Part shown: one piece after another, positions 1-64,000 of the stretch
Numbering within the stretch: position 1 is the first letter of the stretch
Layout of the letters: each line of letters begins with the position of its first letter
Origin: Bacteroidota bacterium
Lineage (GTDB): Bacteria; Bacteroidota; Bacteroidia; Chitinophagales; Saprospiraceae
NCBI GenBank assembly: GCA_020160935.1
Contig: JAIUPL010000001.1
Location: 1-64,000, forward strand
Reading direction: 5' to 3'
DNA length: 64,000 bases
Notes under the pieces: model-generated
What the model was told of the DNA's origin: nothing
The model's input: only the letters and a program-made list of their open reading frames with translations
The model's database searches: none
Position numbers and translations under genes: made by a program

Positions 1-20
1 AGTAAATGAATCTCAACCAT

Positions 21-60
21 TCAACTACTCAACCCCTCAACTACTCAACCCCTCAACTAA
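21..60. repeat. Octamer short tandem repeat
   Basis: Five consecutive 8-bp units alternate between TCAACTAC and TCAACCCC. No coding function is seen. It resembles the short-period repeat arms found in other intergenic gaps of this window, but no inverted partner is visible here; the partner may lie upstream of the window. Confidence 0.8.
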
Positions 61-100
61 TCCCTGGCCTGAAACACCCATCCACCCTTACCCCTCCCTG

Positions 101-128
101 ATAACCAATAACAGATAACCAATAACTA
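101..128. repeat. Heptamer short tandem repeat
   Basis: Four 7-bp units of the form ATAACCA / ATAACAG are in tandem, followed by a diverged copy near 133-140. The same heptamer type (ATAACCA, ATAACTA) recurs in the hairpin at 58208-58350, which suggests that this is one arm of an element that starts before the window. Confidence 0.75.
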
Positions 129-205
129 AACACAGATAACTATTTTTTCCCCTATCCATTGATTTTTCCAATTTTTAATGCAAAACTTTGCAGTTCGGTT
201 CGAAA

Positions 206-239
206 AAGCCTGTCGCAATCCTCTGCGGCGGGCTTTTTT
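206..239 (+). terminator. Rho-independent terminator of an upstream gene
   Basis: A 12-bp stem (AAGCCTGTCGCA pairing with TGCGGCGGGCTT, with two G-U pairs) closes a 6-nt loop and is followed by a run of T. It precedes the LOG gene, so it most likely ends a transcript coming from outside the window. Confidence 0.7.
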
Positions 240-279
240 GTCCTGTATTCACATGCCTAACCTGTAACTTTTTTATATC

Positions 280-1032
280 ATGGATGAAAATAAGATAATC
301 GAACCCGCTGTTCCGGAAATTCCGTCGAGCAACGGTACCGCACGCAAGAAAAAAGAGTGGACAAAAAAACCAGGCGATAATTCCTGGACGATGTTCAAGG
401 TAATGGCCGAGTTTGTAGACGGTTTTGAGACCCTCAACAAAATCGGCCCTTGTATCTCTATCTTCGGCTCAGCACGCACCAAACCCGGCACATATTACTA
501 CGATATGGCCGTCAAAATTGCCAATAAACTCACCGAAGAAGGCTACGGCATCATCACCGGTGGCGGCCCCGGCATTATGGAAGCCGGCAACAAGGGCGCC
601 TGGATGAGAGGCGGCTCTTCGGTCGGACTCAATATCGAATTGCCGTTCGAACAACACCACAACCCTTTTATTGCACCCGATAAAAACCTGCACCACCGCT
701 ACTTTTTTGTTCGCAAAGTGATGTTTGTCAAGTATGCGCAGGGCTTTGTTGTCATGCCCGGCGGTTTTGGTACGCTCGACGAACTGTTCGAGGTATTGAC
801 GCTGGTGCAAACCAAAAAAATCACGCCTGTTCCGATTATTCTCGTTGGAAGAGAATTTTGGGAAGGTCTGAAAAACTGGATCGTGGAAGTCATGCTCGAA
901 CGCCACCACAACATCAATGCGGAAGACCTGAACCTGTTCCATATTACCGATGATCCGGACGAAGTGCCGCATATCATCAATCAGTTCTACAAGGAACGCC
1001 CGGAAGAACTGTCGCAGAATTTTGGATTGTAA
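280..1032 (+). CDS. LOG-family (TIGR00730) nucleotide 5'-monophosphate phosphoribohydrolase
   Basis: This 250-residue Rossmann-fold protein belongs to the family once called lysine decarboxylase-like. Members hydrolyse nucleoside or cytokinin 5'-monophosphates to the free base and ribose 5-phosphate. Visible motifs are GSAR at 63-66, GGGPGIMEA at 94-102 (nucleotide binding) and the diagnostic PGGFGTLDE at 160-168. The first 40 residues are polar, lysine-rich and variable. The start is an ATG just after an AT-rich leader; no strong ribosome binding site is seen, as is usual in Bacteroidota. It lies alone, upstream of hisS in the same direction but separated by a repeat element. The family is certain; the exact base preference cannot be read from sequence. 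Confidence 0.92.
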   Translation: MDENKIIEPAVPEIPSSNGTARKKKEWTKKPGDNSWTMFKVMAEFVDGFETLNKIGPCISIFGSARTKPGTYYYDMAVKIANKLTEEGYGIITGGGPGIMEAGNKGAWMRGGSSVGLNIELPFEQHHNPFIAPDKNLHHRYFFVRKVMFVKYAQGFVVMPGGFGTLDELFEVLTLVQTKKITPVPIILVGREFWEGLKNWIVEVMLERHHNINAEDLNLFHITDDPDEVPHIINQFYKERPEELSQNFGL

Positions 1033-1041
1033 TTTTTTGGA

Positions 1042-1230
1042 GTTGATGAGGGTTGATAAATGTTGATAAGTGTTGATATTTGTGTGCTCGAAAATGGAGA
1101 AAATTTTCCCTCCCCGAGCCGCTTAATATCAACCCTCATCAACCCTCATCAACCCTCATCAACCCTCATCAACCTCATCAACCTCATCAACCTTATCAAC
1201 CCTCATCAACCCCATCCCCCTCATCAACAT
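1042..1230. repeat. Inverted repeat with 9-10 bp tandem arms upstream of hisS
   Basis: The left arm (1042-1081) has four decamers starting GTTGAT. The right arm (1125-1230) has about ten units of ATCAACCCTC or ATCAACCTC in the complementary orientation. The arms can pair, leaving a loop of about 43 nt that itself holds a small hairpin around GGAGAAAATTTTCC. The right arm ends a few bases before the hisS start, so it would form most of the hisS leader. Confidence 0.8.
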
Positions 1231-1236
1231 TTTTCC

Positions 1237-2583
1237 ATGCAAAAGCCATCTATCCCTGAGGGAACCCGTGATTTCGGACCAGAACAGGTACGCCGACGAA
1301 CCTTTATTTTTGATACGATCCGCCAGGTATTTACCCGTTTCGGGTTTCAGCCGCTGGAAACACCTGCGATGGAAAACCTGAGCACCCTCACCGGAAAATA
1401 TGGCGAAGAGGGCGATAAACTCCTGTTTAAAATTCTCAACAACGGGGATTATTTGAAAGATGTCGATGCCGATGCTCTGGCTGCACGCGATTCGAACCGA
1501 CTGCTCAAAGGCATTTCCAAACGCGGCTTGCGCTACGACCTGACCGTGCCGTTTGCCCGGTATGTGGTCATGAACCGGGGCACGCTTACATTCCCTTTCA
1601 AACGCTATCAGATTCAACCGGTCTGGCGTGCCGACCGGCCGCAACGAGGCCGCTACCGCGAGTTTTTCCAATGCGATGCGGATGTGATCGGCTCGGACAG
1701 CCTCTTGTATGAAGCCGAACTCACCCAGATTTATGACGAGTCATTTGCCCAACTCCGCGTGCCGGTTGTTATCAAAATAAACAACAGAAAGATATTGTTC
1801 GGCATTGCCGAAGCCGCAGGCATCCCCGACAAGTTTATGGACATGACTGTGGCCATCGACAAACTCGATAAAATCGGTATCGATGGCGTGCGGAAAGAAC
1901 TGACCGAAAGAGGTATTTCCGAGCAGGCCATTTCCACCATTGAAAAAATATTGCAGGCGCCTGATTTGAAGGCCCTTCGCCCGATTTTCGCTGGTAGCGA
2001 GACAGGTCTGAAAGGTCTGGACGAATTGCAACGCGTATTCGATCTGCTGGCTTCCACTACACTGAAAAACGACCTGCGATTCGATATTACCCTGGCTCGC
2101 GGCCTGAGTTACTACACCGGCTGCATTTTTGAAGTGGCTGCCAAAGACTTCCAGATGGGCAGCATCGGCGGTGGCGGGCGTTATGCCGACCTTACGGGCG
2201 TGTTTGGCGTGCCCGGGCTGTCGGGGGTGGGCATTTCCTTTGGCGCCGACCGCATTTATGATGTGATGGACGGCATGGGGCTGTTTCCAGAAACACTGAC
2301 AGAAAGTGTGAAAGTTCTGTTCGCTACGATGGACGAGCCCTCTTTTGAATATGCATTTACCTGTATTTCAAAATTGCGTGCAGCAGGCGTAGCCGCCGAA
2401 CTATACCCGGAACCGGGCAAATTGAAAAAACAATTTGAATACGCTGCCAAACGAAACGTTCCTTTTGTCGCCATTGTAGGGGAATCGGAAATGCAAAACG
2501 GTACTCTGATGGTGAAAGACCAGAAAACGGGCGAACAAAAAGCGATGACTGTGGAAGAACTGCAACACGGATTGCGCGGATAA
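1237..2583 (+). CDS. hisS: Histidyl-tRNA synthetase
   Basis: Class II aminoacyl-tRNA synthetase that charges tRNA-His. From the ATG at 1237 the protein is 448 residues and begins MQKPSIPEGTRDFGPEQ, the normal HisS N-terminus with the PxGTRD motif. Motif 2 is visible as VWRADRPQRGRYREFFQCD, the histidine-binding segment as ARGLSYYTGCIFEV, and motif 3 in the GVGISFGADRI stretch. The C-terminal anticodon-binding domain runs from about residue 350 to the end. The frame stays open upstream to 1060, but that extension translates only the tandem repeat (repeated INPHQP-like residues) and is not part of the protein. No second copy is seen. Confidence 0.95.
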   Translation: MQKPSIPEGTRDFGPEQVRRRTFIFDTIRQVFTRFGFQPLETPAMENLSTLTGKYGEEGDKLLFKILNNGDYLKDVDADALAARDSNRLLKGISKRGLRYDLTVPFARYVVMNRGTLTFPFKRYQIQPVWRADRPQRGRYREFFQCDADVIGSDSLLYEAELTQIYDESFAQLRVPVVIKINNRKILFGIAEAAGIPDKFMDMTVAIDKLDKIGIDGVRKELTERGISEQAISTIEKILQAPDLKALRPIFAGSETGLKGLDELQRVFDLLASTTLKNDLRFDITLARGLSYYTGCIFEVAAKDFQMGSIGGGGRYADLTGVFGVPGLSGVGISFGADRIYDVMDGMGLFPETLTESVKVLFATMDEPSFEYAFTCISKLRAAGVAAELYPEPGKLKKQFEYAAKRNVPFVAIVGESEMQNGTLMVKDQKTGEQKAMTVEELQHGLRG

Positions 2584-2701
2584 GAACGGATTTTCACGGA
2601 TCGGGCCAGGTATAGGGAATGCACATGAAAACACTGCTCTGAAAGCCTTCAAAATGTTGAGGTAATCTGCGAAAATCCGCTCCATTTCTGTGCAATCCGT
2701 G

Positions 2702-2709
2702 TAACTTTG
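2702..2709 (+). promoter_or_regulatory. Bacteroidota -7 box for the acyl-CoA dehydrogenase
   Basis: TAACTTTG matches the Bacteroidota -7 consensus TAnnTTTG and lies about 50 bp before the start codon. No good -33 TTG is seen at the expected distance, so the assignment is tentative. The gap 2584-2701 otherwise holds an imperfect inverted repeat around ACGGATTTTCACGGAT and GCGAAAATCCGCT. Confidence 0.45.
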
Positions 2710-2760
2710 CGACGGAATTCACCACATTTCCGTTTTTCAAAACAATTTACTGACCTATCC

Positions 2761-3918
2761 ATGTTCAACCTGACCGAAGAGCACCTGGCCGTACAGCAGG
2801 CAGCCCGTGATTTTGCACAAAATGAATTGAAACCCGGCGTGATCGAACGCGACAGCAAGGGCATTTACCCGACCGAACAGGTTCGTAAAATGGGCGAACT
2901 CGGCTTTCTGGGCATGATGGTATCGCCTGAATATGGCGGCGGCGGGATGGATACACTTTCCTATGTACTGGCAATGGAAGAAATCAGCAAGGTCGACAAC
3001 TCCTGCTCGGTCATCATGTCGGTCAACAACTCCCTCGTATGCTGGGGCCTTGAAAAATTCGGCACCGAGGAACAACGCCGCAAATACCTGCCCAAACTTA
3101 CCAGTGGCGAATGGATCGGCTCCTTCTGCCTCTCCGAGCCGGAAGCCGGCTCCGACGCAACCAGCCAACGCACCACGGCCGTAGATATGGGCGACCACTA
3201 CGTGCTGAACGGGACCAAAAACTGGATTACCAACGGCGCTACGTCCAAACTGCACCTCGTCATGGCCCAAACCGATGTCGAAAAAGGCCATCGCGGTATC
3301 AATTGCCTGCTCGTGGAAGCCGACTGGAAAGGGGTGACCATCGGCGCCAAGGAAGACAAACTCGGCATCCGCTCCTCCGATACCACCTCGATCATGTACA
3401 ACGACGTCATCGTGCCCAAGGAAAACCGCATCGGTGAGGATGGCTTCGGTTTCAAATTTGCTATGAAGGTGCTTTCCGGAGGAAGAATCGGAATAGCCTC
3501 GCAAGCCCTGGGTATTGCAGCCGGCGCTTACGAACTCGCCGTAGCCTATTCAAAAGAACGCAGCGCCTTTGGCAAACCCATCAGTGGCCACCAGGCTATT
3601 GCCTTCAAAATTGCCGACATGGCTACCGACATAGAAGCCGCGCGCCTGCTGGTGTACCGCGCTGCCTTGTTGAAAGACCAGAACAAGGATTTCGATCAGG
3701 CTGCTGCTATGGCGAAAGTGTATGCTTCCGAAGTGGCCATGCGCCATACCGTGGAAGCCGTACAAATACATGGTGGCTACGGTTTTGTGAAAGAATACCA
3801 CGTAGAACGCCTGATGCGCGACGCCAAAATCACTCAGATTTACGAAGGCACTTCCGAAGTGCAGCGCATCGTTATTTCCAGAAATGTGCTGAACGGTGAT
3901 TTGTACGTGCCGTTTTAA
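2761..3918 (+). CDS. Acyl-CoA dehydrogenase (short/branched chain type)
   Basis: FAD-dependent enzyme that introduces the alpha-beta double bond into acyl-CoA in fatty-acid or branched-chain amino-acid breakdown. From ATG 2761 (MFNLTEEHLAVQQAARDFAQ) it has 385 residues, the usual length. The N-terminal helical domain, the middle beta domain with SFCLSEPEAGSDA and WITNG (flavin contacts), and the C-terminal helical domain are all present. The catalytic glutamate is in QIYEGTSEVQR near residue 365, and the QIHGGYGFV motif is intact. The frame is open upstream to 2707, but homologues start at 2761 and a -7 box falls inside the extension. It resembles butyryl-CoA dehydrogenase; chain-length preference cannot be told. 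Confidence 0.93.
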   Translation: MFNLTEEHLAVQQAARDFAQNELKPGVIERDSKGIYPTEQVRKMGELGFLGMMVSPEYGGGGMDTLSYVLAMEEISKVDNSCSVIMSVNNSLVCWGLEKFGTEEQRRKYLPKLTSGEWIGSFCLSEPEAGSDATSQRTTAVDMGDHYVLNGTKNWITNGATSKLHLVMAQTDVEKGHRGINCLLVEADWKGVTIGAKEDKLGIRSSDTTSIMYNDVIVPKENRIGEDGFGFKFAMKVLSGGRIGIASQALGIAAGAYELAVAYSKERSAFGKPISGHQAIAFKIADMATDIEAARLLVYRAALLKDQNKDFDQAAAMAKVYASEVAMRHTVEAVQIHGGYGFVKEYHVERLMRDAKITQIYEGTSEVQRIVISRNVLNGDLYVPF

Positions 3919-3940
3919 ACCATAATTAATTTCCTGTAGT

Positions 3941-4047
3941 AAATACGAGGGCTCTACACTCTTTGTGTTCTCCGTGCACTTCGTGGTTTATTATTCAACC
4001 ACGAAGTGCACAGAGAACACAAAGAGCGTAGAGCCCTCGTAGTATTT
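3941..4047. repeat. Long intergenic hairpin with about 9-bp periodicity
   Basis: Two arms of about 48-51 bp (3941-3988 and 3997-4047) are near-perfect reverse complements around an 8-nt loop. The arm contains nonamers in register (CACGAAGTG, CACAGAGAA, CACAAAGAG) and then a GTAGAGCCC block similar to the GTAGAGTACACC core of other elements here. It follows the acyl-CoA dehydrogenase and could work as its terminator stem, but it has no T-run. Confidence 0.85.
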
Positions 4048-4084
4048 CAAGTCGTATTTAAAAAATTGATTGTCAATTGCTTGT

Positions 4085-4114
4085 GTTTTATAACGTAAAA
4101 ATACGTTATAAAAC
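4085..4114. promoter_or_regulatory. Palindromic operator candidate for the BlaI repressor
   Basis: Perfect 13-bp arms (GTTTTATAACGTA and TACGTTATAAAAC) are separated by AAAA. The site lies 12 bp upstream of the promoter -33 box of the blaI-like gene. BlaI/MecI repressors bind dyads and regulate their own operon, so autoregulation is likely (inference). The sequence is not the classical TACA-TGTA BlaI site. Confidence 0.6.
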
Positions 4115-4125
4115 TAAAAAAATAG

Positions 4126-4156
4126 TTGCGAAACTAAAAAACACGTTTTACATTTG
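4126..4156 (+). promoter_or_regulatory. Promoter of the blaI-M56 pair
   Basis: TTG at 4126-4128, 20 bp spacing, then TACATTTG at 4149-4156. This is a full match to the Bacteroidota sigma-A pattern TTG-N19-21-TAnnTTTG. Transcription would start near 4163, about 95 bp before the chosen start codon. Confidence 0.65.
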
Positions 4157-4256
4157 TCTTATCGAACGTACAAATACCGGCAATGTGGCGTTTTCGCTAA
4201 ATGAGGGAGGGCGCCGCATTGCTACCACAGCACCTGTTACATTGATCCTGTTTGAT

Positions 4257-4607
4257 ATGCAGAAACTGACCAAAGCGGAAGAAGAAGTCATGCACCTTAT
4301 TTGGGAGATCGGGCGTGGCACTGTGAGCGACCTGCTGGAAAAATTTCCGGAACCCAAGCCGCCACACAGCACCATCTCCAGCGTAGTGCGTATTCTGGAA
4401 AAAAAAGGATTTGTCGACCATAAAGCCTATGGCAAAACCCACGACTATTTTCCTGTCGTATCCAAGGAGGAATATGGCAGCCGTACGCTCGGCGATGTTT
4501 TGCGCGACTATTTCGATGGCTCGGTATCGCGCCTCGTGTCGCACCTGACGGAGGAGGAGAAGTTGAGCCCGGAAGAACTGGATGCTTTACGGAAATTGCT
4601 GGAATAG
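4257..4607 (+). CDS. BlaI/MecI/CopY-family transcriptional repressor
   Basis: Small winged-helix repressor of 116 residues starting MQKLTKAEEEVMHLIW, the standard start of this family; the open frame upstream to 4077 runs through the promoter and is not translated. The HTH covers about residues 5-70 (TVSDLLEKF, PPHSTISSVVRILEKKGFV) and the C-terminal helices are the dimerisation part (SRLVSHL, LSPEELDALRKLLE). In this family the partner metallopeptidase cleaves or inactivates the repressor on a signal. The M56 gene follows in the same direction, separated only by a repeat hairpin that begins at this gene's stop codon. Family certain; signal unknown. Confidence 0.9.
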   Translation: MQKLTKAEEEVMHLIWEIGRGTVSDLLEKFPEPKPPHSTISSVVRILEKKGFVDHKAYGKTHDYFPVVSKEEYGSRTLGDVLRDYFDGSVSRLVSHLTEEEKLSPEELDALRKLLE

Positions 4608-4740
4608 TCCTGAGTCCTGAGTCGTAAGTCCCGAGTCTGTAGAGTACACCTACTTACTCTTGACTTTTGCTGATAACTATTGCCAAGAATAAGCAGGTGT
4701 ACTCTACAGACTCAGGACTTAGGACTCTGGACTTAAGACT
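4606..4740. repeat. Heptamer-armed inverted repeat between blaI and the M56 gene
   Basis: The left arm (4606-4665) has heptamers AGTCCTG, AGTCCTG, AGTCGTA, AGTCCCG and then GTAGAGTACACC. The right arm (4684-4740) is the inverse, ending in GGACTCTGGACTTAAG. The first bases overlap the TAG stop of the repressor gene (4605-4607). Same family as 26319-26452, 34411-34554 and 50391-50524. Its place inside an expected operon suggests an effect on coupling of the two genes (inference). Confidence 0.9.
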
Positions 4741-4746
4741 ATTATT

Positions 4747-6339
4747 ATGCTGATACTAAAACTCACCATCTGCTGGGGCTTTTTTGCATTGCTCTACGCT
4801 CTGTTGCTGCGCAAGGAAACATTTTTCCGCGCTAATCGCCTGTACCTGCTGGGAACCCTTCTGGGAGGCGTGTTGCTGGCTGCATACAGTGATCTGCTGC
4901 CTGCGCCGGCGCCTGTTGCGGGGTTTTATACCACCGCCTTGCCTGCCATTCAGGTAGGGGTACAACAGGCAGAGGCCATTTCCAGTCGATTTGATGCATG
5001 GGATGGGTTGTGGGTAATATATTTCATAGGAGTAGCCTGTATGTTGTTGCGCACCGGATGGGGCATTGCCGGTTTGTTGAAAATGGTAGCCACGGGCAAT
5101 TCTGAGAGCAGTGAAGGAGGCATCGTTTTGGTGCAACATGCGGGCATCAGCACCCCGTTTTCATTTTTCAAATGGGTTTTTATCCCTATTGATGGAAGGG
5201 AAGCGCCTGGTATGCAGCACATCCTCGCCCATGAGCGCGCGCATGCCCGGGGTTGGCACAGCCTCGATATCATGCTGGTCGAACTGATCAGCGCTGCCTG
5301 CTGGTTTCACCCGCTGGTGTACTGGTACCGTCGCTCCCTGCGCACTGTGCACGAATACCTGGCCGATGCACACGCATCGGGCCTCACAGATAAAAAACAA
5401 TATGGCCTGTTGTTAATACGGCAATCGCAGTCCGGAATGCCGGTTGCCTTCGCAAACCATTTTTTTCAGTCACCACTCAAACAACGACTAATTATGTTGA
5501 TGAAACAACACTCTGCACCTGTACGCGCACTCCGGTATGCGCTGGTATTGCCCCTGACGGCATTGTTTATTGTGCTTTTTCAGAAAGCGCCTGTTGTGGC
5601 GCAAAGCGTACAAACGAAGCAGTTTGCCGAGGTTCCGGCTGCTGTAATCGCAAAAAGCGACGTGCCAGCCGAAACCCCTTGTGATAAATCGCCCTCTTTT
5701 GAAGGTGGCATGGAAGCCATGTTTACTTTTTTTGGCAAAAACCTGGTGTATCCGGCTGCTGTGGATGGGAAATTCAGCGAAGGAACCGTGGCAGTTTCCT
5801 TTACGGTAAAAGAAGACGGTTACATCCGCGATGTACATCTTTCAGAAGCAGATGGCGCCAGAATGCCCGCGGCATATGAGGCAGAAGCCCTGCGCGTGGT
5901 GAGCCAGTTGCCCAGGTTCAACCCGGGTATGAAATCCTGCAAACCTGCGGCATTTGAATTGTGTATCCCCATCCGTTTCAAGGCAGGTAATGAAAAAAAC
6001 AGTGCGCCGGAAAAGCCAAAAGAATTAATGGATGTAGAAGCAGCCCCTGTTTTCCCGGGAGGAGAATCAGCGTTGATGCAATACCTTGCAAAAAATATTG
6101 TCATCCCCGATGCGGATAAAAAAACGACGCCTGTCGGTCTGGTGGTGATCCGGTTTATCGTAGGGCAGGATGGCCGTGTGGGCAGTGCAGAAATTATAAA
6201 AGATGGAGGCGTGGGAAAAGCCACGCAGGAGCATCTGCTTGAGATAGTCACTAACATGCCCCGCTGGACGCCCGCCCAAAAAGAAGGCAAAGCAGTGAGC
6301 ACCTATTTCACACTGCCGGTAAGAATTGCTATTGATTGA
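4747..6339 (+). CDS. BlaR1-like M56 metallopeptidase with two TonB C-terminal domains
   Basis: Membrane zinc peptidase of 530 residues. Hydrophobic segments are at about 1-20, 33-50 and 88-112, with another at about 265-285. The zinc motif is HERAH at 162-166 with the glutamate ligand in VHEYLADAHA near 203. Instead of the penicillin-sensing domain of true BlaR1 it carries two tandem TonB_C-like domains (about 318-412 and 430-530), each starting with the FEGG or FPGG motif. In Bacteroidota such proteins pair with BlaI repressors and probably relay an envelope signal by cutting the repressor; the ligand is unknown. It directly follows the BlaI gene. The domain calls come from motif recognition. 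Confidence 0.88.
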   Translation: MLILKLTICWGFFALLYALLLRKETFFRANRLYLLGTLLGGVLLAAYSDLLPAPAPVAGFYTTALPAIQVGVQQAEAISSRFDAWDGLWVIYFIGVACMLLRTGWGIAGLLKMVATGNSESSEGGIVLVQHAGISTPFSFFKWVFIPIDGREAPGMQHILAHERAHARGWHSLDIMLVELISAACWFHPLVYWYRRSLRTVHEYLADAHASGLTDKKQYGLLLIRQSQSGMPVAFANHFFQSPLKQRLIMLMKQHSAPVRALRYALVLPLTALFIVLFQKAPVVAQSVQTKQFAEVPAAVIAKSDVPAETPCDKSPSFEGGMEAMFTFFGKNLVYPAAVDGKFSEGTVAVSFTVKEDGYIRDVHLSEADGARMPAAYEAEALRVVSQLPRFNPGMKSCKPAAFELCIPIRFKAGNEKNSAPEKPKELMDVEAAPVFPGGESALMQYLAKNIVIPDADKKTTPVGLVVIRFIVGQDGRVGSAEIIKDGGVGKATQEHLLEIVTNMPRWTPAQKEGKAVSTYFTLPVRIAID

Positions 6340-6357
6340 TCTTGCTGAACAGGTATT

Positions 6358-7233
6358 TCAACGCAACAACACATAATTACGGTACTCTCCCGGCCGCCAG
6401 CCTGTCAGGCGTTCTACCTGATTCGACAAAAGGTCTTTCCACGACCAGCGTGCACCCAACGGGTCGCCGGCAAACCGCCAATTGATCGCCTGAATGCGGG
6501 GAAGCATCACGGCCGGGTGGGTACCTTCATACTTGAGAAGAGGCTCCGAACCGTCGTAGTCGTATTGTTCCGCCTGCCCTACGCGTGCTTCCACCACCTC
6601 GTCGGAGTGCCACAAACGGTTGAAATTCTGCTGTTTGCGTTGCTGTGCAGCCGGGTGTTTCACCCAGCCATAGTGGTAAATATGTGCCGGGATGAGCCGC
6701 ACATTCAACTTTCGGCCGGTATCCATCCGGAAGCCCTGGGCGTCGCGGTAAGAGCGGATTTGTTTGTTGTTGCGGATAATACGCACCTCGCGGCGGTACC
6801 ATTTGCGGCCAGCACCTGTAAAATCGTAGGAACCGTAAAAATGCCGGTAGTTGAATAATAGACCTTCTGTTTGCGGGTCATCCAGATACTGTTGCATGCC
6901 TGCCCGGATGGCAGCATAGTCGGCCTCGTGCACACATTCGTCGGCCTGGATATAGAAGCACCAGTCGTATTCTGCCGGAATAGCCTGAAAAGCCTTGTCG
7001 GTCTCCACAGCCAGCACCCTGCCGCCTTCGCGCAGGCTGTCGTCCCATTCCGTTTCCAGGATATGGATTTTTGGATCACCGATGCTCCGCACCAGATCCA
7101 GCGTTTCATCGTCTGAACGGCCCACTGCCACCACAAAATAATCGCACAGCGGCAAAACAGACGTAATAGCCTCTACAACCGGATAGTCGTAGCGGATGGC
7201 ATTGCGGATGAAAGTGAAGCCGGAAACGAGCAA
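6358..7233 (-). CDS. Glycosyltransferase family 2-like protein
   Basis: 291 residues. The N-terminus has the GT-A pattern seen in TPR/GT2 proteins (VSGFTFIRNAIRYDYPVVEAITSVLPLCDYFVVAVG, with SDDETLDLVRSI), followed by WCFYIQADECVHE, where QADE replaces the usual DxD metal site. It probably transfers a sugar to a cell-surface or protein acceptor, target unknown. No membrane segment is evident. The only fitting start is TTG at 7233; no ATG lies in frame before the conserved region. Just upstream the frame reads CTCTCAC-type repeat bases, so the original start may have been changed by a repeat element. It converges on the M56 gene with an 18-bp gap. Confidence 0.8.
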   Translation of the reverse strand: MLVSGFTFIRNAIRYDYPVVEAITSVLPLCDYFVVAVGRSDDETLDLVRSIGDPKIHILETEWDDSLREGGRVLAVETDKAFQAIPAEYDWCFYIQADECVHEADYAAIRAGMQQYLDDPQTEGLLFNYRHFYGSYDFTGAGRKWYRREVRIIRNNKQIRSYRDAQGFRMDTGRKLNVRLIPAHIYHYGWVKHPAAQQRKQQNFNRLWHSDEVVEARVGQAEQYDYDGSEPLLKYEGTHPAVMLPRIQAINWRFAGDPLGARWSWKDLLSNQVERLTGWRPGEYRNYVLLR

Positions 7234-7245
7234 TTCAAAAGAGGT

Positions 7246-7400
7246 GAGAAGTGAGAGGTGCTGAATTAGGATTTTTGGGGATTTAAACGATTAGAAGGAT
7301 TCCCTTTATGATGTTGAAATTTTTAAAATTAGAATTCAATTTCAACATCACAAAGGGAATCCTTCTAATCCATTAAATTTCCCCAAATCCTAATTCACCT
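7246..7400. repeat. Inverted repeat between the GT2 gene and glyA
   Basis: The left arm (about 7257-7320) and right arm (about 7338-7400) match as reverse complements with a few mismatches and short gaps, around a loop of about 17 nt. The left end carries GTGAGAG-type heptamers (7246-7258). The right end runs into the TAG stop of glyA (7399-7401). Its period is less regular (about 8 bp, as in AAATTTCC and CCAAATCC). Confidence 0.8.
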
Positions 7401-8676
7401 ATACCGTTACGCTTTCGTACAACGGGAATTTTTGCATAAACTGATTCACAGCCGTGCGCACTTTTGCATGCACTTGTTCATCGGTGGCATGTGTAATCAC
7501 TTCGTCGATCCATTCCACCACCTGGCGGCAGTCGTCTTCTTTCATGCCGCGGGTAGTGATGGCTGCCGAGCCGACGCGGATACCGGAAGTGGTCATGGGT
7601 GGCTGCGGATCGAACGGAATCATGTTTTTGTTTACAGTAATATCGGCTGCGCCCAGTGCATTTTCAGCCGCTTTACCCGTCACATTTTTCGATTGCAGGT
7701 CGAGCAGCATCAGGTGGTTGTCGGTACCGCCTGAAATGATGCGATAACCGCGGGAAACAAACTCATCGGCCATGGCCTGTGCATTGCGAATCACCTGTAA
7801 GCCATATGTTTTGAAATCGGATTGCAAGGCCTCGCCGAAAGCCACTGCTTTGGCTGCAATCACGTGTTCCAGCGGCCCACCCTGCATACCCGGGAATACG
7901 CCGCTATCGAGGATGCTCGACATCTGAATTGGCGCGCCTTTTTTAGTGGTACGGCCCCAGGGGTTGTCGAAATCCTTGCCCATGAGGATAATGCCGCCGC
8001 GCGGCCCGCGCAGGGTTTTGTGCGTGGTGCTCGTCACAATATGACAGTGCGGCATCGGATTGTTGAGCAATTGTGTGGCAATCAGACCGGCCGGGTGAGC
8101 AATATCCGCCAGCAACAGAGCGCCTACCGAATCTGCAATTTGCCGAAAACGCGCATAGTCCCAGTCGCGTGCATACGCCGAAGCGCCGCAGATAATGAGT
8201 TTGGGTCGCTCTGCATGCGCGAGGGCTTCCACTTTATTCATGTCGATGCGGCCAGTCTCTTCTTCCACGCCGTAAAAGACGGGCTGGTACACCTTCCCGG
8301 AGTAGTTGACTGGCGAGCCGTGCGACAGGTGGCCTCCATGTGCCAGGTTAAAACCCAGAATTTTATCGCCGGGCTGCAGGCATGCCAGAAAAACGGCTGC
8401 ATTGGCCTGTGCACCCGAGTGCGGCTGTACGTTGGCCCAGGCGGCGCCAAACAGGCGTTTGATACGATCGATGGCGATCTGCTCCACTTCGTCGACCACC
8501 TCGCAACCACCGTAATAACGGCGACCCGGATAACCTTCGGCGTATTTATTGGTCAGGCAGGTGCCCATGGCATCCATCACGGCCTGGCTGGTAAAGTTCT
8601 CGGAAGCAATCAGTTCGATGCCGCGGCGCTGCCGGTCGAGTTCCTTGTTGATAAGGGAAAAAATTATATCGGACAT
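7399..8676 (-). CDS. glyA: Serine hydroxymethyltransferase
   Basis: PLP enzyme that converts serine and tetrahydrofolate to glycine and 5,10-methylene-tetrahydrofolate, the main one-carbon source. 425 residues, normal length. The N-terminal [14 protein letters not shown], the [13 protein letters not shown] substrate/folate segment, the PLP-lysine motif [14 protein letters not shown] and the [12 protein letters not shown] segment are all intact. The ATG at 8676 fits homologues. Its stop codon abuts the inverted repeat at 7246-7400. Confidence 0.96.
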
Positions 8677-8704
8677 GAAAAGGGAAAGTGGTTGAAAACT
8701 GGCG

Positions 8705-8712
8705 CAAATATA
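8705..8712 (-). promoter_or_regulatory. -7 box upstream of glyA
   Basis: On the minus strand TATATTTG matches TAnnTTTG and is about 30 bp before the glyA start. The -33 region has no clear TTG. Confidence 0.45.
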
Positions 8713-8871
8713 GTGAATGCCCCGGAGCCGGTCTTTTTTTTCACCTGCTTATCGTTTTGCTAAAAATGGCGCTCCATTTGTCGTCCCCTGACATTTGAAC
8801 CCGCGTTTGGCATTGCATGGGGGCTTATTTTTGGGCAAACAAATCCAACTTTCACCACCAACTTTTCTGCC

Positions 8872-10569
8872 ATGCGAAAAACCTTCTTTTTCTGTTGCTG
8901 CCTGCTGGCGGCGGTGCCGCCCTTGCGCGCACAAATTTTTTATCACAATTTTTTCAGCGTTGTTCCACAAAGTTGCCCCTTCAATCCCGACGTGCAGGTA
9001 ACCCAACCGCCCGGCTGGATTATTTACCAAACCCTGGACAGCAGATGGGACGGCCCAGTCGACACCAGCCGCTGTATTTCAGCAGTGATGACAGATAACA
9101 ATTGCCTGATCGATCTGGAACAAATTGATCCGTCCCGTCCCCTGTTTGTACGCGCGCTAACACTCGGTAATCAAATGGAACTCCCCGTCAATGCATTGCT
9201 ATCATGCCTGTTTTCGTGGTATATCGTCAATGCTGCGCAAGGGGATTTGCTGACAGATGTCAATTGCGTCGAGGACGTCTGTAGTGGCGTTTTTATAGGC
9301 ATAGGAGTTCCTCCTCCACACCCGTTGCGGGTACATACGGGTTTGTACGGGGAAGAAATTTCGGGTGGCTTCTGTTTCCCTACTGAGTATTTCCCTGGGC
9401 AGTTTTTAAAGGAGGTTGTCCTGAAAGTTACGTTGTCGCCGCAAGCCAACCTTTCTGGCAAGTACCTGCAATTGTATAGCGTACAAATATTTCCGACGGG
9501 CCTGGAACCAGGCCTTGTTACCTCCGTAGACGCGCAGGAATGGCATTACAACAATGCCACCGAGGAATACGATGTCAATATTTTTGAAACGGTGCAAACC
9601 GGTGGCTGGAGTGGTAATTATCTGTTACAGTACACGGAGCCCACTTTCCCCAGTGCTGCCGATCCTTCCTACGTGGAGGGAACTGTCACACCTGCTTCGG
9701 CGCAACAGGAAACCATTAATTTGATTGTGGATGATTGGGAAAACCTTGAAATTCAGCCCTTTACGCACCTGCGCGGCGCACTCGTAGAAGGCAGCGACTC
9801 CTTGCGGCATGTGGTCAATCTGGTGAACAATGGCGGGCAGTTCTGCCTGAATTTCGTCGATTTGATTTTTTCCGGTGGCAACCAGTACCGGCACGGCAAA
9901 GGCGGCGCCATCGACGTGCACAATCCCTTTTCCTGCTTTCAGTTTCGCAAGGGCAGCGCCCTCCGTGTCATGGAAGATGCCACACTGCACTATGGTACCG
10001 ATGGCGCGGGTATGCTGGCTTTTTGCGCTACGGGCACCATTCAATTGGAAAAAAATGCTACGCTTGTTGTGGATGGTGTCATGAACATTGCGGAGTGCGA
10101 CGAATCGGCCGAACCGACGCACATTTATATGGATTTACCCAAAACGGCCAGCCTGATTTTTACGGAAAAAGCACACCTGACCAATCGTTTCAGCCACGGA
10201 CAGCAAATGGAATTGCGCGTGCGCATGCTGGGCGGCACGCTCGACGACAGTCGCCTGCCGGCTGCCGACCGTGCCCTGATCCGACGAATATACCTGGAAC
10301 CTGTTCCCAAATTTTCAGACAACTTTTCCTTCAATCCCAATCCGTTCCAAAGCACCTCCGTCTTGTCGTACATTAGTCCCGGCACAGAAAACCTGAGGGC
10401 CACCTGGTTTTCAGCAGACGGGAAAAGGTTGCTGGAAACATCGCTTCAAGCCGTGCAGGGTATCAACGAATGGGCGCTCGAAAACGTGCCGGAAACGCCG
10501 GGTTTGTATTGGTTGCACCTCAACAATGGTCGGGAAAATACCACGATAAAAGTTGTACGCATGGAATAG
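8872..10569 (+). CDS. Secreted protein with type IX secretion sorting domain
   Basis: 565 residues. It starts with a clear signal peptide (MRKTFFFCCCLLAAVPPLRA). The middle (about 30-460) has no family I recognise; it is rich in beta-like, aromatic and Asn/Gly segments. The last 75 residues begin FNPNPFQSTSVLSY and end GLYWLHLNNGRENTTIKVVRME, the type A Por-secretion C-terminal domain (PNP motif, then two beta segments and the YxL...G...kvv end). So it should be exported through the inner membrane, then through the T9SS to the surface or medium. Stand-alone gene divergent from glyA. A TATTTTTG box at 8826-8833 may be its -7 element. Confidence 0.8.
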   Translation: MRKTFFFCCCLLAAVPPLRAQIFYHNFFSVVPQSCPFNPDVQVTQPPGWIIYQTLDSRWDGPVDTSRCISAVMTDNNCLIDLEQIDPSRPLFVRALTLGNQMELPVNALLSCLFSWYIVNAAQGDLLTDVNCVEDVCSGVFIGIGVPPPHPLRVHTGLYGEEISGGFCFPTEYFPGQFLKEVVLKVTLSPQANLSGKYLQLYSVQIFPTGLEPGLVTSVDAQEWHYNNATEEYDVNIFETVQTGGWSGNYLLQYTEPTFPSAADPSYVEGTVTPASAQQETINLIVDDWENLEIQPFTHLRGALVEGSDSLRHVVNLVNNGGQFCLNFVDLIFSGGNQYRHGKGGAIDVHNPFSCFQFRKGSALRVMEDATLHYGTDGAGMLAFCATGTIQLEKNATLVVDGVMNIAECDESAEPTHIYMDLPKTASLIFTEKAHLTNRFSHGQQMELRVRMLGGTLDDSRLPAADRALIRRIYLEPVPKFSDNFSFNPNPFQSTSVLSYISPGTENLRATWFSADGKRLLETSLQAVQGINEWALENVPETPGLYWLHLNNGRENTTIKVVRME

Positions 10570-10639
10570 CAAAATGCAGTGTTGGAGCGTTTGACAAATG
10601 TGCGTTTCTTGCGTGCAGTTTCATTCAATCTTCTTCAGC

Positions 10640-11296
10640 ATGATACCGGGCTCGATTTTTAACCTGACTGAAAAAAACTCTGTTGCCAATAGTTTTCTGG
10701 CCGAGTTGAGAAACATCAACGTCCAAAAAGACCGGATGCGGTTTCGGCGCAACCTCGAACGGGTAGGCGAAGTACTTGCCTACGAGATTTCGCAAACCCT
10801 CCGCTATGCTGGTGCGGACATAGAAACCCCGCTCGGAATTTCCAGCACAGCATTGCCTGCACAGCGTATCGTGCTGGCTACCATTCTCCGGGCGGGCTTG
10901 CCATTGCACCAGGGCCTGCTCAACTACTTCGATCAGGCAGATAACGCCTTTGTGTCGGCATACCGCCGGCAGCACAAAGACGGCTCATTTACCATTCAAC
11001 TCGACTATATCAGCACACCCGATCTGGATAATTCAGTGTTGATTCTGGCCGATCCTATGTTGGCAACCGGCGCTTCGGTCAATCTGGCACTCAAGGAAAT
11101 GGCACGCTTCGGAAAACCCGATACCATCCATGTCGTGACGGTCATTGCCAGCGTGGCAGGCATCGACGCCGTGCGCCGCCAGCACCCCGACGCACACATA
11201 TGGGCAGGCGCGATCGATGAAGAACTGACGGCCAAATCGTATATCGTGCCCGGCTTGGGCGATGCAGGCGACCTGGCGTACGGAGAAAAAAGATAG
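10640..11296 (+). CDS. upp: Uracil phosphoribosyltransferase
   Basis: Pyrimidine salvage enzyme: uracil plus PRPP gives UMP. From the ATG at 10640 (MIPGSIFNLTEKNS) it is 218 residues, typical. ILRAGLPLHQGLLNYF, the loop YRR...SFTIQLDYIS and the PRPP-binding VLILADPMLATGASVNLAL are all recognisable, as is the C-terminal GLGDAGDLAYG uracil-binding end. The frame is open upstream to 10598, but those residues are not conserved. It converges on the ABC permease gene with only 6 bp between stops. Confidence 0.93.
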   Translation: MIPGSIFNLTEKNSVANSFLAELRNINVQKDRMRFRRNLERVGEVLAYEISQTLRYAGADIETPLGISSTALPAQRIVLATILRAGLPLHQGLLNYFDQADNAFVSAYRRQHKDGSFTIQLDYISTPDLDNSVLILADPMLATGASVNLALKEMARFGKPDTIHVVTVIASVAGIDAVRRQHPDAHIWAGAIDEELTAKSYIVPGLGDAGDLAYGEKR

Positions 11297-11302
11297 GTTA
11301 AT

Positions 11303-12544
11303 TTACTCGTACCGCAGCGATTCAATCGGATCTAGCCGTGCGGCTTTCATGGCCGGGTAGAATCCGGACACCACGCCGACTACCATACACAGCGCAAATC
11401 CGAGAAACATCCAGCCCCAGGGAATGAGGAAACTGCCGCCCAGGAGGGGCGTAACAATGTTTCCGATCAGAATGCCGAGGAAAATGCCCACCAAACCGCC
11501 AATCTGGCAGATGACAATGGCTTCCGCAAGAAATTGAAGCAAAATACTGCGGCGTGTAGCGCCCAGGGCCTTGTAAATACCGATTTCGCGGGTGCGTTCG
11601 GTCACGCTCACCAACATGATATTCATGAGGCCGATGGCTGCGCCAAGCAGCGTCATGAGGCCGATGGCAATGGTGGCAAGGCGGAGATTGGTTGTATTCT
11701 CTTTCAAAATAGCCACGAGTCCATCGCTGGCAAATACTTCAAAATCGTCTTCTTCACCCGGGCGCAGGCCACGAATCTGACGGAACAAGCCGGTGGCTTC
11801 CGATTGAGCCGCATCCATATCCGTAGGATTCATGACGGCCACCAACAGGAAATAGTCGCGATCGACGCCGCTGCCATACAGAGATTTGACAGTCACCAGC
11901 GGCGCGTACACCCTGCGGTCGCTCGATTCGTTCATCGTAGAGCCTTTGGAGGCCATGATGCCCACCACCCGATAGCGGCGACTGTTGACAGTAATGATCT
12001 GGTCGATGGCCTTTTCATTTTTTCCGTCAAAGAGTTTTTTTACGATATCGGCGCCGATGATGACGTTGGGTGCGCCGGATTCTACTTCCGTTTTTGAAAA
12101 ATTACGGCCCAGCGCAATGTCTATACCTTTGATGTCGAGGAAGTTTTCGTCAGCGCCATTGAACGTGACATTCGGGTTGGTTTCTTTTTCGCCAAATTTT
12201 ACCGTTGCCTGGCCTGTGCCATAACACCCCACTGCTACCTTGGCCGGAAAGTCGAAACGCTCCTTGAACTCCATGGCCTGGCGAAAATTGACGGCTTCGG
12301 CCACTTTTTGCGCCTTGCCACGGCGATTGCTTTTTACTTCGCCCCACTTGCGCTCGATGCTGAACGAATTGGCGCCGAGGCCCGAAAAATTGTCATTCAG
12401 CGAATAGGCGATTGCGTCGATGGCCGTTAGAATGCCCACCAGCGCCATGATGCCGAATGCAATGATGAGCAAGGTGAGTACCGCTCGCAACATATTGGCG
12501 CGGATGCTCTGAAATGCCATGCTGAGTATTTCGGAAAAAGGCAT
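11303..12544 (-). CDS. MacB/FtsX-type ABC transporter permease
   Basis: 413 residues: an N-terminal membrane helix (about 18-40, TLLIIAFGIMALVGILTAI), a long periplasmic MacB-PCD domain (about 45-275), and three C-terminal helices (about 285-315, 335-365, 375-400) with the FtsX motif TREIGIYKALGATRRSILLQFLAEA. It ends LDPIESLRYE, the usual tail. Such permeases work with a LolD-type ATPase in lipoprotein release, drug or peptide export. No ATPase gene is adjacent, so the partner must be encoded elsewhere. Confidence 0.9.
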   Translation of the reverse strand: MPFSEILSMAFQSIRANMLRAVLTLLIIAFGIMALVGILTAIDAIAYSLNDNFSGLGANSFSIERKWGEVKSNRRGKAQKVAEAVNFRQAMEFKERFDFPAKVAVGCYGTGQATVKFGEKETNPNVTFNGADENFLDIKGIDIALGRNFSKTEVESGAPNVIIGADIVKKLFDGKNEKAIDQIITVNSRRYRVVGIMASKGSTMNESSDRRVYAPLVTVKSLYGSGVDRDYFLLVAVMNPTDMDAAQSEATGLFRQIRGLRPGEEDDFEVFASDGLVAILKENTTNLRLATIAIGLMTLLGAAIGLMNIMLVSVTERTREIGIYKALGATRRSILLQFLAEAIVICQIGGLVGIFLGILIGNIVTPLLGGSFLIPWGWMFLGFALCMVVGVVSGFYPAMKAARLDPIESLRYE

Positions 12545-12691
12545 AGTCGGAATGGTTGCTGAAAAAGTGTTTCAAAGGTAACCGCTGATTCGACCCCTGT
12601 GCGCGTTAATAGAGGCAGGATTTTTAAAATTCGATAAAAAGCGTTGTTTTACGGATAAGGGATTTTTAAATTGGAATTTTGAAGTAAAAAA

Positions 12692-12765
12692 GTCAAGCCT
12701 ATCATCCTACTCTTGAGTTAAGCAGGATAGGGTATAATAAGGCCGCTCTACCAAAGGCTTGGCCA
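12692..12765. other. Structured intergenic region, possible small RNA
   Basis: The 339-bp gap 12545-12883 has no gene. Within it GTCAAGCCT (12692-12700) can pair with AGGCTTGGC (near 12755-12763), enclosing an inner hairpin of ATCCTAC with GCAGGAT. T-rich runs follow the outer stem on both strands (CCATTTTTTG on plus, GACTTTTTTAC on minus). This could be a short RNA gene or a two-way terminator. On the minus strand TTGGTAGAGCGG looks like a tRNA D-arm, but no T-arm is present. Confidence 0.35.
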
Positions 12766-12883
12766 TTTTTTGATTTTCAGTGTTTATATTTTTTTGAAGA
12801 ATGTCGCCCAAAATTCATATTTAAATGAGCATACACTGCGATTTTTGAAAACTGACAAGTGATATTTTCCTGACACCCTCTAC

Positions 12884-13630
12884 ATGAACACCTTATTTAT
12901 TACTCCACACATTTTCCAGCCGTACCCGCAAGTGTTGGCTGCACAAAGCACACGGCACGGCGGCGTGAGCCCGGCACCTTTTCATTCGCTGAACCTTGGG
13001 AAAAGCACGGCCGACCAGCCCGAAAATGTGGCCGAAAACAGGCGCCGATTCTGCGCTGCGCTCGGTATTGAAACCGGCCAACTTGCCTGGTCGAAACAGG
13101 TGCATGGCACAGAAATTCGCCACGTGACGGCCCCTGGTGGCGCCGAGGGTTTCGATGCCCTGATCTGTGCAACGCCGGGGGTTGCACTGGCTGTTTCGGT
13201 GGCCGACTGCACACCGATTTTGATATATGATACACAAAATCAGGCAGTTGCGGCAGTTCATGCAGGCTGGCGCGGCACGGCAGCGGGGATTGTGCGACAA
13301 ACGCTGGAGCGTATGCAGCAGGCATTTGGTACTTCAGGCGCACATTGCCGTGCGTTCATCGGGGCTTGTATCGATGAGTGTTCATTTGAAGTAGGCGACG
13401 AGGTGGCTGAGGCATTTGATCCCGCGTTCAAAAGATGGGATGCCGGAAGACAGAAATTTTTTGTCGATCTGAAAAATGCCAACGCTGCGCAATTACTAGA
13501 AGCGGGTGTACCCGCAGCGCATGTGGAAATCTCCACCTTTTCAACCGTGCTGCACAACTACGATTTTTTTTCCCACCGCCTCGAAAAGGGCACGACAGGC
13601 CGCATGATGGCCGTTATCGGAATGCAATAG
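12884..13630 (+). CDS. pgeF: Peptidoglycan editing factor PgeF (YfiH/DUF152 family)
   Basis: 248 residues. This family (also called polyphenol oxidase or laccase domain) acts as a purine nucleoside phosphorylase in some members and, in E. coli, removes mis-incorporated L-Ser from peptidoglycan precursors. Visible motifs: HGGVSPAPFHSLNLG, the VADCTPILI cysteine segment, AVHAGWRGTAAGI and the IGACIDECSFEVG segment; these carry the conserved His/Cys metal or catalytic residues. It ends at a typical HNYDFFSHRLEKGTTGRM. It is followed by smpB in the same direction after 73 bp. Confidence 0.9.
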   Translation: MNTLFITPHIFQPYPQVLAAQSTRHGGVSPAPFHSLNLGKSTADQPENVAENRRRFCAALGIETGQLAWSKQVHGTEIRHVTAPGGAEGFDALICATPGVALAVSVADCTPILIYDTQNQAVAAVHAGWRGTAAGIVRQTLERMQQAFGTSGAHCRAFIGACIDECSFEVGDEVAEAFDPAFKRWDAGRQKFFVDLKNANAAQLLEAGVPAAHVEISTFSTVLHNYDFFSHRLEKGTTGRMMAVIGMQ

Positions 13631-13703
13631 GGAACTTACCTGAAAGGTTCATGGTTGGATGTCGCGCAGTCGACGTACCTTTGGCGTCCGTTTGGTGCCC
13701 AAT

Positions 13704-14180
13704 ATGAGCAAAGAGAAGAAAAAACAAAAAATCGAGATCGTCAATCGGAAGGCTACTTTCGAGTACTACTTCGTACAGGAGTATGATGCAGGTATTATGC
13801 TGACCGGTTCGGAAATAAAAAGTATTCGGGCCGGCAATGCCAACCTGACCGATGCCTATTGCATATTTGAAAACGGCGAATTATGGGTGCGTAACCTCTA
13901 TATTGCTGAATATGAATACGGTACGGACAGCAATCACCTGCCGAGGCGCAATCGAAAACTCCTGCTTCGCAAACCTGAAATGCGCAAACTGGAGCGCGGC
14001 GTGCGCGAAAAAGGCTCCACCATTGTGCCGTATAAAATCTTCATCAGCGACCGCGGTTTTGCCAAAGTCACTATTGCCCTTGCGCGTGGTAAAAAGATGT
14101 TCGACAAGCGGGAAACCATCAAGGAACGCGAAGGCAAGCGTGACCTCGATCGCATCAACAAAGCCTATAAAATCAGGTAA
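13704..14180 (+). CDS. smpB: SsrA-binding protein (tmRNA rescue)
   Basis: Binds tmRNA and brings it to stalled ribosomes for trans-translation. From ATG 13704 (MSKEKKKQKIEIVNRKATFEY) it is 158 residues. The beta-barrel core with GIMLTGSEIKSIR, NLYIAEYEYG, HLPRRNRKLLL and the C-terminal KGKKMFDKRE-type tail (GKKMFDKRETIKEREGKRD) match the family closely. The upstream open frame to 13659 is not conserved. The stop TAA is immediately followed by the ATG of the next gene, so the two are probably co-translated. The tmRNA gene itself is not seen in this window. Confidence 0.95.
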   Translation: MSKEKKKQKIEIVNRKATFEYYFVQEYDAGIMLTGSEIKSIRAGNANLTDAYCIFENGELWVRNLYIAEYEYGTDSNHLPRRNRKLLLRKPEMRKLERGVREKGSTIVPYKIFISDRGFAKVTIALARGKKMFDKRETIKEREGKRDLDRINKAYKIR

Positions 14181-14846
14181 ATGAACGCTACGCTCGCCCG
14201 TGTCCTGTCGTATGCAGGTCATCCGCTCCTCATCCTGACCTACATCCTGTTGCTGCTGATGAGCATCAATCCGTATGCTTTCAGTGTACGGAGCCTCGAC
14301 GACCAGCGGGCCATTCTCTTGTTACTTTCTGTGTTCAGCACTACGTTTCTGATACCCGGTTTTGGCGTGGCTTTACTCAAACCGCTGGGTTTTATCAGAA
14401 GCCTGGAAATGGAAGACAAGCAGGAACGCATCGGGCCATATATCATTACCGGAATTTTTTACCTGTGGCTGTTTAAAAACCTGTTTTCCGTAACGCAGGT
14501 GCCTGCTTTATACGCCGTTTGTGTGCTGGGCGCTACAATAGGACTGTTTTTTGCTTTTTTCCTCAATATTTTCACCAAAGTAAGCGCGCATGCTACCGGA
14601 ATGGGCGGCCTGATTGCTATGGTGCTGCTTACCGCCTTTGAATGGCGCGGCGCCAGCCTTGCTTTTCCCGTGTTTGGCGGCTGGGTGAGTTTCAGCATGA
14701 CTTCCGTACTGGCTTGCACCGTACTATTTGCCGGGCTGATCGGGGTAGCGCGACTGGCATTGAGGGCACATGTACCCGTCGATTTGTATCGCGGGTATGT
14801 GGCGGGTTTTGTAGCGGTAATGATTGCGAATGTGTTGATCCGATAA
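14181..14846 (+). CDS. Polytopic membrane protein, PAP2-like
   Basis: 221 residues with about six hydrophobic helices. It starts directly after the smpB stop. The segment TKVSAHATGMGGL and the later RLALRAHVPVDLYRGYVAGF resemble PAP2 phosphatase motifs 2 and 3 (SGH; and SR-x5-H-x3-D with a GY/G end), but motif 1 (KxxxxxxRP) is not evident, so it may be a non-catalytic or diverged member. Lipid-phosphate or undecaprenyl-diphosphate chemistry would be a guess. Confidence 0.65.
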   Translation: MNATLARVLSYAGHPLLILTYILLLLMSINPYAFSVRSLDDQRAILLLLSVFSTTFLIPGFGVALLKPLGFIRSLEMEDKQERIGPYIITGIFYLWLFKNLFSVTQVPALYAVCVLGATIGLFFAFFLNIFTKVSAHATGMGGLIAMVLLTAFEWRGASLAFPVFGGWVSFSMTSVLACTVLFAGLIGVARLALRAHVPVDLYRGYVAGFVAVMIANVLIR

Positions 14847-14923
14847 CTTGCAACACGGATTGCGCAGATGGGGAGCGGATTTTCACGAATTTTTTAGAAC
14901 GGAGGTCAGGGAAGGGGCTTTGT

Positions 14924-16240
14924 TTAATCCCTGATGCGTGCGCCCATGGCTCGAAGCATGGCATTGAGTTTTATCAGACACTCTTCATATTCGGCATCAG
15001 GCTCCGAATCATATACGATAGCGCCGCCCACCTGCGTGGAAACATATCCGGTAGAAGCATTGTATAAAATGCTGCGAATCACCACATTAAAGTCGAAATT
15101 TCCTTCAGGATCGAAATAACCCACAGCGCCAGAATAGAGGCCGCGACGGCTGCGTTCGTATTGTTCGATCAGTTGCATGGCCATTACTTTGGGCGCGCCA
15201 GTCATACTTCCCATGGGAAAGGCGTCGCGCAAGGCATCTACCGGATGGATGCCCGGGCGCAGGATACCACTCACCGTGGAAATCATCTGATGTACTGTTT
15301 CGAAAGTGTGGATGCCGAAAAGTTCGTCTACCCGTACTGAGCCGGGCAGGCAGTTGCGCGCCAGATCGTTGCGCACCAGATCGACAATCATAATATTCTC
15401 TGCACGGTCTTTTTCATTGGCAGCGAGTTCGGCCCTTATGCCGGCGTCTTCAGCAGCCGTAGCGCCGCGCCGGCGGGTGCCTTTGATGGGTTGAGAAACG
15501 AGCCTGTTTCCATGTTTTTGTAAAAAACGCTCGGGGCTTGCACTCATCAGATACCGATTTTCCCAACGCATGAATGCAGAAGAAGGCGCCATACCGATTT
15601 TGTTCAGGTTGGCGAACACACGTATAGGATCGAGGTCGATTTTTTCTGCATAAAACTCCTGACACAGGTTCATTTCATACAAATCGCCCGCAGAAATATG
15701 GTTTTTTATGCTTAAAACTGTTTTTTTATACTTTTCCTTCTCAATCTTGTTTTTTAGGTAAAAATCGATCTTTATTTTTGATAAATTATCTTTTTGAACA
15801 TAATTGTCAAATGTTTTAAAATAGTCAAAAATATCTATAATATCCTGTTTTATAAAATACACTTCCAGATAACCGCCACGAATCCCTGCAACGATTTCCG
15901 GTTGGAAAAAACCCATGTCTGGTAGCCCGATTCCATCCGGATGCTGCGACTCCAGCCGCTCCGTTTCATTCTTTAAATCGTAGGAAAGGTAGCCAAACAG
16001 CCAGTCGTGCGTAGCCGTTTGCCATGCTTTCAGGCGTTCAAACGCATGTCCGCTGTTGCATTCCAGCAATTGCAGTACGCCGCCTGCGGCCAGACATTCC
16101 CAGCCTCCAGCCGCAAAGGGGCTCTCTTCATGCCCGTTGCTATCGAGGTACACTCCGCGCTCCTGGGCGGCGGCCCAATGCAACAAACGTGTTTTCCACA
16201 ATGGAATATTCTCAATAGAAAAAACAGCATGCCTGCGCAT
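14924..16240 (-). CDS. pabB: Aminodeoxychorismate/anthranilate synthase component I
   Basis: Chorismate-binding enzyme of 438 residues; with a glutamine amidotransferase subunit it makes 4-amino-4-deoxychorismate (folate branch). The C-terminal catalytic domain is canonical: MSASPERF, QPIKGTRRR, DRAENIMIVDLVRNDL, VSGILRPG, DAFPMGSMTGAPK and GLYSGAVGYFDP. The PIKGT motif (lysine) is the ADC synthase type, as opposed to PIAGT of anthranilate synthase, so pabB is favoured over trpE. The first ATG consistent with the family is at 16240; the frame reaches 16255 only with a TTG. Bases about 15690-15860 (KIDFYLKNKIEKEKYKK linker) are far more AT-rich than the rest of the gene. Confidence 0.88.
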   Translation of the reverse strand: MRRHAVFSIENIPLWKTRLLHWAAAQERGVYLDSNGHEESPFAAGGWECLAAGGVLQLLECNSGHAFERLKAWQTATHDWLFGYLSYDLKNETERLESQHPDGIGLPDMGFFQPEIVAGIRGGYLEVYFIKQDIIDIFDYFKTFDNYVQKDNLSKIKIDFYLKNKIEKEKYKKTVLSIKNHISAGDLYEMNLCQEFYAEKIDLDPIRVFANLNKIGMAPSSAFMRWENRYLMSASPERFLQKHGNRLVSQPIKGTRRRGATAAEDAGIRAELAANEKDRAENIMIVDLVRNDLARNCLPGSVRVDELFGIHTFETVHQMISTVSGILRPGIHPVDALRDAFPMGSMTGAPKVMAMQLIEQYERSRRGLYSGAVGYFDPEGNFDFNVVIRSILYNASTGYVSTQVGGAIVYDSEPDAEYEECLIKLNAMLRAMGARIRD

Positions 16241-16320
16241 AGAAATGCTTGACAAAGAAAAGATTAGGAATTTGTACTAACAGAAATATATCCTATGCAA
16301 GGCGTTTTGTTGTCCATTTT

Positions 16321-16369
16321 CTCACTCTCTCACTCTCTCACCTCTCACTCTCTCACTCTCTCACTCTCT
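16321..16369. repeat. Heptamer array CTCTCAC at the YigZ gene end
   Basis: About seven near-perfect CTCTCAC heptamers lie in tandem. The minus-strand gene at 16345-16995 ends inside this array: its last codons read SERVRE and the TGA stop comes from GAGTGAGAG. The same unit recurs at 23549-23580 and 24124-24207. Confidence 0.85.
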
Positions 16370-16995
16370 ATCCCCTTCGGCCATTCCAGCCCGGCTGCTT
16401 CTTCTTCCGAAACTTTCCACACGGCGGCTTTGAGTTTCAGCAGTTGGGCATCGACTTCCGACTGGCGGATGGCAACTTCGATCTGGCCGGATTCATCGAA
16501 CTGCTGGCGCACAATTTCTATGTCCAGTTTTTTCAGTCCATTCATGAGATCGGGCATCCAGGCATAGTCAAAATCGAATATAAAGTGTTCTTTTACAAGC
16601 ACTTCTATTTTTTCAGCATTTTTCAGAGCTTCAGCCGCGGCTTCCCTATAGGCCTGTATCAGTCCGGAAGTACCGAGCAAAGTGCCGCCAAAATAGCGCA
16701 CTACGACAATAAAAACATAGGCTAGTCCGGCAGCATCTATCTGTCCGAGTATGGGCCGTCCGGCTGTACCGCTGGGCTCTCCATCGTCGTTGGCTCGAAA
16801 CCGGCTGCCATCTACACCCAGTCGCCAGGCAAAACAATGGTGCCGTGCTTTAAAATGCTCTTTTCGCACCCCTTCCAGCAAGGCCAAAGCCTCTTCTTCC
16901 GTGTGCACCGGATAGGCATAGCCGATGAAGCGACTGCCCCGATCTTTAAACTCTCCGGTGGCCGGCGCTGCAATGGTGTGGTAAGCATCTTTCAT
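16345..16995 (-). CDS. YigZ/IMPACT-family protein
   Basis: 216 residues from ATG 16995 (MKDAYHTIAAPATGEFKDRGSRF). The UPF0029/IMPACT domain covers about 15-125 with SRFIGYAYPV, HHCFAWRLG, NDDGEPSGTAGRPIL and VVVRYFGGTLLGTSGLIQAYR; a DUF1949 domain (about 140-200) follows. Eukaryotic IMPACT regulates Gcn2; the bacterial role is unclear (YigZ may act in translation or proline-peptide metabolism). The last residues (ESERVRE) are encoded by the CTCTCAC repeat, so the native C-terminus has probably been replaced. Longer starts up to 17043 translate a heptamer repeat and are not used here. Confidence 0.88.
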   Translation of the reverse strand: MKDAYHTIAAPATGEFKDRGSRFIGYAYPVHTEEEALALLEGVRKEHFKARHHCFAWRLGVDGSRFRANDDGEPSGTAGRPILGQIDAAGLAYVFIVVVRYFGGTLLGTSGLIQAYREAAAEALKNAEKIEVLVKEHFIFDFDYAWMPDLMNGLKKLDIEIVRQQFDESGQIEVAIRQSEVDAQLLKLKAAVWKVSEEEAAGLEWPKGIESERVRE

Positions 16996-17017
16996 ATGGT
17001 GCAAAGGTAGAGAAAAG

Positions 17018-17059
17018 GGCAAACGGCAAGAAGCAAGAGGCAAAAAGCAAAGGGCGTGA
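17018..17059. repeat. Heptamer array GGCAAAA/AGCAAGA
   Basis: About six 7-bp units (GGCAAAC, GGCAAGA, AGCAAGA, GGCAAAA, AGCAAAG, GGCGTGA) just upstream of the YigZ gene. The complementary unit TTGCCCC/TTGCTCA forms the array at 54773-54849. Confidence 0.7.
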
Positions 17060-17129
17060 TTTGTTTGTGTGAAGTTTTAAAAAAAATGCAAATTTGCTCC
17101 ATCATTTATGTCATTAATCCAACATCAAT

Positions 17130-18398
17130 ATGCGCGAATCATTTTTGCATTTCCTGTGGCGCTGGCGCCGCTTCCACCATCATGCCCTGTGTACTACCCA
17201 GGGCCAAACCCTTGAAATACTGCATCCCGGTGAGTGGAACACCCATGCAGGTCCCGATTTTTTCAATGCCCGTATCCGGCTGGGCGACACGCTCTGGGCC
17301 GGTAATGTGGAAATTCATCTGCGCTCGTCCGACTGGCTGCTGCACGGGCATCAGCGCGACCCTGCCTATGACAATGTGGTACTGCACGTAGTGCTGGAAG
17401 AAGACTTGCCGGTGATCCATGACTCCGGCGAGCGCATTCCGTGTCTCGAACTCAAGGATCGCATTCCGGCCAATATTCTGCATACTTATCAACGCCTGGA
17501 GCAGGAACGCGCCTGGATACCCTGCGAAAGTTTTTTCATGCAAACGCCTGACATTGTGCGACTTAACTGGCTGGATCGACTGCTCGTGGAGCGCCTTGAA
17601 CAAAAAACAGAGGCCATCGCCGCGCTGCTGGAGGCTACTGGAAACCACTGGGAAGAAGCATTTTACCGATTGCTGGCCCGCAATTTTGGACTGAAAGTAA
17701 ATGCCGAACCTTTCGAAATGCTGGCTGCATCACTGCCGCTTTCAGTGCTGGCCAAACACCGCAGCAACGCATTTCAAGTGGAGGCGCTGTTGTTTGGCCA
17801 GGCCGGGTTGCTGGCTGCAGAATTTCAGGAAGACTATCCGACCTCCCTGGCAAAAGAATATCGTTTTTTGCAACACAAGTACCAACTGACACCGCTGGAA
17901 GGAAAGCAATGGAAGTTTCTACGCCTCCGGCCTGCCAATTTTCCCAGCATCCGGCTGGCGCAGTTCTCGGCTTTGATTCACCGGTCGGCGCCTCTTCTGT
18001 CGCAAATACTCGAAGTGAGCAGCCTGCGTCAGGTAGAGCACTTGTTCAGCGTAGAACCCGGCGAATACTGGCTGACGCATTTTCAGTTGGACAAACCCTC
18101 CGCCAAACGGAGCAAGGCGCCCGGGCGCGATTTTATTCACCTGCTTACCATCAATACCATCGTTCCTTTTTTATTCCATTATGGCAAGCAGAAGCAGACT
18201 GAACGCTACCAAAAACGAGCCATGCACCTGCTGGAATCGCTGCCGGCCGAATCGAACGCCATACTCGACGGCTGGCGTACGCTCGGCATAGAAGCCCGCC
18301 ATGCCTATCAGAGCCAGGCGCTGTTGCACCTGAAAACGCGCTATTGCGATGCCAAACGCTGCCTGGAATGCGCTGTGGGGAATGCGATTTTGAAATGA
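17130..18398 (+). CDS. DUF2851 family protein
   Basis: 422-residue protein of the Bacteroidota-specific DUF2851 family, function unknown. Recognisable features are the N-terminal ESFLHFLWRWRRF and LEILHPGEWNTHAGPDFFNARI, VEIHLRSSDWLLHGH and DPAYDNVVLHVV. The C-terminus has a cysteine cluster (YCDAKRCLECAVG) that could bind metal. No signal peptide. Its transcript probably ends in the hairpin right after the stop. Confidence 0.85.
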   Translation: MRESFLHFLWRWRRFHHHALCTTQGQTLEILHPGEWNTHAGPDFFNARIRLGDTLWAGNVEIHLRSSDWLLHGHQRDPAYDNVVLHVVLEEDLPVIHDSGERIPCLELKDRIPANILHTYQRLEQERAWIPCESFFMQTPDIVRLNWLDRLLVERLEQKTEAIAALLEATGNHWEEAFYRLLARNFGLKVNAEPFEMLAASLPLSVLAKHRSNAFQVEALLFGQAGLLAAEFQEDYPTSLAKEYRFLQHKYQLTPLEGKQWKFLRLRPANFPSIRLAQFSALIHRSAPLLSQILEVSSLRQVEHLFSVEPGEYWLTHFQLDKPSAKRSKAPGRDFIHLLTINTIVPFLFHYGKQKQTERYQKRAMHLLESLPAESNAILDGWRTLGIEARHAYQSQALLHLKTRYCDAKRCLECAVGNAILK

Positions 18399-18403
18399 AA
18401 CTT

Positions 18404-18433
18404 GAGACATCCTGAAAAAATTCGGGATGTCTC
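18404..18433 (+). terminator. Hairpin after the DUF2851 gene
   Basis: GAGACATCC pairs with GGGATGTCTC around an A-rich loop (TGAAAAAATTC). The tail is ATATTATTATT, not a pure T-run. It is 5 bp after the stop and ends 28 bp before the next start, so it is likely a terminator. Confidence 0.6.
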
Positions 18434-18460
18434 ATATTATTATTGCACAAAAATCATTTC

Positions 18461-21325
18461 ATGAAACACCTCCTTCCTGCATTGTTTCTGTTGTGCCTGC
18501 CTGCACCGCTCTTTTCCCAATCGGCCAAAAAAATCATCGACCATGCCGATGTGCAGCGCTGGAAAAAAATAGAGCAACAAAAGATGTCCAAAGACGGACA
18601 ATGGGTCAGTTGGGCTCAAATGCCCGTCACGGAAGGCGACGTGGAGTTGTACCTCTGGAACGCTGGCACAAAGCAAACCCGCGTATTCCGCCGGGCTTCC
18701 GATGCACAGTTTTCCGCAGATGATAAACTGCTGGTTTTCACCATCAAACCGGCCCTCGACAGCCTGAAAGCCTTGCGCCGGAAAAAGGTAAAAGACGAAG
18801 ACCTGCCCAAAGATACCCTGGCCATTTTTACCCTCGCTACCGGGCAGTTGGAAAAAATCCCACGCCTGAAAAAAGTACTCGTTCCGGAAAAATGGGCCGG
18901 CTGGCTGGCTTTTCAGTGTGAACCTGAAAAACCTGCTCCTGCCAAAAAAGACAGCACCAAAACCCAGCCCAAACCCAATCCAAAAGCCCCGAAGGAAAAA
19001 AAGGAAGACAAGGATAACGGTTACCGGCTGGTGCTGCGCAACACGGCTACCGGCGCGCAGGATACCATCGCGTATGTAAAGGAATTTGCTGCGGCAAAAA
19101 AGAGTCCGCAAATTCTCCTGTACAGCACTGGCTGGGGCGACACCATGCTCCTGCGCGCCAACCGGCAGGTACAAAAAAATGGTGTGTACTGGTATGATTT
19201 AGAACACTTTACAATACAGCCGGTATTTCGCGCCAAAGGGAAATTCCAGCAACTGGCACTCGATGAAAAAGGCGGGCAAGGCGCATTTTTGGCCGATCTC
19301 GACACGAGCAAGGCGCGCATCCGACCCTTGCAATTGTGTTATGCGGAAAAAGGCGATTCGGCAAAAATCATCGCTCGCCCGGACAGCGATTTTTTACAAC
19401 AAAAAGGCGAAGCAGCCTGGATCATCAGCGAAAACAGCCGGCCGGTTTTTTCGGAAGACGGCGATAAAATGTATTTCGGGATCGCGCCGCCTCCGGTACT
19501 AAACGACACGACTTTGCTGAAAGAGGAAATTGTGGACGTGGAAGTGTGGAACTGGAAAGATACCCGCCTTTACACCCAGCAGGAAGTACAACTCGACAAC
19601 CTGCGCAAACGCACATTTCCCGTGGTGTGGCATTGCCGGAAAAACCGTTTTGTGCAACTCGCCAACCTCGACATCCCGGAACTGCGGTTTCAGGAACAAC
19701 GCAATGCCGATATGGCCCTGGCAATTTCGGAAGAAGCCTACGGCGAGTACATCACCCGCGAAGGTTCGGCACACAAGGATGTGTATGTCGTTGATCTGAA
19801 AACGGGCGATAAAACATTGATAGCAAAAGACTTGCGTGGAAACCCGCGGCTGTCGCCCGCGGCAAAATACATCTATTGGTGGAGCGAGCCCGACACCGCC
19901 TGGTTTGCCTGGAGCGCCCGCCGCGGAGAAACGGTTCGGCTTACAAACAATCGTGAGACCGCATTTTACGATGAAGAAAATGACCAGCCCGATTACCCTG
20001 CCGATTTTGGCGCGGCGGGTTGGCTCGAAGAAGATGCCGCCTTGCTGGTGTACGACCGTTTCGACTTATGGATGCTCGACCCGTCCGGGAAAAAGCAGCC
20101 CGTGCGGATGTCGCATGGCCGGGAAAACCAGACGGTGTATCGCTACCTGAAACTCGACCCAGAGCAGCGTAGCATTCCTGCAGATGCTACCCTTCTTATG
20201 CATCGTTTTCATAGAATTACCAAAGCCGAAGGATACACCTGGTGCAATCTTAAAACGGGGAAATGGACCGAACTCGGCGGCGGCGATTACGCCTACTCCA
20301 AACAACCCCTGAAACCTGAAAAAGCGGATGTGTTGCTCTTTTCCAGGAATAATTTTCAGGAATTTCCCGATTTGCAGTACCTGCCATACGGCAATCCGGG
20401 CGCTCGCCCCGAAATGATTTCCCACGTCAATCCGCAGCAAACCGAATACCGATGGGGAACGATCGAACCTGTGCAATGGACCTCATTGAGCGGAGAAAAA
20501 CTCAACGGCCTGCTGGTAAAACCCGAAGATTTTGACCCGGACAAACAGTACCCGATGATCGTGAATTTCTACGAAAAACAATCGGACGGACTGCATGTGC
20601 ACCGCAGCCCCGATTTTCACCGTTCCACCATCAATTACACGATATACGCCAGCCGGGGCTACCTTGTTTTTTCTCCCGACATCACCTATCGCACGGGTTA
20701 TCCGGGCGCTTCTGCCTACGATGACATCGTGAGCGGCGTAAATGCACTGATAGAAAGGGGCATTGTTGACCCCAAACGCATTGCCTTGCAGGGCCACTCC
20801 TGGGGCGGCTATCAGGCGGCTTACCTCGTCACCCGCACCAACCTGTTTGCCTGCGCTGAAGCGGGCGCGCCGGTTGCCAACATGACATCCGCATATGGCG
20901 GTATTCGCTGGGAATCGGGCTTGTCGCGTGCCTTTCAGTACGAACACCAGCAAAGCCGTATCGGTGGAAACCTGTGGGAATACCCGATGCGATACCTGGA
21001 AAATTCGCCGCTTTTTGCCCTCGATAAAGTGCAAACGCCCCTGCTTATCCTGCACAACGACAAAGACGGCGCGGTGCCCTGGTACCAGGGTATCGAACTG
21101 TTTTCGGGCTTGCGTCGCCTGGGCAAACCCTGCTGGTTGCTCAACTACAACGACGAACCGCACTGGCCTGTCAAACTGCAAAATCGTATGGATTTTCAAC
21201 GGCGTATGCAGCAGTTTTTTGATCACTATCTGATGGGCGCGCCTGAGCCGAAATGGATGAAACGCGGCGTGCCTCCCGTCGAAAAAGGTATTTTACAAGG
21301 GCTGGAAACGGATGAAGGCGGCTAG
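18461..21325 (+). CDS. S9 family prolyl oligopeptidase-like peptidase
   Basis: 954 residues from ATG 18461; the first 20 (MKHLLPALFLLCLPAPLFSQ) are a signal peptide, so it is exported, probably periplasmic. A long N-terminal beta-propeller (about 30-660) precedes the alpha/beta-hydrolase domain. Catalytic residues are Ser780 in GHSWGGYQA, Asp in DKDGAVPW near 869 and His901 in EPHWP. The Lys/Pro/Ala-rich stretch at about 155-185 (PKPNPKAPKEKKEDKD) is a flexible insert. Such enzymes remove or cut peptides in nutrient scavenging. Its TAG stop is followed at once by TGATTTG of the REP repeat. Confidence 0.92.
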   Translation: MKHLLPALFLLCLPAPLFSQSAKKIIDHADVQRWKKIEQQKMSKDGQWVSWAQMPVTEGDVELYLWNAGTKQTRVFRRASDAQFSADDKLLVFTIKPALDSLKALRRKKVKDEDLPKDTLAIFTLATGQLEKIPRLKKVLVPEKWAGWLAFQCEPEKPAPAKKDSTKTQPKPNPKAPKEKKEDKDNGYRLVLRNTATGAQDTIAYVKEFAAAKKSPQILLYSTGWGDTMLLRANRQVQKNGVYWYDLEHFTIQPVFRAKGKFQQLALDEKGGQGAFLADLDTSKARIRPLQLCYAEKGDSAKIIARPDSDFLQQKGEAAWIISENSRPVFSEDGDKMYFGIAPPPVLNDTTLLKEEIVDVEVWNWKDTRLYTQQEVQLDNLRKRTFPVVWHCRKNRFVQLANLDIPELRFQEQRNADMALAISEEAYGEYITREGSAHKDVYVVDLKTGDKTLIAKDLRGNPRLSPAAKYIYWWSEPDTAWFAWSARRGETVRLTNNRETAFYDEENDQPDYPADFGAAGWLEEDAALLVYDRFDLWMLDPSGKKQPVRMSHGRENQTVYRYLKLDPEQRSIPADATLLMHRFHRITKAEGYTWCNLKTGKWTELGGGDYAYSKQPLKPEKADVLLFSRNNFQEFPDLQYLPYGNPGARPEMISHVNPQQTEYRWGTIEPVQWTSLSGEKLNGLLVKPEDFDPDKQYPMIVNFYEKQSDGLHVHRSPDFHRSTINYTIYASRGYLVFSPDITYRTGYPGASAYDDIVSGVNALIERGIVDPKRIALQGHSWGGYQAAYLVTRTNLFACAEAGAPVANMTSAYGGIRWESGLSRAFQYEHQQSRIGGNLWEYPMRYLENSPLFALDKVQTPLLILHNDKDGAVPWYQGIELFSGLRRLGKPCWLLNYNDEPHWPVKLQNRMDFQRRMQQFFDHYLMGAPEPKWMKRGVPPVEKGILQGLETDEGG

Positions 21326-21326
21326 T

Positions 21327-21471
21327 GATTTGACAACTTTTTGAAAGTTGTCAAATCTGGAATTACTGTGTGTTTTGACCGAAGATTTGACAACTTTTTG
21401 AAAGTTGTCAAATCTGGAATTACCGCGTGTTTTGACCGAAGATTTGACAACTTTCAAAAAGTTGTCAAATC
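21327..21471. repeat. Three REP palindromes (TGATTTGACAACTTT family)
   Basis: Three 31-bp palindromes at 21327-21357, 21384-21414 and 21441-21471, each GATTTGACAACTTT, 3-nt centre, AAAGTTGTCAAATC or its inverse. They are spaced by 57 bp, with conserved spacer GGAATTAC-GTGTTTTGACCGAA, so the array is a tandem repeat. The third copy has its centre in the opposite orientation. The same palindrome flanks and enters the transposase gene at 31389-32024. The rest of the gap to 21553 has nothing else. Confidence 0.92.
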
Positions 21472-21553
21472 AAATATGCATTTTTCATGAAAGCAGCATC
21501 ATGAAAGGCGTGCACCCAATTCACTCCTTTTTACAACCAAAAATGCTACTCTT

Positions 21554-23554
21554 ATGAAATTGTCATTTTTCCTTGCCTCCTGCTGGCTGGCTATGGCCGG
21601 CTTGTTTACTGCTACCGATACTGCTACCCTCAAAGGAACTATTACCGACGCACAAAGTGGAGAAACACTCGTTGGAGCCACAATACAGGTACTGCAACAT
21701 AAAAAAACGATAAAAGCCGTTCAATCAGATGTAAACGGAAAATTTACCATTGAGATTCAACCCGGTACGTACGAAGTAGAAGCATCCTACACGGGCTTTA
21801 CCACCGTACGTTATTCAGAGGTGGAAATAAAGAAGGGCGAGAACCAGATTTCTTTCCAACTGCAACCCGGCGCCGTTCTGATGGAGGCCATCGTGACAGA
21901 TTACCGTAGCCCCATTGCAAAAGATGAACTGAGCAGGACGAGCGCCTACATGGAGGGTGAACGCGCTGCCCCCGCCGGCGCACCGGTAGAATACAAGGCA
22001 GTTTCGCCGAAAACCAGGGTGAAAAGCGCGCCTGCTCCTGCCAAGTCCGACCGGGTCAGCCGAGAAGCCCCCGCTACCACAAAAATGGCAGAGCCAGTCA
22101 TCATGGAAGATGTTGCCTACGAAATGACGCCTGCTACCAGCGATGGCCCCCGCGACCGCAGGATGGATGCTGACAAATCTGTACCACCTGTATCCACTAC
22201 AACTCCTGCTCCACGCGCCGGACTGCTCACCGCTGGCGAATGGAACGACCTGCACAACTGGAATCGCCACTGGACCGACCTGCTGGCCGACGGCGAAATT
22301 GCCGAATACCAAAAAATGTATCAGCAATACCCCAGCCAGCGATACACGGTGCTGCTCACCAATTCCAACGACTTCCCGGTGAGCGATGCTTATGTAAAAC
22401 TCAGCACCCGCTCCGGCGAAATACTCTGGGAAAGTCGTACCGACAACACCGGCAAAGCCGAACTCTGGGCAGGCCTTTTCGACAACAAACCGTACGCCGA
22501 CCTGCGCGCCGAAGCCTGGGTAAACGGCCAGAAACACGATCTTGGCCAGCCTAAACCAGCGAAAGATGGCATCAACCGCCACCAGATTCAGGTGGATTGC
22601 AACGCGTCCAAAAAAGTGGACATTGTATGGGCTGTCGACGCCACGGGCAGCATGGGCGATGAAATTGAATACCTCAAAACGGAACTGCTCGATGTGATCG
22701 GCCGTGCGCAGTCGCACAACCGCGAACTGGAATTTCGCATGGGCACCGTGTTCTACCGCGACAAAGGCGATGAATACATCACCAAAAGCAGCGGCCTGAC
22801 GCCGGATATTTCCAAAACGGTCGATTTTATCCGCAAACAGTTTGCCGGCGGTGGCGGCGACTACCCGGAAGCCGTACACAGCGCGCTGGAAGAAACCATT
22901 TTTAGCCAGAAATGGAATGATAATGCCATTGCACGCATCTGTTTCCTCGTGCTCGACGCCAGCCCGCACGCCGACCAACCGGAGGTGATCGCCAGTATCC
23001 AGCGCAGCATCCGCGAAGCGGCGCGCCTGGGTATCCGCATCGTGCCGGTGACTGCCAGCGGTATTCAGAAAGACACGGAATTTCTGATGAAATTTTTCGG
23101 TCTGGCCACCAACGGCACCTATGTTTTCCTGACCGACCACAGCGGTATCGGCGGCCGCCACCTCGAACCCACTACCGACGAATACAAGGTGGAACTGCTC
23201 AATGACTTGCTGGTGCGCCTCATCACGGAGTACACCACCATCAAAACCTGCGAAGGCAAATCGTCTATCCTTTTTGAAAACGACCCGGAACAGCAACAAC
23301 AGCCCAATGCCTCCGACGAAAAAGCCCTGTATTACCCCAACCCGGCCACCACACAATTTACCCTCGAACTGCCCGTAGCCGTAGAGTCCGTTACCATCTA
23401 CGATTCGGAAGGAAAAGCCGCGCGCAAAATAGAACAGCCGCAAGCCGGCCGCCACACGGTCATCGTCAGCGATTTGCCCGAAGGTTTTTACACCATCCGC
23501 ATTTTACGGGCGGGTAAAATGCAGAGCGGGAAGTTAATCGTAATCAGAGCGTGA
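21554..23554 (+). CDS. Secreted vWA protein with carboxypeptidase-regulatory-like and T9SS domains
   Basis: 666 residues. Signal peptide (about 1-20), then a CarboxypepD_reg-like beta domain (about 24-100, LKGTITDAQSGETLVGATIQV), a Pro/Ala-rich linker (about 130-215), a domain of unknown type (about 220-350), a von Willebrand A domain (about 355-550; KKVDIVWAVDATGSMGDEIEY gives a MIDAS-like DxTGS), and a T9SS type A sorting tail (YYPNPATTQFTLEL to the end). It should be a cell-surface or released protein, possibly binding metal or ligands. Its TGA stop lies in the first unit of a GTGAGAG repeat. A long frame on the opposite strand is only a shadow. Confidence 0.87.
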   Translation: MKLSFFLASCWLAMAGLFTATDTATLKGTITDAQSGETLVGATIQVLQHKKTIKAVQSDVNGKFTIEIQPGTYEVEASYTGFTTVRYSEVEIKKGENQISFQLQPGAVLMEAIVTDYRSPIAKDELSRTSAYMEGERAAPAGAPVEYKAVSPKTRVKSAPAPAKSDRVSREAPATTKMAEPVIMEDVAYEMTPATSDGPRDRRMDADKSVPPVSTTTPAPRAGLLTAGEWNDLHNWNRHWTDLLADGEIAEYQKMYQQYPSQRYTVLLTNSNDFPVSDAYVKLSTRSGEILWESRTDNTGKAELWAGLFDNKPYADLRAEAWVNGQKHDLGQPKPAKDGINRHQIQVDCNASKKVDIVWAVDATGSMGDEIEYLKTELLDVIGRAQSHNRELEFRMGTVFYRDKGDEYITKSSGLTPDISKTVDFIRKQFAGGGGDYPEAVHSALEETIFSQKWNDNAIARICFLVLDASPHADQPEVIASIQRSIREAARLGIRIVPVTASGIQKDTEFLMKFFGLATNGTYVFLTDHSGIGGRHLEPTTDEYKVELLNDLLVRLITEYTTIKTCEGKSSILFENDPEQQQQPNASDEKALYYPNPATTQFTLELPVAVESVTIYDSEGKAARKIEQPQAGRHTVIVSDLPEGFYTIRILRAGKMQSGKLIVIRA

Positions 23555-24207
23555 GAGATGTGAGAGGGTGAGAGAAGTGAGAGATTTGTCCTAAAATAGG
23601 TTTACACGAAAAGTAAACTAAAAACAGGACAAAGATGAAAAGAGAGCGAAGAATTGGCTGAATTAAAGGCTGAATGGGCAATTCTAAAACGGGAATTGGA
23701 GGACGAGCGCTTGCGTCGGCAGGCGTATCAATTGATGGTGAAGATAGAGAAGAGGAATTTAATATCCCGATCGAAAAAAAGTTTGGTGTCAAACAGCGCA
23801 AAAAATGAAAGACCTGCATCCACAATTGCCTTTAGGGCGTTTGTGTGGGCTGTTTGACAAGGGTCGTCAATCCTTTTACCAAAGGCAAACAGGTCATATA
23901 TGGGCAAGCATTAGAGGAGCATTTTATCCTTAGTCAGGTACAAGGCAGCCGGAAGCGCCAGCCGAGGATAAGTGTGAGGAAGTTGTTGGTGAAATTGGAG
24001 GAAATCGGGATTCAGATCGGCCGGGATGCGCTTTTTGATATGTTACGGCAGAATGGACTGCTGGTCAGGCGGCGCCGAAATGGGGCAAGAACGACCATAT
24101 CGTAGCGAAGCGGTACACTCTACGCACTCTCACTTCTCTCACTTCTCTCACTCTCTCACTTCTCTCACTTCTCTCACACCTCTCACTCTCTCACCCTCTC
24201 ACTCTCT
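23549..24207. mobile_element. IS3 remnant flanked by inverted GTGAGAG/CTCTCAC arrays
   Basis: The left array (23549-23590) has GTGAGAG units; the right array (24124-24207) has about twelve CTCTCAC or CACTTCT units in the inverse orientation. Between them is a broken IS3-type transposase. In other gaps such arms enclose only a short loop, so it seems that an insertion sequence landed in the loop of a repeat element and then decayed, or that the arms assembled around it. Confidence 0.65.
23636..24105 (+). pseudogene. Degenerate IS3-family transposase (OrfA C-term and OrfB N-term)
   Basis: Pieces of two reading frames align by eye with IS3 transposases. The first (about 23636-23812) gives LAELKAEWAILKRELEDERL and, after a frameshift, EEFNIPIEKKFGVKQ, the end of OrfA. 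The second starts at 23804 (MKDLHPQLPLGRLCGLFDKG, then RQSFYQRQ) and, in a different frame from about 23920, gives the HTH segment RKRQPRISVRKLLVKLEEI and GRDALFDMLRQNGLLVRRRR of OrfB. The DDE catalytic domain is absent, so it cannot transpose. Confidence 0.8.
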
Positions 24208-25028
24208 AAAAACCTGTATCTCATTATCAGTCCTTCTCCTTTTTTCCCCTCGCTGCTCAGTACCAGGTCGCCATTAAAGTCGAAGGAAATGCCTTCGGGT
24301 TGTGGAAGCATTTTTTTATCGAGGCGAATGGCATATTTGATGACGCCTGTGGCGTAGTCGAGTACGACAAGGCGTTTTTGTGCCGAAGAAAGCACGTACA
24401 CATCGCCGGTGATCGGATGAACGGCAATGCCAGAAGGGCTAAAGAAATGCTCGTTTTCTCCCGGAATGTGCGGTACCAAGCGATTTACTTCCAGCGGATC
24501 TACCGTATACACGGGCTGATCTGACAACTTTTTACTGTTCAGGTCGAACGCATAGATTTTTCGCAGGTAACTACTGTCCGTATTTCCCTTGCAGGCCATG
24601 AGCAAAGCGTTGCGTTTGGCATCATAGCCCAATCCCTCCACATCGTCCTCTTTACGCAGAGGGGTTTCATATTCACGCACTGATGGACTTTTGCGCTTCC
24701 AGCGGCCTATTTCAAAAACATCTCCATTGCTTTTGACAGCGAACAGGCAAGGACCGACCATTTCTACGCCTTCAAAGTCGCCTTTGTCGCGAAACAGTAC
24801 CCGGCGGGTGATCGCGCCGCCACCGGCGCCGTCTACAAAGAAAATTTCTCCCTTTTCATCGGCAATAGCGAGGTATTGGCCCTCAACGTCGGTTGGACTG
24901 AGGCCAGAAATCTCACGCAGGTCCTCACTGACGAGGTTGATGATATGGGAAGGATTTGCCAGATTATACGGCAGCGTATCAGGCGGGGTAATCGACAGAC
25001 ACAAGCCGATCGAGAGGAACAGGTTCAT
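24183..25028 (-). CDS. SdiA-regulated-domain-like secreted beta-propeller protein
   Basis: 281 residues. A short N-terminal hydrophobic stretch (about 1-15) looks like a weak signal peptide. The body matches the SdiA-regulated / phytase-esterase-like propeller: SHIINLVSEDLREISGLSP, LAIADEKGEIFFVDG, GDFEGVEMVG, DDVEGLGYDAKRNALLMACKG and FSPSGIAVHPITGDVYVLSS, PEGISFDFNGDLVLSSEG. Function unknown. The last seven residues (ESERVRE) are the same as those of the YigZ protein and come from the CTCTCAC repeat, so this C-terminus is repeat-derived. Confidence 0.82.
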   Translation of the reverse strand: MNLFLSIGLCLSITPPDTLPYNLANPSHIINLVSEDLREISGLSPTDVEGQYLAIADEKGEIFFVDGAGGGAITRRVLFRDKGDFEGVEMVGPCLFAVKSNGDVFEIGRWKRKSPSVREYETPLRKEDDVEGLGYDAKRNALLMACKGNTDSSYLRKIYAFDLNSKKLSDQPVYTVDPLEVNRLVPHIPGENEHFFSPSGIAVHPITGDVYVLSSAQKRLVVLDYATGVIKYAIRLDKKMLPQPEGISFDFNGDLVLSSEGKKGEGLIMRYRFLESERVRE

Positions 25029-25124
25029 AAGCGTTTGATTTATCGGAACAAAAGGAACAGTACATTGCTTCTAAGCAAACACACTGTTTCTGATAACGTT
25101 CAAACCCCCGAACCGTGTTTCATT

Positions 25125-25559
25125 TTACTCCGAAAAAACTTCGATTTCGTGTGTTTTTACCACTAAGTCGGTAAATTTCCCTTTAAAACGGGTGGCTTTC
25201 ACGATGTGGTTGTCGATCCAGTGGTAGTTGCCGCCACGTGGTTTACCGAACAGGATACCGTGGTATTTGAAGCCATGTTTGGCGAGCCATTGCTCTGTCA
25301 CTTCGCGGTGCGCTTCCGTACGGCTGGTGAAGAAAAAGATTACGTGGCCTTCGTCGTACCAGCGATTCAGCATTTCCAGTGCATCTGGATAAGGCAAAAT
25401 AGTGCCCATACGCTCCGGTTCTTCATTCGGAACGTCGTCGCAAATGGTACCGTCAATATCGATGAGAAAGTTCTTGATATGCTGAGGGAGGATCGGGCTG
25501 AGGCGTTCGCCCTTTTCGTTGAAAATTTCTTTTAAGTTCTGCTCGGATTGATCTTGCAT
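25125..25559 (-). CDS. HAD-superfamily phosphatase-like protein
   Basis: 144 residues. HAD motif I is FLIDIDGTICDD (about 30-41; DxDGT), motif II is VIFFFTSRTEAHREVT, and the C-terminal part has the lysine region LFGKPRGGNYHWIDN. Short for a HAD enzyme and without a cap domain. Relatives in Bacteroidota are often labelled phosphoheptose isomerase, but the visible motifs are those of a HAD phosphatase, so that label is doubtful. Substrate unknown; a sugar phosphate is possible. Confidence 0.8.
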   Translation of the reverse strand: MQDQSEQNLKEIFNEKGERLSPILPQHIKNFLIDIDGTICDDVPNEEPERMGTILPYPDALEMLNRWYDEGHVIFFFTSRTEAHREVTEQWLAKHGFKYHGILFGKPRGGNYHWIDNHIVKATRFKGKFTDLVVKTHEIEVFSE

Positions 25560-25690
25560 GACTTTTTAATTGGTGTAAAATTGACGCAAAGGTACGGCGT
25601 ACAATTGATTATTGCCCGTCTGCAACTGCAAACATTAAGTAAAGACTAATGATTACTGTTAAACAAATGACAAAATAACATCATTTTATG

Positions 25691-25755
25691 TGCCAAATCC
25701 TCGCTTCGCTGTTTGTAATAACAACTTCATACAGCGAGGGTTGTGACATTTGGCA
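25691..25755. other. Interrupted inverted repeat before the NlpC/P60 gene
   Basis: TGCCAAAT (25691-25698) pairs with ATTTGGCA (25748-25755), and inside it CCTCGCT pairs with AGCGAGG. The structure ends about 60 bp before the start codon at 25815, so it would form in the 5' leader or act as a protein site. The rest of the gap 25560-25690 shows nothing definite. Confidence 0.4.
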
Positions 25756-25814
25756 TGGTCTTTTCCGCCTGCTATCGCCCACCGCCTTCCGATTATCCGT
25801 TCAACCTGCATACT

Positions 25815-26327
25815 ATGCGCCCAAGATTTGCTCCCGGCATCGTGTTTAGCCTGATTTTACTTTTTGTTGCCTGCAACACGACCAAAAAGTCGGCCAGCAA
25901 GCCGGATGTCCCTGTCAAGCCTTCCAATTCCGCCAATATGCAATTGCGCAACCGCGTAGTCGCCTATGCACAGAAATATGTCGGCTCGCCCTACAAATAC
26001 GCCGGTACCAGCCCGTCAGGGTTCGATTGTTCGGGCTTTACCAGTTATGTGCTCAAGGAATTTAATGTAAAAGCCTCTCCGGCTTCGGCTATACAGGCCA
26101 AAGAAGGCCGATCGGTTTCTATCGATAAAGTCAAACCGGGCGACCTTGTTTTTTTTGGTGAAAATTCCAGTCACATCTCACACGTAGCCATGGTGGTCAA
26201 ACGCTCCAAAGAAGGCATTGTATGCGTTCACAGCACCACCAGCCGGGGCGTGATTGTGGAAAACGTGAGTACATCGACGTACTGGAAACCAAAGATTTTG
26301 TTTGCAAGAGACTTAATTAAGTCCTAA
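25815..26327 (+). CDS. NlpC/P60 (C40) cell-wall hydrolase lipoprotein
   Basis: 170 residues from ATG 25815. A lipoprotein signal (MRPRFAPGIVFSLILLFVAC) predicts a lipid-anchored Cys20. The NlpC/P60 domain covers about 45-165: catalytic Cys in SGFDCSGFTSYV, His in SSHISHVAMV and a third polar residue in VCVHSTTSRG. Such enzymes cut D-Glu to diamino acid bonds in peptidoglycan stem peptides. The frame is open to 25743 but the signal peptide fixes the start. The stop TAA lies inside the first heptamer of the repeat (AAGTCCTAAG), giving a KS end. Confidence 0.9.
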   Translation: MRPRFAPGIVFSLILLFVACNTTKKSASKPDVPVKPSNSANMQLRNRVVAYAQKYVGSPYKYAGTSPSGFDCSGFTSYVLKEFNVKASPASAIQAKEGRSVSIDKVKPGDLVFFGENSSHISHVAMVVKRSKEGIVCVHSTTSRGVIVENVSTSTYWKPKILFARDLIKS

Positions 26328-26452
26328 GTCGACAGTCCTGAGTCCTGAGTCCCAAGTCCGTAGAGTAGACCGCGTTGCTCTTGGCGTTTATACATCTGTA
26401 TCCAAGAACAGCGCGGTCTACTCTACGGACTTAGGACTCAGGACTCAGGACT
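26319..26452. repeat. Heptamer-armed inverted repeat shared by two convergent gene ends
   Basis: The left arm (26319-26383) and right arm (26401-26452) contain AGTCCTG/AGTCCTA heptamers, then GTAGAGTAGACCGCG and CTCTTGG, in inverse order on the right. Both flanking genes end inside it: the C40 gene at TAA 26325-26327 and murF (minus strand) at TAA 26431-26433, each from a TCCTAAG unit. Same family as 4606-4740, 34411-34554 and 50391-50524. Confidence 0.92.
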
Positions 26453-27744
26453 TTTTCAAGTCTCACGCCCCTGGATCCTTTCACCAGGATCAGGGCGCGC
26501 TCCAACTGTTGTGCATCGAGCCAGGCCTTAGCGGCCATGTTGTCGGGGAAATGAAGGGCGCCATACCGTTGATAGGGTGTTTTCCCAAATTCCTTTCCAA
26601 CCAGCACGATCTGATCGAGGCCCATTTTAGAGGCGAGCCGCAGGATGGCGGCGTGTTCTTTTTCGCTGTTTTCGCCCAGTTCGAGCATATCCCCGAGAAT
26701 GGCGATTTTGTATTTGGCCGACATGGCTTGCAGGCTTTTGAGGGCTGGCTCCATGCTCGAGGGGTTGGCATTGTAGGCATCGAGCAGCACGGTATTGCTA
26801 CCCATTGAGATAACTTGAGAGCGATTATTGGAAGGTTGGTAGGCTTCCAGTGCCGATTTGATGGTGCCCGCTGGCACTTTAAAATAAATGCCCAGCGCGA
26901 TAGCGGTCATAATGTTGTTAAAATTATGCCGCCCAAACAGGTGTGTACGCACTTCCACCCGCGGGCCTTCGTCCGACAAAAAAGCGGCTTCCACAAACGG
27001 CATATCCCGGAGCAATTGCACTTCTATGCTGCCGTTGTTGGGATTGAGCACGGCCGATTCGCGGTATTCGATGCGCAGTTTGTTGCGGCGTGCCATGGCA
27101 GGCAGGTATTTTTCCGACATATTGAGAAATACGCAGCCGGAGTGCCTGGCGAGGTACTGGTAGAGTTCTCCTTCCGCTTTTTTCACACCGGCGAGGCTGC
27201 CGAAGCCTTCCAGGTGTTCTTTCCCTATATTGGTGAGCAGGCCGTGTGTAGGCCTGGCTATGCGGCACAGCAATTCGACGTCGCCCGGTTGGTTGGTACC
27301 CATTTCAATAACGGCTACTTCCGTTCCGAGGGGCATCGACAGCAGTGTAAGTGGTACGCCTATATGGTTGTTGAGGTTTCCTTTGGTGAAATGGCAGGGA
27401 TAGTGGCTGCTTAAAACACTGGAAACCAATTCTTTCGTGGTGGTTTTTCCATTGGAACCGCCAATGGCAATAACCGGTATATCGAATTGCATCCGATGAT
27501 GCGTGGCGAGTTGCTGCAAGGCTTCCATCACATCCGGAACGAGGAAATAGCGATCGTCGATGCGGTATTTTGGGTCATCGATTACGGCTACTGCAGCGCC
27601 ATTTTCCAGGGCTTGTGCAGCAAATGCATTGCCGTCGAAACTGGCGCCTTTCAGGGCAAAAAAGATACATCCCTGCGGCAAATTGCGGGTGTCGGTGCTT
27701 ACCACCGGGTGCTGGCGGAAAATGGAATACAGTGCGTCCATCAT
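26431..27744 (-). CDS. murF: UDP-MurNAc-tripeptide--D-Ala-D-Ala ligase
   Basis: Adds D-Ala-D-Ala to the cytoplasmic peptidoglycan precursor. 437 residues from ATG 27744 (or 436 from 27741). The N-terminal domain has VVSTDTRNLPQGCIFFALKG; the ATP site is AIGGSNGKTTTKELV; the central domain has VIEMGTNQPGDVELLC and TNIGKEHLEGFGS; the C-terminal Mur ligase domain has LLDAYNANPSSMEPALK and AILGDMLELG. The last six residues (KVLSPES) are translated from the repeat element. It is 19 bp downstream of kdsA and likely in one operon. Confidence 0.94.
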   Translation of the reverse strand: MMDALYSIFRQHPVVSTDTRNLPQGCIFFALKGASFDGNAFAAQALENGAAVAVIDDPKYRIDDRYFLVPDVMEALQQLATHHRMQFDIPVIAIGGSNGKTTTKELVSSVLSSHYPCHFTKGNLNNHIGVPLTLLSMPLGTEVAVIEMGTNQPGDVELLCRIARPTHGLLTNIGKEHLEGFGSLAGVKKAEGELYQYLARHSGCVFLNMSEKYLPAMARRNKLRIEYRESAVLNPNNGSIEVQLLRDMPFVEAAFLSDEGPRVEVRTHLFGRHNFNNIMTAIALGIYFKVPAGTIKSALEAYQPSNNRSQVISMGSNTVLLDAYNANPSSMEPALKSLQAMSAKYKIAILGDMLELGENSEKEHAAILRLASKMGLDQIVLVGKEFGKTPYQRYGALHFPDNMAAKAWLDAQQLERALILVKGSRGVRLEKVLSPES

Positions 27745-27763
27745 TTTCAGTGGGTTTATTCCA

Positions 27764-28576
27764 TCAACGAATGGCTTCACGGATGCGTACGAGGCGTTCG
27801 AGCAGGGGTTCCAGCCGGTCGAGCGGCAGCATGTTGGCGCCATCCGATTTTGCTTCTGAAGGTTTGGGGTGCGTCTCAATGAACAAACCGTCGGCTCCTA
27901 CGGCAATACCTGCTCTTGCAATGGTTTCGATGAGCGCCGGACGGCCGCCGGTCACTCCGCTGCTTTGGTTGGGTTGCTGGAGCGAATGCGTGCAATCGAG
28001 CACAACGGGCGCTCCGAAAGATTGCATGACGGGCAGCCCGCGGTAATCGACGATCAGGTCCTGATAGCCGAAGGTAGTGCCGCGCTCGGTCAGAATCACC
28101 TTTTGGTTGCCTTCCTCGTTCACTTTTTCCATGGCAAATTTCATAGCCTCTGGGGCTACAAACTGCCCTTTCTTGATGTTTACCACTTTACCAGTTTGGG
28201 CGGCAGCCACCAGAAGGCTGGTTTGGCGGCACAAAAACGCAGGGATTTGGAGAATATCCACATACCTGGCAGCCATGGCCGCCTCGGGGTCGCTGTGGAT
28301 ATCGGTCGTAGTGGGCAGGTCGAGTTGTTGCCCGATGTCTTTCAAAATACCCAATGCCTTTTCATCGCCAATACCCGTAAAGGAGTCGCGTTTGCTGCGG
28401 TTGGCCTTGCGGTAAGAGCCTTTAAAAATATAGGGAATGCCGAGGCGCTGGCATATATCGCGCACCTGTCCGGCAATGTCGAAAGCCATTTGTTCGCCTT
28501 CAATGGCACAAGGCCCGGCGATGAGAAAAAAATTGCCCGAATCGGTGTTTTTTAACCGGGGAATGTCGAATTGCAT
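27764..28576 (-). CDS. kdsA: 3-deoxy-8-phosphooctulonate (KDO-8-P) synthase
   Basis: Condenses arabinose 5-phosphate and PEP to KDO-8-phosphate, the first committed step for the KDO of LPS. 270 residues from ATG 28576 (MQFDIPRLKNTDSGNFF). Signature segments are LIAGPCAIEG, FKGSYRKANRSKRDSF, TDIHSDPEAAMAARYVDILQIPAFL, KKGQFVAPEAMKF, LTERGTTFGYQDLIVD and VVLDCTHSLQQPN. The presence of this gene supports a Gram-negative outer membrane with LPS. The frame is open to 28660 but those residues are not conserved. Confidence 0.95.
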   Translation of the reverse strand: MQFDIPRLKNTDSGNFFLIAGPCAIEGEQMAFDIAGQVRDICQRLGIPYIFKGSYRKANRSKRDSFTGIGDEKALGILKDIGQQLDLPTTTDIHSDPEAAMAARYVDILQIPAFLCRQTSLLVAAAQTGKVVNIKKGQFVAPEAMKFAMEKVNEEGNQKVILTERGTTFGYQDLIVDYRGLPVMQSFGAPVVLDCTHSLQQPNQSSGVTGGRPALIETIARAGIAVGADGLFIETHPKPSEAKSDGANMLPLDRLEPLLERLVRIREAIR

Positions 28577-28614
28577 GGTCACAAAAATTGAAACAGAACG
28601 GGGTTTGGCGGGTG

Positions 28615-28646
28615 CAAAAGTTGCGCTTTTGGGGAAATTTTCCAAA
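28615..28646 (-). promoter_or_regulatory. kdsA-murF promoter
   Basis: On the minus strand TTTG (28646-28643), 20 bp, then AACTTTTG (28622-28615), one mismatch from TAnnTTTG. It is about 40 bp before the kdsA start. A GTTTTCAAAAC palindrome (28661-28671) lies just upstream. Confidence 0.5.
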
Positions 28647-28738
28647 CCCAAACAAAACAAGTTTTCAAAACAACAAACTGATTATCAATTGGTTATTGAC
28701 ATCAATAAAAAATTTTATAAAAAATAATTTTAAAAATA

Positions 28739-28769
28739 TTTGTTTTAAAAAACAACTTGTTTATTTTTG
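28739..28769 (+). promoter_or_regulatory. Promoter of the AntA-like gene
   Basis: TTTG at 28739-28742, 19 bp, then TATTTTTG at 28762-28769, which fits the Bacteroidota pattern fully. The start codon is about 57 bp further. The surrounding 150 bp are much more AT-rich than the coding regions. Confidence 0.65.
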
Positions 28770-28786
28770 TATTGTTTTTAAAACAA
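28740..28786. promoter_or_regulatory. Paired GTTTT-AAAAC operators around the AntA-like promoter
   Basis: Two palindromes share arms TTGTTTT and AAAACAA: 28740-28755 (2-nt centre, over the -33 box) and 28772-28786 (1-nt centre, just after the -7 box). Their centres are about 31-32 bp apart, three helix turns. A third copy of the core GTTTT-C-AAAAC is at 28661-28671 by the divergent kdsA promoter. This layout suggests a repressor that controls one or both promoters; the protein is unknown. Confidence 0.5.
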
Positions 28787-28826
28787 ATTCAAGCATTCAA
28801 TCTAAACAGCATAAAATCAGCGAGTT

Positions 28827-29249
28827 ATGGCACTGGAAATTCTGGAAAGTAAAAAAGGTACCAAGGTTGTCACCGCTACTAATCTTCATACCGCCCTCAA
28901 ATTGTCGGTCCGCCAGTACGGCGCGCAGGTACGTAAATGGTTGCGCGACGCCTACGAATTCGAAGATGGTATCCGCCGTCCGCAGATGTATCGCGACTTT
29001 GCCAAGCGCCCGCGCCCCGGCGAACCGGTAGAAGATTTTTACCTGACCCTTGAACTGGCCAAACTGATTTCCCTGCGCAGCAGCAGCAAAGACAAGTTGA
29101 AATACGCGCGCCTTTTGGATGTCTACGAGCACAATGGACAAATGAGTTTGTTCCACACCAGTCATCCGTCGACCGTTGGCAGTCAACAGCCGGCAGTCAA
29201 CAGCCATCAGACAGGGGTTGTCAGTCGGCAGCCTACTGCGATCGGGTAG
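28827..29249 (+). CDS. Stand-alone AntA/AntB-like antirepressor domain protein
   Basis: 140 residues. Residues about 14-100 resemble the phage AntA/AntB antirepressor fold: TNLHTALKLSVRQYGAQVRKW (LH...F..W pattern), then EDFYLTLELAKLISLRSSSKDKLKYARL, which matches the YYLSLDMAKELAM..NEKGR region. No other phage gene is nearby. Some Bacteroidota carry such proteins outside prophages; their role is unknown. The last 25 residues (about 116-140) are translated from a 7-bp repeat (GGCAGTC, AACAGCC) and are probably an added tail. The promoter has paired operators. Family call is by pattern only. Confidence 0.6.
   Translation: MALEILESKKGTKVVTATNLHTALKLSVRQYGAQVRKWLRDAYEFEDGIRRPQMYRDFAKRPRPGEPVEDFYLTLELAKLISLRSSSKDKLKYARLLDVYEHNGQMSLFHTSHPSTVGSQQPAVNSHQTGVVSRQPTAIG
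29178..29205. repeat. Heptamer repeat inside the AntA-like coding end
   Basis: GGCAGTC and AACAGCC alternate twice (a perfect 14-bp unit), followed by diverged copies to about 29232 (GTCAGTC, GGCAGCC). It encodes the Ser/Gln/Val-rich tail of the preceding protein. Confidence 0.7.
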
Positions 29250-29362
29250 AGCGTGTTTTAATTTCAGCAACAGGGGCAAAACAAAAAAACCCGCAAGCCG
29301 GATCTCGGCTCACAGGTCACTATGCATTTGTAGTATACTGGTTTTGAAGGAGCAGGGTTGGA

Positions 29363-29417
29363 GCGCGGCGTATGCAAGATGCCAAATTGCTTCGGCCAGC
29401 CCTCATACGCCGTGCTT
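29363..29417. other. Hairpin between AntA-like and response regulator genes
   Basis: AGCGCGGCGTATG (29363-29375) pairs with CATACGCCGTGCT (29405-29417) with one mismatch and a 29-nt loop. It lies between the ends of two convergent genes and may act as a shared transcription stop, although no T-run follows. Confidence 0.45.
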
Positions 29418-29434
29418 TCTATCCAAGACTTTTG

Positions 29435-30169
29435 TCAATGTGCGTTGGCTACATCTTTCACCAACAACTGAAATCCATTGCCATGTATATTGACAATTTC
29501 GATGGCTGAATCCTTGGCCAGGTATTTTCTCAACTTGGTTACGAACACATCCATTGAGCGGGCAGTGAAGTAGTTGTCTTCATGCCAGATTTTGGTAAGG
29601 GCTTCCGAACGCGGCGTCACATCGTTCATGTAACGACAGAACATTTTGAGCAGTTCCGCTTCTTTGGGGCTTAATTTCCATTGATTTTCTTCGCCTGGCG
29701 CAGCGTCGGTGAATGTGAGGATACGCACTGGAAAATTGAAGTGATATTTTCCGATGGTGTATTCCCGTTGCTCATCGCGTGGGTCGGGCGCTTTGTTGAC
29801 GCGTTTCAGTACTGCCTGGATACGCAGCAACAGTTCTTCAGAATTGAATGGTTTGGAAATATAGTCGTCTGCGCCGATTTTAAATCCTTGCAGTACGTCA
29901 TCTTTCATGGTTTTGGCAGTCAGGAAAATGATAGGCACCTCCTGATTGCGTTCCCGGATTTCGCGGGCGAGTGTGAAGCCGTCTTTGCGCGGCATCATAA
30001 CGTCGAATACGCAGAGGTCATAATGACTTTTGCGGAAGGCCTCGAGGCCGAGTACCCCATCGGTTGCAAGGGTCACATCGTAATCGTGCATCTCGAGATA
30101 GGAACGGAGGACGTCGCCAAAATTTTGGTCGTCTTCCACCAGCAGAATTTTGTAGTTAGCACTTGCCAT
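29435..30169 (-). CDS. OmpR/PhoB-family response regulator
   Basis: 244 residues. The receiver domain (about 5-125) has the acidic pocket EDD, phospho-acceptor Asp in CVFDVMMPRKDGF, Thr in FLTAKT and Lys in YISKPF. The C-terminal winged helix (about 145-235; LSPKEAELLKMFCRYMNDVTPRSEAL, then the wing near TARSMDVFVTKLRKYL) is the Trans_reg_C type with the Bacteroidota RprY-like form. It binds DNA as a phosphorylation-controlled activator. No histidine kinase gene is next to it, so it is an orphan in this window. Confidence 0.92.
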   Translation of the reverse strand: MASANYKILLVEDDQNFGDVLRSYLEMHDYDVTLATDGVLGLEAFRKSHYDLCVFDVMMPRKDGFTLAREIRERNQEVPIIFLTAKTMKDDVLQGFKIGADDYISKPFNSEELLLRIQAVLKRVNKAPDPRDEQREYTIGKYHFNFPVRILTFTDAAPGEENQWKLSPKEAELLKMFCRYMNDVTPRSEALTKIWHEDNYFTARSMDVFVTKLRKYLAKDSAIEIVNIHGNGFQLLVKDVANAH

Positions 30170-30294
30170 ACAGTTCGGTCAGTGGTTCATGTGATTAGAA
30201 TTCGGTTGCGAAGGAGGATTGGTTAGGTGTTGTTTTGTATGTTAACGTTTGTGTGGTGCATTACAGTATGTGAGAATGGCAAGAGAAAGGAAAT

Positions 30295-31317
30295 TTGTTA
30301 AAATTATATATTTTGGAACGCTTCATTTCACACGCGCCATCAGGCGTCAGTGTTTGCTTTCATGAGATCGCTTATCACATTTCCAGGCATTTGTCACAAG
30401 CAGAGTCAAGTATATGCATCGCTGTCTGCTGGTTTTCACATCAAAATATTTTTGATGTACTGTTGAACAGACTTCGCGCCGGTGTAACTGTGGAACTTGT
30501 AATTGAATATGATACGCAGAATATTCGTCCTGATGGACTTGATTTTCAGCGTTTTATAGAAAGTGGAGGGCTGCTTTTCGGTCATCTGAGGTCAGATTTA
30601 ATGCACCATAAGTTTTCTGTCATCGACAACAGGATACTCATTTCGGGCTCTTTCAATTGGACATACAATACCAATGCAGAAAATATTATGGTGACCCATG
30701 ATCTATCGTGCATCAAGGCTTTCCAAGAAGAGCATCAACAGTTGAAAAAAATCTCCAAGCGAATTCTCCACGTCAATCCCTCAGATGCCAAGCATTTTGT
30801 TCCTTTTCCTTTGTTTGAAAACACATTATTTACACTGACTGATTTGCGAAGGAAAATTGGCGGCGGCACAAGTGTTTGGGTTGTTAAAGCAGATCGAAAA
30901 AATATCATTGATACTGACTTTTTCAAGAAGAATCAATTGTATTTCGATGAGCATGGGTTGCTCAAACCTTATTGGGATTTATATCGAAGATGGTCTGATA
31001 CACTATTTGAATCAATTTTGGGGGATTGCAATATTTCACCCAACAAACGTCGGGAAATCATTTGCTGGGCCCACCGTGTGAAAATCGGCGATATTGTGAT
31101 ACTCACTGATAATAAATCTCCTGTACTTTTTGCTATCGGCATCGTTCAGTCAGAGCCGAAAATGCTTGTAGGCAATTTTTTTTCAACTTATCGAGAAACC
31201 CAGTGGCTACATGTAATGCCGCACAAAAATTATCGACTACCTGAAAAAGTGCCACAGTATCGGATAGGCAAATACAAGGGTTCTGCTCTGCGCATCTTGC
31301 AGGAGGCTATGGCATGA
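30295..31317 (+). CDS. PLD-family nuclease with EVE/PUA-like C-terminal domain
   Basis: 340 residues, notably AT-rich compared with neighbours. A single HKD motif is intact: His104-x-Lys106-x4-Asp111 in HHKFSVIDNRILISGSFNWT, with Gly118/Ser119; proteins with one HKD motif usually work as dimers, and many are nucleases (Nuc/BfiI type). Residues about 258-320 (VKIGDIVILTDNKSPVLFAIGIV, then RETQWLHVM) have the GD-x-V...GIG-V...R-x-V-x-W pattern of EVE/PUA-like modified-base readers, as in McrB-type N-domains. A nuclease joined to such a reader points to defence against modified or foreign DNA (inference). The start is TTG at 30295; the true start is uncertain. No methylase or partner gene is adjacent; the RAYT follows. 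Confidence 0.7.
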   Translation: MLKLYILERFISHAPSGVSVCFHEIAYHISRHLSQAESSICIAVCWFSHQNIFDVLLNRLRAGVTVELVIEYDTQNIRPDGLDFQRFIESGGLLFGHLRSDLMHHKFSVIDNRILISGSFNWTYNTNAENIMVTHDLSCIKAFQEEHQQLKKISKRILHVNPSDAKHFVPFPLFENTLFTLTDLRRKIGGGTSVWVVKADRKNIIDTDFFKKNQLYFDEHGLLKPYWDLYRRWSDTLFESILGDCNISPNKRREIICWAHRVKIGDIVILTDNKSPVLFAIGIVQSEPKMLVGNFFSTYRETQWLHVMPHKNYRLPEKVPQYRIGKYKGSALRILQEAMA

Positions 31318-31388
31318 TGTACTTGTTTTCAGATTGGATACGACTTTTAAAAGTGTTGTAAAATCTCCTTCATCCGCGCTTTTCATTT

Positions 31389-32024
31389 ATGGCAAAAACA
31401 TCACATTATTATGTACAATTCGAGCCTGATTGCTATTATCATGTCTTTAATCGAGCAATCGACAGAAAAGCATTGTTTGCTTCAGCAGGCAACTATGCGT
31501 ACTTCCTGAAGCAATATGACAAATTCCTATCACCCCTCGTTTCCACGCTTTCCTACGCCTTGCCAGGCAATCATTTCCACCTGGGTATTCGGGTGCGCCC
31601 TTTGCACGATTTGACAACTTTTCGAAAGTTGTCAAATCTCGACCCGAGTCGCTTTTCAACACCACATGCGCTCATTTCACATCAGTTCCAGCGATTTTTC
31701 CAGTCTTATGCAATGGCTTTTAATAGACAACAAAACCGAATGGGCACTTTATTCCAAACGCCATTCAAGCGTTGTGCTGTCGACCCGGATGACTTGCCCA
31801 GGCTTATTCTGTACCATCATTTAAACCCACAGCGTCATGGGTTAATTTATGATTTCAGGCAATATCCCTGGACTTCCTATTCCAGTTATTTATCCGATCA
31901 ACCTAGCAGATTACCACGTGCTGAAGTGTTAGCGTTATTTGGTGGAAAGGAGGGTTTTATACAGCAACACCTGTCGGCGCAGCAGGATTTGGAAGACGAA
32001 CGATGGAGTATTGAAGAAGGATGA
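31389..32024 (+). CDS. REP-associated tyrosine transposase (RAYT, Y1/HUH type)
   Basis: 211 residues, TnpA_REP/IS200-like family. These enzymes nick and join single-stranded palindromic REP hairpins. The N-terminal YYHVFNRAIDRKALF segment, HUH motif His62-Phe-His64 (GNHFHLGI) and the catalytic tyrosine in FFQSYAMAFNRQQNRMGTLFQ (Tyr107) are intact; the later IRYILLNP-like part reads LILYHHLNPQRHG. Residues about 74-84 (DLTTFRKLSNL) are encoded by a full copy of the 31-bp REP found around the gene, in a variable part of the family. The stop codon TGA is in the REP that follows (GGATGATTTG). No transposon ends besides these REPs are seen. Confidence 0.88.
   Translation: MAKTSHYYVQFEPDCYYHVFNRAIDRKALFASAGNYAYFLKQYDKFLSPLVSTLSYALPGNHFHLGIRVRPLHDLTTFRKLSNLDPSRFSTPHALISHQFQRFFQSYAMAFNRQQNRMGTLFQTPFKRCAVDPDDLPRLILYHHLNPQRHGLIYDFRQYPWTSYSSYLSDQPSRLPRAEVLALFGGKEGFIQQHLSAQQDLEDERWSIEEG
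31608..31638. repeat. REP palindrome inside the RAYT coding sequence
   Basis: A perfect 31-bp copy (GATTTGACAACTTTTCG and its inverse) within the transposase gene. It keeps the reading frame open. It matches the copies at 32050-32080 and 32125-32155 but with the centre inverted. Confidence 0.95.
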
Positions 32025-32155
32025 TTTGACAACTTTAGAGGACGTTTTAGATTTGACAACTTTCGAAAAGTTGTCAAATCTCTAGCATCCAGGCAGTCGT
32101 TGCACGAGCAGGAGGCGTTTTTTAGATTTGACAACTTTCGAAAAGTTGTCAAATC
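32023..32155. repeat. REP cluster downstream of the RAYT gene
   Basis: A half REP (32023-32036, GATTTGACAACTTT) is followed by full 31-bp palindromes at 32050-32080 and 32125-32155 with identical centres (TTTCGAAAAG). The half copy provides the RAYT stop TGA. The last copy ends on the stop codon of the convergent esterase gene (TGATTTG on the minus strand). A weak, degenerate copy may also lie upstream of the gene near 31335-31366. Confidence 0.92.
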
Positions 32156-33401
32156 ATTTCAATCCGTCCAGTTTCTTTCTCGTCTCCGGCGTTTCCTTTT
32201 TCGACAGCGATTTTTCGAACTGCAAAATCGCATTGGCCGTATCCCCTTTTGCCACAAAATAATCGCCATATGAATCGTACACATTGAAACTCTCGGGATA
32301 GTACTCGATGTTTTGCCGGAAATACCGCCCGGCCAATTCGAGGCGTCCGCTGCCTAAAGCCTGATAACCCAGGTTGTTGAATAAATCCTCAGACGGCTTT
32401 ACCGAATACCCCATTTTTTCGGAACGGAGCGCGCATTTTTCTCGTATTTTGTCGAGCACTATGCCTGTGGTATCCTGATAATCTTTCCCACGAAGTTTGA
32501 GCGGGTAGAAATCAAAAATAAAGCGCAGGGCGTCGTATTCCGTGATAAATGCAGCAGAGCCGTGCGTATCGTCGCTGTAGTATTTACTTTGATACTTCAA
32601 TTGGCTTTTTGTGCTGGTTTTTAAGGTTTTATCCAGCGCAAGAATTGAACGGATATGTTCGGAAGCCTGGCTCGTATCGCGTTCTACAGTACGGAAATCC
32701 ATGTCCGATTCCAGCGTATTGGCAATGCCGAGATAGAGTGTCTTTCCGATCATTTTTTGCCCTGTTGCGAGTGTTTGTTCTGTTTCTTTGAGCAGTTTCC
32801 GACTATCCCACCACATACTCGGATCGATCGCCACATAAGAATTGAACATCGAAGGGTGGTGTACAAGCGCATGCATTGCCAGCAGCCCGCCCAGCGAGTG
32901 CCCGATGAGCATTCGATAAGGCGCTGTCGGATACTTCGACTCGATATAAGGTATGAGTTCCTTCTCCAGGAAGGAGAGAAATGCCTCCCCGCCGCCGGTG
33001 GTTTTTGCGGCTTCGGCGTTGAGATACGGGCCTCTTTCTACGTGGGTGGGTGAGAGGTCGCGCATACGATCTGTATTGGTGATGCCCACCACGATCATTT
33101 GCGGACAAATGTCGTTGCCATTCACACTGCTCAATTGTTCCATCATACCCACTACGGATGTAAAATGGGCGTCGCCATCGAGCAGGTACACCACGGGGTA
33201 TCGTTGCTGGGAAAAATAGCCGCTTCGATCGCCACCGGGCACATAGACCCATATACTTCGGTCTTCCTGGAGGATATCGGAGTGCAGGCTGTCGATGCTA
33301 CCGATCGTAATAGGAGTCGCCGGCACAGGTTTTGTGTTGGGTTGGGAGCAGGCTGTCAGGCTGGCGCCGAGGCAAAAAAGAGAAAGGATCAGGTTTTTCA
33401 T
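32154..33401 (-). CDS. Lipoprotein esterase (enterochelin-esterase-like alpha/beta hydrolase)
   Basis: 415 residues from ATG 33401. The N-terminus MKNLILSLFCLGASLTAC is a lipoprotein signal with lipobox LTAC. The putative esterase domain (about 30-300) has YPVVYLLDGDAHF, the nucleophile Ser in MLIGHSLGGLLAMHAL and His in DDTHGSAAF. A TPR-like tail (about 355-415, with AGRYFRQNIEYYPESFNVYDSYGDYFV) follows, giving two helical pairs. It may act on siderophore or other esters at the membrane; the substrate is unknown. Its stop TGA is shared with a REP palindrome. A longer frame to 33431 is less likely. Confidence 0.85.
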   Translation of the reverse strand: MKNLILSLFCLGASLTACSQPNTKPVPATPITIGSIDSLHSDILQEDRSIWVYVPGGDRSGYFSQQRYPVVYLLDGDAHFTSVVGMMEQLSSVNGNDICPQMIVVGITNTDRMRDLSPTHVERGPYLNAEAAKTTGGGEAFLSFLEKELIPYIESKYPTAPYRMLIGHSLGGLLAMHALVHHPSMFNSYVAIDPSMWWDSRKLLKETEQTLATGQKMIGKTLYLGIANTLESDMDFRTVERDTSQASEHIRSILALDKTLKTSTKSQLKYQSKYYSDDTHGSAAFITEYDALRFIFDFYPLKLRGKDYQDTTGIVLDKIREKCALRSEKMGYSVKPSEDLFNNLGYQALGSGRLELAGRYFRQNIEYYPESFNVYDSYGDYFVAKGDTANAILQFEKSLSKKETPETRKKLDGLK

Positions 33402-33472
33402 GCAGATAGTCATATATACAACAACGTACATTTTATGTTTTCCATGATAAATATAACTGATTTTCCCAATGA

Positions 33473-34435
33473 ATGGCTTCTTATGGTATTCTGCCCCGAT
33501 CTACCTTTGATCCACACAAAAACAACTGCCTCTTGCTCACCTCTCGCCGTTCCCTGCTTTTTGGCGTACTCATTCTCGCCGTTGCCAATATCTGTTTTTC
33601 AGCCAAGGCTGTGATCATCAAACTCATGTACCGATATGAGGTATCTACCCAGTCGGTGATTGCGTTGCGTATGTTGTTTTCTCTGCCCGTTTATGTAGCC
33701 GTGGCCTGGTACTTGCACCGACGTACCAACAACGTGCAACTCACCCGGAACGAATGGATGGCCATCAGCGGGCTGGGCATTTTGAGTTACTATATTTCCA
33801 GTATGCTCGATTTCTGGGGATTGAAATATGTGACAGCGGGCGTGGAGCGACTGATTTTGTACACTTACCCGACTATCGTGTTGCTGTTGTCGGCTGTGCT
33901 GTTCAAAAAAACCGTCACGAGGGTGCAGTATGCTGCATTATTGCTCACTTATGCCGGCGTAGTACTGGCGTTTGTAGCCGAAAAAGGCTTGGGCGACCAG
34001 CGCAACCTCTTGCTGGGAGGCGCGCTCATTTTTGCTTGCGCTATTACTTATTCATTTTATGTAGTGTACACAGGTGAATACGTGCACAAGGTGGGGTCGG
34101 CAAAATTTACCTGTTATGCTGTGATGGCAGCCACCGTTCCAGCCCTGATTCAATCTTACCTGCACGATGGCATGGATTTATTTCATTTTCCGCGACAGGT
34201 GTATATTTTATCTGGATGGATTTCCATTGTATCAACCGTGTTACCTACATTTCTGGTGGTAGAGGGCATTCGCATCGTTGGCGCCAACAATTCCGGCATT
34301 ATAGGACTAATCGGGCCGGTAGCGACGATTGTGCTTGGATATGTATTCCTGGGCGAACCCATAACGCCCTTGCAGGTACTGGGAACGGGAGTGGTGTTGG
34401 TAGGGGTGTTAAAAGTCCTGAGTCCTGAGTCCTAA
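33473..34435 (+). CDS. EamA/DMT-family transporter
   Basis: 320 residues with about ten membrane helices in two EamA repeats (first about 25-160, second about 175-310). Typical segments are SAKAVIIKLMYRYEVSTQSVIALRM, LTYAGVVLAFVAEKG and PVATIVLGYVFLGEPITPLQVLGTGVVLVGV. Such carriers export small metabolites or nucleotide sugars; the substrate is not clear. It ends in KVLSPES, encoded by the repeat element, exactly as murF does. Divergent from the esterase gene. Confidence 0.88.
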   Translation: MASYGILPRSTFDPHKNNCLLLTSRRSLLFGVLILAVANICFSAKAVIIKLMYRYEVSTQSVIALRMLFSLPVYVAVAWYLHRRTNNVQLTRNEWMAISGLGILSYYISSMLDFWGLKYVTAGVERLILYTYPTIVLLLSAVLFKKTVTRVQYAALLLTYAGVVLAFVAEKGLGDQRNLLLGGALIFACAITYSFYVVYTGEYVHKVGSAKFTCYAVMAATVPALIQSYLHDGMDLFHFPRQVYILSGWISIVSTVLPTFLVVEGIRIVGANNSGIIGLIGPVATIVLGYVFLGEPITPLQVLGTGVVLVGVLKVLSPES

Positions 34436-34554
34436 GTCCTGAGTCCGTAGAGTACACCTTAATACTCCAGGCATTCCATATAATTAATGCTAGTGTATAA
34501 AGATGTACTCTACGGACTCAGGACTTAGGACTCAGGACTCAGGACTCAGGACTT
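34411..34554. repeat. Heptamer-armed inverted repeat at two convergent gene ends
   Basis: The left arm (34411-34457) has AGTCCTG units then GTAGAGTACAC; the right arm (34503-34554) has the inverse with seven GGACTCA-type heptamers. The DMT gene stops at TAA 34433-34435 and the cytochrome gene (minus strand) at TGA 34546-34548, both inside heptamers. The loop is longer and AT-rich (34458-34502). Confidence 0.92.
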
Positions 34555-37539
34555 TCTTAAAGTCATCAAATACTCCACCAAATCCGCCAGTTCCTGGTCT
34601 TTCATCACCACATGAAAACCGGCGGGCATCATGGATTCGGGCAGTTGTTTTCGGCTGTTTATGTCGGCCTGACGAATGGTTTGCAGTGTGCCGCCCGGCA
34701 TTTTCAGCACCAGTTCCGTTTCTGTCCGGCTGGCGATGAGGCCGGTTATTTTATCGCCGTTTTTCATGTTAAATTCCCAGCCTTCGTAGCCAAAACTGAT
34801 ACCGGCGCTGGGATGCAAAATAGCCAGGTACTGGCCTTCTCGCGGCAGTTTCGAGCCAATTTCGCTGAGTTTCGGGCCATAGTCCGTGCCTTTGCCGTTC
34901 ACCTGGTGGCAGTTGGCGCAGTATTGCTCGAAAAGCGGCGCGCCTTTGGCGGCATCACCATGCAGAGCCATCAAATCAGACATGGCAGGCATTTTTTTTG
35001 CAGCACCGGGGTCGGCGCTACCGAGGTAGGAAGCCGCTTCGAGGCGGATATTCATACGCCAGGCGCCACTCACACCCTGTACGGCTGCCGGGATAAAACG
35101 AGGCTCAATTTTATGGGATTTCAACAATTCCAGCACACGTTCTTCGCCATTCCAACTGTTGCCGATCCATTCTGTGGCCTGGCGGCGCAGGGCGGCATCG
35201 CGTTTCCGGTCGAATGCAACCGATTCGAGGATAGCAAGATGCTCTTTTCCACCCGACCAGCGCAGGGCATTCAGCAGCGTGAGGGTTTCTGATTCGGGGC
35301 GTTTTTTGCGGACGGCCTGGCGGTACATGAGGACGCCAGCCTGATTTTTCAACAAAACATCCGCCGCACGCCGGGCTTTCTCCCCTTTCATTACCATTTG
35401 AAACAGTCGGTCGTTTTCTTCCGGCAGTTGATAGCGGTCGGCAAATTCCAGGTAGGCATCCCCTTGAAGTCCTGCCATGATGCGCGCGAGCGCGGCTTTG
35501 GCATCGGGTGTTTTTTTCACTAATTCCACGTCGAGGTGTCGCAGGGCGAGCGTAGCCAGGGCTGTATCGGCTGTGTTTTCCCGCAAAATCTTGAGCAACA
35601 CGGGCGATGCATGCGCCGGCTGTTGAAAATCGAATGCGCGGAAATACCGCAGGCGTTGTTCGAGCGGCACGGATTTATCGGTAGCCAGTTCGCCCAGCAG
35701 CGGGCAGGCCGAAGCGCAGCGGGCGCGCCATATGATGTCTTTGCCTGCCTGTGTCTGTATGTTGCCGCCGGCTTTTTGCCAGGCGGCGAGGCAGGCTTCC
35801 CACTGCCCGTCGGCGCCAATACCGAGTGCTTCGAGGTACCAGCGGTCGTTGTCTGGGTATTTTTGCGCCAGTTTTGCCCAAAGAGTGGGCACATGCGGCG
35901 ATTTCTCATGGTGGAGCGCCAGGGCTATCTCGCGAAGGATTTGCGGGTTGGGGCGAGTCGCCAAGTCATACAGCGGTGCGGACGACATATTGCCCTGCCG
36001 GGCCGCGCGAATGGCAATGATGTTGATATTGGCATCGCGGTCGTGGGCAGCAGCCTTGAAATAGGCCTGCGGGTTGTCGCTTTTCAGCAGGAGCCAAAGG
36101 GCACGGGCACGGAGGTAAGGCGCTGCGTCGGAGCGGAACAGTTTATCGAGCGCCGGAATAGCCGATTCCCCCATTCCTTTCAGCGCATTCCAGGCTTTCC
36201 AGCGCACCGATAGGTTGGCATTTTGAAGGGCTTCCACAGCGCCATCGGGCGTGGAAAAATCAAATTTCGGTACGCTGTACCTGGCCGCATCGGGCGGGGC
36301 TACGCGAAATACCCTGCCTCGATTCTGGTCGCCAGCCTGGTGACCACCCACGCCGGGGTCGTACCAGTCGGCGATAAAAAGCGAGCCGTCGGGCGCCACG
36401 CATACATCGCTGGGCCGAAACCACTGATCCACTTCGCTGTGTACAATATTGGAAATCATGGCTTTATAGCCTGCGCCATCGGGCTGCACGAGGTAGGCGC
36501 GCACCACATTCGGTCCGGCGTCGGCGTGAATCGGATGCCCGCGGTAGCGCAGGGGCAGCAATGCGCCTTCGTATACCAGCATGCCGCAGGGCGAGCCGGC
36601 GCCGGTTTGCAGCAGGTTGGGCACCACGCCGGGGTCGTTGAGGTGCCAGTGGCGGCGCGGGATTTCGGGCTCCATATTGGTGCGACTTGCCTGCCAGCCT
36701 GCGCCCGTCATTTCATCGGTGTAGCCGTAGTTGCCGTATTCCATCACGTAGTTGATGCGCACGCCCTTGTTGCCGTCGTCGTCGTTGTCCGACTGCCAGA
36801 GGGTGCCGTAACTGTCGGAGGCGACTTCGTAGTTGTTGCGGAAATTGTGTCCGAGCACCTCGAAATGGGTAAAATCCGGGTCGCAGCGGAATACCATACC
36901 CTGGCGGTAGTTTTTCGGGTCGATTTCCTTGCCATCGGTATCGCGGATGGTTTGTCCGTTTTTGTCCTGGAGCATTTCGCCGGCATTGCCGAAATTGAAA
37001 TACAACTTGCCATCGGGCCCGAACACCACTGCATGCAGCCCGTGGTCGTGTTGGTGGCCACCCACGCCTTGTAGTACAATTTCCTTTTTATCGGCCTTGT
37101 CGTCGCCATTTTCGTCGGTGAATAGCCATAGATAGGGGCTTTGCGACACCAGGGCCTGGTTTCCCATGACCCAGATGCCAAGCGGTGATTCTATTTCCGG
37201 CCCCTGGTAAAACACGGTGCTTTTATCGGCTTTGGCATCGCCGTCGGTGTCCTCGAGAATCAGGATGCGGTCGCCCTCCTTTTTGACCGGATTGCCGTTG
37301 ATGTCGGGCCGGTAGTTGTAGGCTTCGCAAAGCCAGATGCGTCCGCGGTCGTCGATGTCCATGTTGGTAGGGTTGGTCATCATGGGCTCCGACGCGAAAA
37401 GTTGGGCTTGGAGGCCTTCGGCGACAATGAGGTTTTTGACGGCATTTTCGGATTTGCGGAGTTCGTCTTCGGGGTTGCCGGAGGGCAGGATTGTGAAACC
37501 CAGGAGAAGCGCCGAGAGCAGGAGGACTGTTTTATTCAT
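34546..37539 (-). CDS. PVC-type membrane-bound dehydrogenase with cytochrome c domain
   Basis: 997 residues. Signal peptide (MNKTVLLLSALLLGFTILPS), then a beta-propeller sugar-dehydrogenase-like domain (about 35-420; LQAQLFASEPMMTNPTNMDIDDRGRIWLCEAYNYR, FIADWYDPGVGGH), a HEAT-repeat region (about 430-840) and a C-terminal cytochrome c domain with a heme motif CANCH near 875 and Met ligand candidates around 965. Such multi-domain proteins are common in Planctomycetes and Bacteroidota and are thought to oxidise sugars or polyols, passing electrons to a carrier. Alone in its direction. Its last two codons (KS) lie in a repeat element. Confidence 0.85.
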   Translation of the reverse strand: MNKTVLLLSALLLGFTILPSGNPEDELRKSENAVKNLIVAEGLQAQLFASEPMMTNPTNMDIDDRGRIWLCEAYNYRPDINGNPVKKEGDRILILEDTDGDAKADKSTVFYQGPEIESPLGIWVMGNQALVSQSPYLWLFTDENGDDKADKKEIVLQGVGGHQHDHGLHAVVFGPDGKLYFNFGNAGEMLQDKNGQTIRDTDGKEIDPKNYRQGMVFRCDPDFTHFEVLGHNFRNNYEVASDSYGTLWQSDNDDDGNKGVRINYVMEYGNYGYTDEMTGAGWQASRTNMEPEIPRRHWHLNDPGVVPNLLQTGAGSPCGMLVYEGALLPLRYRGHPIHADAGPNVVRAYLVQPDGAGYKAMISNIVHSEVDQWFRPSDVCVAPDGSLFIADWYDPGVGGHQAGDQNRGRVFRVAPPDAARYSVPKFDFSTPDGAVEALQNANLSVRWKAWNALKGMGESAIPALDKLFRSDAAPYLRARALWLLLKSDNPQAYFKAAAHDRDANINIIAIRAARQGNMSSAPLYDLATRPNPQILREIALALHHEKSPHVPTLWAKLAQKYPDNDRWYLEALGIGADGQWEACLAAWQKAGGNIQTQAGKDIIWRARCASACPLLGELATDKSVPLEQRLRYFRAFDFQQPAHASPVLLKILRENTADTALATLALRHLDVELVKKTPDAKAALARIMAGLQGDAYLEFADRYQLPEENDRLFQMVMKGEKARRAADVLLKNQAGVLMYRQAVRKKRPESETLTLLNALRWSGGKEHLAILESVAFDRKRDAALRRQATEWIGNSWNGEERVLELLKSHKIEPRFIPAAVQGVSGAWRMNIRLEAASYLGSADPGAAKKMPAMSDLMALHGDAAKGAPLFEQYCANCHQVNGKGTDYGPKLSEIGSKLPREGQYLAILHPSAGISFGYEGWEFNMKNGDKITGLIASRTETELVLKMPGGTLQTIRQADINSRKQLPESMMPAGFHVVMKDQELADLVEYLMTLRKS

Positions 37540-37557
37540 GGGTGTGCGCGGTGTGAG

Positions 37558-39348
37558 TTACTCTTCTTCGTACAATTCTGCCCGCATATTGTCGATCAGC
37601 AATTCCTGCGGGCTGCCGGGGTTCCAGACGTACAAATCGACACTGTGAAATGTTTTTTTCGGCAGTTTGACATCAATGTAGAGGTTCTTCTGGTCGCCGT
37701 TGTTCAGGAAGCGATGCATGCGGATGGAGTAGCCTTTCACATTTTTGGTACCATCCTTGAACATGACGCAGAGTTGAGGCATGCGCCAGTTTTCCCATTC
37801 TTTCAGGGAGCATTTGAAGTCGGCGCTCAAACGAAGCCAGGTGGCGGCTCCGGGTTCAAGCGGGACGCTGGCAATTTGGGTGTATTCTTTTCCGGCACCG
37901 ACGAACTCGCAGGGAGTGCCGTTGAATTGTTTTCCTGCCTTGAGCAGGGTAGTATCGGCATCAAAATTGTCGAAAAATATTTCTTTGACCTCCTTGCGGT
38001 TTCCAGTGTATATGTATCGGGTGTCGTACAGTTTGACTGTTTCTTCAGGCACCTTAAAACGCCCCAACACTGCCCAAAAGTAAGGGCGGGTCATATTGTA
38101 AGGGTCTACCAGTCCGCCCCGGTGCATTTGATGGGTGTACCAGAGGTTGTAATAGGCAAATGCTGCTAAAACCACATAAAAAAGGGTTTTTTTAATTTTG
38201 CTGCCCTCGACAGCAGCAATAAACGCAGCAAGCGGGAATGACAACACTGCATAACTCTGCACCATTGCCCGGCCGCCGTACCACCAGATATCCCAGGCGG
38301 TTACGATGTAGGTATTGATTAGAATAAAGAGAAAAAGCGCCCAAAAGTTGATTTTCATCCTGTACAAGGAGATCAACCCCAGCAAGGCAAACAACATTAC
38401 TGGCGTGTACACCAGCCAGCCCGTGCGGGCGCTGAACATGTAATAGTAGACGTGGGGTTTGAGCCAACTGAACGACTGCTCGCCATAACTGTACACCAGC
38501 CAATGACCTGAAACGTATTTCCAGTAACACAATTGAATGCTGCCGATCAGGGCAGTGATCACCATGGCCGTTGTATACATGGCGGCATGATGGCGAATAA
38601 ATCGAAGACGCTCCCGAATGGCATCACGCCGCAACGAAGGCATGCCCCAGAACAAAGGAATCAGCACCGAAATGAAATCGGTCGGCCGCGTCAGCGCACA
38701 AATACCCACCACAGCACCGATTCCGGCTGCTTTCCCAAGGCCGGGTTGTCGATAAAACCGATCGCTGAGGTACAAGAGTATGGCATACCAGGTAAACAAC
38801 CAGTTGTGCGTTTGCGGCATGTCGATGGCCGCGAAATTGAGGTAGTTGGTAGCAAAAACAAGACACAACAGCACGATGCTTACGACCCGGTCGCTGAAAT
38901 ATTGTAGCAGTACTTTTCGCAAAAAAAACAGTCCGATCAGGCACATCAACAAGCCGCCGATGTGAATCGCCAATTGGTACGGTGTTGAAAAACCATCAGG
39001 TGCGTAGCCCAAAGGCGCTGCTACTGCATGCGCCACAGCAAAAAAAGGCAGGTATTGCAAGGCAAGTCCGCTGGAATATTTCAGTACCATATTGCCATTG
39101 GGCAGCGGCAATGCCTGCTGGAAATCGGGTGTACACTGGTATTTTTTTAAAATATCCTGGCTGAACTCCAGGTGCTTCACATCCTTGTAAATGAACACCG
39201 CCGGCAGGTACCAGTAGTAGCCCGACACATCCCAACTCAGGGTGGATTCTGTGCCTGCATTTTTCCATTTCGGGTAATAGAAGAAGGAGATGGCAGCAAT
39301 AAATAGCCATATAAATGCGGCAACTGTAGCGGATGACACCTTTATCAT
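37558..39348 (-). CDS. GT-C-like polytopic membrane protein with C-terminal beta domain
   Basis: 596 residues from ATG 39348 (MIKVSSATVAAFIWLFIAA). About ten or eleven helices, ArnT/PMT style; the first loop has WDVSGYYWYLPA, where an acidic residue could be catalytic. The last 150 residues are soluble and beta-rich, probably exported. It sits at the head of a cluster of similar proteins, 1 bp after the stop of the next gene upstream on the same strand, which points to one operon. The acceptor (lipid, glycan or protein) is unknown. Confidence 0.72.
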   Translation of the reverse strand: MIKVSSATVAAFIWLFIAAISFFYYPKWKNAGTESTLSWDVSGYYWYLPAVFIYKDVKHLEFSQDILKKYQCTPDFQQALPLPNGNMVLKYSSGLALQYLPFFAVAHAVAAPLGYAPDGFSTPYQLAIHIGGLLMCLIGLFFLRKVLLQYFSDRVVSIVLLCLVFATNYLNFAAIDMPQTHNWLFTWYAILLYLSDRFYRQPGLGKAAGIGAVVGICALTRPTDFISVLIPLFWGMPSLRRDAIRERLRFIRHHAAMYTTAMVITALIGSIQLCYWKYVSGHWLVYSYGEQSFSWLKPHVYYYMFSARTGWLVYTPVMLFALLGLISLYRMKINFWALFLFILINTYIVTAWDIWWYGGRAMVQSYAVLSFPLAAFIAAVEGSKIKKTLFYVVLAAFAYYNLWYTHQMHRGGLVDPYNMTRPYFWAVLGRFKVPEETVKLYDTRYIYTGNRKEVKEIFFDNFDADTTLLKAGKQFNGTPCEFVGAGKEYTQIASVPLEPGAATWLRLSADFKCSLKEWENWRMPQLCVMFKDGTKNVKGYSIRMHRFLNNGDQKNLYIDVKLPKKTFHSVDLYVWNPGSPQELLIDNMRAELYEEE

Positions 39349-39349
39349 A

Positions 39350-40813
39350 TTATTTTTTTTTCTTACGCAGCAAAACCCTGTCACTTTTTGGTATTTCCAA
39401 CGCAATATCATAGGATGAGCGTAACTGCTCCATGTCATCCCTCGAACTGGTATAATAGAACTCGTAATTTTCAGTGGCTACACGATCAGGGTGCCAGGGG
39501 TCGAGGCGAACAATTCGATTATACCCCCTGGGATCAAGATTTACATGAAATAAAAATGAATTTTGCAAAATACCTTTAGCATCAAAGGTGAATGGTTCCG
39601 GGTGATTTTCTGCCTGTTGTATTTGGTGAATGTAATTCAGAACTGTGTACGTATTCTGGTCGTGCCACCATTCCATCGCTTCATACCGGTTGGCTGAAAC
39701 AGCAGTATTCACGATCGAGATGATGCTCAACGGGATAATCAATCCCCAGGCTGTATGGCCAAGGTATTCTCTTCGCCATGCAGCGGCTATGCCCAAAGAC
39801 AATGCAAAAAGAGGCCAATACAATAATGCCAATCGAGGTTGCAAGTAAGGCGTATGTGTTATTTCTACTTGAGCAATATTGGCCAGGAGAATTACAGGCA
39901 ATAAAACTGCTATCAGAAAACGAACATCTTCAAATGCGGCAGAGCCTTTACTTTCCCATTTTTTCAGGCATATGTACCCCATTCCCAAACAAAATGCAGC
40001 CGCAAACATTGCCAGAAAGTGAGCAGCACTATGACCAAATAATGGATTGCGATGTATAGCGGCTTCCATCGACAACTCGGACGACCCAAACAGTGTGTCA
40101 AGTCGATTCCAGTTTGTTATTTCAGAGTGCCCGCTCAAACGTTTGAGCGGGATAGCAAGCAATATCAACCATACCAGAAAAACGGGTACTGCATATTTAA
40201 CTTTCGACCATAAAACGCCCCAGGCGGGGTTTTCGCGCCATACCCAAAAAAACACAAGTGCGGAAAACGGGCCGAAAAACAAAACCAGCGTAAAATTCGA
40301 ATACGCAGCAAGCCCGGCAAAGGCAATACTACCCAACAGTGTTTGAGCAGATTTTTTTTCAGCATATTTCGTAGCAAACCACAAAGAAGTCATCAGGCAA
40401 CCCAGGCCTAAAGAATAACCACGTGCCAATGAAAAAAAATCGAGCAGATACGGCTGTCCGAGTAACATCAGATAGGAAAAAACACGTGTCCAGTCATTGT
40501 TCGTAATTTTCCGACAAATAGACAGTCCAGCCAGTGCATAGGCAAATGCGCCGATTAATGCAGGCAATCGTACAATAAATGGATGGTAACCAAAAAGGCT
40601 GGTCAACAGTTTTATCAATAGAGTATTCAGAAGATGGTTGTTGGGATTGGCGTCGCTTTGCAGGAAAAGAATATCCATCACATGCCGAGGTACATGGGTA
40701 ATGATGGTAGAACTTTCATCTACTGTGATAGGTATGTTCCACGCCCGGATGATTATATATACAAAAAAAGCAAATGCCATACTCCCCATGGCAATATTCG
40801 AATTCCGATTCAT
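39350..40813 (-). CDS. GT-C/GT39-like polytopic membrane protein
   Basis: 487 residues from ATG 40813 (MNRNSNIAMGSMAF); another ATG at 40846 and a GTG at 40882 are also in frame. About ten helices. The first loop has NIPITVDESSTIITHV with a DE pair, and NPNNHLLNTLLIKLL corresponds to the (D/N)xNHPP-type region of GT39 enzymes. The C-terminal 100 residues are soluble. Divergent from the next gene; its stop and the start of the 37558-39348 gene almost touch. Confidence 0.72.
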   Translation of the reverse strand: MNRNSNIAMGSMAFAFFVYIIIRAWNIPITVDESSTIITHVPRHVMDILFLQSDANPNNHLLNTLLIKLLTSLFGYHPFIVRLPALIGAFAYALAGLSICRKITNNDWTRVFSYLMLLGQPYLLDFFSLARGYSLGLGCLMTSLWFATKYAEKKSAQTLLGSIAFAGLAAYSNFTLVLFFGPFSALVFFWVWRENPAWGVLWSKVKYAVPVFLVWLILLAIPLKRLSGHSEITNWNRLDTLFGSSELSMEAAIHRNPLFGHSAAHFLAMFAAAFCLGMGYICLKKWESKGSAAFEDVRFLIAVLLPVILLANIAQVEITHTPYLQPRLALLYWPLFALSLGIAAAWRREYLGHTAWGLIIPLSIISIVNTAVSANRYEAMEWWHDQNTYTVLNYIHQIQQAENHPEPFTFDAKGILQNSFLFHVNLDPRGYNRIVRLDPWHPDRVATENYEFYYTSSRDDMEQLRSSYDIALEIPKSDRVLLRKKKK

Positions 40814-40934
40814 CCTGCGAATATCTCTATATTTGCCAATTATCATGGGAAAAATTAGCAATCTGACAAGAATAATCAGCACTCATCTGCTTAATTCCTA
40901 AAAAGACTCTGGGAAGGCAACAATTGGCTTATTT

Positions 40935-42458
40935 ATGGGCAATTTCATTTTTGCACTGGCTTTCATAACCACTATCCTTAGTATCAGGGCATATGTCAAA
41001 AATGACAGGAAGGCAGTGTGGATTCTGGTCATCGGCGTATTCTTGTTGCGTTTAGCAGTTGCCATGATGGATCCCTTCCTCCACGACTGGGATGAAAAAT
41101 TTCATGCCCTCGTAGCCAAAAACATGATGACCTACCCGTTTCAACCCATGTTGCGGGTACATCCGGTGCTGGCATACGATTACACCGCCTGGTGCTGCAA
41201 CCATATCTGGCTTCATAAACAACCCTTGTTTATGTGGCAAATGGCGATGTCGATGCAAATTTTCGGAGTCAACGAGGTGGCCATTCGCATTCCCAGCGCC
41301 CTGTTGAGTGCCGCTATGGTATGGTGTATTTATCGAATTGCACTGATCTGGACGGGACAGTTCAACACGGCTTACCTCGCGGCACTCCTGAGTGGTTTCT
41401 CCTGGTTTCAGATTGAACTGGTGTCGGGCGCATTGAGCCTCGACCACAACGACATCGTATTTACGGCGTATGTGACAGGCAGCATTTGGGCGTTTTTCGA
41501 ATACAGCCAAACCTCGTCTAAGCGATGGGCAATAGCCATCGGTCTTTTGGTGGGTTGTGCCATTTTGGTAAAATGGCTGACTGCGCTGCTGGTATTCGGA
41601 GGCTGGGGCTTGTGGTTGCTGTTGCAAAAAGTAAAGCGAGCCAACAGGAAAAACTGGCGCCATATGCTGTTGGCGGCCGGTGTCGCTACTGTCATTGCCT
41701 TGCCCTGGCAGCTGTATATTTTGTGGACTTTTCCGAAAGAAAGCGCCTACGAATACGGCTACAACATGCAACATATCACCGAAAAACTGGGCGCATTTGT
41801 GGATGAAGACTGGACGTTTTACTTTCGTCAGTGGCGCTGGCAATATGGCAACTGGTTGCTGCCGTTTATGGGCCTGGGTTTGTTGCAACTGATCGGGCGT
41901 TCCCGCATAAAAAGCCCGCTCACTATTCCAATACTGGCTATGGCGGCTGTGGTGTATGCCTTCTTTTCATTTGTGGTGCAAACCCGAATGCCGGCTTTTG
42001 TGTACATCATTTGTGCCGTGCCACTCAGTATTACAGCCTTGGGCGCCAATCGGATTTTACAGTTCCTGGACCGGCTTTCGCTGGGCAAACGCTGGCTGCA
42101 TGTGCCGCTGATCTTGGTTCTGGGTGTGTACGCCTTGCGCCCCCAAGAAATTCTGGCCAGCCGAAACCCGGCCGACCCTGAACGGCAAGCCAAAATTGAT
42201 AACACAAACATTTTCAAGAACTTCCATCAACTACCTGAGGATTATCTGGTGTTCAACTGCAAAAGTTACGAAGACATCGACATGCGGTTTTACACTCCCT
42301 ACAATGCGCATAGTTGGTGCCCCTCGGCGAAAGACCTGGATTCCTTGCTGGCTTTGGGGTACAAGATTGCCGTTTTTCAGGCGCACAGAGGCAAAAAACT
42401 TCCCGACTATATGGAAAACCATCCGGGCGTGCTGTTCATACCTCAAGAATTCAAATAA
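40935..42458 (+). CDS. ArnT/PMT-family (GT39/GT83) glycosyltransferase
   Basis: 507 residues with about twelve helices. The first loop contains the catalytic acidic site (DPFLHDWDEKFHALVAKNM, DxDE type) and the motif KQPLFMWQMAMSMQIFGVNEVAIRIPSAL typical of ArnT/PMT proteins. It probably transfers a polyprenyl-phosphate-linked sugar to lipid A or a surface glycan. Followed by another such gene in the same direction after 40 bp. Confidence 0.85.
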   Translation: MGNFIFALAFITTILSIRAYVKNDRKAVWILVIGVFLLRLAVAMMDPFLHDWDEKFHALVAKNMMTYPFQPMLRVHPVLAYDYTAWCCNHIWLHKQPLFMWQMAMSMQIFGVNEVAIRIPSALLSAAMVWCIYRIALIWTGQFNTAYLAALLSGFSWFQIELVSGALSLDHNDIVFTAYVTGSIWAFFEYSQTSSKRWAIAIGLLVGCAILVKWLTALLVFGGWGLWLLLQKVKRANRKNWRHMLLAAGVATVIALPWQLYILWTFPKESAYEYGYNMQHITEKLGAFVDEDWTFYFRQWRWQYGNWLLPFMGLGLLQLIGRSRIKSPLTIPILAMAAVVYAFFSFVVQTRMPAFVYIICAVPLSITALGANRILQFLDRLSLGKRWLHVPLILVLGVYALRPQEILASRNPADPERQAKIDNTNIFKNFHQLPEDYLVFNCKSYEDIDMRFYTPYNAHSWCPSAKDLDSLLALGYKIAVFQAHRGKKLPDYMENHPGVLFIPQEFK

Positions 42459-42498
42459 AAGATTCAGTAAATTACATGCCTTCTGTTTCCTTTGCTAA

Positions 42499-44373
42499 AT
42501 GCTTTCATTTTTAAATACACAACGCAAGATACTGCCTTATACCTTACTGGTTTTGGCAACGATTGTCATGGCTCTGCTCGCCGTGGTCGCAGACGGAACC
42601 GGCGATGATGGCGATAGTATATATCACTATCTATTTGCACGGTATGCCTTCGAGCACCCAGCCAATTTTTTCAACCACTGGGCCAAACCCGTTTTCACCA
42701 TCATTGCGGCGCCATTTGCCCAAATGGGTTTTACTGCAATCAAACTCCTGAATGTTGTTTTTTGGGGTGTCCAATCATATTGTACTATTGAAATAGCGCG
42801 TCATTTCGGTATAAAAAACCGTTGGCTACTACCCTTGTTTGCAGTTCTATCCCCTATGAATGTAACACATACGTTGTCGGGGCTAACAGAACCGATGTTT
42901 GCAACTTCATTTGCACTTGCAGTATTACTGTTGCTGCGAAATCGGATTTCGAGCGCTTATCTTATTTTTTCTTTTCTACCTTTTGTCCGTTCGGAAGGGC
43001 TGATTATTCTTTGCCCACTTTTGATATACACTTTGCAATGCCGACAGTATACAAGGCTATTTTGGTTTCCTGTAGGCCATATTGTTATGGCTTTTGCAGG
43101 ATATTGGATTCATCAGGACTATTGGTGGGTGTTCAACACCATGACTTATTCAGGCTTGCAATCGGCATATGGAAGCGGACCATGGGATCATTTTATTAAT
43201 ATGATGCCCGCAATCATCGGCATAGCCTTGTCGATTATGTTAATCTTTGGTTTAATATTTGGGCTTTTCACACTTGTTTTGAACAAAAAATGGCTCCGCG
43301 ATACATTTGCACGAGATGAAACCTGGTTGATATATGGCATGTTTATTTGCTATTTTACAGCACATTCCATCTTTTGGTGGCAAGGAATGTTCAATTCTTA
43401 TGGAATGCTTCGTGTTATGTTGGGCATTATGCCTGCCATTTTTCTTATTTGCCTGCGAGGCTGGAATTTAATTGCATCCGGATTTGCCATGATTCATCTG
43501 CAAGCCGTGCGAATTGGATGGGTGCTTTTCCTGGGTGGACTGGCATGGTCTTTTTTCGGACGCATTCGTTGGAACGATCATTTTAGTTTGAATGCTTCTC
43601 AACGCGCTCTAAAAGAGGCTGCGAATGTGGTTTTAAAGAAATTTCCTGATCAAGACAAAAACGTATATTATCTGGGAGCATATACCGCTTCCCTGTTTTT
43701 GGACATCGATGTGTTTGATGGCTATCATTGTAGACAACCCTGGCAACTTTATTCAGGGGAGCCCATTGCAGATTCTTCTATTATTCTCTACGACGACTGG
43801 TTTTTCGGTTACGATGGTAAAGTGCCATTGGAGCGTTTGAAACAAGATAAAAGGCTTGTTTCACTGGGTGAATTTGGAGAAGAAAGAAAAAACGCGCGAA
43901 ACACTCGCATTCATGCTTTCTATTTGAGCACAGATTCCGTTTCCAACAAATGGTCTTATTACAGGCAATGGAATACCGCCGCCGACCAGCAGAGCGTAGT
44001 AGAAATTGGCGGAAAACATGCTTTAAAGTTAGACGCTCAGCACCCATTTTCCCCGGTATTCAATGCAGGAGTCCAAAGTTTTCCCCCCAAAGCCCGACTA
44101 CGCATCAGTTTTGATGCATTTTCTGAAATGGAAGGTAATATGATGCCGGGAGTGCTTGTTTTTGATGTTAAATCAGGCTTAAAAACATATGATTGGCATT
44201 CTCAATCTCTGAAATTAGATAGCCTGCCCCCCCGCACGTGGCATACGTATGAATTTATTGAAGAACTGGCTGTTCCAAGGTTTGAGAAAGACAATTTCGG
44301 GACATGCATCTGGAATGATGTGTCGGAACCGCTGTATATCAATAACTTCAAAGTAGAATTGCTATCCGATTGA
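42499..44373 (+). CDS. GT-C-like polytopic membrane protein
   Basis: 624 residues. About ten to twelve helices; the first loop has GTGDDGDSIYHYLFARYAF with DD and D acidic residues at the expected catalytic place. A long C-terminal soluble part (about 400-624) has beta-sandwich-like features, similar in layout to the 37558-39348 protein. Base composition is more AT-rich than neighbours. Forms a likely operon with the upstream gene; they are followed by a convergent gene 40 bp away. Confidence 0.72.
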   Translation: MLSFLNTQRKILPYTLLVLATIVMALLAVVADGTGDDGDSIYHYLFARYAFEHPANFFNHWAKPVFTIIAAPFAQMGFTAIKLLNVVFWGVQSYCTIEIARHFGIKNRWLLPLFAVLSPMNVTHTLSGLTEPMFATSFALAVLLLLRNRISSAYLIFSFLPFVRSEGLIILCPLLIYTLQCRQYTRLFWFPVGHIVMAFAGYWIHQDYWWVFNTMTYSGLQSAYGSGPWDHFINMMPAIIGIALSIMLIFGLIFGLFTLVLNKKWLRDTFARDETWLIYGMFICYFTAHSIFWWQGMFNSYGMLRVMLGIMPAIFLICLRGWNLIASGFAMIHLQAVRIGWVLFLGGLAWSFFGRIRWNDHFSLNASQRALKEAANVVLKKFPDQDKNVYYLGAYTASLFLDIDVFDGYHCRQPWQLYSGEPIADSSIILYDDWFFGYDGKVPLERLKQDKRLVSLGEFGEERKNARNTRIHAFYLSTDSVSNKWSYYRQWNTAADQQSVVEIGGKHALKLDAQHPFSPVFNAGVQSFPPKARLRISFDAFSEMEGNMMPGVLVFDVKSGLKTYDWHSQSLKLDSLPPRTWHTYEFIEELAVPRFEKDNFGTCIWNDVSEPLYINNFKVELLSD

Positions 44374-44413
44374 AGAATGCTGTAATCTTCAATTGTCTCA
44401 AAAGGCGCTTTTA

Positions 44414-45691
44414 TCATGCCTTTTTATAAAACGGCAGCAAAACCACAATGCTGAAAAAAACAGGCATAACCATCAGATAGGTATAAGGTACCTGAATAAA
44501 TCCGTAAAATATAGCAAAGTACAATTGCAGGCTTCCCAGCAGGAATAGTGGAAGATTCTGCAATTGAAACCGTTTTTTCCACCACACCCAGCAACAAATT
44601 GCCGTCACGGCCAATGAGGCGATAAACTGACAGCGTTGAAGCGCGGCCAAACGATCGGCCATTTCCCAGCCCAGATCATCGCGGAAAATGCCTGCAACCC
44701 CAAGTCCATCGTGCAAAACGCCTTTGTCGCCTGGTTCAGACCAAACACCCAATGCTGCTTTTGAATAGTGTTTTAAGCCATTAAAATAGATCATCGGATC
44801 TTTAATGAGAAAAGGAAGTACAAAGAGGAGGGTAACCAATCCCAAAACCCAGGCCGATACGTATAGCGCAAGTTTTCGATTTTCTATCCAAACTATGATA
44901 AAACAAAGTGGAAGCCACAATAAAAAAGAGTATCTCGACAAAAGGCACAGCACGATGAAAAATGCCAACATGGGGCCATGTGTTTTTGCTGGAGCAGTCA
45001 AATAAGACTTTATCTTAACCAACTGAAGTGCAAACAACATATAAAAACCTGCAATCATAAGTTCCACCGTATTGGCATAGGTAGAATCGGTAGATTCTTC
45101 AATCAGGATAAAAAGGAAAAATGGGAGTGCTGTAATAAGCCATTTGGCCTCTGTATCCATTGCCTGTATATGTATCCGCCGAATCATGGCAAGGGTGGCA
45201 ACAGCCCAAATGATAAAAGCCATCCACCTTTCGTCGAAATGTAACAACGTTGCAGGCAAAAATGGCATCCACATCAACGGAAGGTAAGTGGGAGAAAGGT
45301 CATATCCGAAACTCTGGATAAGGTCATAGGGATATTGCCCTGATAATAAACGATGATTCATCACCTGGATGGTCGGTAGTATATCCGAAATATGCTCATC
45401 TATCGGTACTACACTTATTTCCCGGTTGAAGTGGAAAGCGGATAAAGCAATACCGCAGAGCGCCACTATTTGCAACAAACGATTCTCCCAGGAGCTGTTC
45501 TGCGATCGTTCAGGCGAGTTTATTGTATCAAAAGATGATAGAATTGCGAAAATGCCCATAGCTGCTCCCAACAAAATAATTACAATTCCAACTTCTCTAT
45601 TGCCCATATAACGCAGTCGCTGCGACGTTAGCAGGAACATTTCTCCAAAAAGGGAAACGACAAACAGGGCGCGAAAAAGGCGATATCGCAT
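44414..45691 (-). CDS. Polytopic membrane protein, GT87/GT-C-like
   Basis: 425 residues with about eleven helices. The loop after helix 3 has VVPIDEHISDILPTIQVM and YPYDLIQSFGYDLSPTYLPLMWMPF, acidic residues in the place of GT-C catalytic sites. It is 25 bp downstream of the GtrB-like gene and on the same strand, so it is probably the acceptor-side partner for the polyprenyl-linked sugar. Family assignment is moderate. Confidence 0.62.
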   Translation of the reverse strand: MRYRLFRALFVVSLFGEMFLLTSQRLRYMGNREVGIVIILLGAAMGIFAILSSFDTINSPERSQNSSWENRLLQIVALCGIALSAFHFNREISVVPIDEHISDILPTIQVMNHRLLSGQYPYDLIQSFGYDLSPTYLPLMWMPFLPATLLHFDERWMAFIIWAVATLAMIRRIHIQAMDTEAKWLITALPFFLFILIEESTDSTYANTVELMIAGFYMLFALQLVKIKSYLTAPAKTHGPMLAFFIVLCLLSRYSFLLWLPLCFIIVWIENRKLALYVSAWVLGLVTLLFVLPFLIKDPMIYFNGLKHYSKAALGVWSEPGDKGVLHDGLGVAGIFRDDLGWEMADRLAALQRCQFIASLAVTAICCWVWWKKRFQLQNLPLFLLGSLQLYFAIFYGFIQVPYTYLMVMPVFFSIVVLLPFYKKA

Positions 45692-45716
45692 ATAAGGGAG
45701 ACCGAATTAGATGAAA

Positions 45717-46670
45717 TTATAAGGGTGCCGGCAGAGTGCTTTCCTGAATAATATAAGCCGGTCGACTTTTGGTTTGAATATACATCCGGCCCAGGTATTC
45801 TCCCAGAATACCGAGTGTTAGCAACTGTAGCCCACCGATTACAAGGACTGAAATGAGCACGGAAGTCCAGCCTTGAACGGTTTCTTTGAGCACTAAATGT
45901 GCATAGAGCGCATAAAATGCATATAAAAAGGCCAATCCTGAAATGCTGGCCCCGAGAATGATAGCAATACGAAGCGGTCGTACTGAAAAAGATGTGATGC
46001 CATTGAGTGCCAGGCGTATCATCTTTTTCAAAGAATATTTGGAATGTCCTGCGAATCGTTGATCCGGGGTATACTCAATTTTGTATTGCCTGAAGCCCAC
46101 CCAGGGAATGAACCCGCGGATAAACAGGTCGGTCTCCTTAGATTGCCTTATCAGTTGTACTACTTGCTGATCTAGCAATCTGAAATCGGCGGCTCCGGGT
46201 TCGATCTGAACATCTGAAAGGCTGTTCATCAGATGATAAAAATATCTGGAACTATTGCGTTTGAACCACCCCGTTTTCATATTGTCTTGTCGGCTCGTAA
46301 AGACAATTTCGTAACCTTCTCTCCATTTTTCTAAAAAAACAGGGATAAGTGAAGGCGGGTGTTGCAAATCGGCGTCCATACAAATCACGGCCTGACCGCG
46401 AGCGTTGTCATATCCGCAACGCAATGCGTTCATATGTCCAAAATTGCGTGAAAAACTGATGTAATGAATCCATTCGGGGTTGTTTTTATGCAATTGACGC
46501 AATAAGTCGAGTGTTTTATCACTACTTCCGTCATTAACAAAAATGAGTTCAAAAGAATATTCATCCTTGAATGCTTCTACCGTTTCTGTAATCCTGAGAA
46601 CAGTAGTACGAAGACATTCCTCTTCGTTAAATGCGGGAATAATGATGGAAATAAGAGTATTGCGGTTCAT
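45717..46670 (-). CDS. DPM1/GtrB-type polyprenyl-phosphate glycosyltransferase
   Basis: 317 residues. N-terminal GT2 domain (about 5-225): SIIIPAFNEEECLRTTV, FVNDGSSDKTLDLLR, VICMDADLQHPPSLIPVFL (DxD) and the LLDQQVVQLIRQSKETDLFIRGFIPW region; two C-terminal helices (about 235-260 and 270-295) anchor it, and it ends LGILGEYLGRMYIQTKSRPAYII, the classical ending. It transfers a sugar from a nucleotide donor to undecaprenyl phosphate on the cytoplasmic side, which GT-C enzymes use in the periplasm. This supports that the cluster builds a surface glycan. Confidence 0.93.
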   Translation of the reverse strand: MNRNTLISIIIPAFNEEECLRTTVLRITETVEAFKDEYSFELIFVNDGSSDKTLDLLRQLHKNNPEWIHYISFSRNFGHMNALRCGYDNARGQAVICMDADLQHPPSLIPVFLEKWREGYEIVFTSRQDNMKTGWFKRNSSRYFYHLMNSLSDVQIEPGAADFRLLDQQVVQLIRQSKETDLFIRGFIPWVGFRQYKIEYTPDQRFAGHSKYSLKKMIRLALNGITSFSVRPLRIAIILGASISGLAFLYAFYALYAHLVLKETVQGWTSVLISVLVIGGLQLLTLGILGEYLGRMYIQTKSRPAYIIQESTLPAPL

Positions 46671-46901
46671 CGATTTTGTATCCTGGACTAAAGAATCTTT
46701 TTTTAGGCGATTATAACCAGTTTCCTGATTTGAACCTTGTGTTGGTATTTGGGCCAGCGTTTACCAATGTCAGGGAAAAGAATTATAAAAATCGCGACAA
46801 AATACGCCAAAAACTTTCGTCCTATAATATCCTTGCAGCATCCGTCCCACTGACAAATCAGTATCAAAAGACTAAAACGCATAAACCCCCAAACCCCGCC
46901 T

Positions 46902-48305
46902 TCAAGGCTTATACAACCTGAAATTGGGGTCCTCATACAGCAATTCATACGGCAAAGGGTCGTTCGACACCCGCCGGTCCAACAGGATGTATTTGAGCCC
47001 TTCCGCCTTAAAATCGCGCATCCAGTCTGTTTTTCCGGGCACGTCGGCATTTACAGCCCAGCCTTTTCGATGCGCCCAATACATCAGGAAAGGGTTGAAC
47101 TGACCCGTATTCACCATGATTTTATCGGTCGGTTGCGTATATCGGTCCATGATAGCCGGCAAGGCCGTTACGTAAGCCTGTTCTCTGATAAAGGAATTGT
47201 ACGCCTGTCTTCTGTTGGTATAAAATCCGAAGGCCAGTAGCAGCACCACTACTACCCAGAGGCGGGTGGAAGGCCAGTTCAGGTGGTCGAAAAAATAGCC
47301 GAACAACAAGGCCAGCAGCGGTATCAACGGAATTCCGTAGTACTCATGCGTCGGGAATACGATGCCCGTTTTGAGTGTAAAAAGAAAGAACAGGGCAATA
47401 TACGCTGCCGTAAACCACTTCATTCGGGCAGATGCCCCTGTCCAGAGCAGACCCAATCCCATCACCGACAACAGGAACGGTATTCTGTAATGAAAAGGTT
47501 GTTCCATCAGCATGCGCCAGGAGTCGTTGGCGCGGTCGATTAAAACAGTTTTTGCGCCGTCCTTCAACGATACTGGCCAGATCAACTGATTGCCATAGGT
47601 TTCGAGCAAATACGGCATCCAGTAGTAATACCACCACCCGACACAGGCTGCCGTGACGCTCATTGCCAGTACGACATTGCGCTTAGGCTTGAACTCGTTC
47701 TCTTTGTTGAAAAACGGGATAATCAGGAATGTAAGCAGTATGAGGAACGGAATCTTACTCAGAATACCACAAGTAGCCAGCACAAAACCCGCTGCCAGAT
47801 GCCAGGGGTTTTGTTTTTCAAGGTAATTCCACAAAAACCACACCCCCATCGTTACCAGCGACAGTGCAAAGGTGTCGGGCATGGTTTTGCGCGCATACTC
47901 GAACGTAATAGAACTCATCATGGCTACCAGCGCAATCAAGGCTGTCCGTTTGTTGGAACACCTTCTGACAATATCATAAAAAAACCACAACCCTGCGCAG
48001 GAAACAGACCAGTTGAGCAATCGACCGTACCAGTCGTGGGTGCCAAACAATTTGAAAATGCCCGCCAGCAGGTAATTGAATATCGGAAATTCGCAGGCCA
48101 TAATCCCGTCCGTCTTTCCGCCAATATCCATCCGTGGGAAAAAGAAATTCGGATTGTCCAAAAAATTTCGGGCAATAGTAATGGTCAAGGTCTGCCGCCA
48201 GGAGTGGTGATCCAGCGGAGGCTGGGTGATGTACTCAAGCCCCAGGAGGAAAAAAGCCCCGATCAGAATTCCGACAATCTGGATTCGAGTATTTCTGAAT
48301 TGCAT
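46902..48305 (-). CDS. GT39-like polytopic glycosyltransferase
   Basis: 467 residues from ATG 48305. About eleven helices. The first loop has ITQPPLDHHSWRQTLTITIARNF with acidic and His residues, and ACEFPIFNYLLAGIFKLFGTHDWYGRLLNW, which corresponds to the PMT (P)-x-Y-x5 region. The soluble tail ends YEDPNFRLYKP. Upstream of the GtrB-like gene on the same strand; the 231-bp gap (46671-46901) between them shows no gene. Confidence 0.78.
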   Translation of the reverse strand: MQFRNTRIQIVGILIGAFFLLGLEYITQPPLDHHSWRQTLTITIARNFLDNPNFFFPRMDIGGKTDGIMACEFPIFNYLLAGIFKLFGTHDWYGRLLNWSVSCAGLWFFYDIVRRCSNKRTALIALVAMMSSITFEYARKTMPDTFALSLVTMGVWFLWNYLEKQNPWHLAAGFVLATCGILSKIPFLILLTFLIIPFFNKENEFKPKRNVVLAMSVTAACVGWWYYYWMPYLLETYGNQLIWPVSLKDGAKTVLIDRANDSWRMLMEQPFHYRIPFLLSVMGLGLLWTGASARMKWFTAAYIALFFLFTLKTGIVFPTHEYYGIPLIPLLALLFGYFFDHLNWPSTRLWVVVVLLLAFGFYTNRRQAYNSFIREQAYVTALPAIMDRYTQPTDKIMVNTGQFNPFLMYWAHRKGWAVNADVPGKTDWMRDFKAEGLKYILLDRRVSNDPLPYELLYEDPNFRLYKP

Positions 48306-48430
48306 ATTCAAGGCGTTTGAAACGGACGGATAGGAAGAGCAGATAGTTTTTTTGAAAATTGCAGGCGCAATCGTCGCAAAATAACACAGAGTTTCTTGAA
48401 CCCGAGCGTAAAAAATTAGTTTCGCTGCAC

Positions 48431-50392
48431 ATGTCGCCTTCCGACCACTTCCACCACCTGCTTAGTCTCCTCGCCCGCGAACGCGACGAAGACCTGCAGG
48501 AATACTTGCGCCAGATACGCGAACGGCCGCTCCCGGAACGCGTGGAGCGTGGCTACAGTTGGTACCCCCTGCAAATTGTACAAACGGGTTTTGCCCTGGG
48601 CGACAAGGCTTTTGTGGTAGTGGAACGCACTACGCGCCGCGACGAACCGCACCAGTTGCGCGCCGGCCAGACGGTGCGTTTCTTCACTCAGTCGCCACAC
48701 GTAAAAGACCCTGACAAACAAGGGGTTATCAACTACGTGGAGCGCAATCGAATGAAAATCGTGCTCAATGCCCGCGATGTGCCCGACTGGATTACCTTCG
48801 GCCAACTCGGTGTCGATCAGTTGTTCGACGACCGCAGTTACCAGGAGATGGAACGCGCCCTGCACAAGGTGATGCAGGCAAAAGGCGACCGGCTGGCCGA
48901 ACTGCGCGACATACTGACCGGCCGCAAAAAACCGGCGGACATATTCGAATCCACCCCTGTTCAACTTCCCGGCCTCAACGACAGCCAGAACGCTGCCGTA
49001 ACGGCCGTACTCGCCAACCGGGATGTAACGGTCATCCACGGCCCGCCGGGCACCGGCAAAACAACTACGCTGGTAGCCGCCATTGCCCAGATGGTGCAAA
49101 AAGAAAATACAGTGCTCGTCTCGGCTCCCAGCAATACAGCAGCCGACCTGCTCACCGAACGCCTCGCCGCCGCGGGCGTACAGGTGGTGCGTGTGGGCAA
49201 CGTGAGCCGCATCGATGAATCGGTGATGCAGCACACCCTCGACAGCATCATCGCCCGGCACCCGGAAAGCAAAAACATCAAAAAAGTAAAAATTCAGGCG
49301 GCCGAATTCAGGCGGCAGGCGCGGCAGCACAAGCGCAGTTTCGGCTACGAAGAACGCCGCGAACGCGAACACCTCAAACACCAGGCCCGCGAACTGGAAT
49401 CCTGGGCCGCCAGCCTCGAAGAACGCCTGCTGGAGCAAATTCTTAGTTCGGCACAGGCCATTACCTGCACGCTCGTCGGTGCGGCGCATCCGGTGCTCGA
49501 CAAGTACCGATTCCACACCTGCGTGATGGACGAAGCAGCGCAGGCGCTCGAACCGGCGGCCTGGATACCGATTGCCAAATGCAGTCGCGTGGTACTGGCC
49601 GGCGACCCGTTTCAGTTGCCACCCACCGTAAAAAGTATGGAGGCCGCGCGTGGCGGATTGTCAAAAACACTGATTGAGCGTTGCCTCGAATTGCTGCCGG
49701 ATGCAGTACACCTGCTCGACGTGCAGTACCGCATGCACCAGTCGATCATGGATTTTTCCAACCAGTATTTTTACGACGGCGCTTTGAAAGCCCACGATTC
49801 AGTGGAGGGCCGCCGATTGCTCAGCCTCGACCCTGGCGGAGAAATCGTGACTGTGTTCGAGCCGGTGCTTTTTGTAGACACGGCCGGAACGGGTTTTGAA
49901 GAAAAAATCAACAAGGATACAGCCAAAGACTCCACCCGCTATGCCAGCAAGTACAACCCCGAAGAGGCGCTTCTACTGCGCGAGCACTTGCTGCAATTGC
50001 TCGAAAAATTTCCCGATCCCGATCATTTTCCCAGCATCGGGCTCCTGTCGCCGTACCGCGAACAGGTGAATTACATGGAAGATATGGTGCGCGAAGATGA
50101 GGTGCTTTCGCCGCTCTTTGCCGACAGCCAGATCGTGGTGAATACCATCGACGGCTTCCAGGGCCAGGAACGCGATGTGATTTATATCAGTCTGGTGCGC
50201 TCCAACCCCAAATCCGAAATCGGGTTCCTCAGCGACTACCGCCGTATGAACGTAGCCATGACCCGCGCCCGAAAATTACTGGTGGTCATCGGCGATTCAG
50301 CGACGATTGGCAACAACGCGTTTTATGCCAAATTTCTGGCGTATTGCGAGGAAAAAGGAGGATATGAGTCGGCATGGGTGTATTTTAAGTAG
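48431..50392 (+). CDS. IGHMBP2/SMUBP-2-like SF1 DNA/RNA helicase
   Basis: 653 residues from ATG 48431 (MSPSDHFHHLLSLLARERDEDL). The N-terminal beta-barrel domain (about 40-175) precedes the SF1 motor: Walker A GPPGTGKTTTLVAAI (motif I), VSAPSNTAADLLTERL (Ia), VMDEAAQALEPA (II, DEAA), AGDPFQLPPT (III), QYRMHQSIM (IV), STIDGFQGQERD-type VNTIDGFQGQERDVIYIS (V) and NVAMTRARKLLVVIGD (VI). A helical stalk lies at about 285-360. Such enzymes unwind DNA or RNA in a 5'-3' direction. The stop TAG adjoins the repeat at 50391. The frame upstream to 48359 is not conserved. Confidence 0.92.
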   Translation: MSPSDHFHHLLSLLARERDEDLQEYLRQIRERPLPERVERGYSWYPLQIVQTGFALGDKAFVVVERTTRRDEPHQLRAGQTVRFFTQSPHVKDPDKQGVINYVERNRMKIVLNARDVPDWITFGQLGVDQLFDDRSYQEMERALHKVMQAKGDRLAELRDILTGRKKPADIFESTPVQLPGLNDSQNAAVTAVLANRDVTVIHGPPGTGKTTTLVAAIAQMVQKENTVLVSAPSNTAADLLTERLAAAGVQVVRVGNVSRIDESVMQHTLDSIIARHPESKNIKKVKIQAAEFRRQARQHKRSFGYEERREREHLKHQARELESWAASLEERLLEQILSSAQAITCTLVGAAHPVLDKYRFHTCVMDEAAQALEPAAWIPIAKCSRVVLAGDPFQLPPTVKSMEAARGGLSKTLIERCLELLPDAVHLLDVQYRMHQSIMDFSNQYFYDGALKAHDSVEGRRLLSLDPGGEIVTVFEPVLFVDTAGTGFEEKINKDTAKDSTRYASKYNPEEALLLREHLLQLLEKFPDPDHFPSIGLLSPYREQVNYMEDMVREDEVLSPLFADSQIVVNTIDGFQGQERDVIYISLVRSNPKSEIGFLSDYRRMNVAMTRARKLLVVIGDSATIGNNAFYAKFLAYCEEKGGYESAWVYFK

Positions 50393-50524
50393 TCCTGAGT
50401 CGACAGTCCTGAGTCCTAAGTCTGTAGAGTACACCTGATTACCCTTGGCTTTTTTAAAAAGAGTACGAAGGGTAATCAGGTGTACTCTACAGACTTAGGA
50501 CTCAGGACTGTCGACTTAGGACTT
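50391..50524. repeat. Heptamer-armed inverted repeat between helicase and moxR
   Basis: The left arm (50391-50448) and right arm (50467-50524) are reverse complements of about 57 bp with one or two mismatches: AGTCCTG/AGTCCTA heptamers, GTCGAC, then GTAGAGTACACCTGATTACC. The loop is about 18 nt (GCTTTTTTAAAAAGAGTA). Most regular member of the family. Confidence 0.93.
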
Positions 50525-50531
50525 TTATTAC

Positions 50532-50539
50532 TACTTTTG
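50532..50539 (+). promoter_or_regulatory. Possible -7 box upstream of the MoxR gene
   Basis: TACTTTTG fits TAnnTTTG and is just past the repeat, so its -33 region would lie in the repeat arm. The distance to the start codon is about 185 bp, which is long. The bases 50540-50723 contain no gene and no other structure I can support. Confidence 0.3.
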
Positions 50540-50723
50540 CCCTCGCTGGCGAAACAAACCGACGTTCCCGGCGTTTATCGGTTCTTTGGTACAAAAAAGA
50601 CGACAACAACAGGCAAGTTTACCGACGTTTCAGTTTTTTTGTGGCTGACCTGGCAGCAGGCAGTATTCAGACACGTTTGATTACAAAAAACACCGAAACA
50701 CAAGGATACCCAAACATTTTACA

Positions 50724-51689
50724 ATGGCACAATTCAATTCGGACGTAGCGGCGGTAGATGCACTCGCACAAGCGTACAAAGATCTTTCAGCAGAAATCGG
50801 CAAAGTCATCGTAGGACAGGAAGACGTAGTAAGAGCCGTTATTATTTCCCTTTTTTCCAATGGCCACGCGTTGCTGGTAGGGGTGCCCGGACTGGCGAAA
50901 ACGCTGTTGGTGAGCACTATTTCCGAAGTGCTCGACCTTGATTTCAAACGCATACAGTTTACGCCCGACCTGATGCCTTCCGACATCACGGGTAGCGAAA
51001 TTCTGGATGAAGACCGTAAATTCCGCTTCACACGCGGCCCTGTTTTTGCCAATATCATCCTCGCCGACGAGATCAACCGTACGCCGCCCAAAACGCAGGC
51101 TGCATTGCTGGAGGCCATGCAGGAGCGTTCGGTGACTGTGAGCGGTGTACGCCATGCCCTGCCTTCGCCGTTTTTTGTACTGGCTACACAAAACCCGATC
51201 GAACAGGAAGGTACCTACCCACTGCCGGAAGCCCAGTTGGACCGTTTTATGTTCAACATCCCGCTGACATACCCTTCGTACGAACAGGAAGTGGATGTTG
51301 TAAAAAGAACGACGACCTCGGGTCGGGTCGAGTTGAAACACATCCTGAGTGCCGAGCAGATTATGGAATTCCAGCAACTGATCCGCAAAATTCCGGTGAG
51401 CGACAACGTACTGGAATATGCCGTCGGGCTGGTGTCCAAAACGCGCCCGAATACACCTCGTGCCACCAAGGAAGCCAATGCCTACCTCGGATGGGGCGCT
51501 GGCCCGCGTGCGAGCCAATACCTGGCGCTGGGTGCCAAATGCCATGCAGCCATTCGTGGAAAATACTCGCCTGATGTGGAAGACGTGCAGGCCATTGCCA
51601 ACCTGGTGCTGCGTCACCGCATCGTGCGCAACTACAAAGCGGAAGCGGAAGGTGTGAGCGAAGAAAATATCATCGAGTCGCTGCTCTGA
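50724..51689 (+). CDS. MoxR-family AAA+ ATPase
   Basis: 321 residues. Walker A LLVGVPGLAKTLLVSTI, the ITGSEIL pre-sensor strand, Walker B FANIILADEINRTPPKTQAALLEAMQE, sensor 1 FVLATQNPIEQEGTYPLPEAQLDRF, and the lid with RHRIV. MoxR ATPases act as chaperones for vWA-domain partners. No DUF58 or vWA gene of the usual MoxR operon follows here, so it stands alone. A strong hairpin follows the stop. Confidence 0.93.
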   Translation: MAQFNSDVAAVDALAQAYKDLSAEIGKVIVGQEDVVRAVIISLFSNGHALLVGVPGLAKTLLVSTISEVLDLDFKRIQFTPDLMPSDITGSEILDEDRKFRFTRGPVFANIILADEINRTPPKTQAALLEAMQERSVTVSGVRHALPSPFFVLATQNPIEQEGTYPLPEAQLDRFMFNIPLTYPSYEQEVDVVKRTTTSGRVELKHILSAEQIMEFQQLIRKIPVSDNVLEYAVGLVSKTRPNTPRATKEANAYLGWGAGPRASQYLALGAKCHAAIRGKYSPDVEDVQAIANLVLRHRIVRNYKAEAEGVSEENIIESLL

Positions 51690-51715
51690 TTTATTAGAAA
51701 AGCATCGGTAATTTC

Positions 51716-51773
51716 AAAGGGTTTGAAGAATGTAACTGCCCCATAAGGCGGTTATTCTTCAAACCCTTTTTTA
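51716..51773 (+). terminator. Terminator of the MoxR gene
   Basis: AAAGGGTTTGAAGAAT pairs with ATTCTTCAAACCCTTT around an inner hairpin (TAACTGCC / GGCGGTTA), followed by a T-rich run. Strong and 26 bp after the stop. Confidence 0.8.
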
Positions 51774-51877
51774 TTTTTACCTAAAATATTGCTTGTACAA
51801 ATTCCCAAACAGGGGTTTTCGAAGACACACCGGCTGCATCTTTCAGGCGGCGCAGAGATTGTAAGGTAATGTTTCCA

Positions 51878-51909
51878 AATTTGACAAATTTTTAAACGTT
51901 GTCAATTTT
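51878..51909. repeat. Degenerate REP-like palindrome
   Basis: AATTTGACAA and TTGTCAATTT around ATTTTTAAACG match the 31-bp REP layout in the arms but have lost the CTTT/AAAG core. It is just upstream of a TACTTTTG (51915-51922) that could be the -7 box of the next gene. Confidence 0.5.
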
Positions 51910-51951
51910 CAAGTTACTTTTGTCAATAATCACATCTTAATCACCTTCATT

Positions 51952-52116
51952 ATGGCAAACATCATACGCGCTCATTTATTAGAAAAGCAATCCTCAAACG
52001 GTTTGATTATTGGAATATTGATCTTGTGTTCGGTCGCATATTTTGGTATCCAATATCTGATGCCGCCTCTTCCGCCTGAGCCCCTAAGAATGGAACAAAA
52101 GTCATCAGGCAATTAA
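51952..52116 (+). CDS. Small single-helix membrane protein
   Basis: A 54-residue frame from ATG 51952 to TAA 52116. It starts MANIIRAHLLEKQSSNG, followed by one hydrophobic helix (LIIGILILCSVAYFGIQYL) and a Pro-rich tail. No family recognised. The next gene starts 3 bp after its stop, so the two are probably translated together. Support comes from the clear helix, the coupled start and a possible promoter upstream. Confidence 0.5.
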   Translation: MANIIRAHLLEKQSSNGLIIGILILCSVAYFGIQYLMPPLPPEPLRMEQKSSGN

Positions 52117-52119
52117 ATT

Positions 52120-52419
52120 ATGTCAGCGTTCACATTTATTACAAATTACAAGGGCGGAATATACATCCGACAGGTAAATGCCAATGACATTTTCAGTGCT
52201 TGTCATACATGGGCGGCGCAACTTGCTGCCACGCAGGATATTCAGGAATTGAATACCAATCAATTTTTGAAGGCATTCAAAGATGATATAGATGAATTAC
52301 CGCCACTTCCACTGGAAGATGTGCCTAATGTATGGGCATTTACAGTAGGCATTGGAAGGGTATTTATGCTTGTTAATATTGTAAAAACTGCTGAAAATCA
52401 GGCACGTTTGTCACAGTGA
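52120..52419 (+). CDS. Small hypothetical protein in a two-gene cassette
   Basis: 99 residues (MSAFTFITNYKGGIYIRQVNANDIFSACHTWAAQL). Mixed alpha/beta look, no signal peptide, acidic centre (DDIDELPPLPLEDVPN). No family recognised. Its start is 3 bp after the small membrane protein gene. It converges with the endonuclease-fold gene (10-bp gap). Confidence 0.6.
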   Translation: MSAFTFITNYKGGIYIRQVNANDIFSACHTWAAQLAATQDIQELNTNQFLKAFKDDIDELPPLPLEDVPNVWAFTVGIGRVFMLVNIVKTAENQARLSQ

Positions 52420-52429
52420 CCCCTCCCCT

Positions 52430-53479
52430 TCAAAACCCCAGCGCCACAAACACGGGATAATGATCTGAAAAATCGCTGTCGCGCCCCACGCGGCAGGAAT
52501 AGGTCGTAAAACTTTTTTCCGCCAGTACATAGTCGATCCGCAGCATGGGCAGCACACCAGCGAAGGTGGTGCCGAGCCCCAGCCCTTTTTCGCGAAACGT
52601 ATCCGTCAGTCCTTCCGACAGCAGGGCATACACATAAGAATTGGGTGTGTCGTTGAAATCGCCACACAGCACGATGGGGTGTTTGCATGCGAGCATGTGT
52701 TCGCGGAGGCGCTGGGCCTGTTCGGCGCGTACTTCGGTGGCATTGCCTACGCGGTCGAGCACAAAGCCGATGTCGTGCCAGGTTTCCTCTTCATCGAGTT
52801 CACCTTTTCCGATCACTTTTTCGGTGGTTTGTGTTACGCGGTTGGATTGCAGGTGGACGTTGTAAAACCGGATCAGTTGGTTGGCAATGCGCACATCGGC
52901 CCAGAGCGTAGAATTGGCAGTTTTGCCAAAAGGGATGTCGCCGCCCGCTTCAATTGGGTAACGGCTCAGGATCACCGTGCCTTTTTTCAGGTTAAAGGTG
53001 TGTGCATAGCCCATTTTTTCGGCCAGCACCCGGTAAAATTTACCTGTTGTTTCCTGTGTACACAGTACATCCGGGTTGCCGTTTTCTTCGAGGTAGCGGG
53101 CATACGCAGATGCCCGTTTTTCGTTGATTTCATCGGTAATTTTCTTTTCCCTGAAAATCTCGCCTATGTTGTGGGTAGCAATGGTGATCGCACTTTCCGG
53201 AATGGTATCGCGGCCCAGGTCAAACCCGATGAACCCGGAAACAAACTGCCAGCCCAGCAAAACCACGCCAAAATGATACAGCGCGAAGCGGTTGCGGCGC
53301 CAACTCCACCAGATGCCCAGCGCCAGATTAAACAACAACAACCAAGGAAATGCTGTACCAAAAAATGCCAGCCATTTGAACGTGGCCGGGTTCACCATCG
53401 GGCAAGCGTAAGCAAGCAGGGTGCCTGTCATCACCACTGCACTGATTATTCGGAGTGCCTGCCGGAAGAGGGATTGCAT
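52430..53479 (-). CDS. Membrane-anchored endonuclease/exonuclease/phosphatase family protein
   Basis: 349 residues. Three N-terminal helices (about 10-28, 35-55, 65-88) are followed by an EEP domain (about 100-349): ITIATHNIGEI, CTQETTGKFYRVLAEKMGY with the metal-binding Glu, FYNVHLQSNRV, LCGDFNDTPNSYVYALL and FSDHYPVFVALGF with the catalytic His. Substrates of such proteins range from DNA to phospholipids; here the membrane anchor suggests a lipid or envelope role. It lies downstream of the rhomboid genes on the same strand, behind a repeat element. Confidence 0.88.
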   Translation of the reverse strand: MQSLFRQALRIISAVVMTGTLLAYACPMVNPATFKWLAFFGTAFPWLLLFNLALGIWWSWRRNRFALYHFGVVLLGWQFVSGFIGFDLGRDTIPESAITIATHNIGEIFREKKITDEINEKRASAYARYLEENGNPDVLCTQETTGKFYRVLAEKMGYAHTFNLKKGTVILSRYPIEAGGDIPFGKTANSTLWADVRIANQLIRFYNVHLQSNRVTQTTEKVIGKGELDEEETWHDIGFVLDRVGNATEVRAEQAQRLREHMLACKHPIVLCGDFNDTPNSYVYALLSEGLTDTFREKGLGLGTTFAGVLPMLRIDYVLAEKSFTTYSCRVGRDSDFSDHYPVFVALGF

Positions 53480-53487
53480 GGGGAAGG

Positions 53488-53702
53488 TATGAGTTGTGAG
53501 TTATGAGTTATGGTGCTGTACGCTGGGCATGGTTGGCTAGGTTGAGGGAGTTGAGAATGTTGAAAATGTTGAGAGTGTTGAGGGAGTTGAGAGGTTGAGG
53601 AAGGGTTGAGAAGTTGGTACGCCCGCTTAGGCTTATAGAGTAGCCATGAGTACAGCACCATAACTCATAACTCATAACTCATAACTCATAACTCATAACT
53701 CA
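53488..53702. repeat. TAACTCA-heptamer inverted element, copy 1
   Basis: The left arm (53488-53521, GAGTTGTGAGTTATGAG then GGTGCTGTAC) and right arm (53650-53702, GTACAGCACC then six TAACTCA heptamers) enclose about 130 nt with 9-bp repeats GTTGAGAAT / GTTGAGGGA. The blocks ACGCTGGGCAT-GTTGG and ACGCCCGCTT...ATAGAGTAGCCATGAG are the same in copy 2 (57540-57721). Confidence 0.92.
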
Positions 53703-53707
53703 ATCCC

Positions 53708-54637
53708 CTATTTCTTGCTCGCTTCGTACAAAAAGTCCTTTTCCTCTGTGGTCAGGTTTTCATAACCCTGTTGCTTGATTTTATCGAGGATGGCATCCAG
53801 TTTTTCCTGAAAACTAAGGTCGTTGGTATCGGAAGCGCGATTGCCTTTGGCGTTGCCGAAAGTAGTTTTCATGGCGGGTTGCGGGCGCCGGGGAGGAGGT
53901 GAAGGTTTGCGTTTGGAAGCAGAAAACCAGCCCAGAATGCGATCGAACAGGTTGTTGAACGGCACTGCAAGGTCTTTGCCGTCGCGGAGTTGGTACACGA
54001 AAAACACGCCCATGGCAAAGCCGCCGAGGTGGGCGATATGGCCGCCGGTATTGCTGTTGTGGGCAATACCCACCATATCGAGCAGCACCATCACCAGCAC
54101 GATGTATTTCAGTTTGACTTGTCCGAGCAGGATCAGCATCACTCGGTAGTCGGGCGCCAGAATGAGCACCGCGCCGGCCAGGGCCATCACTGCACCGGAG
54201 GCGCCGAGTGCATAGGGGATCGGGTAGTGCATCCAGAAATCGGACAGCAAAAACAGCACATTGCCTACGAGGCCGCCCATCAGGTAAATGGGGAACACCC
54301 GTCGGTTGCCGATCAGGTCGCCGGCAATGGTACCAAACAGGTACAGGAAAATGAGGTTGTTGACCACATGCCAGAAGTCCTCATGCAGAAACATGGATGT
54401 GAAAAAGCCCCATGGGTGGAACAATGCCGTTTGCCACTGGGCAGGCATGCAGAAAAAATACAATCCGTCGTCGAAATAGTCGGGTATCCCATAGCCTCCA
54501 TTGGCAATCCACAGCGTGAGTTTTACCAGATTTACTGCTACGAACACGCCGAAATTGACAATGGCCAACCGGGTTACCATGTTGCCCATTCGAAACGAAT
54601 ATTTGATGTCTTCCCAAATAGAGCCGAATACCGCCAT
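53708..54637 (-). CDS. Rhomboid intramembrane serine protease
   Basis: 309 residues with six or seven helices. Catalytic Ser in LGASGAVMALAGAV (GxSG) and His in GHIAHLGGFAMGVFFVY; HPWGFFTSMFLHEDFWHVVNNLIFLYLFG is the HE-type loop with the conserved WHVxxNL segment. The C-terminal 90 residues are soluble and polar, with a short helical tail (LDAILDKIKQQGYENLTTEEKDFL) like those of many Bacteroidota rhomboids. Cleaves membrane helices; substrate unknown. Confidence 0.92.
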   Translation of the reverse strand: MAVFGSIWEDIKYSFRMGNMVTRLAIVNFGVFVAVNLVKLTLWIANGGYGIPDYFDDGLYFFCMPAQWQTALFHPWGFFTSMFLHEDFWHVVNNLIFLYLFGTIAGDLIGNRRVFPIYLMGGLVGNVLFLLSDFWMHYPIPYALGASGAVMALAGAVLILAPDYRVMLILLGQVKLKYIVLVMVLLDMVGIAHNSNTGGHIAHLGGFAMGVFFVYQLRDGKDLAVPFNNLFDRILGWFSASKRKPSPPPRRPQPAMKTTFGNAKGNRASDTNDLSFQEKLDAILDKIKQQGYENLTTEEKDFLYEASKK

Positions 54638-54642
54638 GTTTG

Positions 54643-54677
54643 AGTTATCAGTTATCTGTTATCAGTTGTCTGTCTGG
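54643..54677. repeat. Heptamer array AGTTATC
   Basis: Five units (AGTTATC, AGTTATC, TGTTATC, AGTTGTC, TGTCTGG) immediately before the start of the 309-residue rhomboid gene. No inverted partner is close by. Confidence 0.65.
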
Positions 54678-54772
54678 TTTCTCTGTATGTTTTGATCAGC
54701 CCAAAATGCACTGCCTTACATAAGACGTAATAATTAGCCTCTACGTTGCGGCAATTACATTTTTCCTTCATT

Positions 54773-54849
54773 TTGCCCTTTGCTCATTGCCCCTTGCTCA
54801 TTGCTCATTGCCCCTTGCCTCTTGCCACTTGCCCCTTCCTCCTTGCCGT
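54773..54849. repeat. Eleven-unit heptamer array TTGCCCC/TTGCTCA
   Basis: Eleven 7-bp units in exact register, all starting TTGC or TTCC. It starts 76 bp past the heptamer array above and ends at the stop codon of the second rhomboid gene (TGA 54850-54852). Confidence 0.88.
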
Positions 54850-55509
54850 TCACCTCAACCTTCCTCTATACCAGATCATGATGGTAATAAAGCCGAACAC
54901 AGCGCCTCCCAGGTGCGCGAAGTGGGCAATTCCCGTAGAGTAGCCCCGTACGCCGTAATACAACTCCAGTCCGGCCATGATTAAAACGAAATACTTGGCT
55001 TTCAAAGATATAGGTGGAAACAACAAACTGATCACCTGGTTGGGGAAAAGATAGGCAAATGCCACATAAATCCCGAAAATAGCCCCCGAAGCGCCCAGCA
55101 TGGGTACATTCCAGGTGTGCGGATCGATGCCTGCACGTTCCAGTTCCCACCATTGTACGCCGAGGTGCATCAGATATGCGCCCACGCCACATATGAGGTA
55201 GTACAGCAAAAAGCGCCGGTGCCCCCATTGATACTCTACCATGGGCCCGAAAATGTACAGCGACAACATATTGAAAGCCAGGTGCATAATATCGCCGTGC
55301 ATGAACATGTGCGTTGCCATTTGAAACGGCGCAAAAAACTGTGAACCCGGCATAAATGCTGCCAGGTACAGACGCCCGAGCCCGCCTTCATCGCCTTCCA
55401 TGATACGAGGGAAGGACTCTTGCCCCAGGATTACATAACTTCCGATAAATACCAGAACGTTGAGAATAATCAAATGCCGGACAACACCGGTGAATGACTG
55501 ATAGAACAT
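54850..55509 (-). CDS. Rhomboid intramembrane serine protease
   Basis: 219 residues, six helices, the compact form without a soluble tail. Catalytic Ser in MLGASGAIFGIYVAFAYLF and His in TGIAHFAHLGGAVFGFITIM; QMATHMFMHGDIMHLAFNMLSLYIFG is the N-terminal loop and helix with the family's HxxxMHxxxNM pattern. The gene is 17 bp downstream of mutL and precedes the other rhomboid gene, so mutL and both rhomboids probably share a transcript at least in part. Confidence 0.92.
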   Translation of the reverse strand: MFYQSFTGVVRHLIILNVLVFIGSYVILGQESFPRIMEGDEGGLGRLYLAAFMPGSQFFAPFQMATHMFMHGDIMHLAFNMLSLYIFGPMVEYQWGHRRFLLYYLICGVGAYLMHLGVQWWELERAGIDPHTWNVPMLGASGAIFGIYVAFAYLFPNQVISLLFPPISLKAKYFVLIMAGLELYYGVRGYSTGIAHFAHLGGAVFGFITIMIWYRGRLR

Positions 55510-55526
55510 AAATCGTCGGCACCCGC

Positions 55527-57425
55527 TTACGGGTTAAATCTTTTTTGTAGTTCGTCTAATTCGAAAGTAATAAAACATTTGCGTCCGGAAGGCCCTGCAT
55601 ACGGTACCGAGCAGGCAAATAACTGATCGATCAGGTCTTCCATGGCCGTTACCGACAGCACCTGACCGCGGCGAACGGCGGCACTGCGGGCCATCGAGCG
55701 CGCCAGGTTTTCCCGCGTACCCAGATCGAGGTCGAGGTTGGCCTTGTATTGTGCCAGCACCTGTTCTATGAGCAGTTGTTCCGACTGCCCGCCGCCGAGG
55801 TTGGCCGGTGTACCGTGTATGGCAAATGTGTTTCCGCCAAATTCAGTAATTTCAAAACCCAGGAGATTTACCTCGTCCAGCATACTGCGCAGCAGGGCGG
55901 CATCGGCAGGCGCCAGTTCGAGGGTAGTAGGGAACAGTGCTTTTTGGGTAGCCACCGGTTCATTGCCCAGGGCTTCCAGATAACGTTCGTACAGGATGCG
56001 TTCGCTGGCCGTTTGCTGGTCGATAAGTAAAAAGCCTGATTTGATATGGCTCACAATGTATTGACCATGAACCTGATAGGGCATTTTTATCCCTTTGGAA
56101 AACGAGCCGCTTTCATCGTCCATAGAGGCAACCTCGATACCAGGCTGTACTTCGTACACAGGTTTTTGCCCAAGAATGGCTTCGAGGGTAAGAGCATCTG
56201 ATTCTTCTTCCGGAGCGGTTTCGGCGCTACCTTTTTCTACCAGTTGCAGGCCTTCATATAGGCGTTGCCAGTTGCGCAGGTTGTCCTGCTGGCGTGCAGC
56301 GTCGGTTGGGGTGTTTTGCGGCCGGTTGTAGGTGTCCACCGAGGCCGGACGCTCTTTGTTTGCAGAAAAATCGGACAATTTGACGGGGCGCGACTGGAAA
56401 GCGGGTTCCTGCTCGAAATCGAGCGTCGGCGTGATATTGTGGCTGCCCAGGGCATGGCGTACCGTCACTTTGAGGTAATTGTACACCAGTTTTTCATCGT
56501 CAAATTTGATTTCCTGCTTGGTGGGGTGCACGTTGATGTCGATTCGGGAAGGATTGATTTCCAGAAATAACACAAACAAAGGGTAGGTGTCGGAAGGCAG
56601 CAATTCCTCGTAGGCGCTGATGACGGCGTGTTGGAGGTAATTGCTTTTGATGAAGCGTTTGTTGACAAAAAAGAACTGCTCGCCACGCGACTTTTTGTAG
56701 TAGTCGGGTTTGGCTACGAAGCCGCTGATTTTCAGAATATCGGTTTCTTCCTGTACGGGCACCAGTTTTTTGTTGGTGGCGTCGCCCAGGATTTTGACGA
56801 TGCGCTGGCGGAGATTGCCGCTTGGGAGGTGAAAAATTTCCTGATCGTTGTGGTGCAGGGAAAAAAACAGATCGGGATATGCCAGCGCTACCCGTTGAAA
56901 TTCATCCAGCACATGCCGCATTTCAACCGGATCGGCTTTCAGAAAATTACGGCGGGCCGGAACATTGTAAAACAGGTTTTTTACTGCAATACTGGTACCT
57001 GGCTGGGTTTGGCAGGCTTCCTGCAATTTTACAGTAGAATCTTCAACGAGAATCCGCACGCCAAGTTCGTCGGTGGCGCGGCGGGTACGCATTTCCACCT
57101 GGGCTACAGCGGCAATAGATGCCAGGGCTTCACCCCGAAAGCCCATGGTTTGTATGGAAAACAGGTCTTTCGATTCGCGGATTTTGGATGTGGCATGGCG
57201 CTCGAAACTCATGCGTGCATCCGTTTCCGACATGCCGCATCCGTTGTCGATCACCTGTATGAGGGTTTTGCCCGCATCCCGAACAATCAGTTTGATTTGT
57301 GTAGCACCCGCATCGACCGCATTTTCAAGCAATTCCTTTACCACAGAAGCGGGGCGCTGCACCACCTCTCCCGCTGCAATCTGATTGGCTACACTGTCGG
57401 GTAATAATTGAATAACATCTGCCAT
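55527..57425 (-). CDS. mutL: DNA mismatch repair protein MutL
   Basis: 632 residues. GHKL ATPase domain (about 1-330): ELLENAVDAGATQIKL (motif I), VIDNGCGM, TSKIRESKDLF, MGFRGEALASIAAVAQ and VNVHPTKQEIKFDDE. The C-terminal dimer domain (about 440-632) is present, but the endonuclease motif DQHA-x2-E-x4-E reads D469-QQTAS-E475-RILY-E480, with His to Gln and Ala to Thr, and the Zn-side motif near the end (VPYAGPSGRKCF) also differs from CPHGRP. It may therefore lack the usual nicking activity, or be a Bacteroidota variant. Confidence 0.94.
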   Translation of the reverse strand: MADVIQLLPDSVANQIAAGEVVQRPASVVKELLENAVDAGATQIKLIVRDAGKTLIQVIDNGCGMSETDARMSFERHATSKIRESKDLFSIQTMGFRGEALASIAAVAQVEMRTRRATDELGVRILVEDSTVKLQEACQTQPGTSIAVKNLFYNVPARRNFLKADPVEMRHVLDEFQRVALAYPDLFFSLHHNDQEIFHLPSGNLRQRIVKILGDATNKKLVPVQEETDILKISGFVAKPDYYKKSRGEQFFFVNKRFIKSNYLQHAVISAYEELLPSDTYPLFVLFLEINPSRIDINVHPTKQEIKFDDEKLVYNYLKVTVRHALGSHNITPTLDFEQEPAFQSRPVKLSDFSANKERPASVDTYNRPQNTPTDAARQQDNLRNWQRLYEGLQLVEKGSAETAPEEESDALTLEAILGQKPVYEVQPGIEVASMDDESGSFSKGIKMPYQVHGQYIVSHIKSGFLLIDQQTASERILYERYLEALGNEPVATQKALFPTTLELAPADAALLRSMLDEVNLLGFEITEFGGNTFAIHGTPANLGGGQSEQLLIEQVLAQYKANLDLDLGTRENLARSMARSAAVRRGQVLSVTAMEDLIDQLFACSVPYAGPSGRKCFITFELDELQKRFNP

Positions 57426-57495
57426 GAGACAACAGCAACCACTCCGGAGTGTGTTTTGTTCGCATGGGTATTAAAATTGGAGTGTTGCAGGAGTA

Positions 57496-57503
57496 CAAAG
57501 GTA
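57496..57503 (-). promoter_or_regulatory. -7 box upstream of mutL
   Basis: On the minus strand TACCTTTG matches TAnnTTTG, about 70 bp before the start. No -33 TTG is found at the normal distance. Confidence 0.4.
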
Positions 57504-57539
57504 TTGATTTTTATTGGTTGAAAAGGAGATATGGGTGGG

Positions 57540-57721
57540 AGTTATGAGTTGTGAGTTATGGTGCTGTACGCTGGGCATTGTTGGGAAGGCTGAGGGAGTT
57601 GAAGGAGTTGAGGGAGTTGAGAGGTTGAGGGAGTTGATACGCCCGCTTGTGTTCATAGAGTAGCCATGAGTACAGCACCATAACTCATAACTCATAACTC
57701 ATAACTCATAACTCATAACTA
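57540..57721. repeat. TAACTCA-heptamer inverted element, copy 2
   Basis: The left arm (57540-57569) and right arm (57670-57721) have the same layout and largely the same sequence as copy 1: GTTATGAG, GGTGCTGTACGCTGGGCAT, GTTGAGG-type repeats, ACGCCCGCTT, ATAGAGTAGCCATGAGTACA, then TAACTCA heptamers. It lies between divergent genes (mutL and the glycine-rich gene). Confidence 0.92.
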
Positions 57722-57747
57722 TTTCACACAATAATATTTTTATCTGC

Positions 57748-57755
57748 TACATTTG
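57748..57755 (+). promoter_or_regulatory. -7 box for the glycine-rich membrane protein gene
   Basis: TACATTTG is a perfect TAnnTTTG match, about 58 bp before the start codon at 57813. The -33 region falls at the end of the repeat element and has no TTG. Confidence 0.45.
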
Positions 57756-57812
57756 CAAAGGCCGAAATTTTTATAAACCAATTTCACTTCATTGCAAAAC
57801 GAATCACCTGTT

Positions 57813-58169
57813 ATGAAAAACACCTTACTTTCTTCGGCAATTACATTGGTTGTAGGTTATATCTGCAACAAGTTCCTGCCTGCCGGCTCAGCCACCTGGG
57901 CAGTTCCTGTGGTCAGCGCGGTAGCAGGCATATTGCTTAAACAGACCCCTAAAGACGGCGCCATATCCGGTGCAGCAGGCGGTGGTGTACTGGGCGCTAT
58001 TCTGGGCGCTACAGGCGATGCTGGCCTGGGTGGCCTGCTGGGAGGCATGTTGGGAGATAGTGGCGGACTCTTGAGTTCTTTGCTGGGGGGCGGCGTGTTG
58101 GGTGGCGCCGGTGGCGGTATTGGCGGCTTGCTGCAAGGTATGCTGAATAAAGGCACTGCAGCCTCCTGA
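57813..58169 (+). CDS. Glycine-rich small membrane protein
   Basis: 118 residues from ATG 57813. After a first hydrophobic segment (LLSSAITLVVGYICNKF) and a second (WAVPVVSAVAGILL), the protein is mostly Gly/Ala/Leu repeats (GAAGGGVLGAILGATGDAGLGGLLGGMLG and similar), like glycine-zipper membrane proteins. Possibly inserts into the membrane; no family named with confidence. A 10-bp hairpin follows. Confidence 0.65.
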   Translation: MKNTLLSSAITLVVGYICNKFLPAGSATWAVPVVSAVAGILLKQTPKDGAISGAAGGGVLGAILGATGDAGLGGLLGGMLGDSGGLLSSLLGGGVLGGAGGGIGGLLQGMLNKGTAAS

Positions 58170-58181
58170 TTTTTGAGGGAA

Positions 58182-58211
58182 AACTATCCGGTTTTCGGTC
58201 GCCGGATAGTT
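58182..58211 (+). terminator. Hairpin after the glycine-rich gene
   Basis: AACTATCCGG pairs perfectly with CCGGATAGTT (58202-58211) around a 10-nt loop. The tail is TATTGGTTAT, so termination is plausible but not certain. It merges with the next repeat element. Confidence 0.55.
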
Positions 58212-58350
58212 ATTGGTTATCGGTTATTAGTTATTAGGGGTGGTAAGGGACCATCTGCACAATTGTATGGCATCCCTTTTTGTGTAGCCATACAATCGTG
58301 CAGATGGTCCCTTACCACCCCTAATAACTAATAACCGATAACCAATAACT
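58208..58350. repeat. Long hairpin with 64-bp arms (GGTTATT heptamers)
   Basis: The arms 58208-58271 and 58287-58350 are almost perfect reverse complements around 15 nt. The outer part has heptamers (GGTTATC, GGTTATT, AGTTATT) and the inner part a 30-bp unique block with GGTGGTAAGGGACCATCTGC. It separates two convergent genes; the EAD11-like gene stops 7 bp outside. Confidence 0.93.
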
Positions 58351-58356
58351 AATAAA

Positions 58357-59994
58357 TCACTGTTTCTTCTCCACCACCATCAGCCGCACCGTAGGTGGCA
58401 AATTATTATACAGTCCTTTTACATTGACACCTTCCTTTTTCGCTTTTTCAATTTCGCGAATTACCTGGGCGGTATCTCCCTTGTGGGCATTGGCGAGGAT
58501 CTTTATTTCATAGGCTTCCGTATTTTTTGGATTGATTTGCAGGGCTTTATCGGCGTTTTTAATAGCGCGTTCGGTGTCGCCTACAGCGATGTTGGCGCGG
58601 CCGGCGTCTATTTGCGCTTTGGTGCTTTTTGATTGCGTAAGCGCAGTGCGTTCCTTTTTATCGCGTACTGCCTGCAAGGCAACAAGGCTGTCTTTTACCT
58701 CCTCGTTTTTCTTTTTGATCCAGGTACCATCCGATTTTTTATCCTTCTTCAGTTTTAGTTGTTGCAAATCATCGCCTGCCTTGTCGGGCTGCCCACTTTT
58801 GAGGGCGGCATCTACCCGCAGGCGAAGGATTTCAGAACTGGCCGTTTCGGCCTTGGGCGCTGCCACTTCCAGGTCGCGGGCTGCTGCCGCATATTCTCCT
58901 TTTTCATACAGCAAAGCGCCGCGTTTTTGGCGTGCTTCTGCATATTCGGGATAGGCGTCGAGTACCTTGTTGTACACCTCGATCGCGTCTTCCTTTTTGT
59001 TGTTTTGAACCAGGTTGTCGGCCATCGCGAGTGCAATCGCGGTATCGACAGGTGTAGCGGCTTGCCCCAGTGCACTCATTTTTGCGGCTACGGTATCTAC
59101 TTTTATCAGGTTGGCAGCAATAGGCATTCTGGATTGATTGGCCAGTACCACATACAGCAGGCGCACAATGGCATCGACATCGGCAACGAGTTGCAGATTA
59201 CCGTCTTCCTTGATTTTCAAGAGGTTACTAACGGTGGTATCGCCCGTAAAACGCACGCCGCCCGCATCGAGCAGTTTGTAAAAAACATCGAGTTTGTATT
59301 CCTTGGCCGTGGTAGAACGATTGATTTTACCCCATACAATCATCTGTGCGTCGCAGTTGCGGGCAATGTCCGCCGCCTCGTCAGGGTTGGGATAGTTTTC
59401 GTCTATTTTGTACTTTTCGTTGACGTCGGCAATGACCTTCGAGTTCATGGCAGGCGTTTTGGAAATCAGTGTATTAAGCCCGTCGGAGATTTCAAATTCC
59501 GGTTTTTCCGTTCCCTCAGCGCCCGTTTGTTTGAATGGCAGCACCATCACTTTCCATTGGTAGTTGCTGCCAAAATTGGGGCAGGCTTCATCGCTGGCCG
59601 TCGAGAAACCGCCGCCGAAGAATTTCCACAGCAAAATAGCGCTGGTGAGCGCCACCAGTCCGCCAGCCACGTAATAACGCCATGCTTGCGAATGGGTAGG
59701 TTTTTCTTCCTGACCTGGTGGTGCAAAATTGCCTTTTTCAATCTGGCTAATGATTTGCAATACCTTATCGGTCACCTGATTGGCAACAAGGCGGTGGTCT
59801 TCGGTACTGATGGTGCCTTTCAGCAAAGCGGCTTTGTTTTGATACAGGTCGGCCTGGTTGATCCGGGCGATCGGTGTCAATTCTGCATAGACAGGATCAC
59901 TGTCGAGGAATTCGATCAGGCGGGTCAGTGCCAGGTCTACATTCCCCTCTGTGATCATTTGTTTGATGGCAGGCAGGATTTGCGATGAGTTCAT
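58357..59994 (-). CDS. EAD11-like membrane protein with TolB-like and TPR domains
   Basis: 545 residues. Residues 1-88 resemble effector-associated domain 11 of bacterial NLR-like conflict systems: EGNVDLALTRLIEFL, then INQADLYQNKAALLKGTIST and a long final helix. A membrane helix follows (about 108-128, YYVAGGLVALTSAILLWKFF). The next 190 residues (WKVMVLPFKQTG...) look like a TolB-N/FlgO-type domain, and about 325-535 are TPR repeats (EDAIEVYNKVLDAYPEYAEARQKRGALLYEKGEYAAA, NADKALQINPKNTEAYEIKI). The EAD would be cytoplasmic and the rest external, or the reverse. No nuclease or STAND ATPase gene is adjacent. Domain identity is by pattern. Confidence 0.72.
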   Translation of the reverse strand: MNSSQILPAIKQMITEGNVDLALTRLIEFLDSDPVYAELTPIARINQADLYQNKAALLKGTISTEDHRLVANQVTDKVLQIISQIEKGNFAPPGQEEKPTHSQAWRYYVAGGLVALTSAILLWKFFGGGFSTASDEACPNFGSNYQWKVMVLPFKQTGAEGTEKPEFEISDGLNTLISKTPAMNSKVIADVNEKYKIDENYPNPDEAADIARNCDAQMIVWGKINRSTTAKEYKLDVFYKLLDAGGVRFTGDTTVSNLLKIKEDGNLQLVADVDAIVRLLYVVLANQSRMPIAANLIKVDTVAAKMSALGQAATPVDTAIALAMADNLVQNNKKEDAIEVYNKVLDAYPEYAEARQKRGALLYEKGEYAAAARDLEVAAPKAETASSEILRLRVDAALKSGQPDKAGDDLQQLKLKKDKKSDGTWIKKKNEEVKDSLVALQAVRDKKERTALTQSKSTKAQIDAGRANIAVGDTERAIKNADKALQINPKNTEAYEIKILANAHKGDTAQVIREIEKAKKEGVNVKGLYNNLPPTVRLMVVEKKQ

Positions 59995-60115
59995 AAAAAA
60001 GTGCAGGTGAATGCGGTGTTCTTGTAATCATTGGACGAACATAACGCACAAAAGCACAAAAGAATTTGCTAATACGTAGTTAGATTTTACTTAAAGTATT
60101 GGAAATCAGTGTTTC

Positions 60116-60790
60116 CTATAGCAATGGCTTCAGCACTTTCCACACATTTTCCGCCACAATTTTTTGTCCTTCCACATTCGGGTGAATGCCGTCTTCGAGG
60201 TTCAGCGACGGAATGCCCCCCACCCCTTCCAGCAAAAACGGCACCAGCACAGCACCATTCTTTTTGGCCAGGTCAGGATACATACTGCGAAAGGCATTGG
60301 TATAAGAAGCGCCCAGATTCGGCGGCGCCTGCATGCCCGTCAGTACTATTTTACAACCCGGGTATTTGTTTTTGACTTTTGTGAGAATGGTTTGGAGGTT
60401 TTCACGCGAGGCTTTTACGGGCAGTCCGCGCAGGGCATCATTGCCGCCCAGTTCGAGTACAAAAATATCGACGGGTTGTTTGAGCACCCAATCAACCCGA
60501 TTTTTACCATCGGCCGTGGTTTCGCCGCTCAGGCCTGCATTGACACAGCGATAGGGGAGCCCCATGGCATCGATTTTTTGCTGGATAAGGTTGGTAAATC
60601 CCTGTTCGGGAGAAAGGTTGTAGGCGGCTGTCAGGCTGTTGCCAAAAAATACAATGTTGCGGCGCGCTGCTGAAGGCGTGACGACAGGGGATGCGCTTTT
60701 AGTATCGGCATTGCTTTCCGGTGCATCGCTTTTGCTGCTGCAAGCGCTGAAAAACAAAAAGGCTGCAAACAGCCAGGTAATTTTGTTCAT
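60116..60790 (-). CDS. SGNH/TesA-like arylesterase lipoprotein
   Basis: 224 residues. Lipoprotein signal (MNKITWLFAAFLFFSACSS). The SGNH blocks are intact: block I FFGNSLTAAYNL (Gly-Asn-Ser), block II GLSGETTADG, block III LELGGNDALRG and block V DGIHPNVEG with Asp and His. Hydrolyses thioesters or esters such as lysophospholipids. It follows the hypothetical gene at 60983-61831 across a repeat element. The gap 59995-60115 holds nothing definite. Confidence 0.92.
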   Translation of the reverse strand: MNKITWLFAAFLFFSACSSKSDAPESNADTKSASPVVTPSAARRNIVFFGNSLTAAYNLSPEQGFTNLIQQKIDAMGLPYRCVNAGLSGETTADGKNRVDWVLKQPVDIFVLELGGNDALRGLPVKASRENLQTILTKVKNKYPGCKIVLTGMQAPPNLGASYTNAFRSMYPDLAKKNGAVLVPFLLEGVGGIPSLNLEDGIHPNVEGQKIVAENVWKVLKPLL

Positions 60791-60868
60791 GTAAGAATGA
60801 TTGTGCTTTGTCGCAAAGGTATATCAGGCTACGGAACAAATGATGAACCAGGTTGGTTGCGATCTGGA

Positions 60869-61003
60869 AGAGAGAGATGAGTTATGAGTTATGAGTTATG
60901 AGTTATGAGTTATGATGCTGTACTCTTGGCTTTATTAATAGAGTGGCCAAAAGCAGCGTGTGTATAACTCATAACTCATAACTCATCTCTCACCTCTCTC
61001 TTC
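60869..61003. repeat. TAACTCA-heptamer inverted element, short form
   Basis: The left arm (60869-60926) has GAGAGATGAGTTATGAG heptamers then GATGCTGTACTCTTGGC; the right arm (60953-61003) has TGTATAACTCATAACTC then CATCTCTCACCTCTC. The core TACTCTTGG and GAGTGGCC link it to both large families. The minus-strand gene ends in it (TGA 60983-60985). Confidence 0.88.
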
Positions 61004-61831
61004 TATCCACTGATACTTCGGATTCCCTTCTACTTTCACCTGGCAGTTTTCTACCTCTGTCATACGCGCCAGGCGAGTTGCCCGAATGTGCAGAGCGGCT
61101 TCTTTAGGCATATACGCATAAAAATCGCGCACTTCCAGCGCCGTAGCATCGAGCGTACCAGCCGTAAATTTATTGAGGGCAATGCGGTCGCAGTGCCCGC
61201 TAAGTTTCAGCCAGTTGGGGTTTTTGAATGCAATGGAAGGAAAATCGACAGCAAGGTTTTCTGTCTGCACATTCAACCACATCGAATCTGTCTGGAAAAA
61301 TGACAGGGACAAGTTGGTGGCCGACAAAGGGGATGCCGAAATCACTTTGTAGCAATTGGAAAATGAAAAATGGCGTTGCCTCCAGAGGCGATTCTCGTCT
61401 GTTCCGAGCCCAATGCGCGCCCTGATGTGTGCTGCGAGAAACTGGGCATACTCCGGGGAATCCGGTTGATGAAGTGCAGCGTTCTCCTTATTACCATCCC
61501 CGCTTAAGACGTGAATATCTATGCTTGTACTGCCATTTATCGAGGAGGTTTGCACGCCAAGGTGCCGGATAAAACTCGTGTCGCCAATCAGTTCCACGCC
61601 CTTGAAATCAGGCACCAGTTCGACCTGAATCGGGGCTTCCACATTGACTCTGAAAGGTGCCTCCGCATCGAACACAAACCGGTTGACTTCCTTGCGGACG
61701 GGGTCTTCGAATGTCGTTTTGGGGTCGGGCACAAACCTGGGAGGGCGCGGCACGGTTTTGAACGCGCTCCAAATGACAGTTCCCGTAAAAAGCGACACAC
61801 CTGTGAGCGCTAAAATCCATCCTTTTTTCAT
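60983..61831 (-). CDS. Exported hypothetical protein of the GntR-ABC operon
   Basis: 282 residues from ATG 61831. A signal or anchor helix is at about 5-25 (WILALTGVSLFTGTVIW). The rest is beta-rich (LVPDFKGVELIGDTSFIRHL, SIDIHVLSGDG, VKVEGNPKYQWIEE) with a look similar to head-GIN/DUF2807 adhesin-like domains; assignment is weak. Its start overlaps the GntR stop (ATGA), which shows translational coupling. The final residues ERGER come from a repeat array, so the C-terminus is probably altered. Confidence 0.65.
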   Translation of the reverse strand: MKKGWILALTGVSLFTGTVIWSAFKTVPRPPRFVPDPKTTFEDPVRKEVNRFVFDAEAPFRVNVEAPIQVELVPDFKGVELIGDTSFIRHLGVQTSSINGSTSIDIHVLSGDGNKENAALHQPDSPEYAQFLAAHIRARIGLGTDENRLWRQRHFSFSNCYKVISASPLSATNLSLSFFQTDSMWLNVQTENLAVDFPSIAFKNPNWLKLSGHCDRIALNKFTAGTLDATALEVRDFYAYMPKEAALHIRATRLARMTEVENCQVKVEGNPKYQWIEERGER

Positions 61832-62199
61832 GATTTTGAATTGTTTTGGTGTTGTTGATACCATGTTTTGAGTTCATCCCACTGAATGCCGAGTTCGTCT
61901 ATGGTCTTGAAAAAAGGCGGTAGCAGTTCTTCTGTAAAGGCTTTTTTGCGCATGTCGCGTGCTTTGCTCACCCCGTCGTCGGCAACGAAATACCCGATGC
62001 CGCGCTGGTTGACAATGATGCCAGCGTCTTGTAAAAAGGTAACCGACCGCACCACCGTATTCGGATTTACCTGTAGTTCGGCAGCCAGTTCGCGCACCGA
62101 AGGAATGCGTTCGCCGGGCGGCCATTCGCCTGCCATGATTCGTGTGGCTACCTGTCGGGCAATTTGCAGCCAGATAGCCGTTTGCGCTTGAAATTCCAT
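61828..62199 (-). CDS. YtrA-subfamily GntR transcriptional repressor
   Basis: 123 residues. The winged HTH covers about 10-75 (ARQVATRIMAGEWPPGERIPSVRELAAELQVNPNTVVRSVTFLQDAGIIVNQRGIGYFV), followed by the short helical C-terminus typical of YtrA-type regulators (KAFTEELLPPFFKTIDELGIQWDEL). It lies inside the ABC operon it probably represses, 3 bp after the permease gene. The palindrome at 63829-63852 is the likely binding site. Confidence 0.92.
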   Translation of the reverse strand: MEFQAQTAIWLQIARQVATRIMAGEWPPGERIPSVRELAAELQVNPNTVVRSVTFLQDAGIIVNQRGIGYFVADDGVSKARDMRKKAFTEELLPPFFKTIDELGIQWDELKTWYQQHQNNSKS

Positions 62200-62202
62200 A
62201 TG

Positions 62203-62973
62203 TTACAAGGTGCGTTCGCGGGTGAAAAAATAGGTAGACAACAACAGCAAAAACGAGGGGATGAATACACCGATCATCCAGAAAAGGCGCACCAACACCT
62301 GTGTATGGGTGTCTAATTGTGGATCGTAGTACGACATACTAACCTGTTCCAGCAGGGCCGATTTTTCCATACCGAAAGAAAAACCGCCGGTCCCGATAAG
62401 TGCAAGTTGAAACAACACAATAAACAGTACCACAAAAAATACCAGGCCCTTCAAGACGCCCAGTCGTTTCCAGGCCAGGCCCGATGCATAGGCAGCAGGC
62501 AATGACATATAAAAGATGAAAAGTGAAATTTTTACATCTCCGCTCCCCCAGTCGATGGAACGGTATCGGAATGCCATCCAGTGGAGCGACATCCAGCCAA
62601 ACACTTCAAACAACAGGTTGTACGTCAGCCAAATGATGAATGGGAACACAACTCCTACCAACAGGCTTTTAGCCAGCCATTTCTCCAGTGCCGAAGCCGG
62701 CAACATCAGGGAACGGGCAGCGCCGCCTGTTTTCCCCAGTTCGCTGTATGCCAGGCCGGCGTGCAACCAGCCACAGGCGCACAAATAGACATTAAACATC
62801 AAAAAAGGTGTCTCACTTTGCAGGTTGACATAAGCCCCGTGCGCATCGATGAAAAAAAAGAAAAGCAGCAGCGGAATCATTCCCAGCAGTACGAGATAGG
62901 GTAAAATGGGCTGATTTTGCCAACTCAGTCGGAAAACCTGAACGAAGCGGCGAACATCAAATGTGTTGTTCAT
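62203..62973 (-). CDS. ABC transporter permease-like membrane protein
   Basis: 256 residues from ATG 62973 with about six helices (around 30-48, 58-78, 105-130, 150-172, 180-200, 228-248). No strong family motif but the size, layout and place between ATPase and YtrA-type GntR genes match ytr-type operon permeases. The start overlaps the ATPase end by 17 bp. Confidence 0.8.
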   Translation of the reverse strand: MNNTFDVRRFVQVFRLSWQNQPILPYLVLLGMIPLLLFFFFIDAHGAYVNLQSETPFLMFNVYLCACGWLHAGLAYSELGKTGGAARSLMLPASALEKWLAKSLLVGVVFPFIIWLTYNLLFEVFGWMSLHWMAFRYRSIDWGSGDVKISLFIFYMSLPAAYASGLAWKRLGVLKGLVFFVVLFIVLFQLALIGTGGFSFGMEKSALLEQVSMSYYDPQLDTHTQVLVRLFWMIGVFIPSFLLLLSTYFFTRERTL

Positions 62974-63805
62974 ACGGCAAGGAATTTTGAATGATTTCAG
63001 GATGTGATTGAAGCGCTTTGAACAGCAGTTCCAGGTCGAGTGGGCCTTCCTGTCCCTGCGTATTGCGCAACAGGCAATGGTGGCCGCCCGGTATTCGTTC
63101 GGAATACAACAGTTCGTCGGCATCGGGCAGTTGCACGGTTGTAACCGTGCGCAAATGCGTTGTCAACTGTTCCAAAGAGGATTCCAGCAATACGTGCTGC
63201 GCTTTCAGGACGATCAGGTGATCGAGCAGCATGGCTACGTCGTGTACATGATGCGTGGCAATGATAGCCAGGCGCTGCTCGTCGATGCGGGCACTCAACA
63301 GCCGCCGAAAACTGTCTTTGGAGGGAATATCCAGCCCATCCGTGGGTTCGTCGAAGAGCAGGATTTGACACCCACTGGCAATGGCAAAACTGAGTATCAC
63401 TTTCTTTTTCTGGCCAAACGAGAGGTCGGAAAGTGACGCATCGGCAGCAAGCCTAAATGTTTCCAGTGCATGCAACCAGGAGGTAATACTGAAATGAGGA
63501 TAAAAGGGCGCGTACCGTTTTTGATATGCCTGCACTGTCACACGAGGCAGGTCAAATTCGACCGGCACATAGTACACCTGCTCCAGAAAGGACGGCTGGC
63601 GCAACATCGGCTTCTTCCCGTCTACCGAAATATTTCCGGCTGTTGGAAACAGCAACCCGCCAAGCAAATGCAGCAAGGTGGTTTTGCCCACGCCATTGGC
63701 TCCCAAGACGCCATACACGCCCCCCGCCTCCATCTGAAGATTGATCCGGTCGAGTACCGGCCTGTTTTTCCGATAACTGAACGACATGCTCTGAACATCA
63801 ATCAT
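62957..63805 (-). CDS. ABC transporter ATP-binding protein
   Basis: 282 residues. Walker A VLGANGVGKTTLLHLL, Q-loop near QVYYVPVEF, signature LSDLSFGQKKKVILSFA (FGQ in place of SGGQ), Walker B ILLFDEPTDGLDIPS and the His switch in AIIATHHVHDVAML. First gene of the operon. In B. subtilis the ytr operon responds to cell-wall antibiotics; the role here is not known. Confidence 0.93.
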   Translation of the reverse strand: MIDVQSMSFSYRKNRPVLDRINLQMEAGGVYGVLGANGVGKTTLLHLLGGLLFPTAGNISVDGKKPMLRQPSFLEQVYYVPVEFDLPRVTVQAYQKRYAPFYPHFSITSWLHALETFRLAADASLSDLSFGQKKKVILSFAIASGCQILLFDEPTDGLDIPSKDSFRRLLSARIDEQRLAIIATHHVHDVAMLLDHLIVLKAQHVLLESSLEQLTTHLRTVTTVQLPDADELLYSERIPGGHHCLLRNTQGQEGPLDLELLFKALQSHPEIIQNSLPYEQHI

Positions 63806-63828
63806 AAGGTAGTTTGTTTTAGTGAATT

Positions 63829-63852
63829 AGTGTACTATTTAAATAGTACACT
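63829..63852. promoter_or_regulatory. YtrA-type operator
   Basis: A perfect 24-bp palindrome of the form AGTGTA-N12-TACACT, with centre CTATTTAAATAG. As I recall, YtrA regulators of Firmicutes recognise AGTGTA-N13-TACACT, so the match is strong. It lies just downstream of the -7 box, around the expected transcription start, where a bound repressor would block initiation. Confidence 0.75.
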
Positions 63853-63853
63853 G

Positions 63854-63885
63854 CAAACATAAACCCCTTTACGCATACAGCGCAA
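63854..63885 (-). promoter_or_regulatory. Promoter of the ABC/GntR operon
   Basis: On the minus strand TTG (63885-63883), 21 bp, then TATGTTTG (63861-63854), an exact TAnnTTTG. It faces the ATPase gene and is followed at once by the operator. Confidence 0.65.
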
Positions 63886-63962
63886 GTGGTAACAGGATAT
63901 TTTTTTTCAAAAATCTTATTAACGCCCCGGATTGCTGCTGCAAGCACTTTCTTTGCACACCT

Positions 63963-64000
63963 ATGAGTGTCCTTTTCAGCCACGGATATTTTCTCTGCGA
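63963..64000 (+). CDS. Start of a possible B12-binding radical SAM protein (partial)
   Basis: The last 38 bases read MSVLFSHGYFLC, the usual opening of Bacteroidota proteins with a cobalamin-binding domain and a radical SAM domain (VLFSHxYF pattern). Only 12 residues are visible, so this is a weak call. The gap 63886-63962 has no other feature. Confidence 0.4.
   Translation, partial: MSVLFSHGYFLC

What the first reader, a model, noticed from the sequence alone, without database searches (positions are those of the whole stretch)
26319..26452. Repeat element supplies the stop codons of both convergent genes
The C40 peptidase gene (plus) ends at TCCTAAG of the left arm and murF (minus) ends at TCCTAAG of the right arm. 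MurF has the tail KVLSPES, coded by AGTCCTGAGTCCTGAGTCC. So the element replaced both native gene ends. A mobile or amplifying repeat that carries in-frame stop codons could spread into gene ends with little damage; I know of no named element that works this way.
Basis: partly seen in the sequence, partly recalled or inferred. Interest (0 to 1): 0.82.

Follow-up and report, generated by a model that had tools for sequence, protein, structure and literature searches.

The report
Palindromic repeat that caps gene ends
A roughly 130-base palindromic DNA repeat scattered through this uncultured Saprospiraceae genome sits against the ends of genes and often supplies their stop codons; related repeats are known to do this, but here the seven-base arms can stop a gene in any reading frame, and occupied positions seem to outlast the sequences that fill them.

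Summary
At 26321-26452 a palindrome with heptamer arms (GTCCTGA/GTCCTAA, read inward) supplies both stops: C40 peptidase ..ARDLI|KS* and MurF ..RLEK|VLSPES*. About 180 copies occur in the genome.

In a 1.2 Mb sample, 44 copies face 60 gene 3' ends: 22 stop codons lie wholly inside an arm, 5 straddle its edge, 28 lie up to 12 nt outside, 5 farther. None of 28 facing 5' ends overlaps an arm. All three frames are used, and each stops within 21 nt.

The stops explain intrusion into genes, not location at gene ends. Stop-rich and stop-poor arm families abut gene ends equally (64/140, 58/125), but stop-rich ones intrude 6 nt or more far oftener (31/140 versus 4/125).

The principle is in print: REP termini providing stop codons (PMC3733652), heptamers stopping all frames (PMC4679880). 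This is not a canonical REP: its GTAG is paired.

Unexpected: four relatives hold four different elements between murF and C40. At five sites holding this family in two relatives, the cores are no more alike than random copies. Position persists; sequence does not.

The parts
26321..26355 (+). left arm: GTCCTAA GTCGACA GTCCTGA GTCCTGA GTCCCAA, read inward; first heptamer holds the C40 stop
   Evidence: sequence; arm edge and stop offset 7 nt
26356..26430 (.). 75-nt hairpin core GTCCGTAGAGTAGACC...GGTCTACTCTACGGAC
   Evidence: aligned with 25 other cores, 13 of 22 stem pairs with changes on both sides
26431..26452 (-). right arm: GTCCTGA GTCCTGA GTCCTAA read inward on the minus strand; encodes VLSPES* of MurF
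25743..26327 (+). C40 (NlpC/P60) peptidase gene ended by the left arm; start codon uncertain (my caller chose a later start)
26431..27744 (-). murF, ended by the right arm
34415..34552 (.). second copy: ends an EamA transporter gene (..LVGVLK|VLSPES*) and a cytochrome c-domain gene (..LR|KS*)
4607..4739 (.). third copy, after a plus-strand gene whose TAG stop straddles the arm edge
50392..50522 (.). fourth copy, after a plus-strand gene whose TAG stop straddles the arm edge

Best explanation
It is one copy of a dispersed, non-coding palindromic DNA element of about 130 bp that behaves like a REP or MITE, one of many element families in this lineage with the layout [tandem short repeats]-[hairpin core]-[the same repeats inverted] and different arm sequences. 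Shown: about 180 copies; placement against gene 3' ends; arms whose 7-nt unit holds a stop codon, so that reading into the element stops within 21 nt in any frame (7 is not a multiple of 3); use of all three frames by genes; arm-encoded tails shared by unrelated proteins. Inferred: copies spread as DNA; insertions survive where they do little harm, mainly just after stop codons and between convergent genes; because the arms stop every frame, insertions into the last codons also survive, and the element then becomes the new gene end. The stops widen the set of tolerated sites; they do not bring the element there. The enzyme that moves it is not identified.
For: Copy number against controls. 22 of 60 facing stops inside an arm, 5 straddling, 28 within 12 nt outside; 0 of 28 facing 5' ends overlapping; offsets 7, 14, 21 nt in 11, 3, 8 cases. 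Intrusion of 6 nt or more: stop-rich clusters 31/140, stop-poor 4/125, p=2.6e-6; without the GTCCTGA cluster 14/79 versus 4/125, p=6e-4; by single arm, 23 of 92 with all three frames closed versus 12 of 173 without. Where the element overlaps a coding end, the tail differs from the relative's (EamA: LKVLSPES* versus GMLTFRK*). Stem covariation without wobble intermediates: one pair U-A 14, C-G 11, C-A 1, G-U 0; G.U 91 versus A.C 89 mismatches in co-directional repeats, p=0.94. No consistent target-site duplication: exact direct flank matches 6, 0, 2, 0 of 44 at 2, 3, 4, 5 nt.
Against: Stop content is not general: of 48 arm clusters 18 have more frames closed inward than outward, 24 fewer, 6 tie; the same core occurs in G006 and G016 with GTGCGAA arms whose unit has no stop. 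A random heptamer array closes all frames with probability 0.36, so the property may be luck. Near-stop placement in convergent pairs is close to a per-pair null (42 of 77 versus 0.45, although 0.026 if weighted by spacer length). Clusters are few, so copies are not independent tests. Genes come from my own simple caller.
Confidence: 0.75

Rival explanations
1. Position-locked slots: an occupied junction stays occupied while its palindrome is overwritten or replaced again and again by other copies or other families (ectopic conversion through the shared arms, or loss and re-insertion), each time remaking the gene ends. This can hold together with the best explanation.
For: murF-C40 holds four different elements in G000, G039, G006, G016. 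6 of 6 checkable G039 sites of this family are occupied in G000, five by the same family and one by a GTGAGAG-armed element. In those five the core is no closer to its counterpart than to random copies (38, 17, 27, 42, 31 of 43 other copies at least as similar). With G016 and G006, 19 of 25 junctions occupied in G000 are occupied in the relative, against 24 of 66 empty ones; by eye the arms differ in all 19. Flanks outside the arms are inverted copies of each other more often than expected (3 nt or more 16 of 44 versus 5.1).
Against: Six sites only with G039. Per class only co-directional junctions are significant (p=0.011; convergent 0.17, divergent 1), and some junctions count twice. Junctions that tolerate one insertion tolerate the next, so re-use needs no mechanism. 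Very fast compensatory mutation would look alike.
Confidence: 0.3
2. A selected 3'-end hairpin: a two-way transcription terminator or mRNA 3'-end protector kept next to stop codons for that function.
For: Repeats lie in 79 of 161 convergent, 107 of 547 co-directional and 19 of 160 divergent pairs (repeats counted); in co-directional pairs they sit nearer the 3' end than uniform placement gives (mean relative position 0.267, n=107, p=9e-15).
Against: No T-tract asymmetry: 2.26 T in the 8 nt after the hairpin versus 2.21 on the other side, p=0.80. No wobble bias, though long stems make that test weak. Arm identity varies widely between families.
Confidence: 0.15
3. Targeted insertion: the mobile element selects stop codons or gene ends as target.
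For: 55 of 60 facing 3' ends between 21 nt inside and 12 nt outside; 85 of 88 arm edges preceded by A.
Against: Short spacers and avoidance of 5' regions give much of the same pattern; no transposase identified; the A may belong to the element.
Confidence: 0.15
4. A REP moved by one of the Y1 (RAYT-like) transposases of the genome.
For: Two Y1_Tnp genes; GTAG in the core; REP-like location; no consistent target-site duplication.
Against: No motif of this family in 10 kb and 8 kb around the two genes, which have other palindromes beside them; a GTGAGAG-armed element with a related GTAGAGTG core lies about 3.4 kb from one. GTAG is paired, not free.
Confidence: 0.15

Closest known systems
GTAG- and CGTC-tagged REP elements (Di Nocera et al. 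2013, PMC3733652; abstract, outline and sections 15 and 16 read)
   Same: High-copy palindromes mostly between convergent or co-directional genes, most convergent ones under 20 bp from both 3' ends; [quoted passage not shown]
   Different: REPs are 20-40 bp with an unpaired GTAG or CGTC tag and no heptamer arrays; here about 130 bp, GTAG paired inside the stem, arms that stop all three frames
TAACTGA heptamer direct repeats (MacGregor 2015, PMC4679880; abstract, passages and section 12 read)
   Same: Tandem heptamers whose forward strand stops all three frames; [quoted passage not shown] reported in five Bacteroidetes
   Different: Other heptamer, not palindromic elements, mostly just upstream of start codons in the main genome studied
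Enterobacterial RU/ERIC elements in genes (Delihas 2007, PMC2759123; passages only)
   Same: Short repeats of 103-168 bp that can replace the end of a coding sequence
   Different: RU-1 carries an open frame and extends the amidase ECA3499 by 35 residues; here translation stops within 21 nt
MITEs (general knowledge; PMC5896051 seen only in the listing)
   Same: Short, non-autonomous, terminal inverted repeats, many copies
   Different: No consistent target-site duplication and no autonomous parent found in what I looked at

Membership tests
GTAG REP | 20-40 bp unit | tested here: not met
   cores of 74-77 nt plus arms of typically 28 nt each side
GTAG REP | GTAG tag unpaired at one end of the hairpin | tested here: not met
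   GTAG (columns 5-8) pairs with CTAC in all 26 aligned cores, once as A-U at column 5
GTAG REP | cognate RAYT gene flanked by the repeat | tested here: not met
   both Y1_Tnp genes found lack this family's motif in the 10 kb and 8 kb fetched; genome 97.9% complete, so a third gene could be missing
GTAG REP | located mainly at gene 3' ends, can supply stop codons | tested here: met
MITE | terminal inverted repeats and many copies | tested here: met
MITE | target-site duplication | tested here: not met
   exact direct flank matches 6, 0, 2, 0 of 44 at 2, 3, 4, 5 nt; palindromic flanks make this test hard
MITE | autonomous parent with the same ends | tested here: inconclusive
   five loci with unpaired arm motifs showed no larger element; no genome-wide search for widely spaced arm pairs
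TAACTGA heptamer repeats | TAACTGA unit in direct repeat | tested here: not met
   unit is GTCCTGA/GTCCTAA in inverted arms
intrinsic terminator | hairpin followed by a T tract on the exit side | tested here: not met
   2.26 versus 2.21 T of 8, p=0.80, over co-directional repeats of all families
Rfam families | match above the gathering score | tested here: not met
   window 20000-40000: 15 hits, all below gathering, 12 of them microRNA-hairpin models; rest of window not searched

The most novel reading that the evidence does not exclude
Gene ends in this lineage carry position-locked palindromic slots whose sequence is overwritten repeatedly by competing heptamer-armed families: the occupied junction is retained across relatives while the element is exchanged, each time remaking the stop codons and last residues of the flanking genes, murF among them.
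Probability: 0.3. Interest if true: 0.78.

Novelty: new variant of a known kind. Interest (0 to 1): 0.56.

Why it matters
It gives a simple, testable rule: a repeat unit whose length is not a multiple of three and which holds one stop codon stops every frame within three units, so it can land in gene ends at low cost. Stop-rich and stop-poor families side by side in one genome test the rule (31/140 versus 4/125 intrusions). The turnover at fixed positions, if it holds, would make bacterial gene ends places where mobile palindromes keep rewriting C-termini.

Tried and rejected
Y1/RAYT link: two Y1_Tnp genes, neither with this family's motif in the 10 and 8 kb fetched. Terminator: no T-tract asymmetry, no wobble bias. 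'All families carry inward stops': rejected; 18 of 48 clusters have more frames closed inward, 24 fewer, 6 tie; the overall excess (mean 1.85 frames inward, 1.07 outward, 1.49 shuffled) comes mainly from the two largest clusters. Larger parent element: none in five loci with unpaired arm motifs; incomplete. Rfam: only sub-threshold hits in 20000-40000. A named Saprospiraceae element in print: searches listed none that I recognised; the library is open-licence PubMed Central only. Limits: single-linkage arm clusters merged GTTGATGA with GTGAGAG arms; family differences at the 19 doubly occupied junctions were judged by eye; the shuffled control was one mononucleotide shuffle of 400 kb.

Full report
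What is there. At 26321-26452 a palindrome lies between a plus-strand C40 (NlpC/P60) peptidase gene and a minus-strand murF. Its arms are heptamers, read inward mostly GTCCTGA, GTCCTAA or GTCGACA (five on the left, three on the right), around a 75-nt hairpin core GTCCGTAGAGTA...TACTCTACGGAC. C40 ends ..ARDLI|KS* with its TAA in the first left heptamer; MurF ends ..RLEK|VLSPES* with its TAA in the third right heptamer.

Copy number. The motif is far above chance in the window (19 against 0.07 expected) and in the genome (84 exact 17-mers against 0 for the reversed control; 176+185 arm/core motifs against 1+2): about 180 elements in 5.8 Mb. The core 12-mer is abundant in G000 (114+117) and G039 (112+113), less so in G006 (24+17) and G016 (24+29); 22 of 60 genomes, own included, have any match, and the other 18 have 12 or fewer.

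Position relative to genes. I took 1.2 Mb of the own genome in stretches, called genes with a simple hexamer-based caller and searched for inverted repeats with arms of 24 nt or more: 210 found, none in one shuffled 400 kb control. Of these, 205 are intergenic with both neighbours called (79 convergent, 107 co-directional, 19 divergent, out of 161, 547 and 160 gene pairs), 2 lie inside genes and 3 lack a neighbour. Of 265 facing 3' ends, 72 overlap the repeat by 1-25 nt and 79 lie 0-9 nt away; of 145 facing 5' ends none overlaps and 7 lie 0-9 nt away. For the family in question 53 core pairs were found; 9 were left out because their core is not 70-80 nt (8 with GTGAGAG arms, 1 a doubled copy). 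The other 44 face 60 gene 3' ends: 22 stops wholly inside an arm, 5 straddling its edge, 28 up to 12 nt outside, 5 farther; none of 28 facing 5' ends overlaps, 5 are within 12 nt. Stops inside lie at 7, 14 and 21 nt (11, 3, 8 cases), the three frames. Tails recur in unrelated proteins: VLSPES ends MurF and an EamA transporter, KS ends eight proteins.

What the stops do. If stop codons make such placements tolerable, families without them should rarely intrude into genes. Intrusion of 6 nt or more is seen at 31 of 140 facing ends for stop-rich arm clusters (mean of at least 2 frames closed in the outer 30 nt) against 4 of 125 for stop-poor ones (p=2.6e-6); without the GTCCTGA cluster 14 of 79 against 4 of 125 (p=6e-4); by single arm 23 of 92 against 12 of 173. 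Abutting a stop is equally common in both (64/140, 58/125). So the stops explain intrusion, not location. Location follows partly from short spacers: convergent pairs without an element have a median spacer of 24 bp; both sides within 12 nt is seen in 42 of 77 convergent pairs, against 0.45 if each pair is equally likely to be hit and 0.026 if longer spacers are hit more. In co-directional pairs the 3' side is within 12 nt in 54 of 104, against 0.37 and 0.077. A random heptamer array closes all frames with probability 0.36, so the property may have arisen by luck. It is not general: the same core has GTGCGAA arms without a stop in G006 and G016, and most clusters show no inward excess.

C-termini of relatives. 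At 91 junctions conserved with G016 or G006, 29 of the 34 gene ends that an element abuts without overlap of 3 nt or more have 0-2 residues beyond the aligned part (my count); where it overlaps, tails of 0-11 residues follow, for example EamA LKVLSPES* against GMLTFRK*. At murF-C40: G000 RLEK|VLSPES*; G039 RLESV|VLSPKS* (read from the sequence), same family, junction shifted by 3 nt; G006 RLEKLIERVDGG* with a GGTTGATGA-type element; G016 RLEKLVI* with an AAGATGT-type element. For C40, G039 reads ARDVISPKS* against ARDLIKS* in G000.

DNA or RNA. In 26 aligned cores 13 of 22 stem pairs have changes on both sides; one pair is U-A 14, C-G 11, C-A 1, G-U 0. In all co-directional repeats G.U and A.C mismatches are equal (91, 89), and the exit side has no T-tract bias. 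Own arms match better than arms of different copies (upper stem 0.873 versus 0.632). I read this as pairing kept at DNA level. There is no consistent target-site duplication: 6, 0, 2, 0 of 44 exact direct flank matches at 2, 3, 4, 5 nt. Flanks outside the arms are inverted copies of each other more often than expected (3 nt or more 16 of 44 against 5.1; 6 nt or more 5 against 0.12); one of those five, the 20-nt run, is extra arm sequence.

Turnover at fixed positions. Of 25 conserved junctions occupied in G000 (G006 and G016 pooled, some counted twice) 19 are occupied in the relative, against 24 of 66 empty in G000; co-directional p=0.011, convergent 0.17, divergent 1. By eye the arms differ in all 19. 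One junction scored empty in the relative (L103) holds a GTGAGAG palindrome that my finder missed. For G039, one search gave 30 loci, 26 of them distinct sites; four have a conserved junction in my G000 sample (L188, L191, L210, L211), and two more come from L179 and L180. One site (L182) is rearranged, four match on one side only, the rest do not match. All six conserved ones are occupied in G000, five by the same family and one by a GTGAGAG-armed element. In the five, the core resembles its counterpart (0.70-0.79) no more than random copies do (38, 17, 27, 42 and 31 of 43 other copies at least as similar), although the flanks are about 80-90% identical. Re-insertion, ectopic conversion or very fast compensatory change could explain it; I cannot separate them.

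Known or new. [quoted passage not shown] PMC4679880 notes that forward TAACTGA heptamers give stops in all three frames and overlap ORF ends. The principle is thus in print. The combination here (palindrome, stop-bearing heptamer arms, both convergent genes ended, contrast between families, turnover) did not appear in six literature searches, read as listings and a few papers only.

Noticed in passing
53485-53702, 57533-57720, 60867-61003: GTTATGA-armed palindromes (ATAACTC arrays) with GTAC near the start of the core, another family of the same layout.
   Followed up: partly
1042-1163, 7262-7397, 3944-4041, 58207-58351: Further long palindromes of other arm families (GTTGATGA/GTTGATAA arrays; GGATTAGAAGGATT; CTTTGTG; TTAGTTATTGG), most next to a gene 3' end.
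   Followed up: partly
21322-21488, 31603-31655, 32045-32172: Repeated short palindrome GATTTGACAACTTT..AAAGTTGTCAAATC, three copies in a 57-bp tandem at 21327-21497.
   Followed up: no
23540-23600: The gene 21554-23554 ends inside a GTGAGAG array (..IRA*) in G000; in G039 the orthologue stops natively and an element of the GTCCTGA family follows 11 nt later (L181 7801-7920).
   Followed up: partly
L177 4583-4677; L178 2105-2237 and 2900-3045: The two Y1_Tnp genes of the genome (outside the window) lie beside other palindromes, GGGCGTTGCCCT.. and GTTGGCGAGGACGCCAAC.., possibly REP systems of their own.
   Followed up: partly
L103 and L104 (G016 C508, C282): G016 holds two contigs for the same EamA/cytochrome c junction, each with a different palindrome, perhaps a strain mixture in the MAG.
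   Followed up: no
L111 16500-16637, L105 2637-2720, L120 11902-12058: Relatives carry GTGCGAA-armed elements, some with the same GTAGAGTACACC core, so arms appear to be exchanged as modules between cores.
   Followed up: partly
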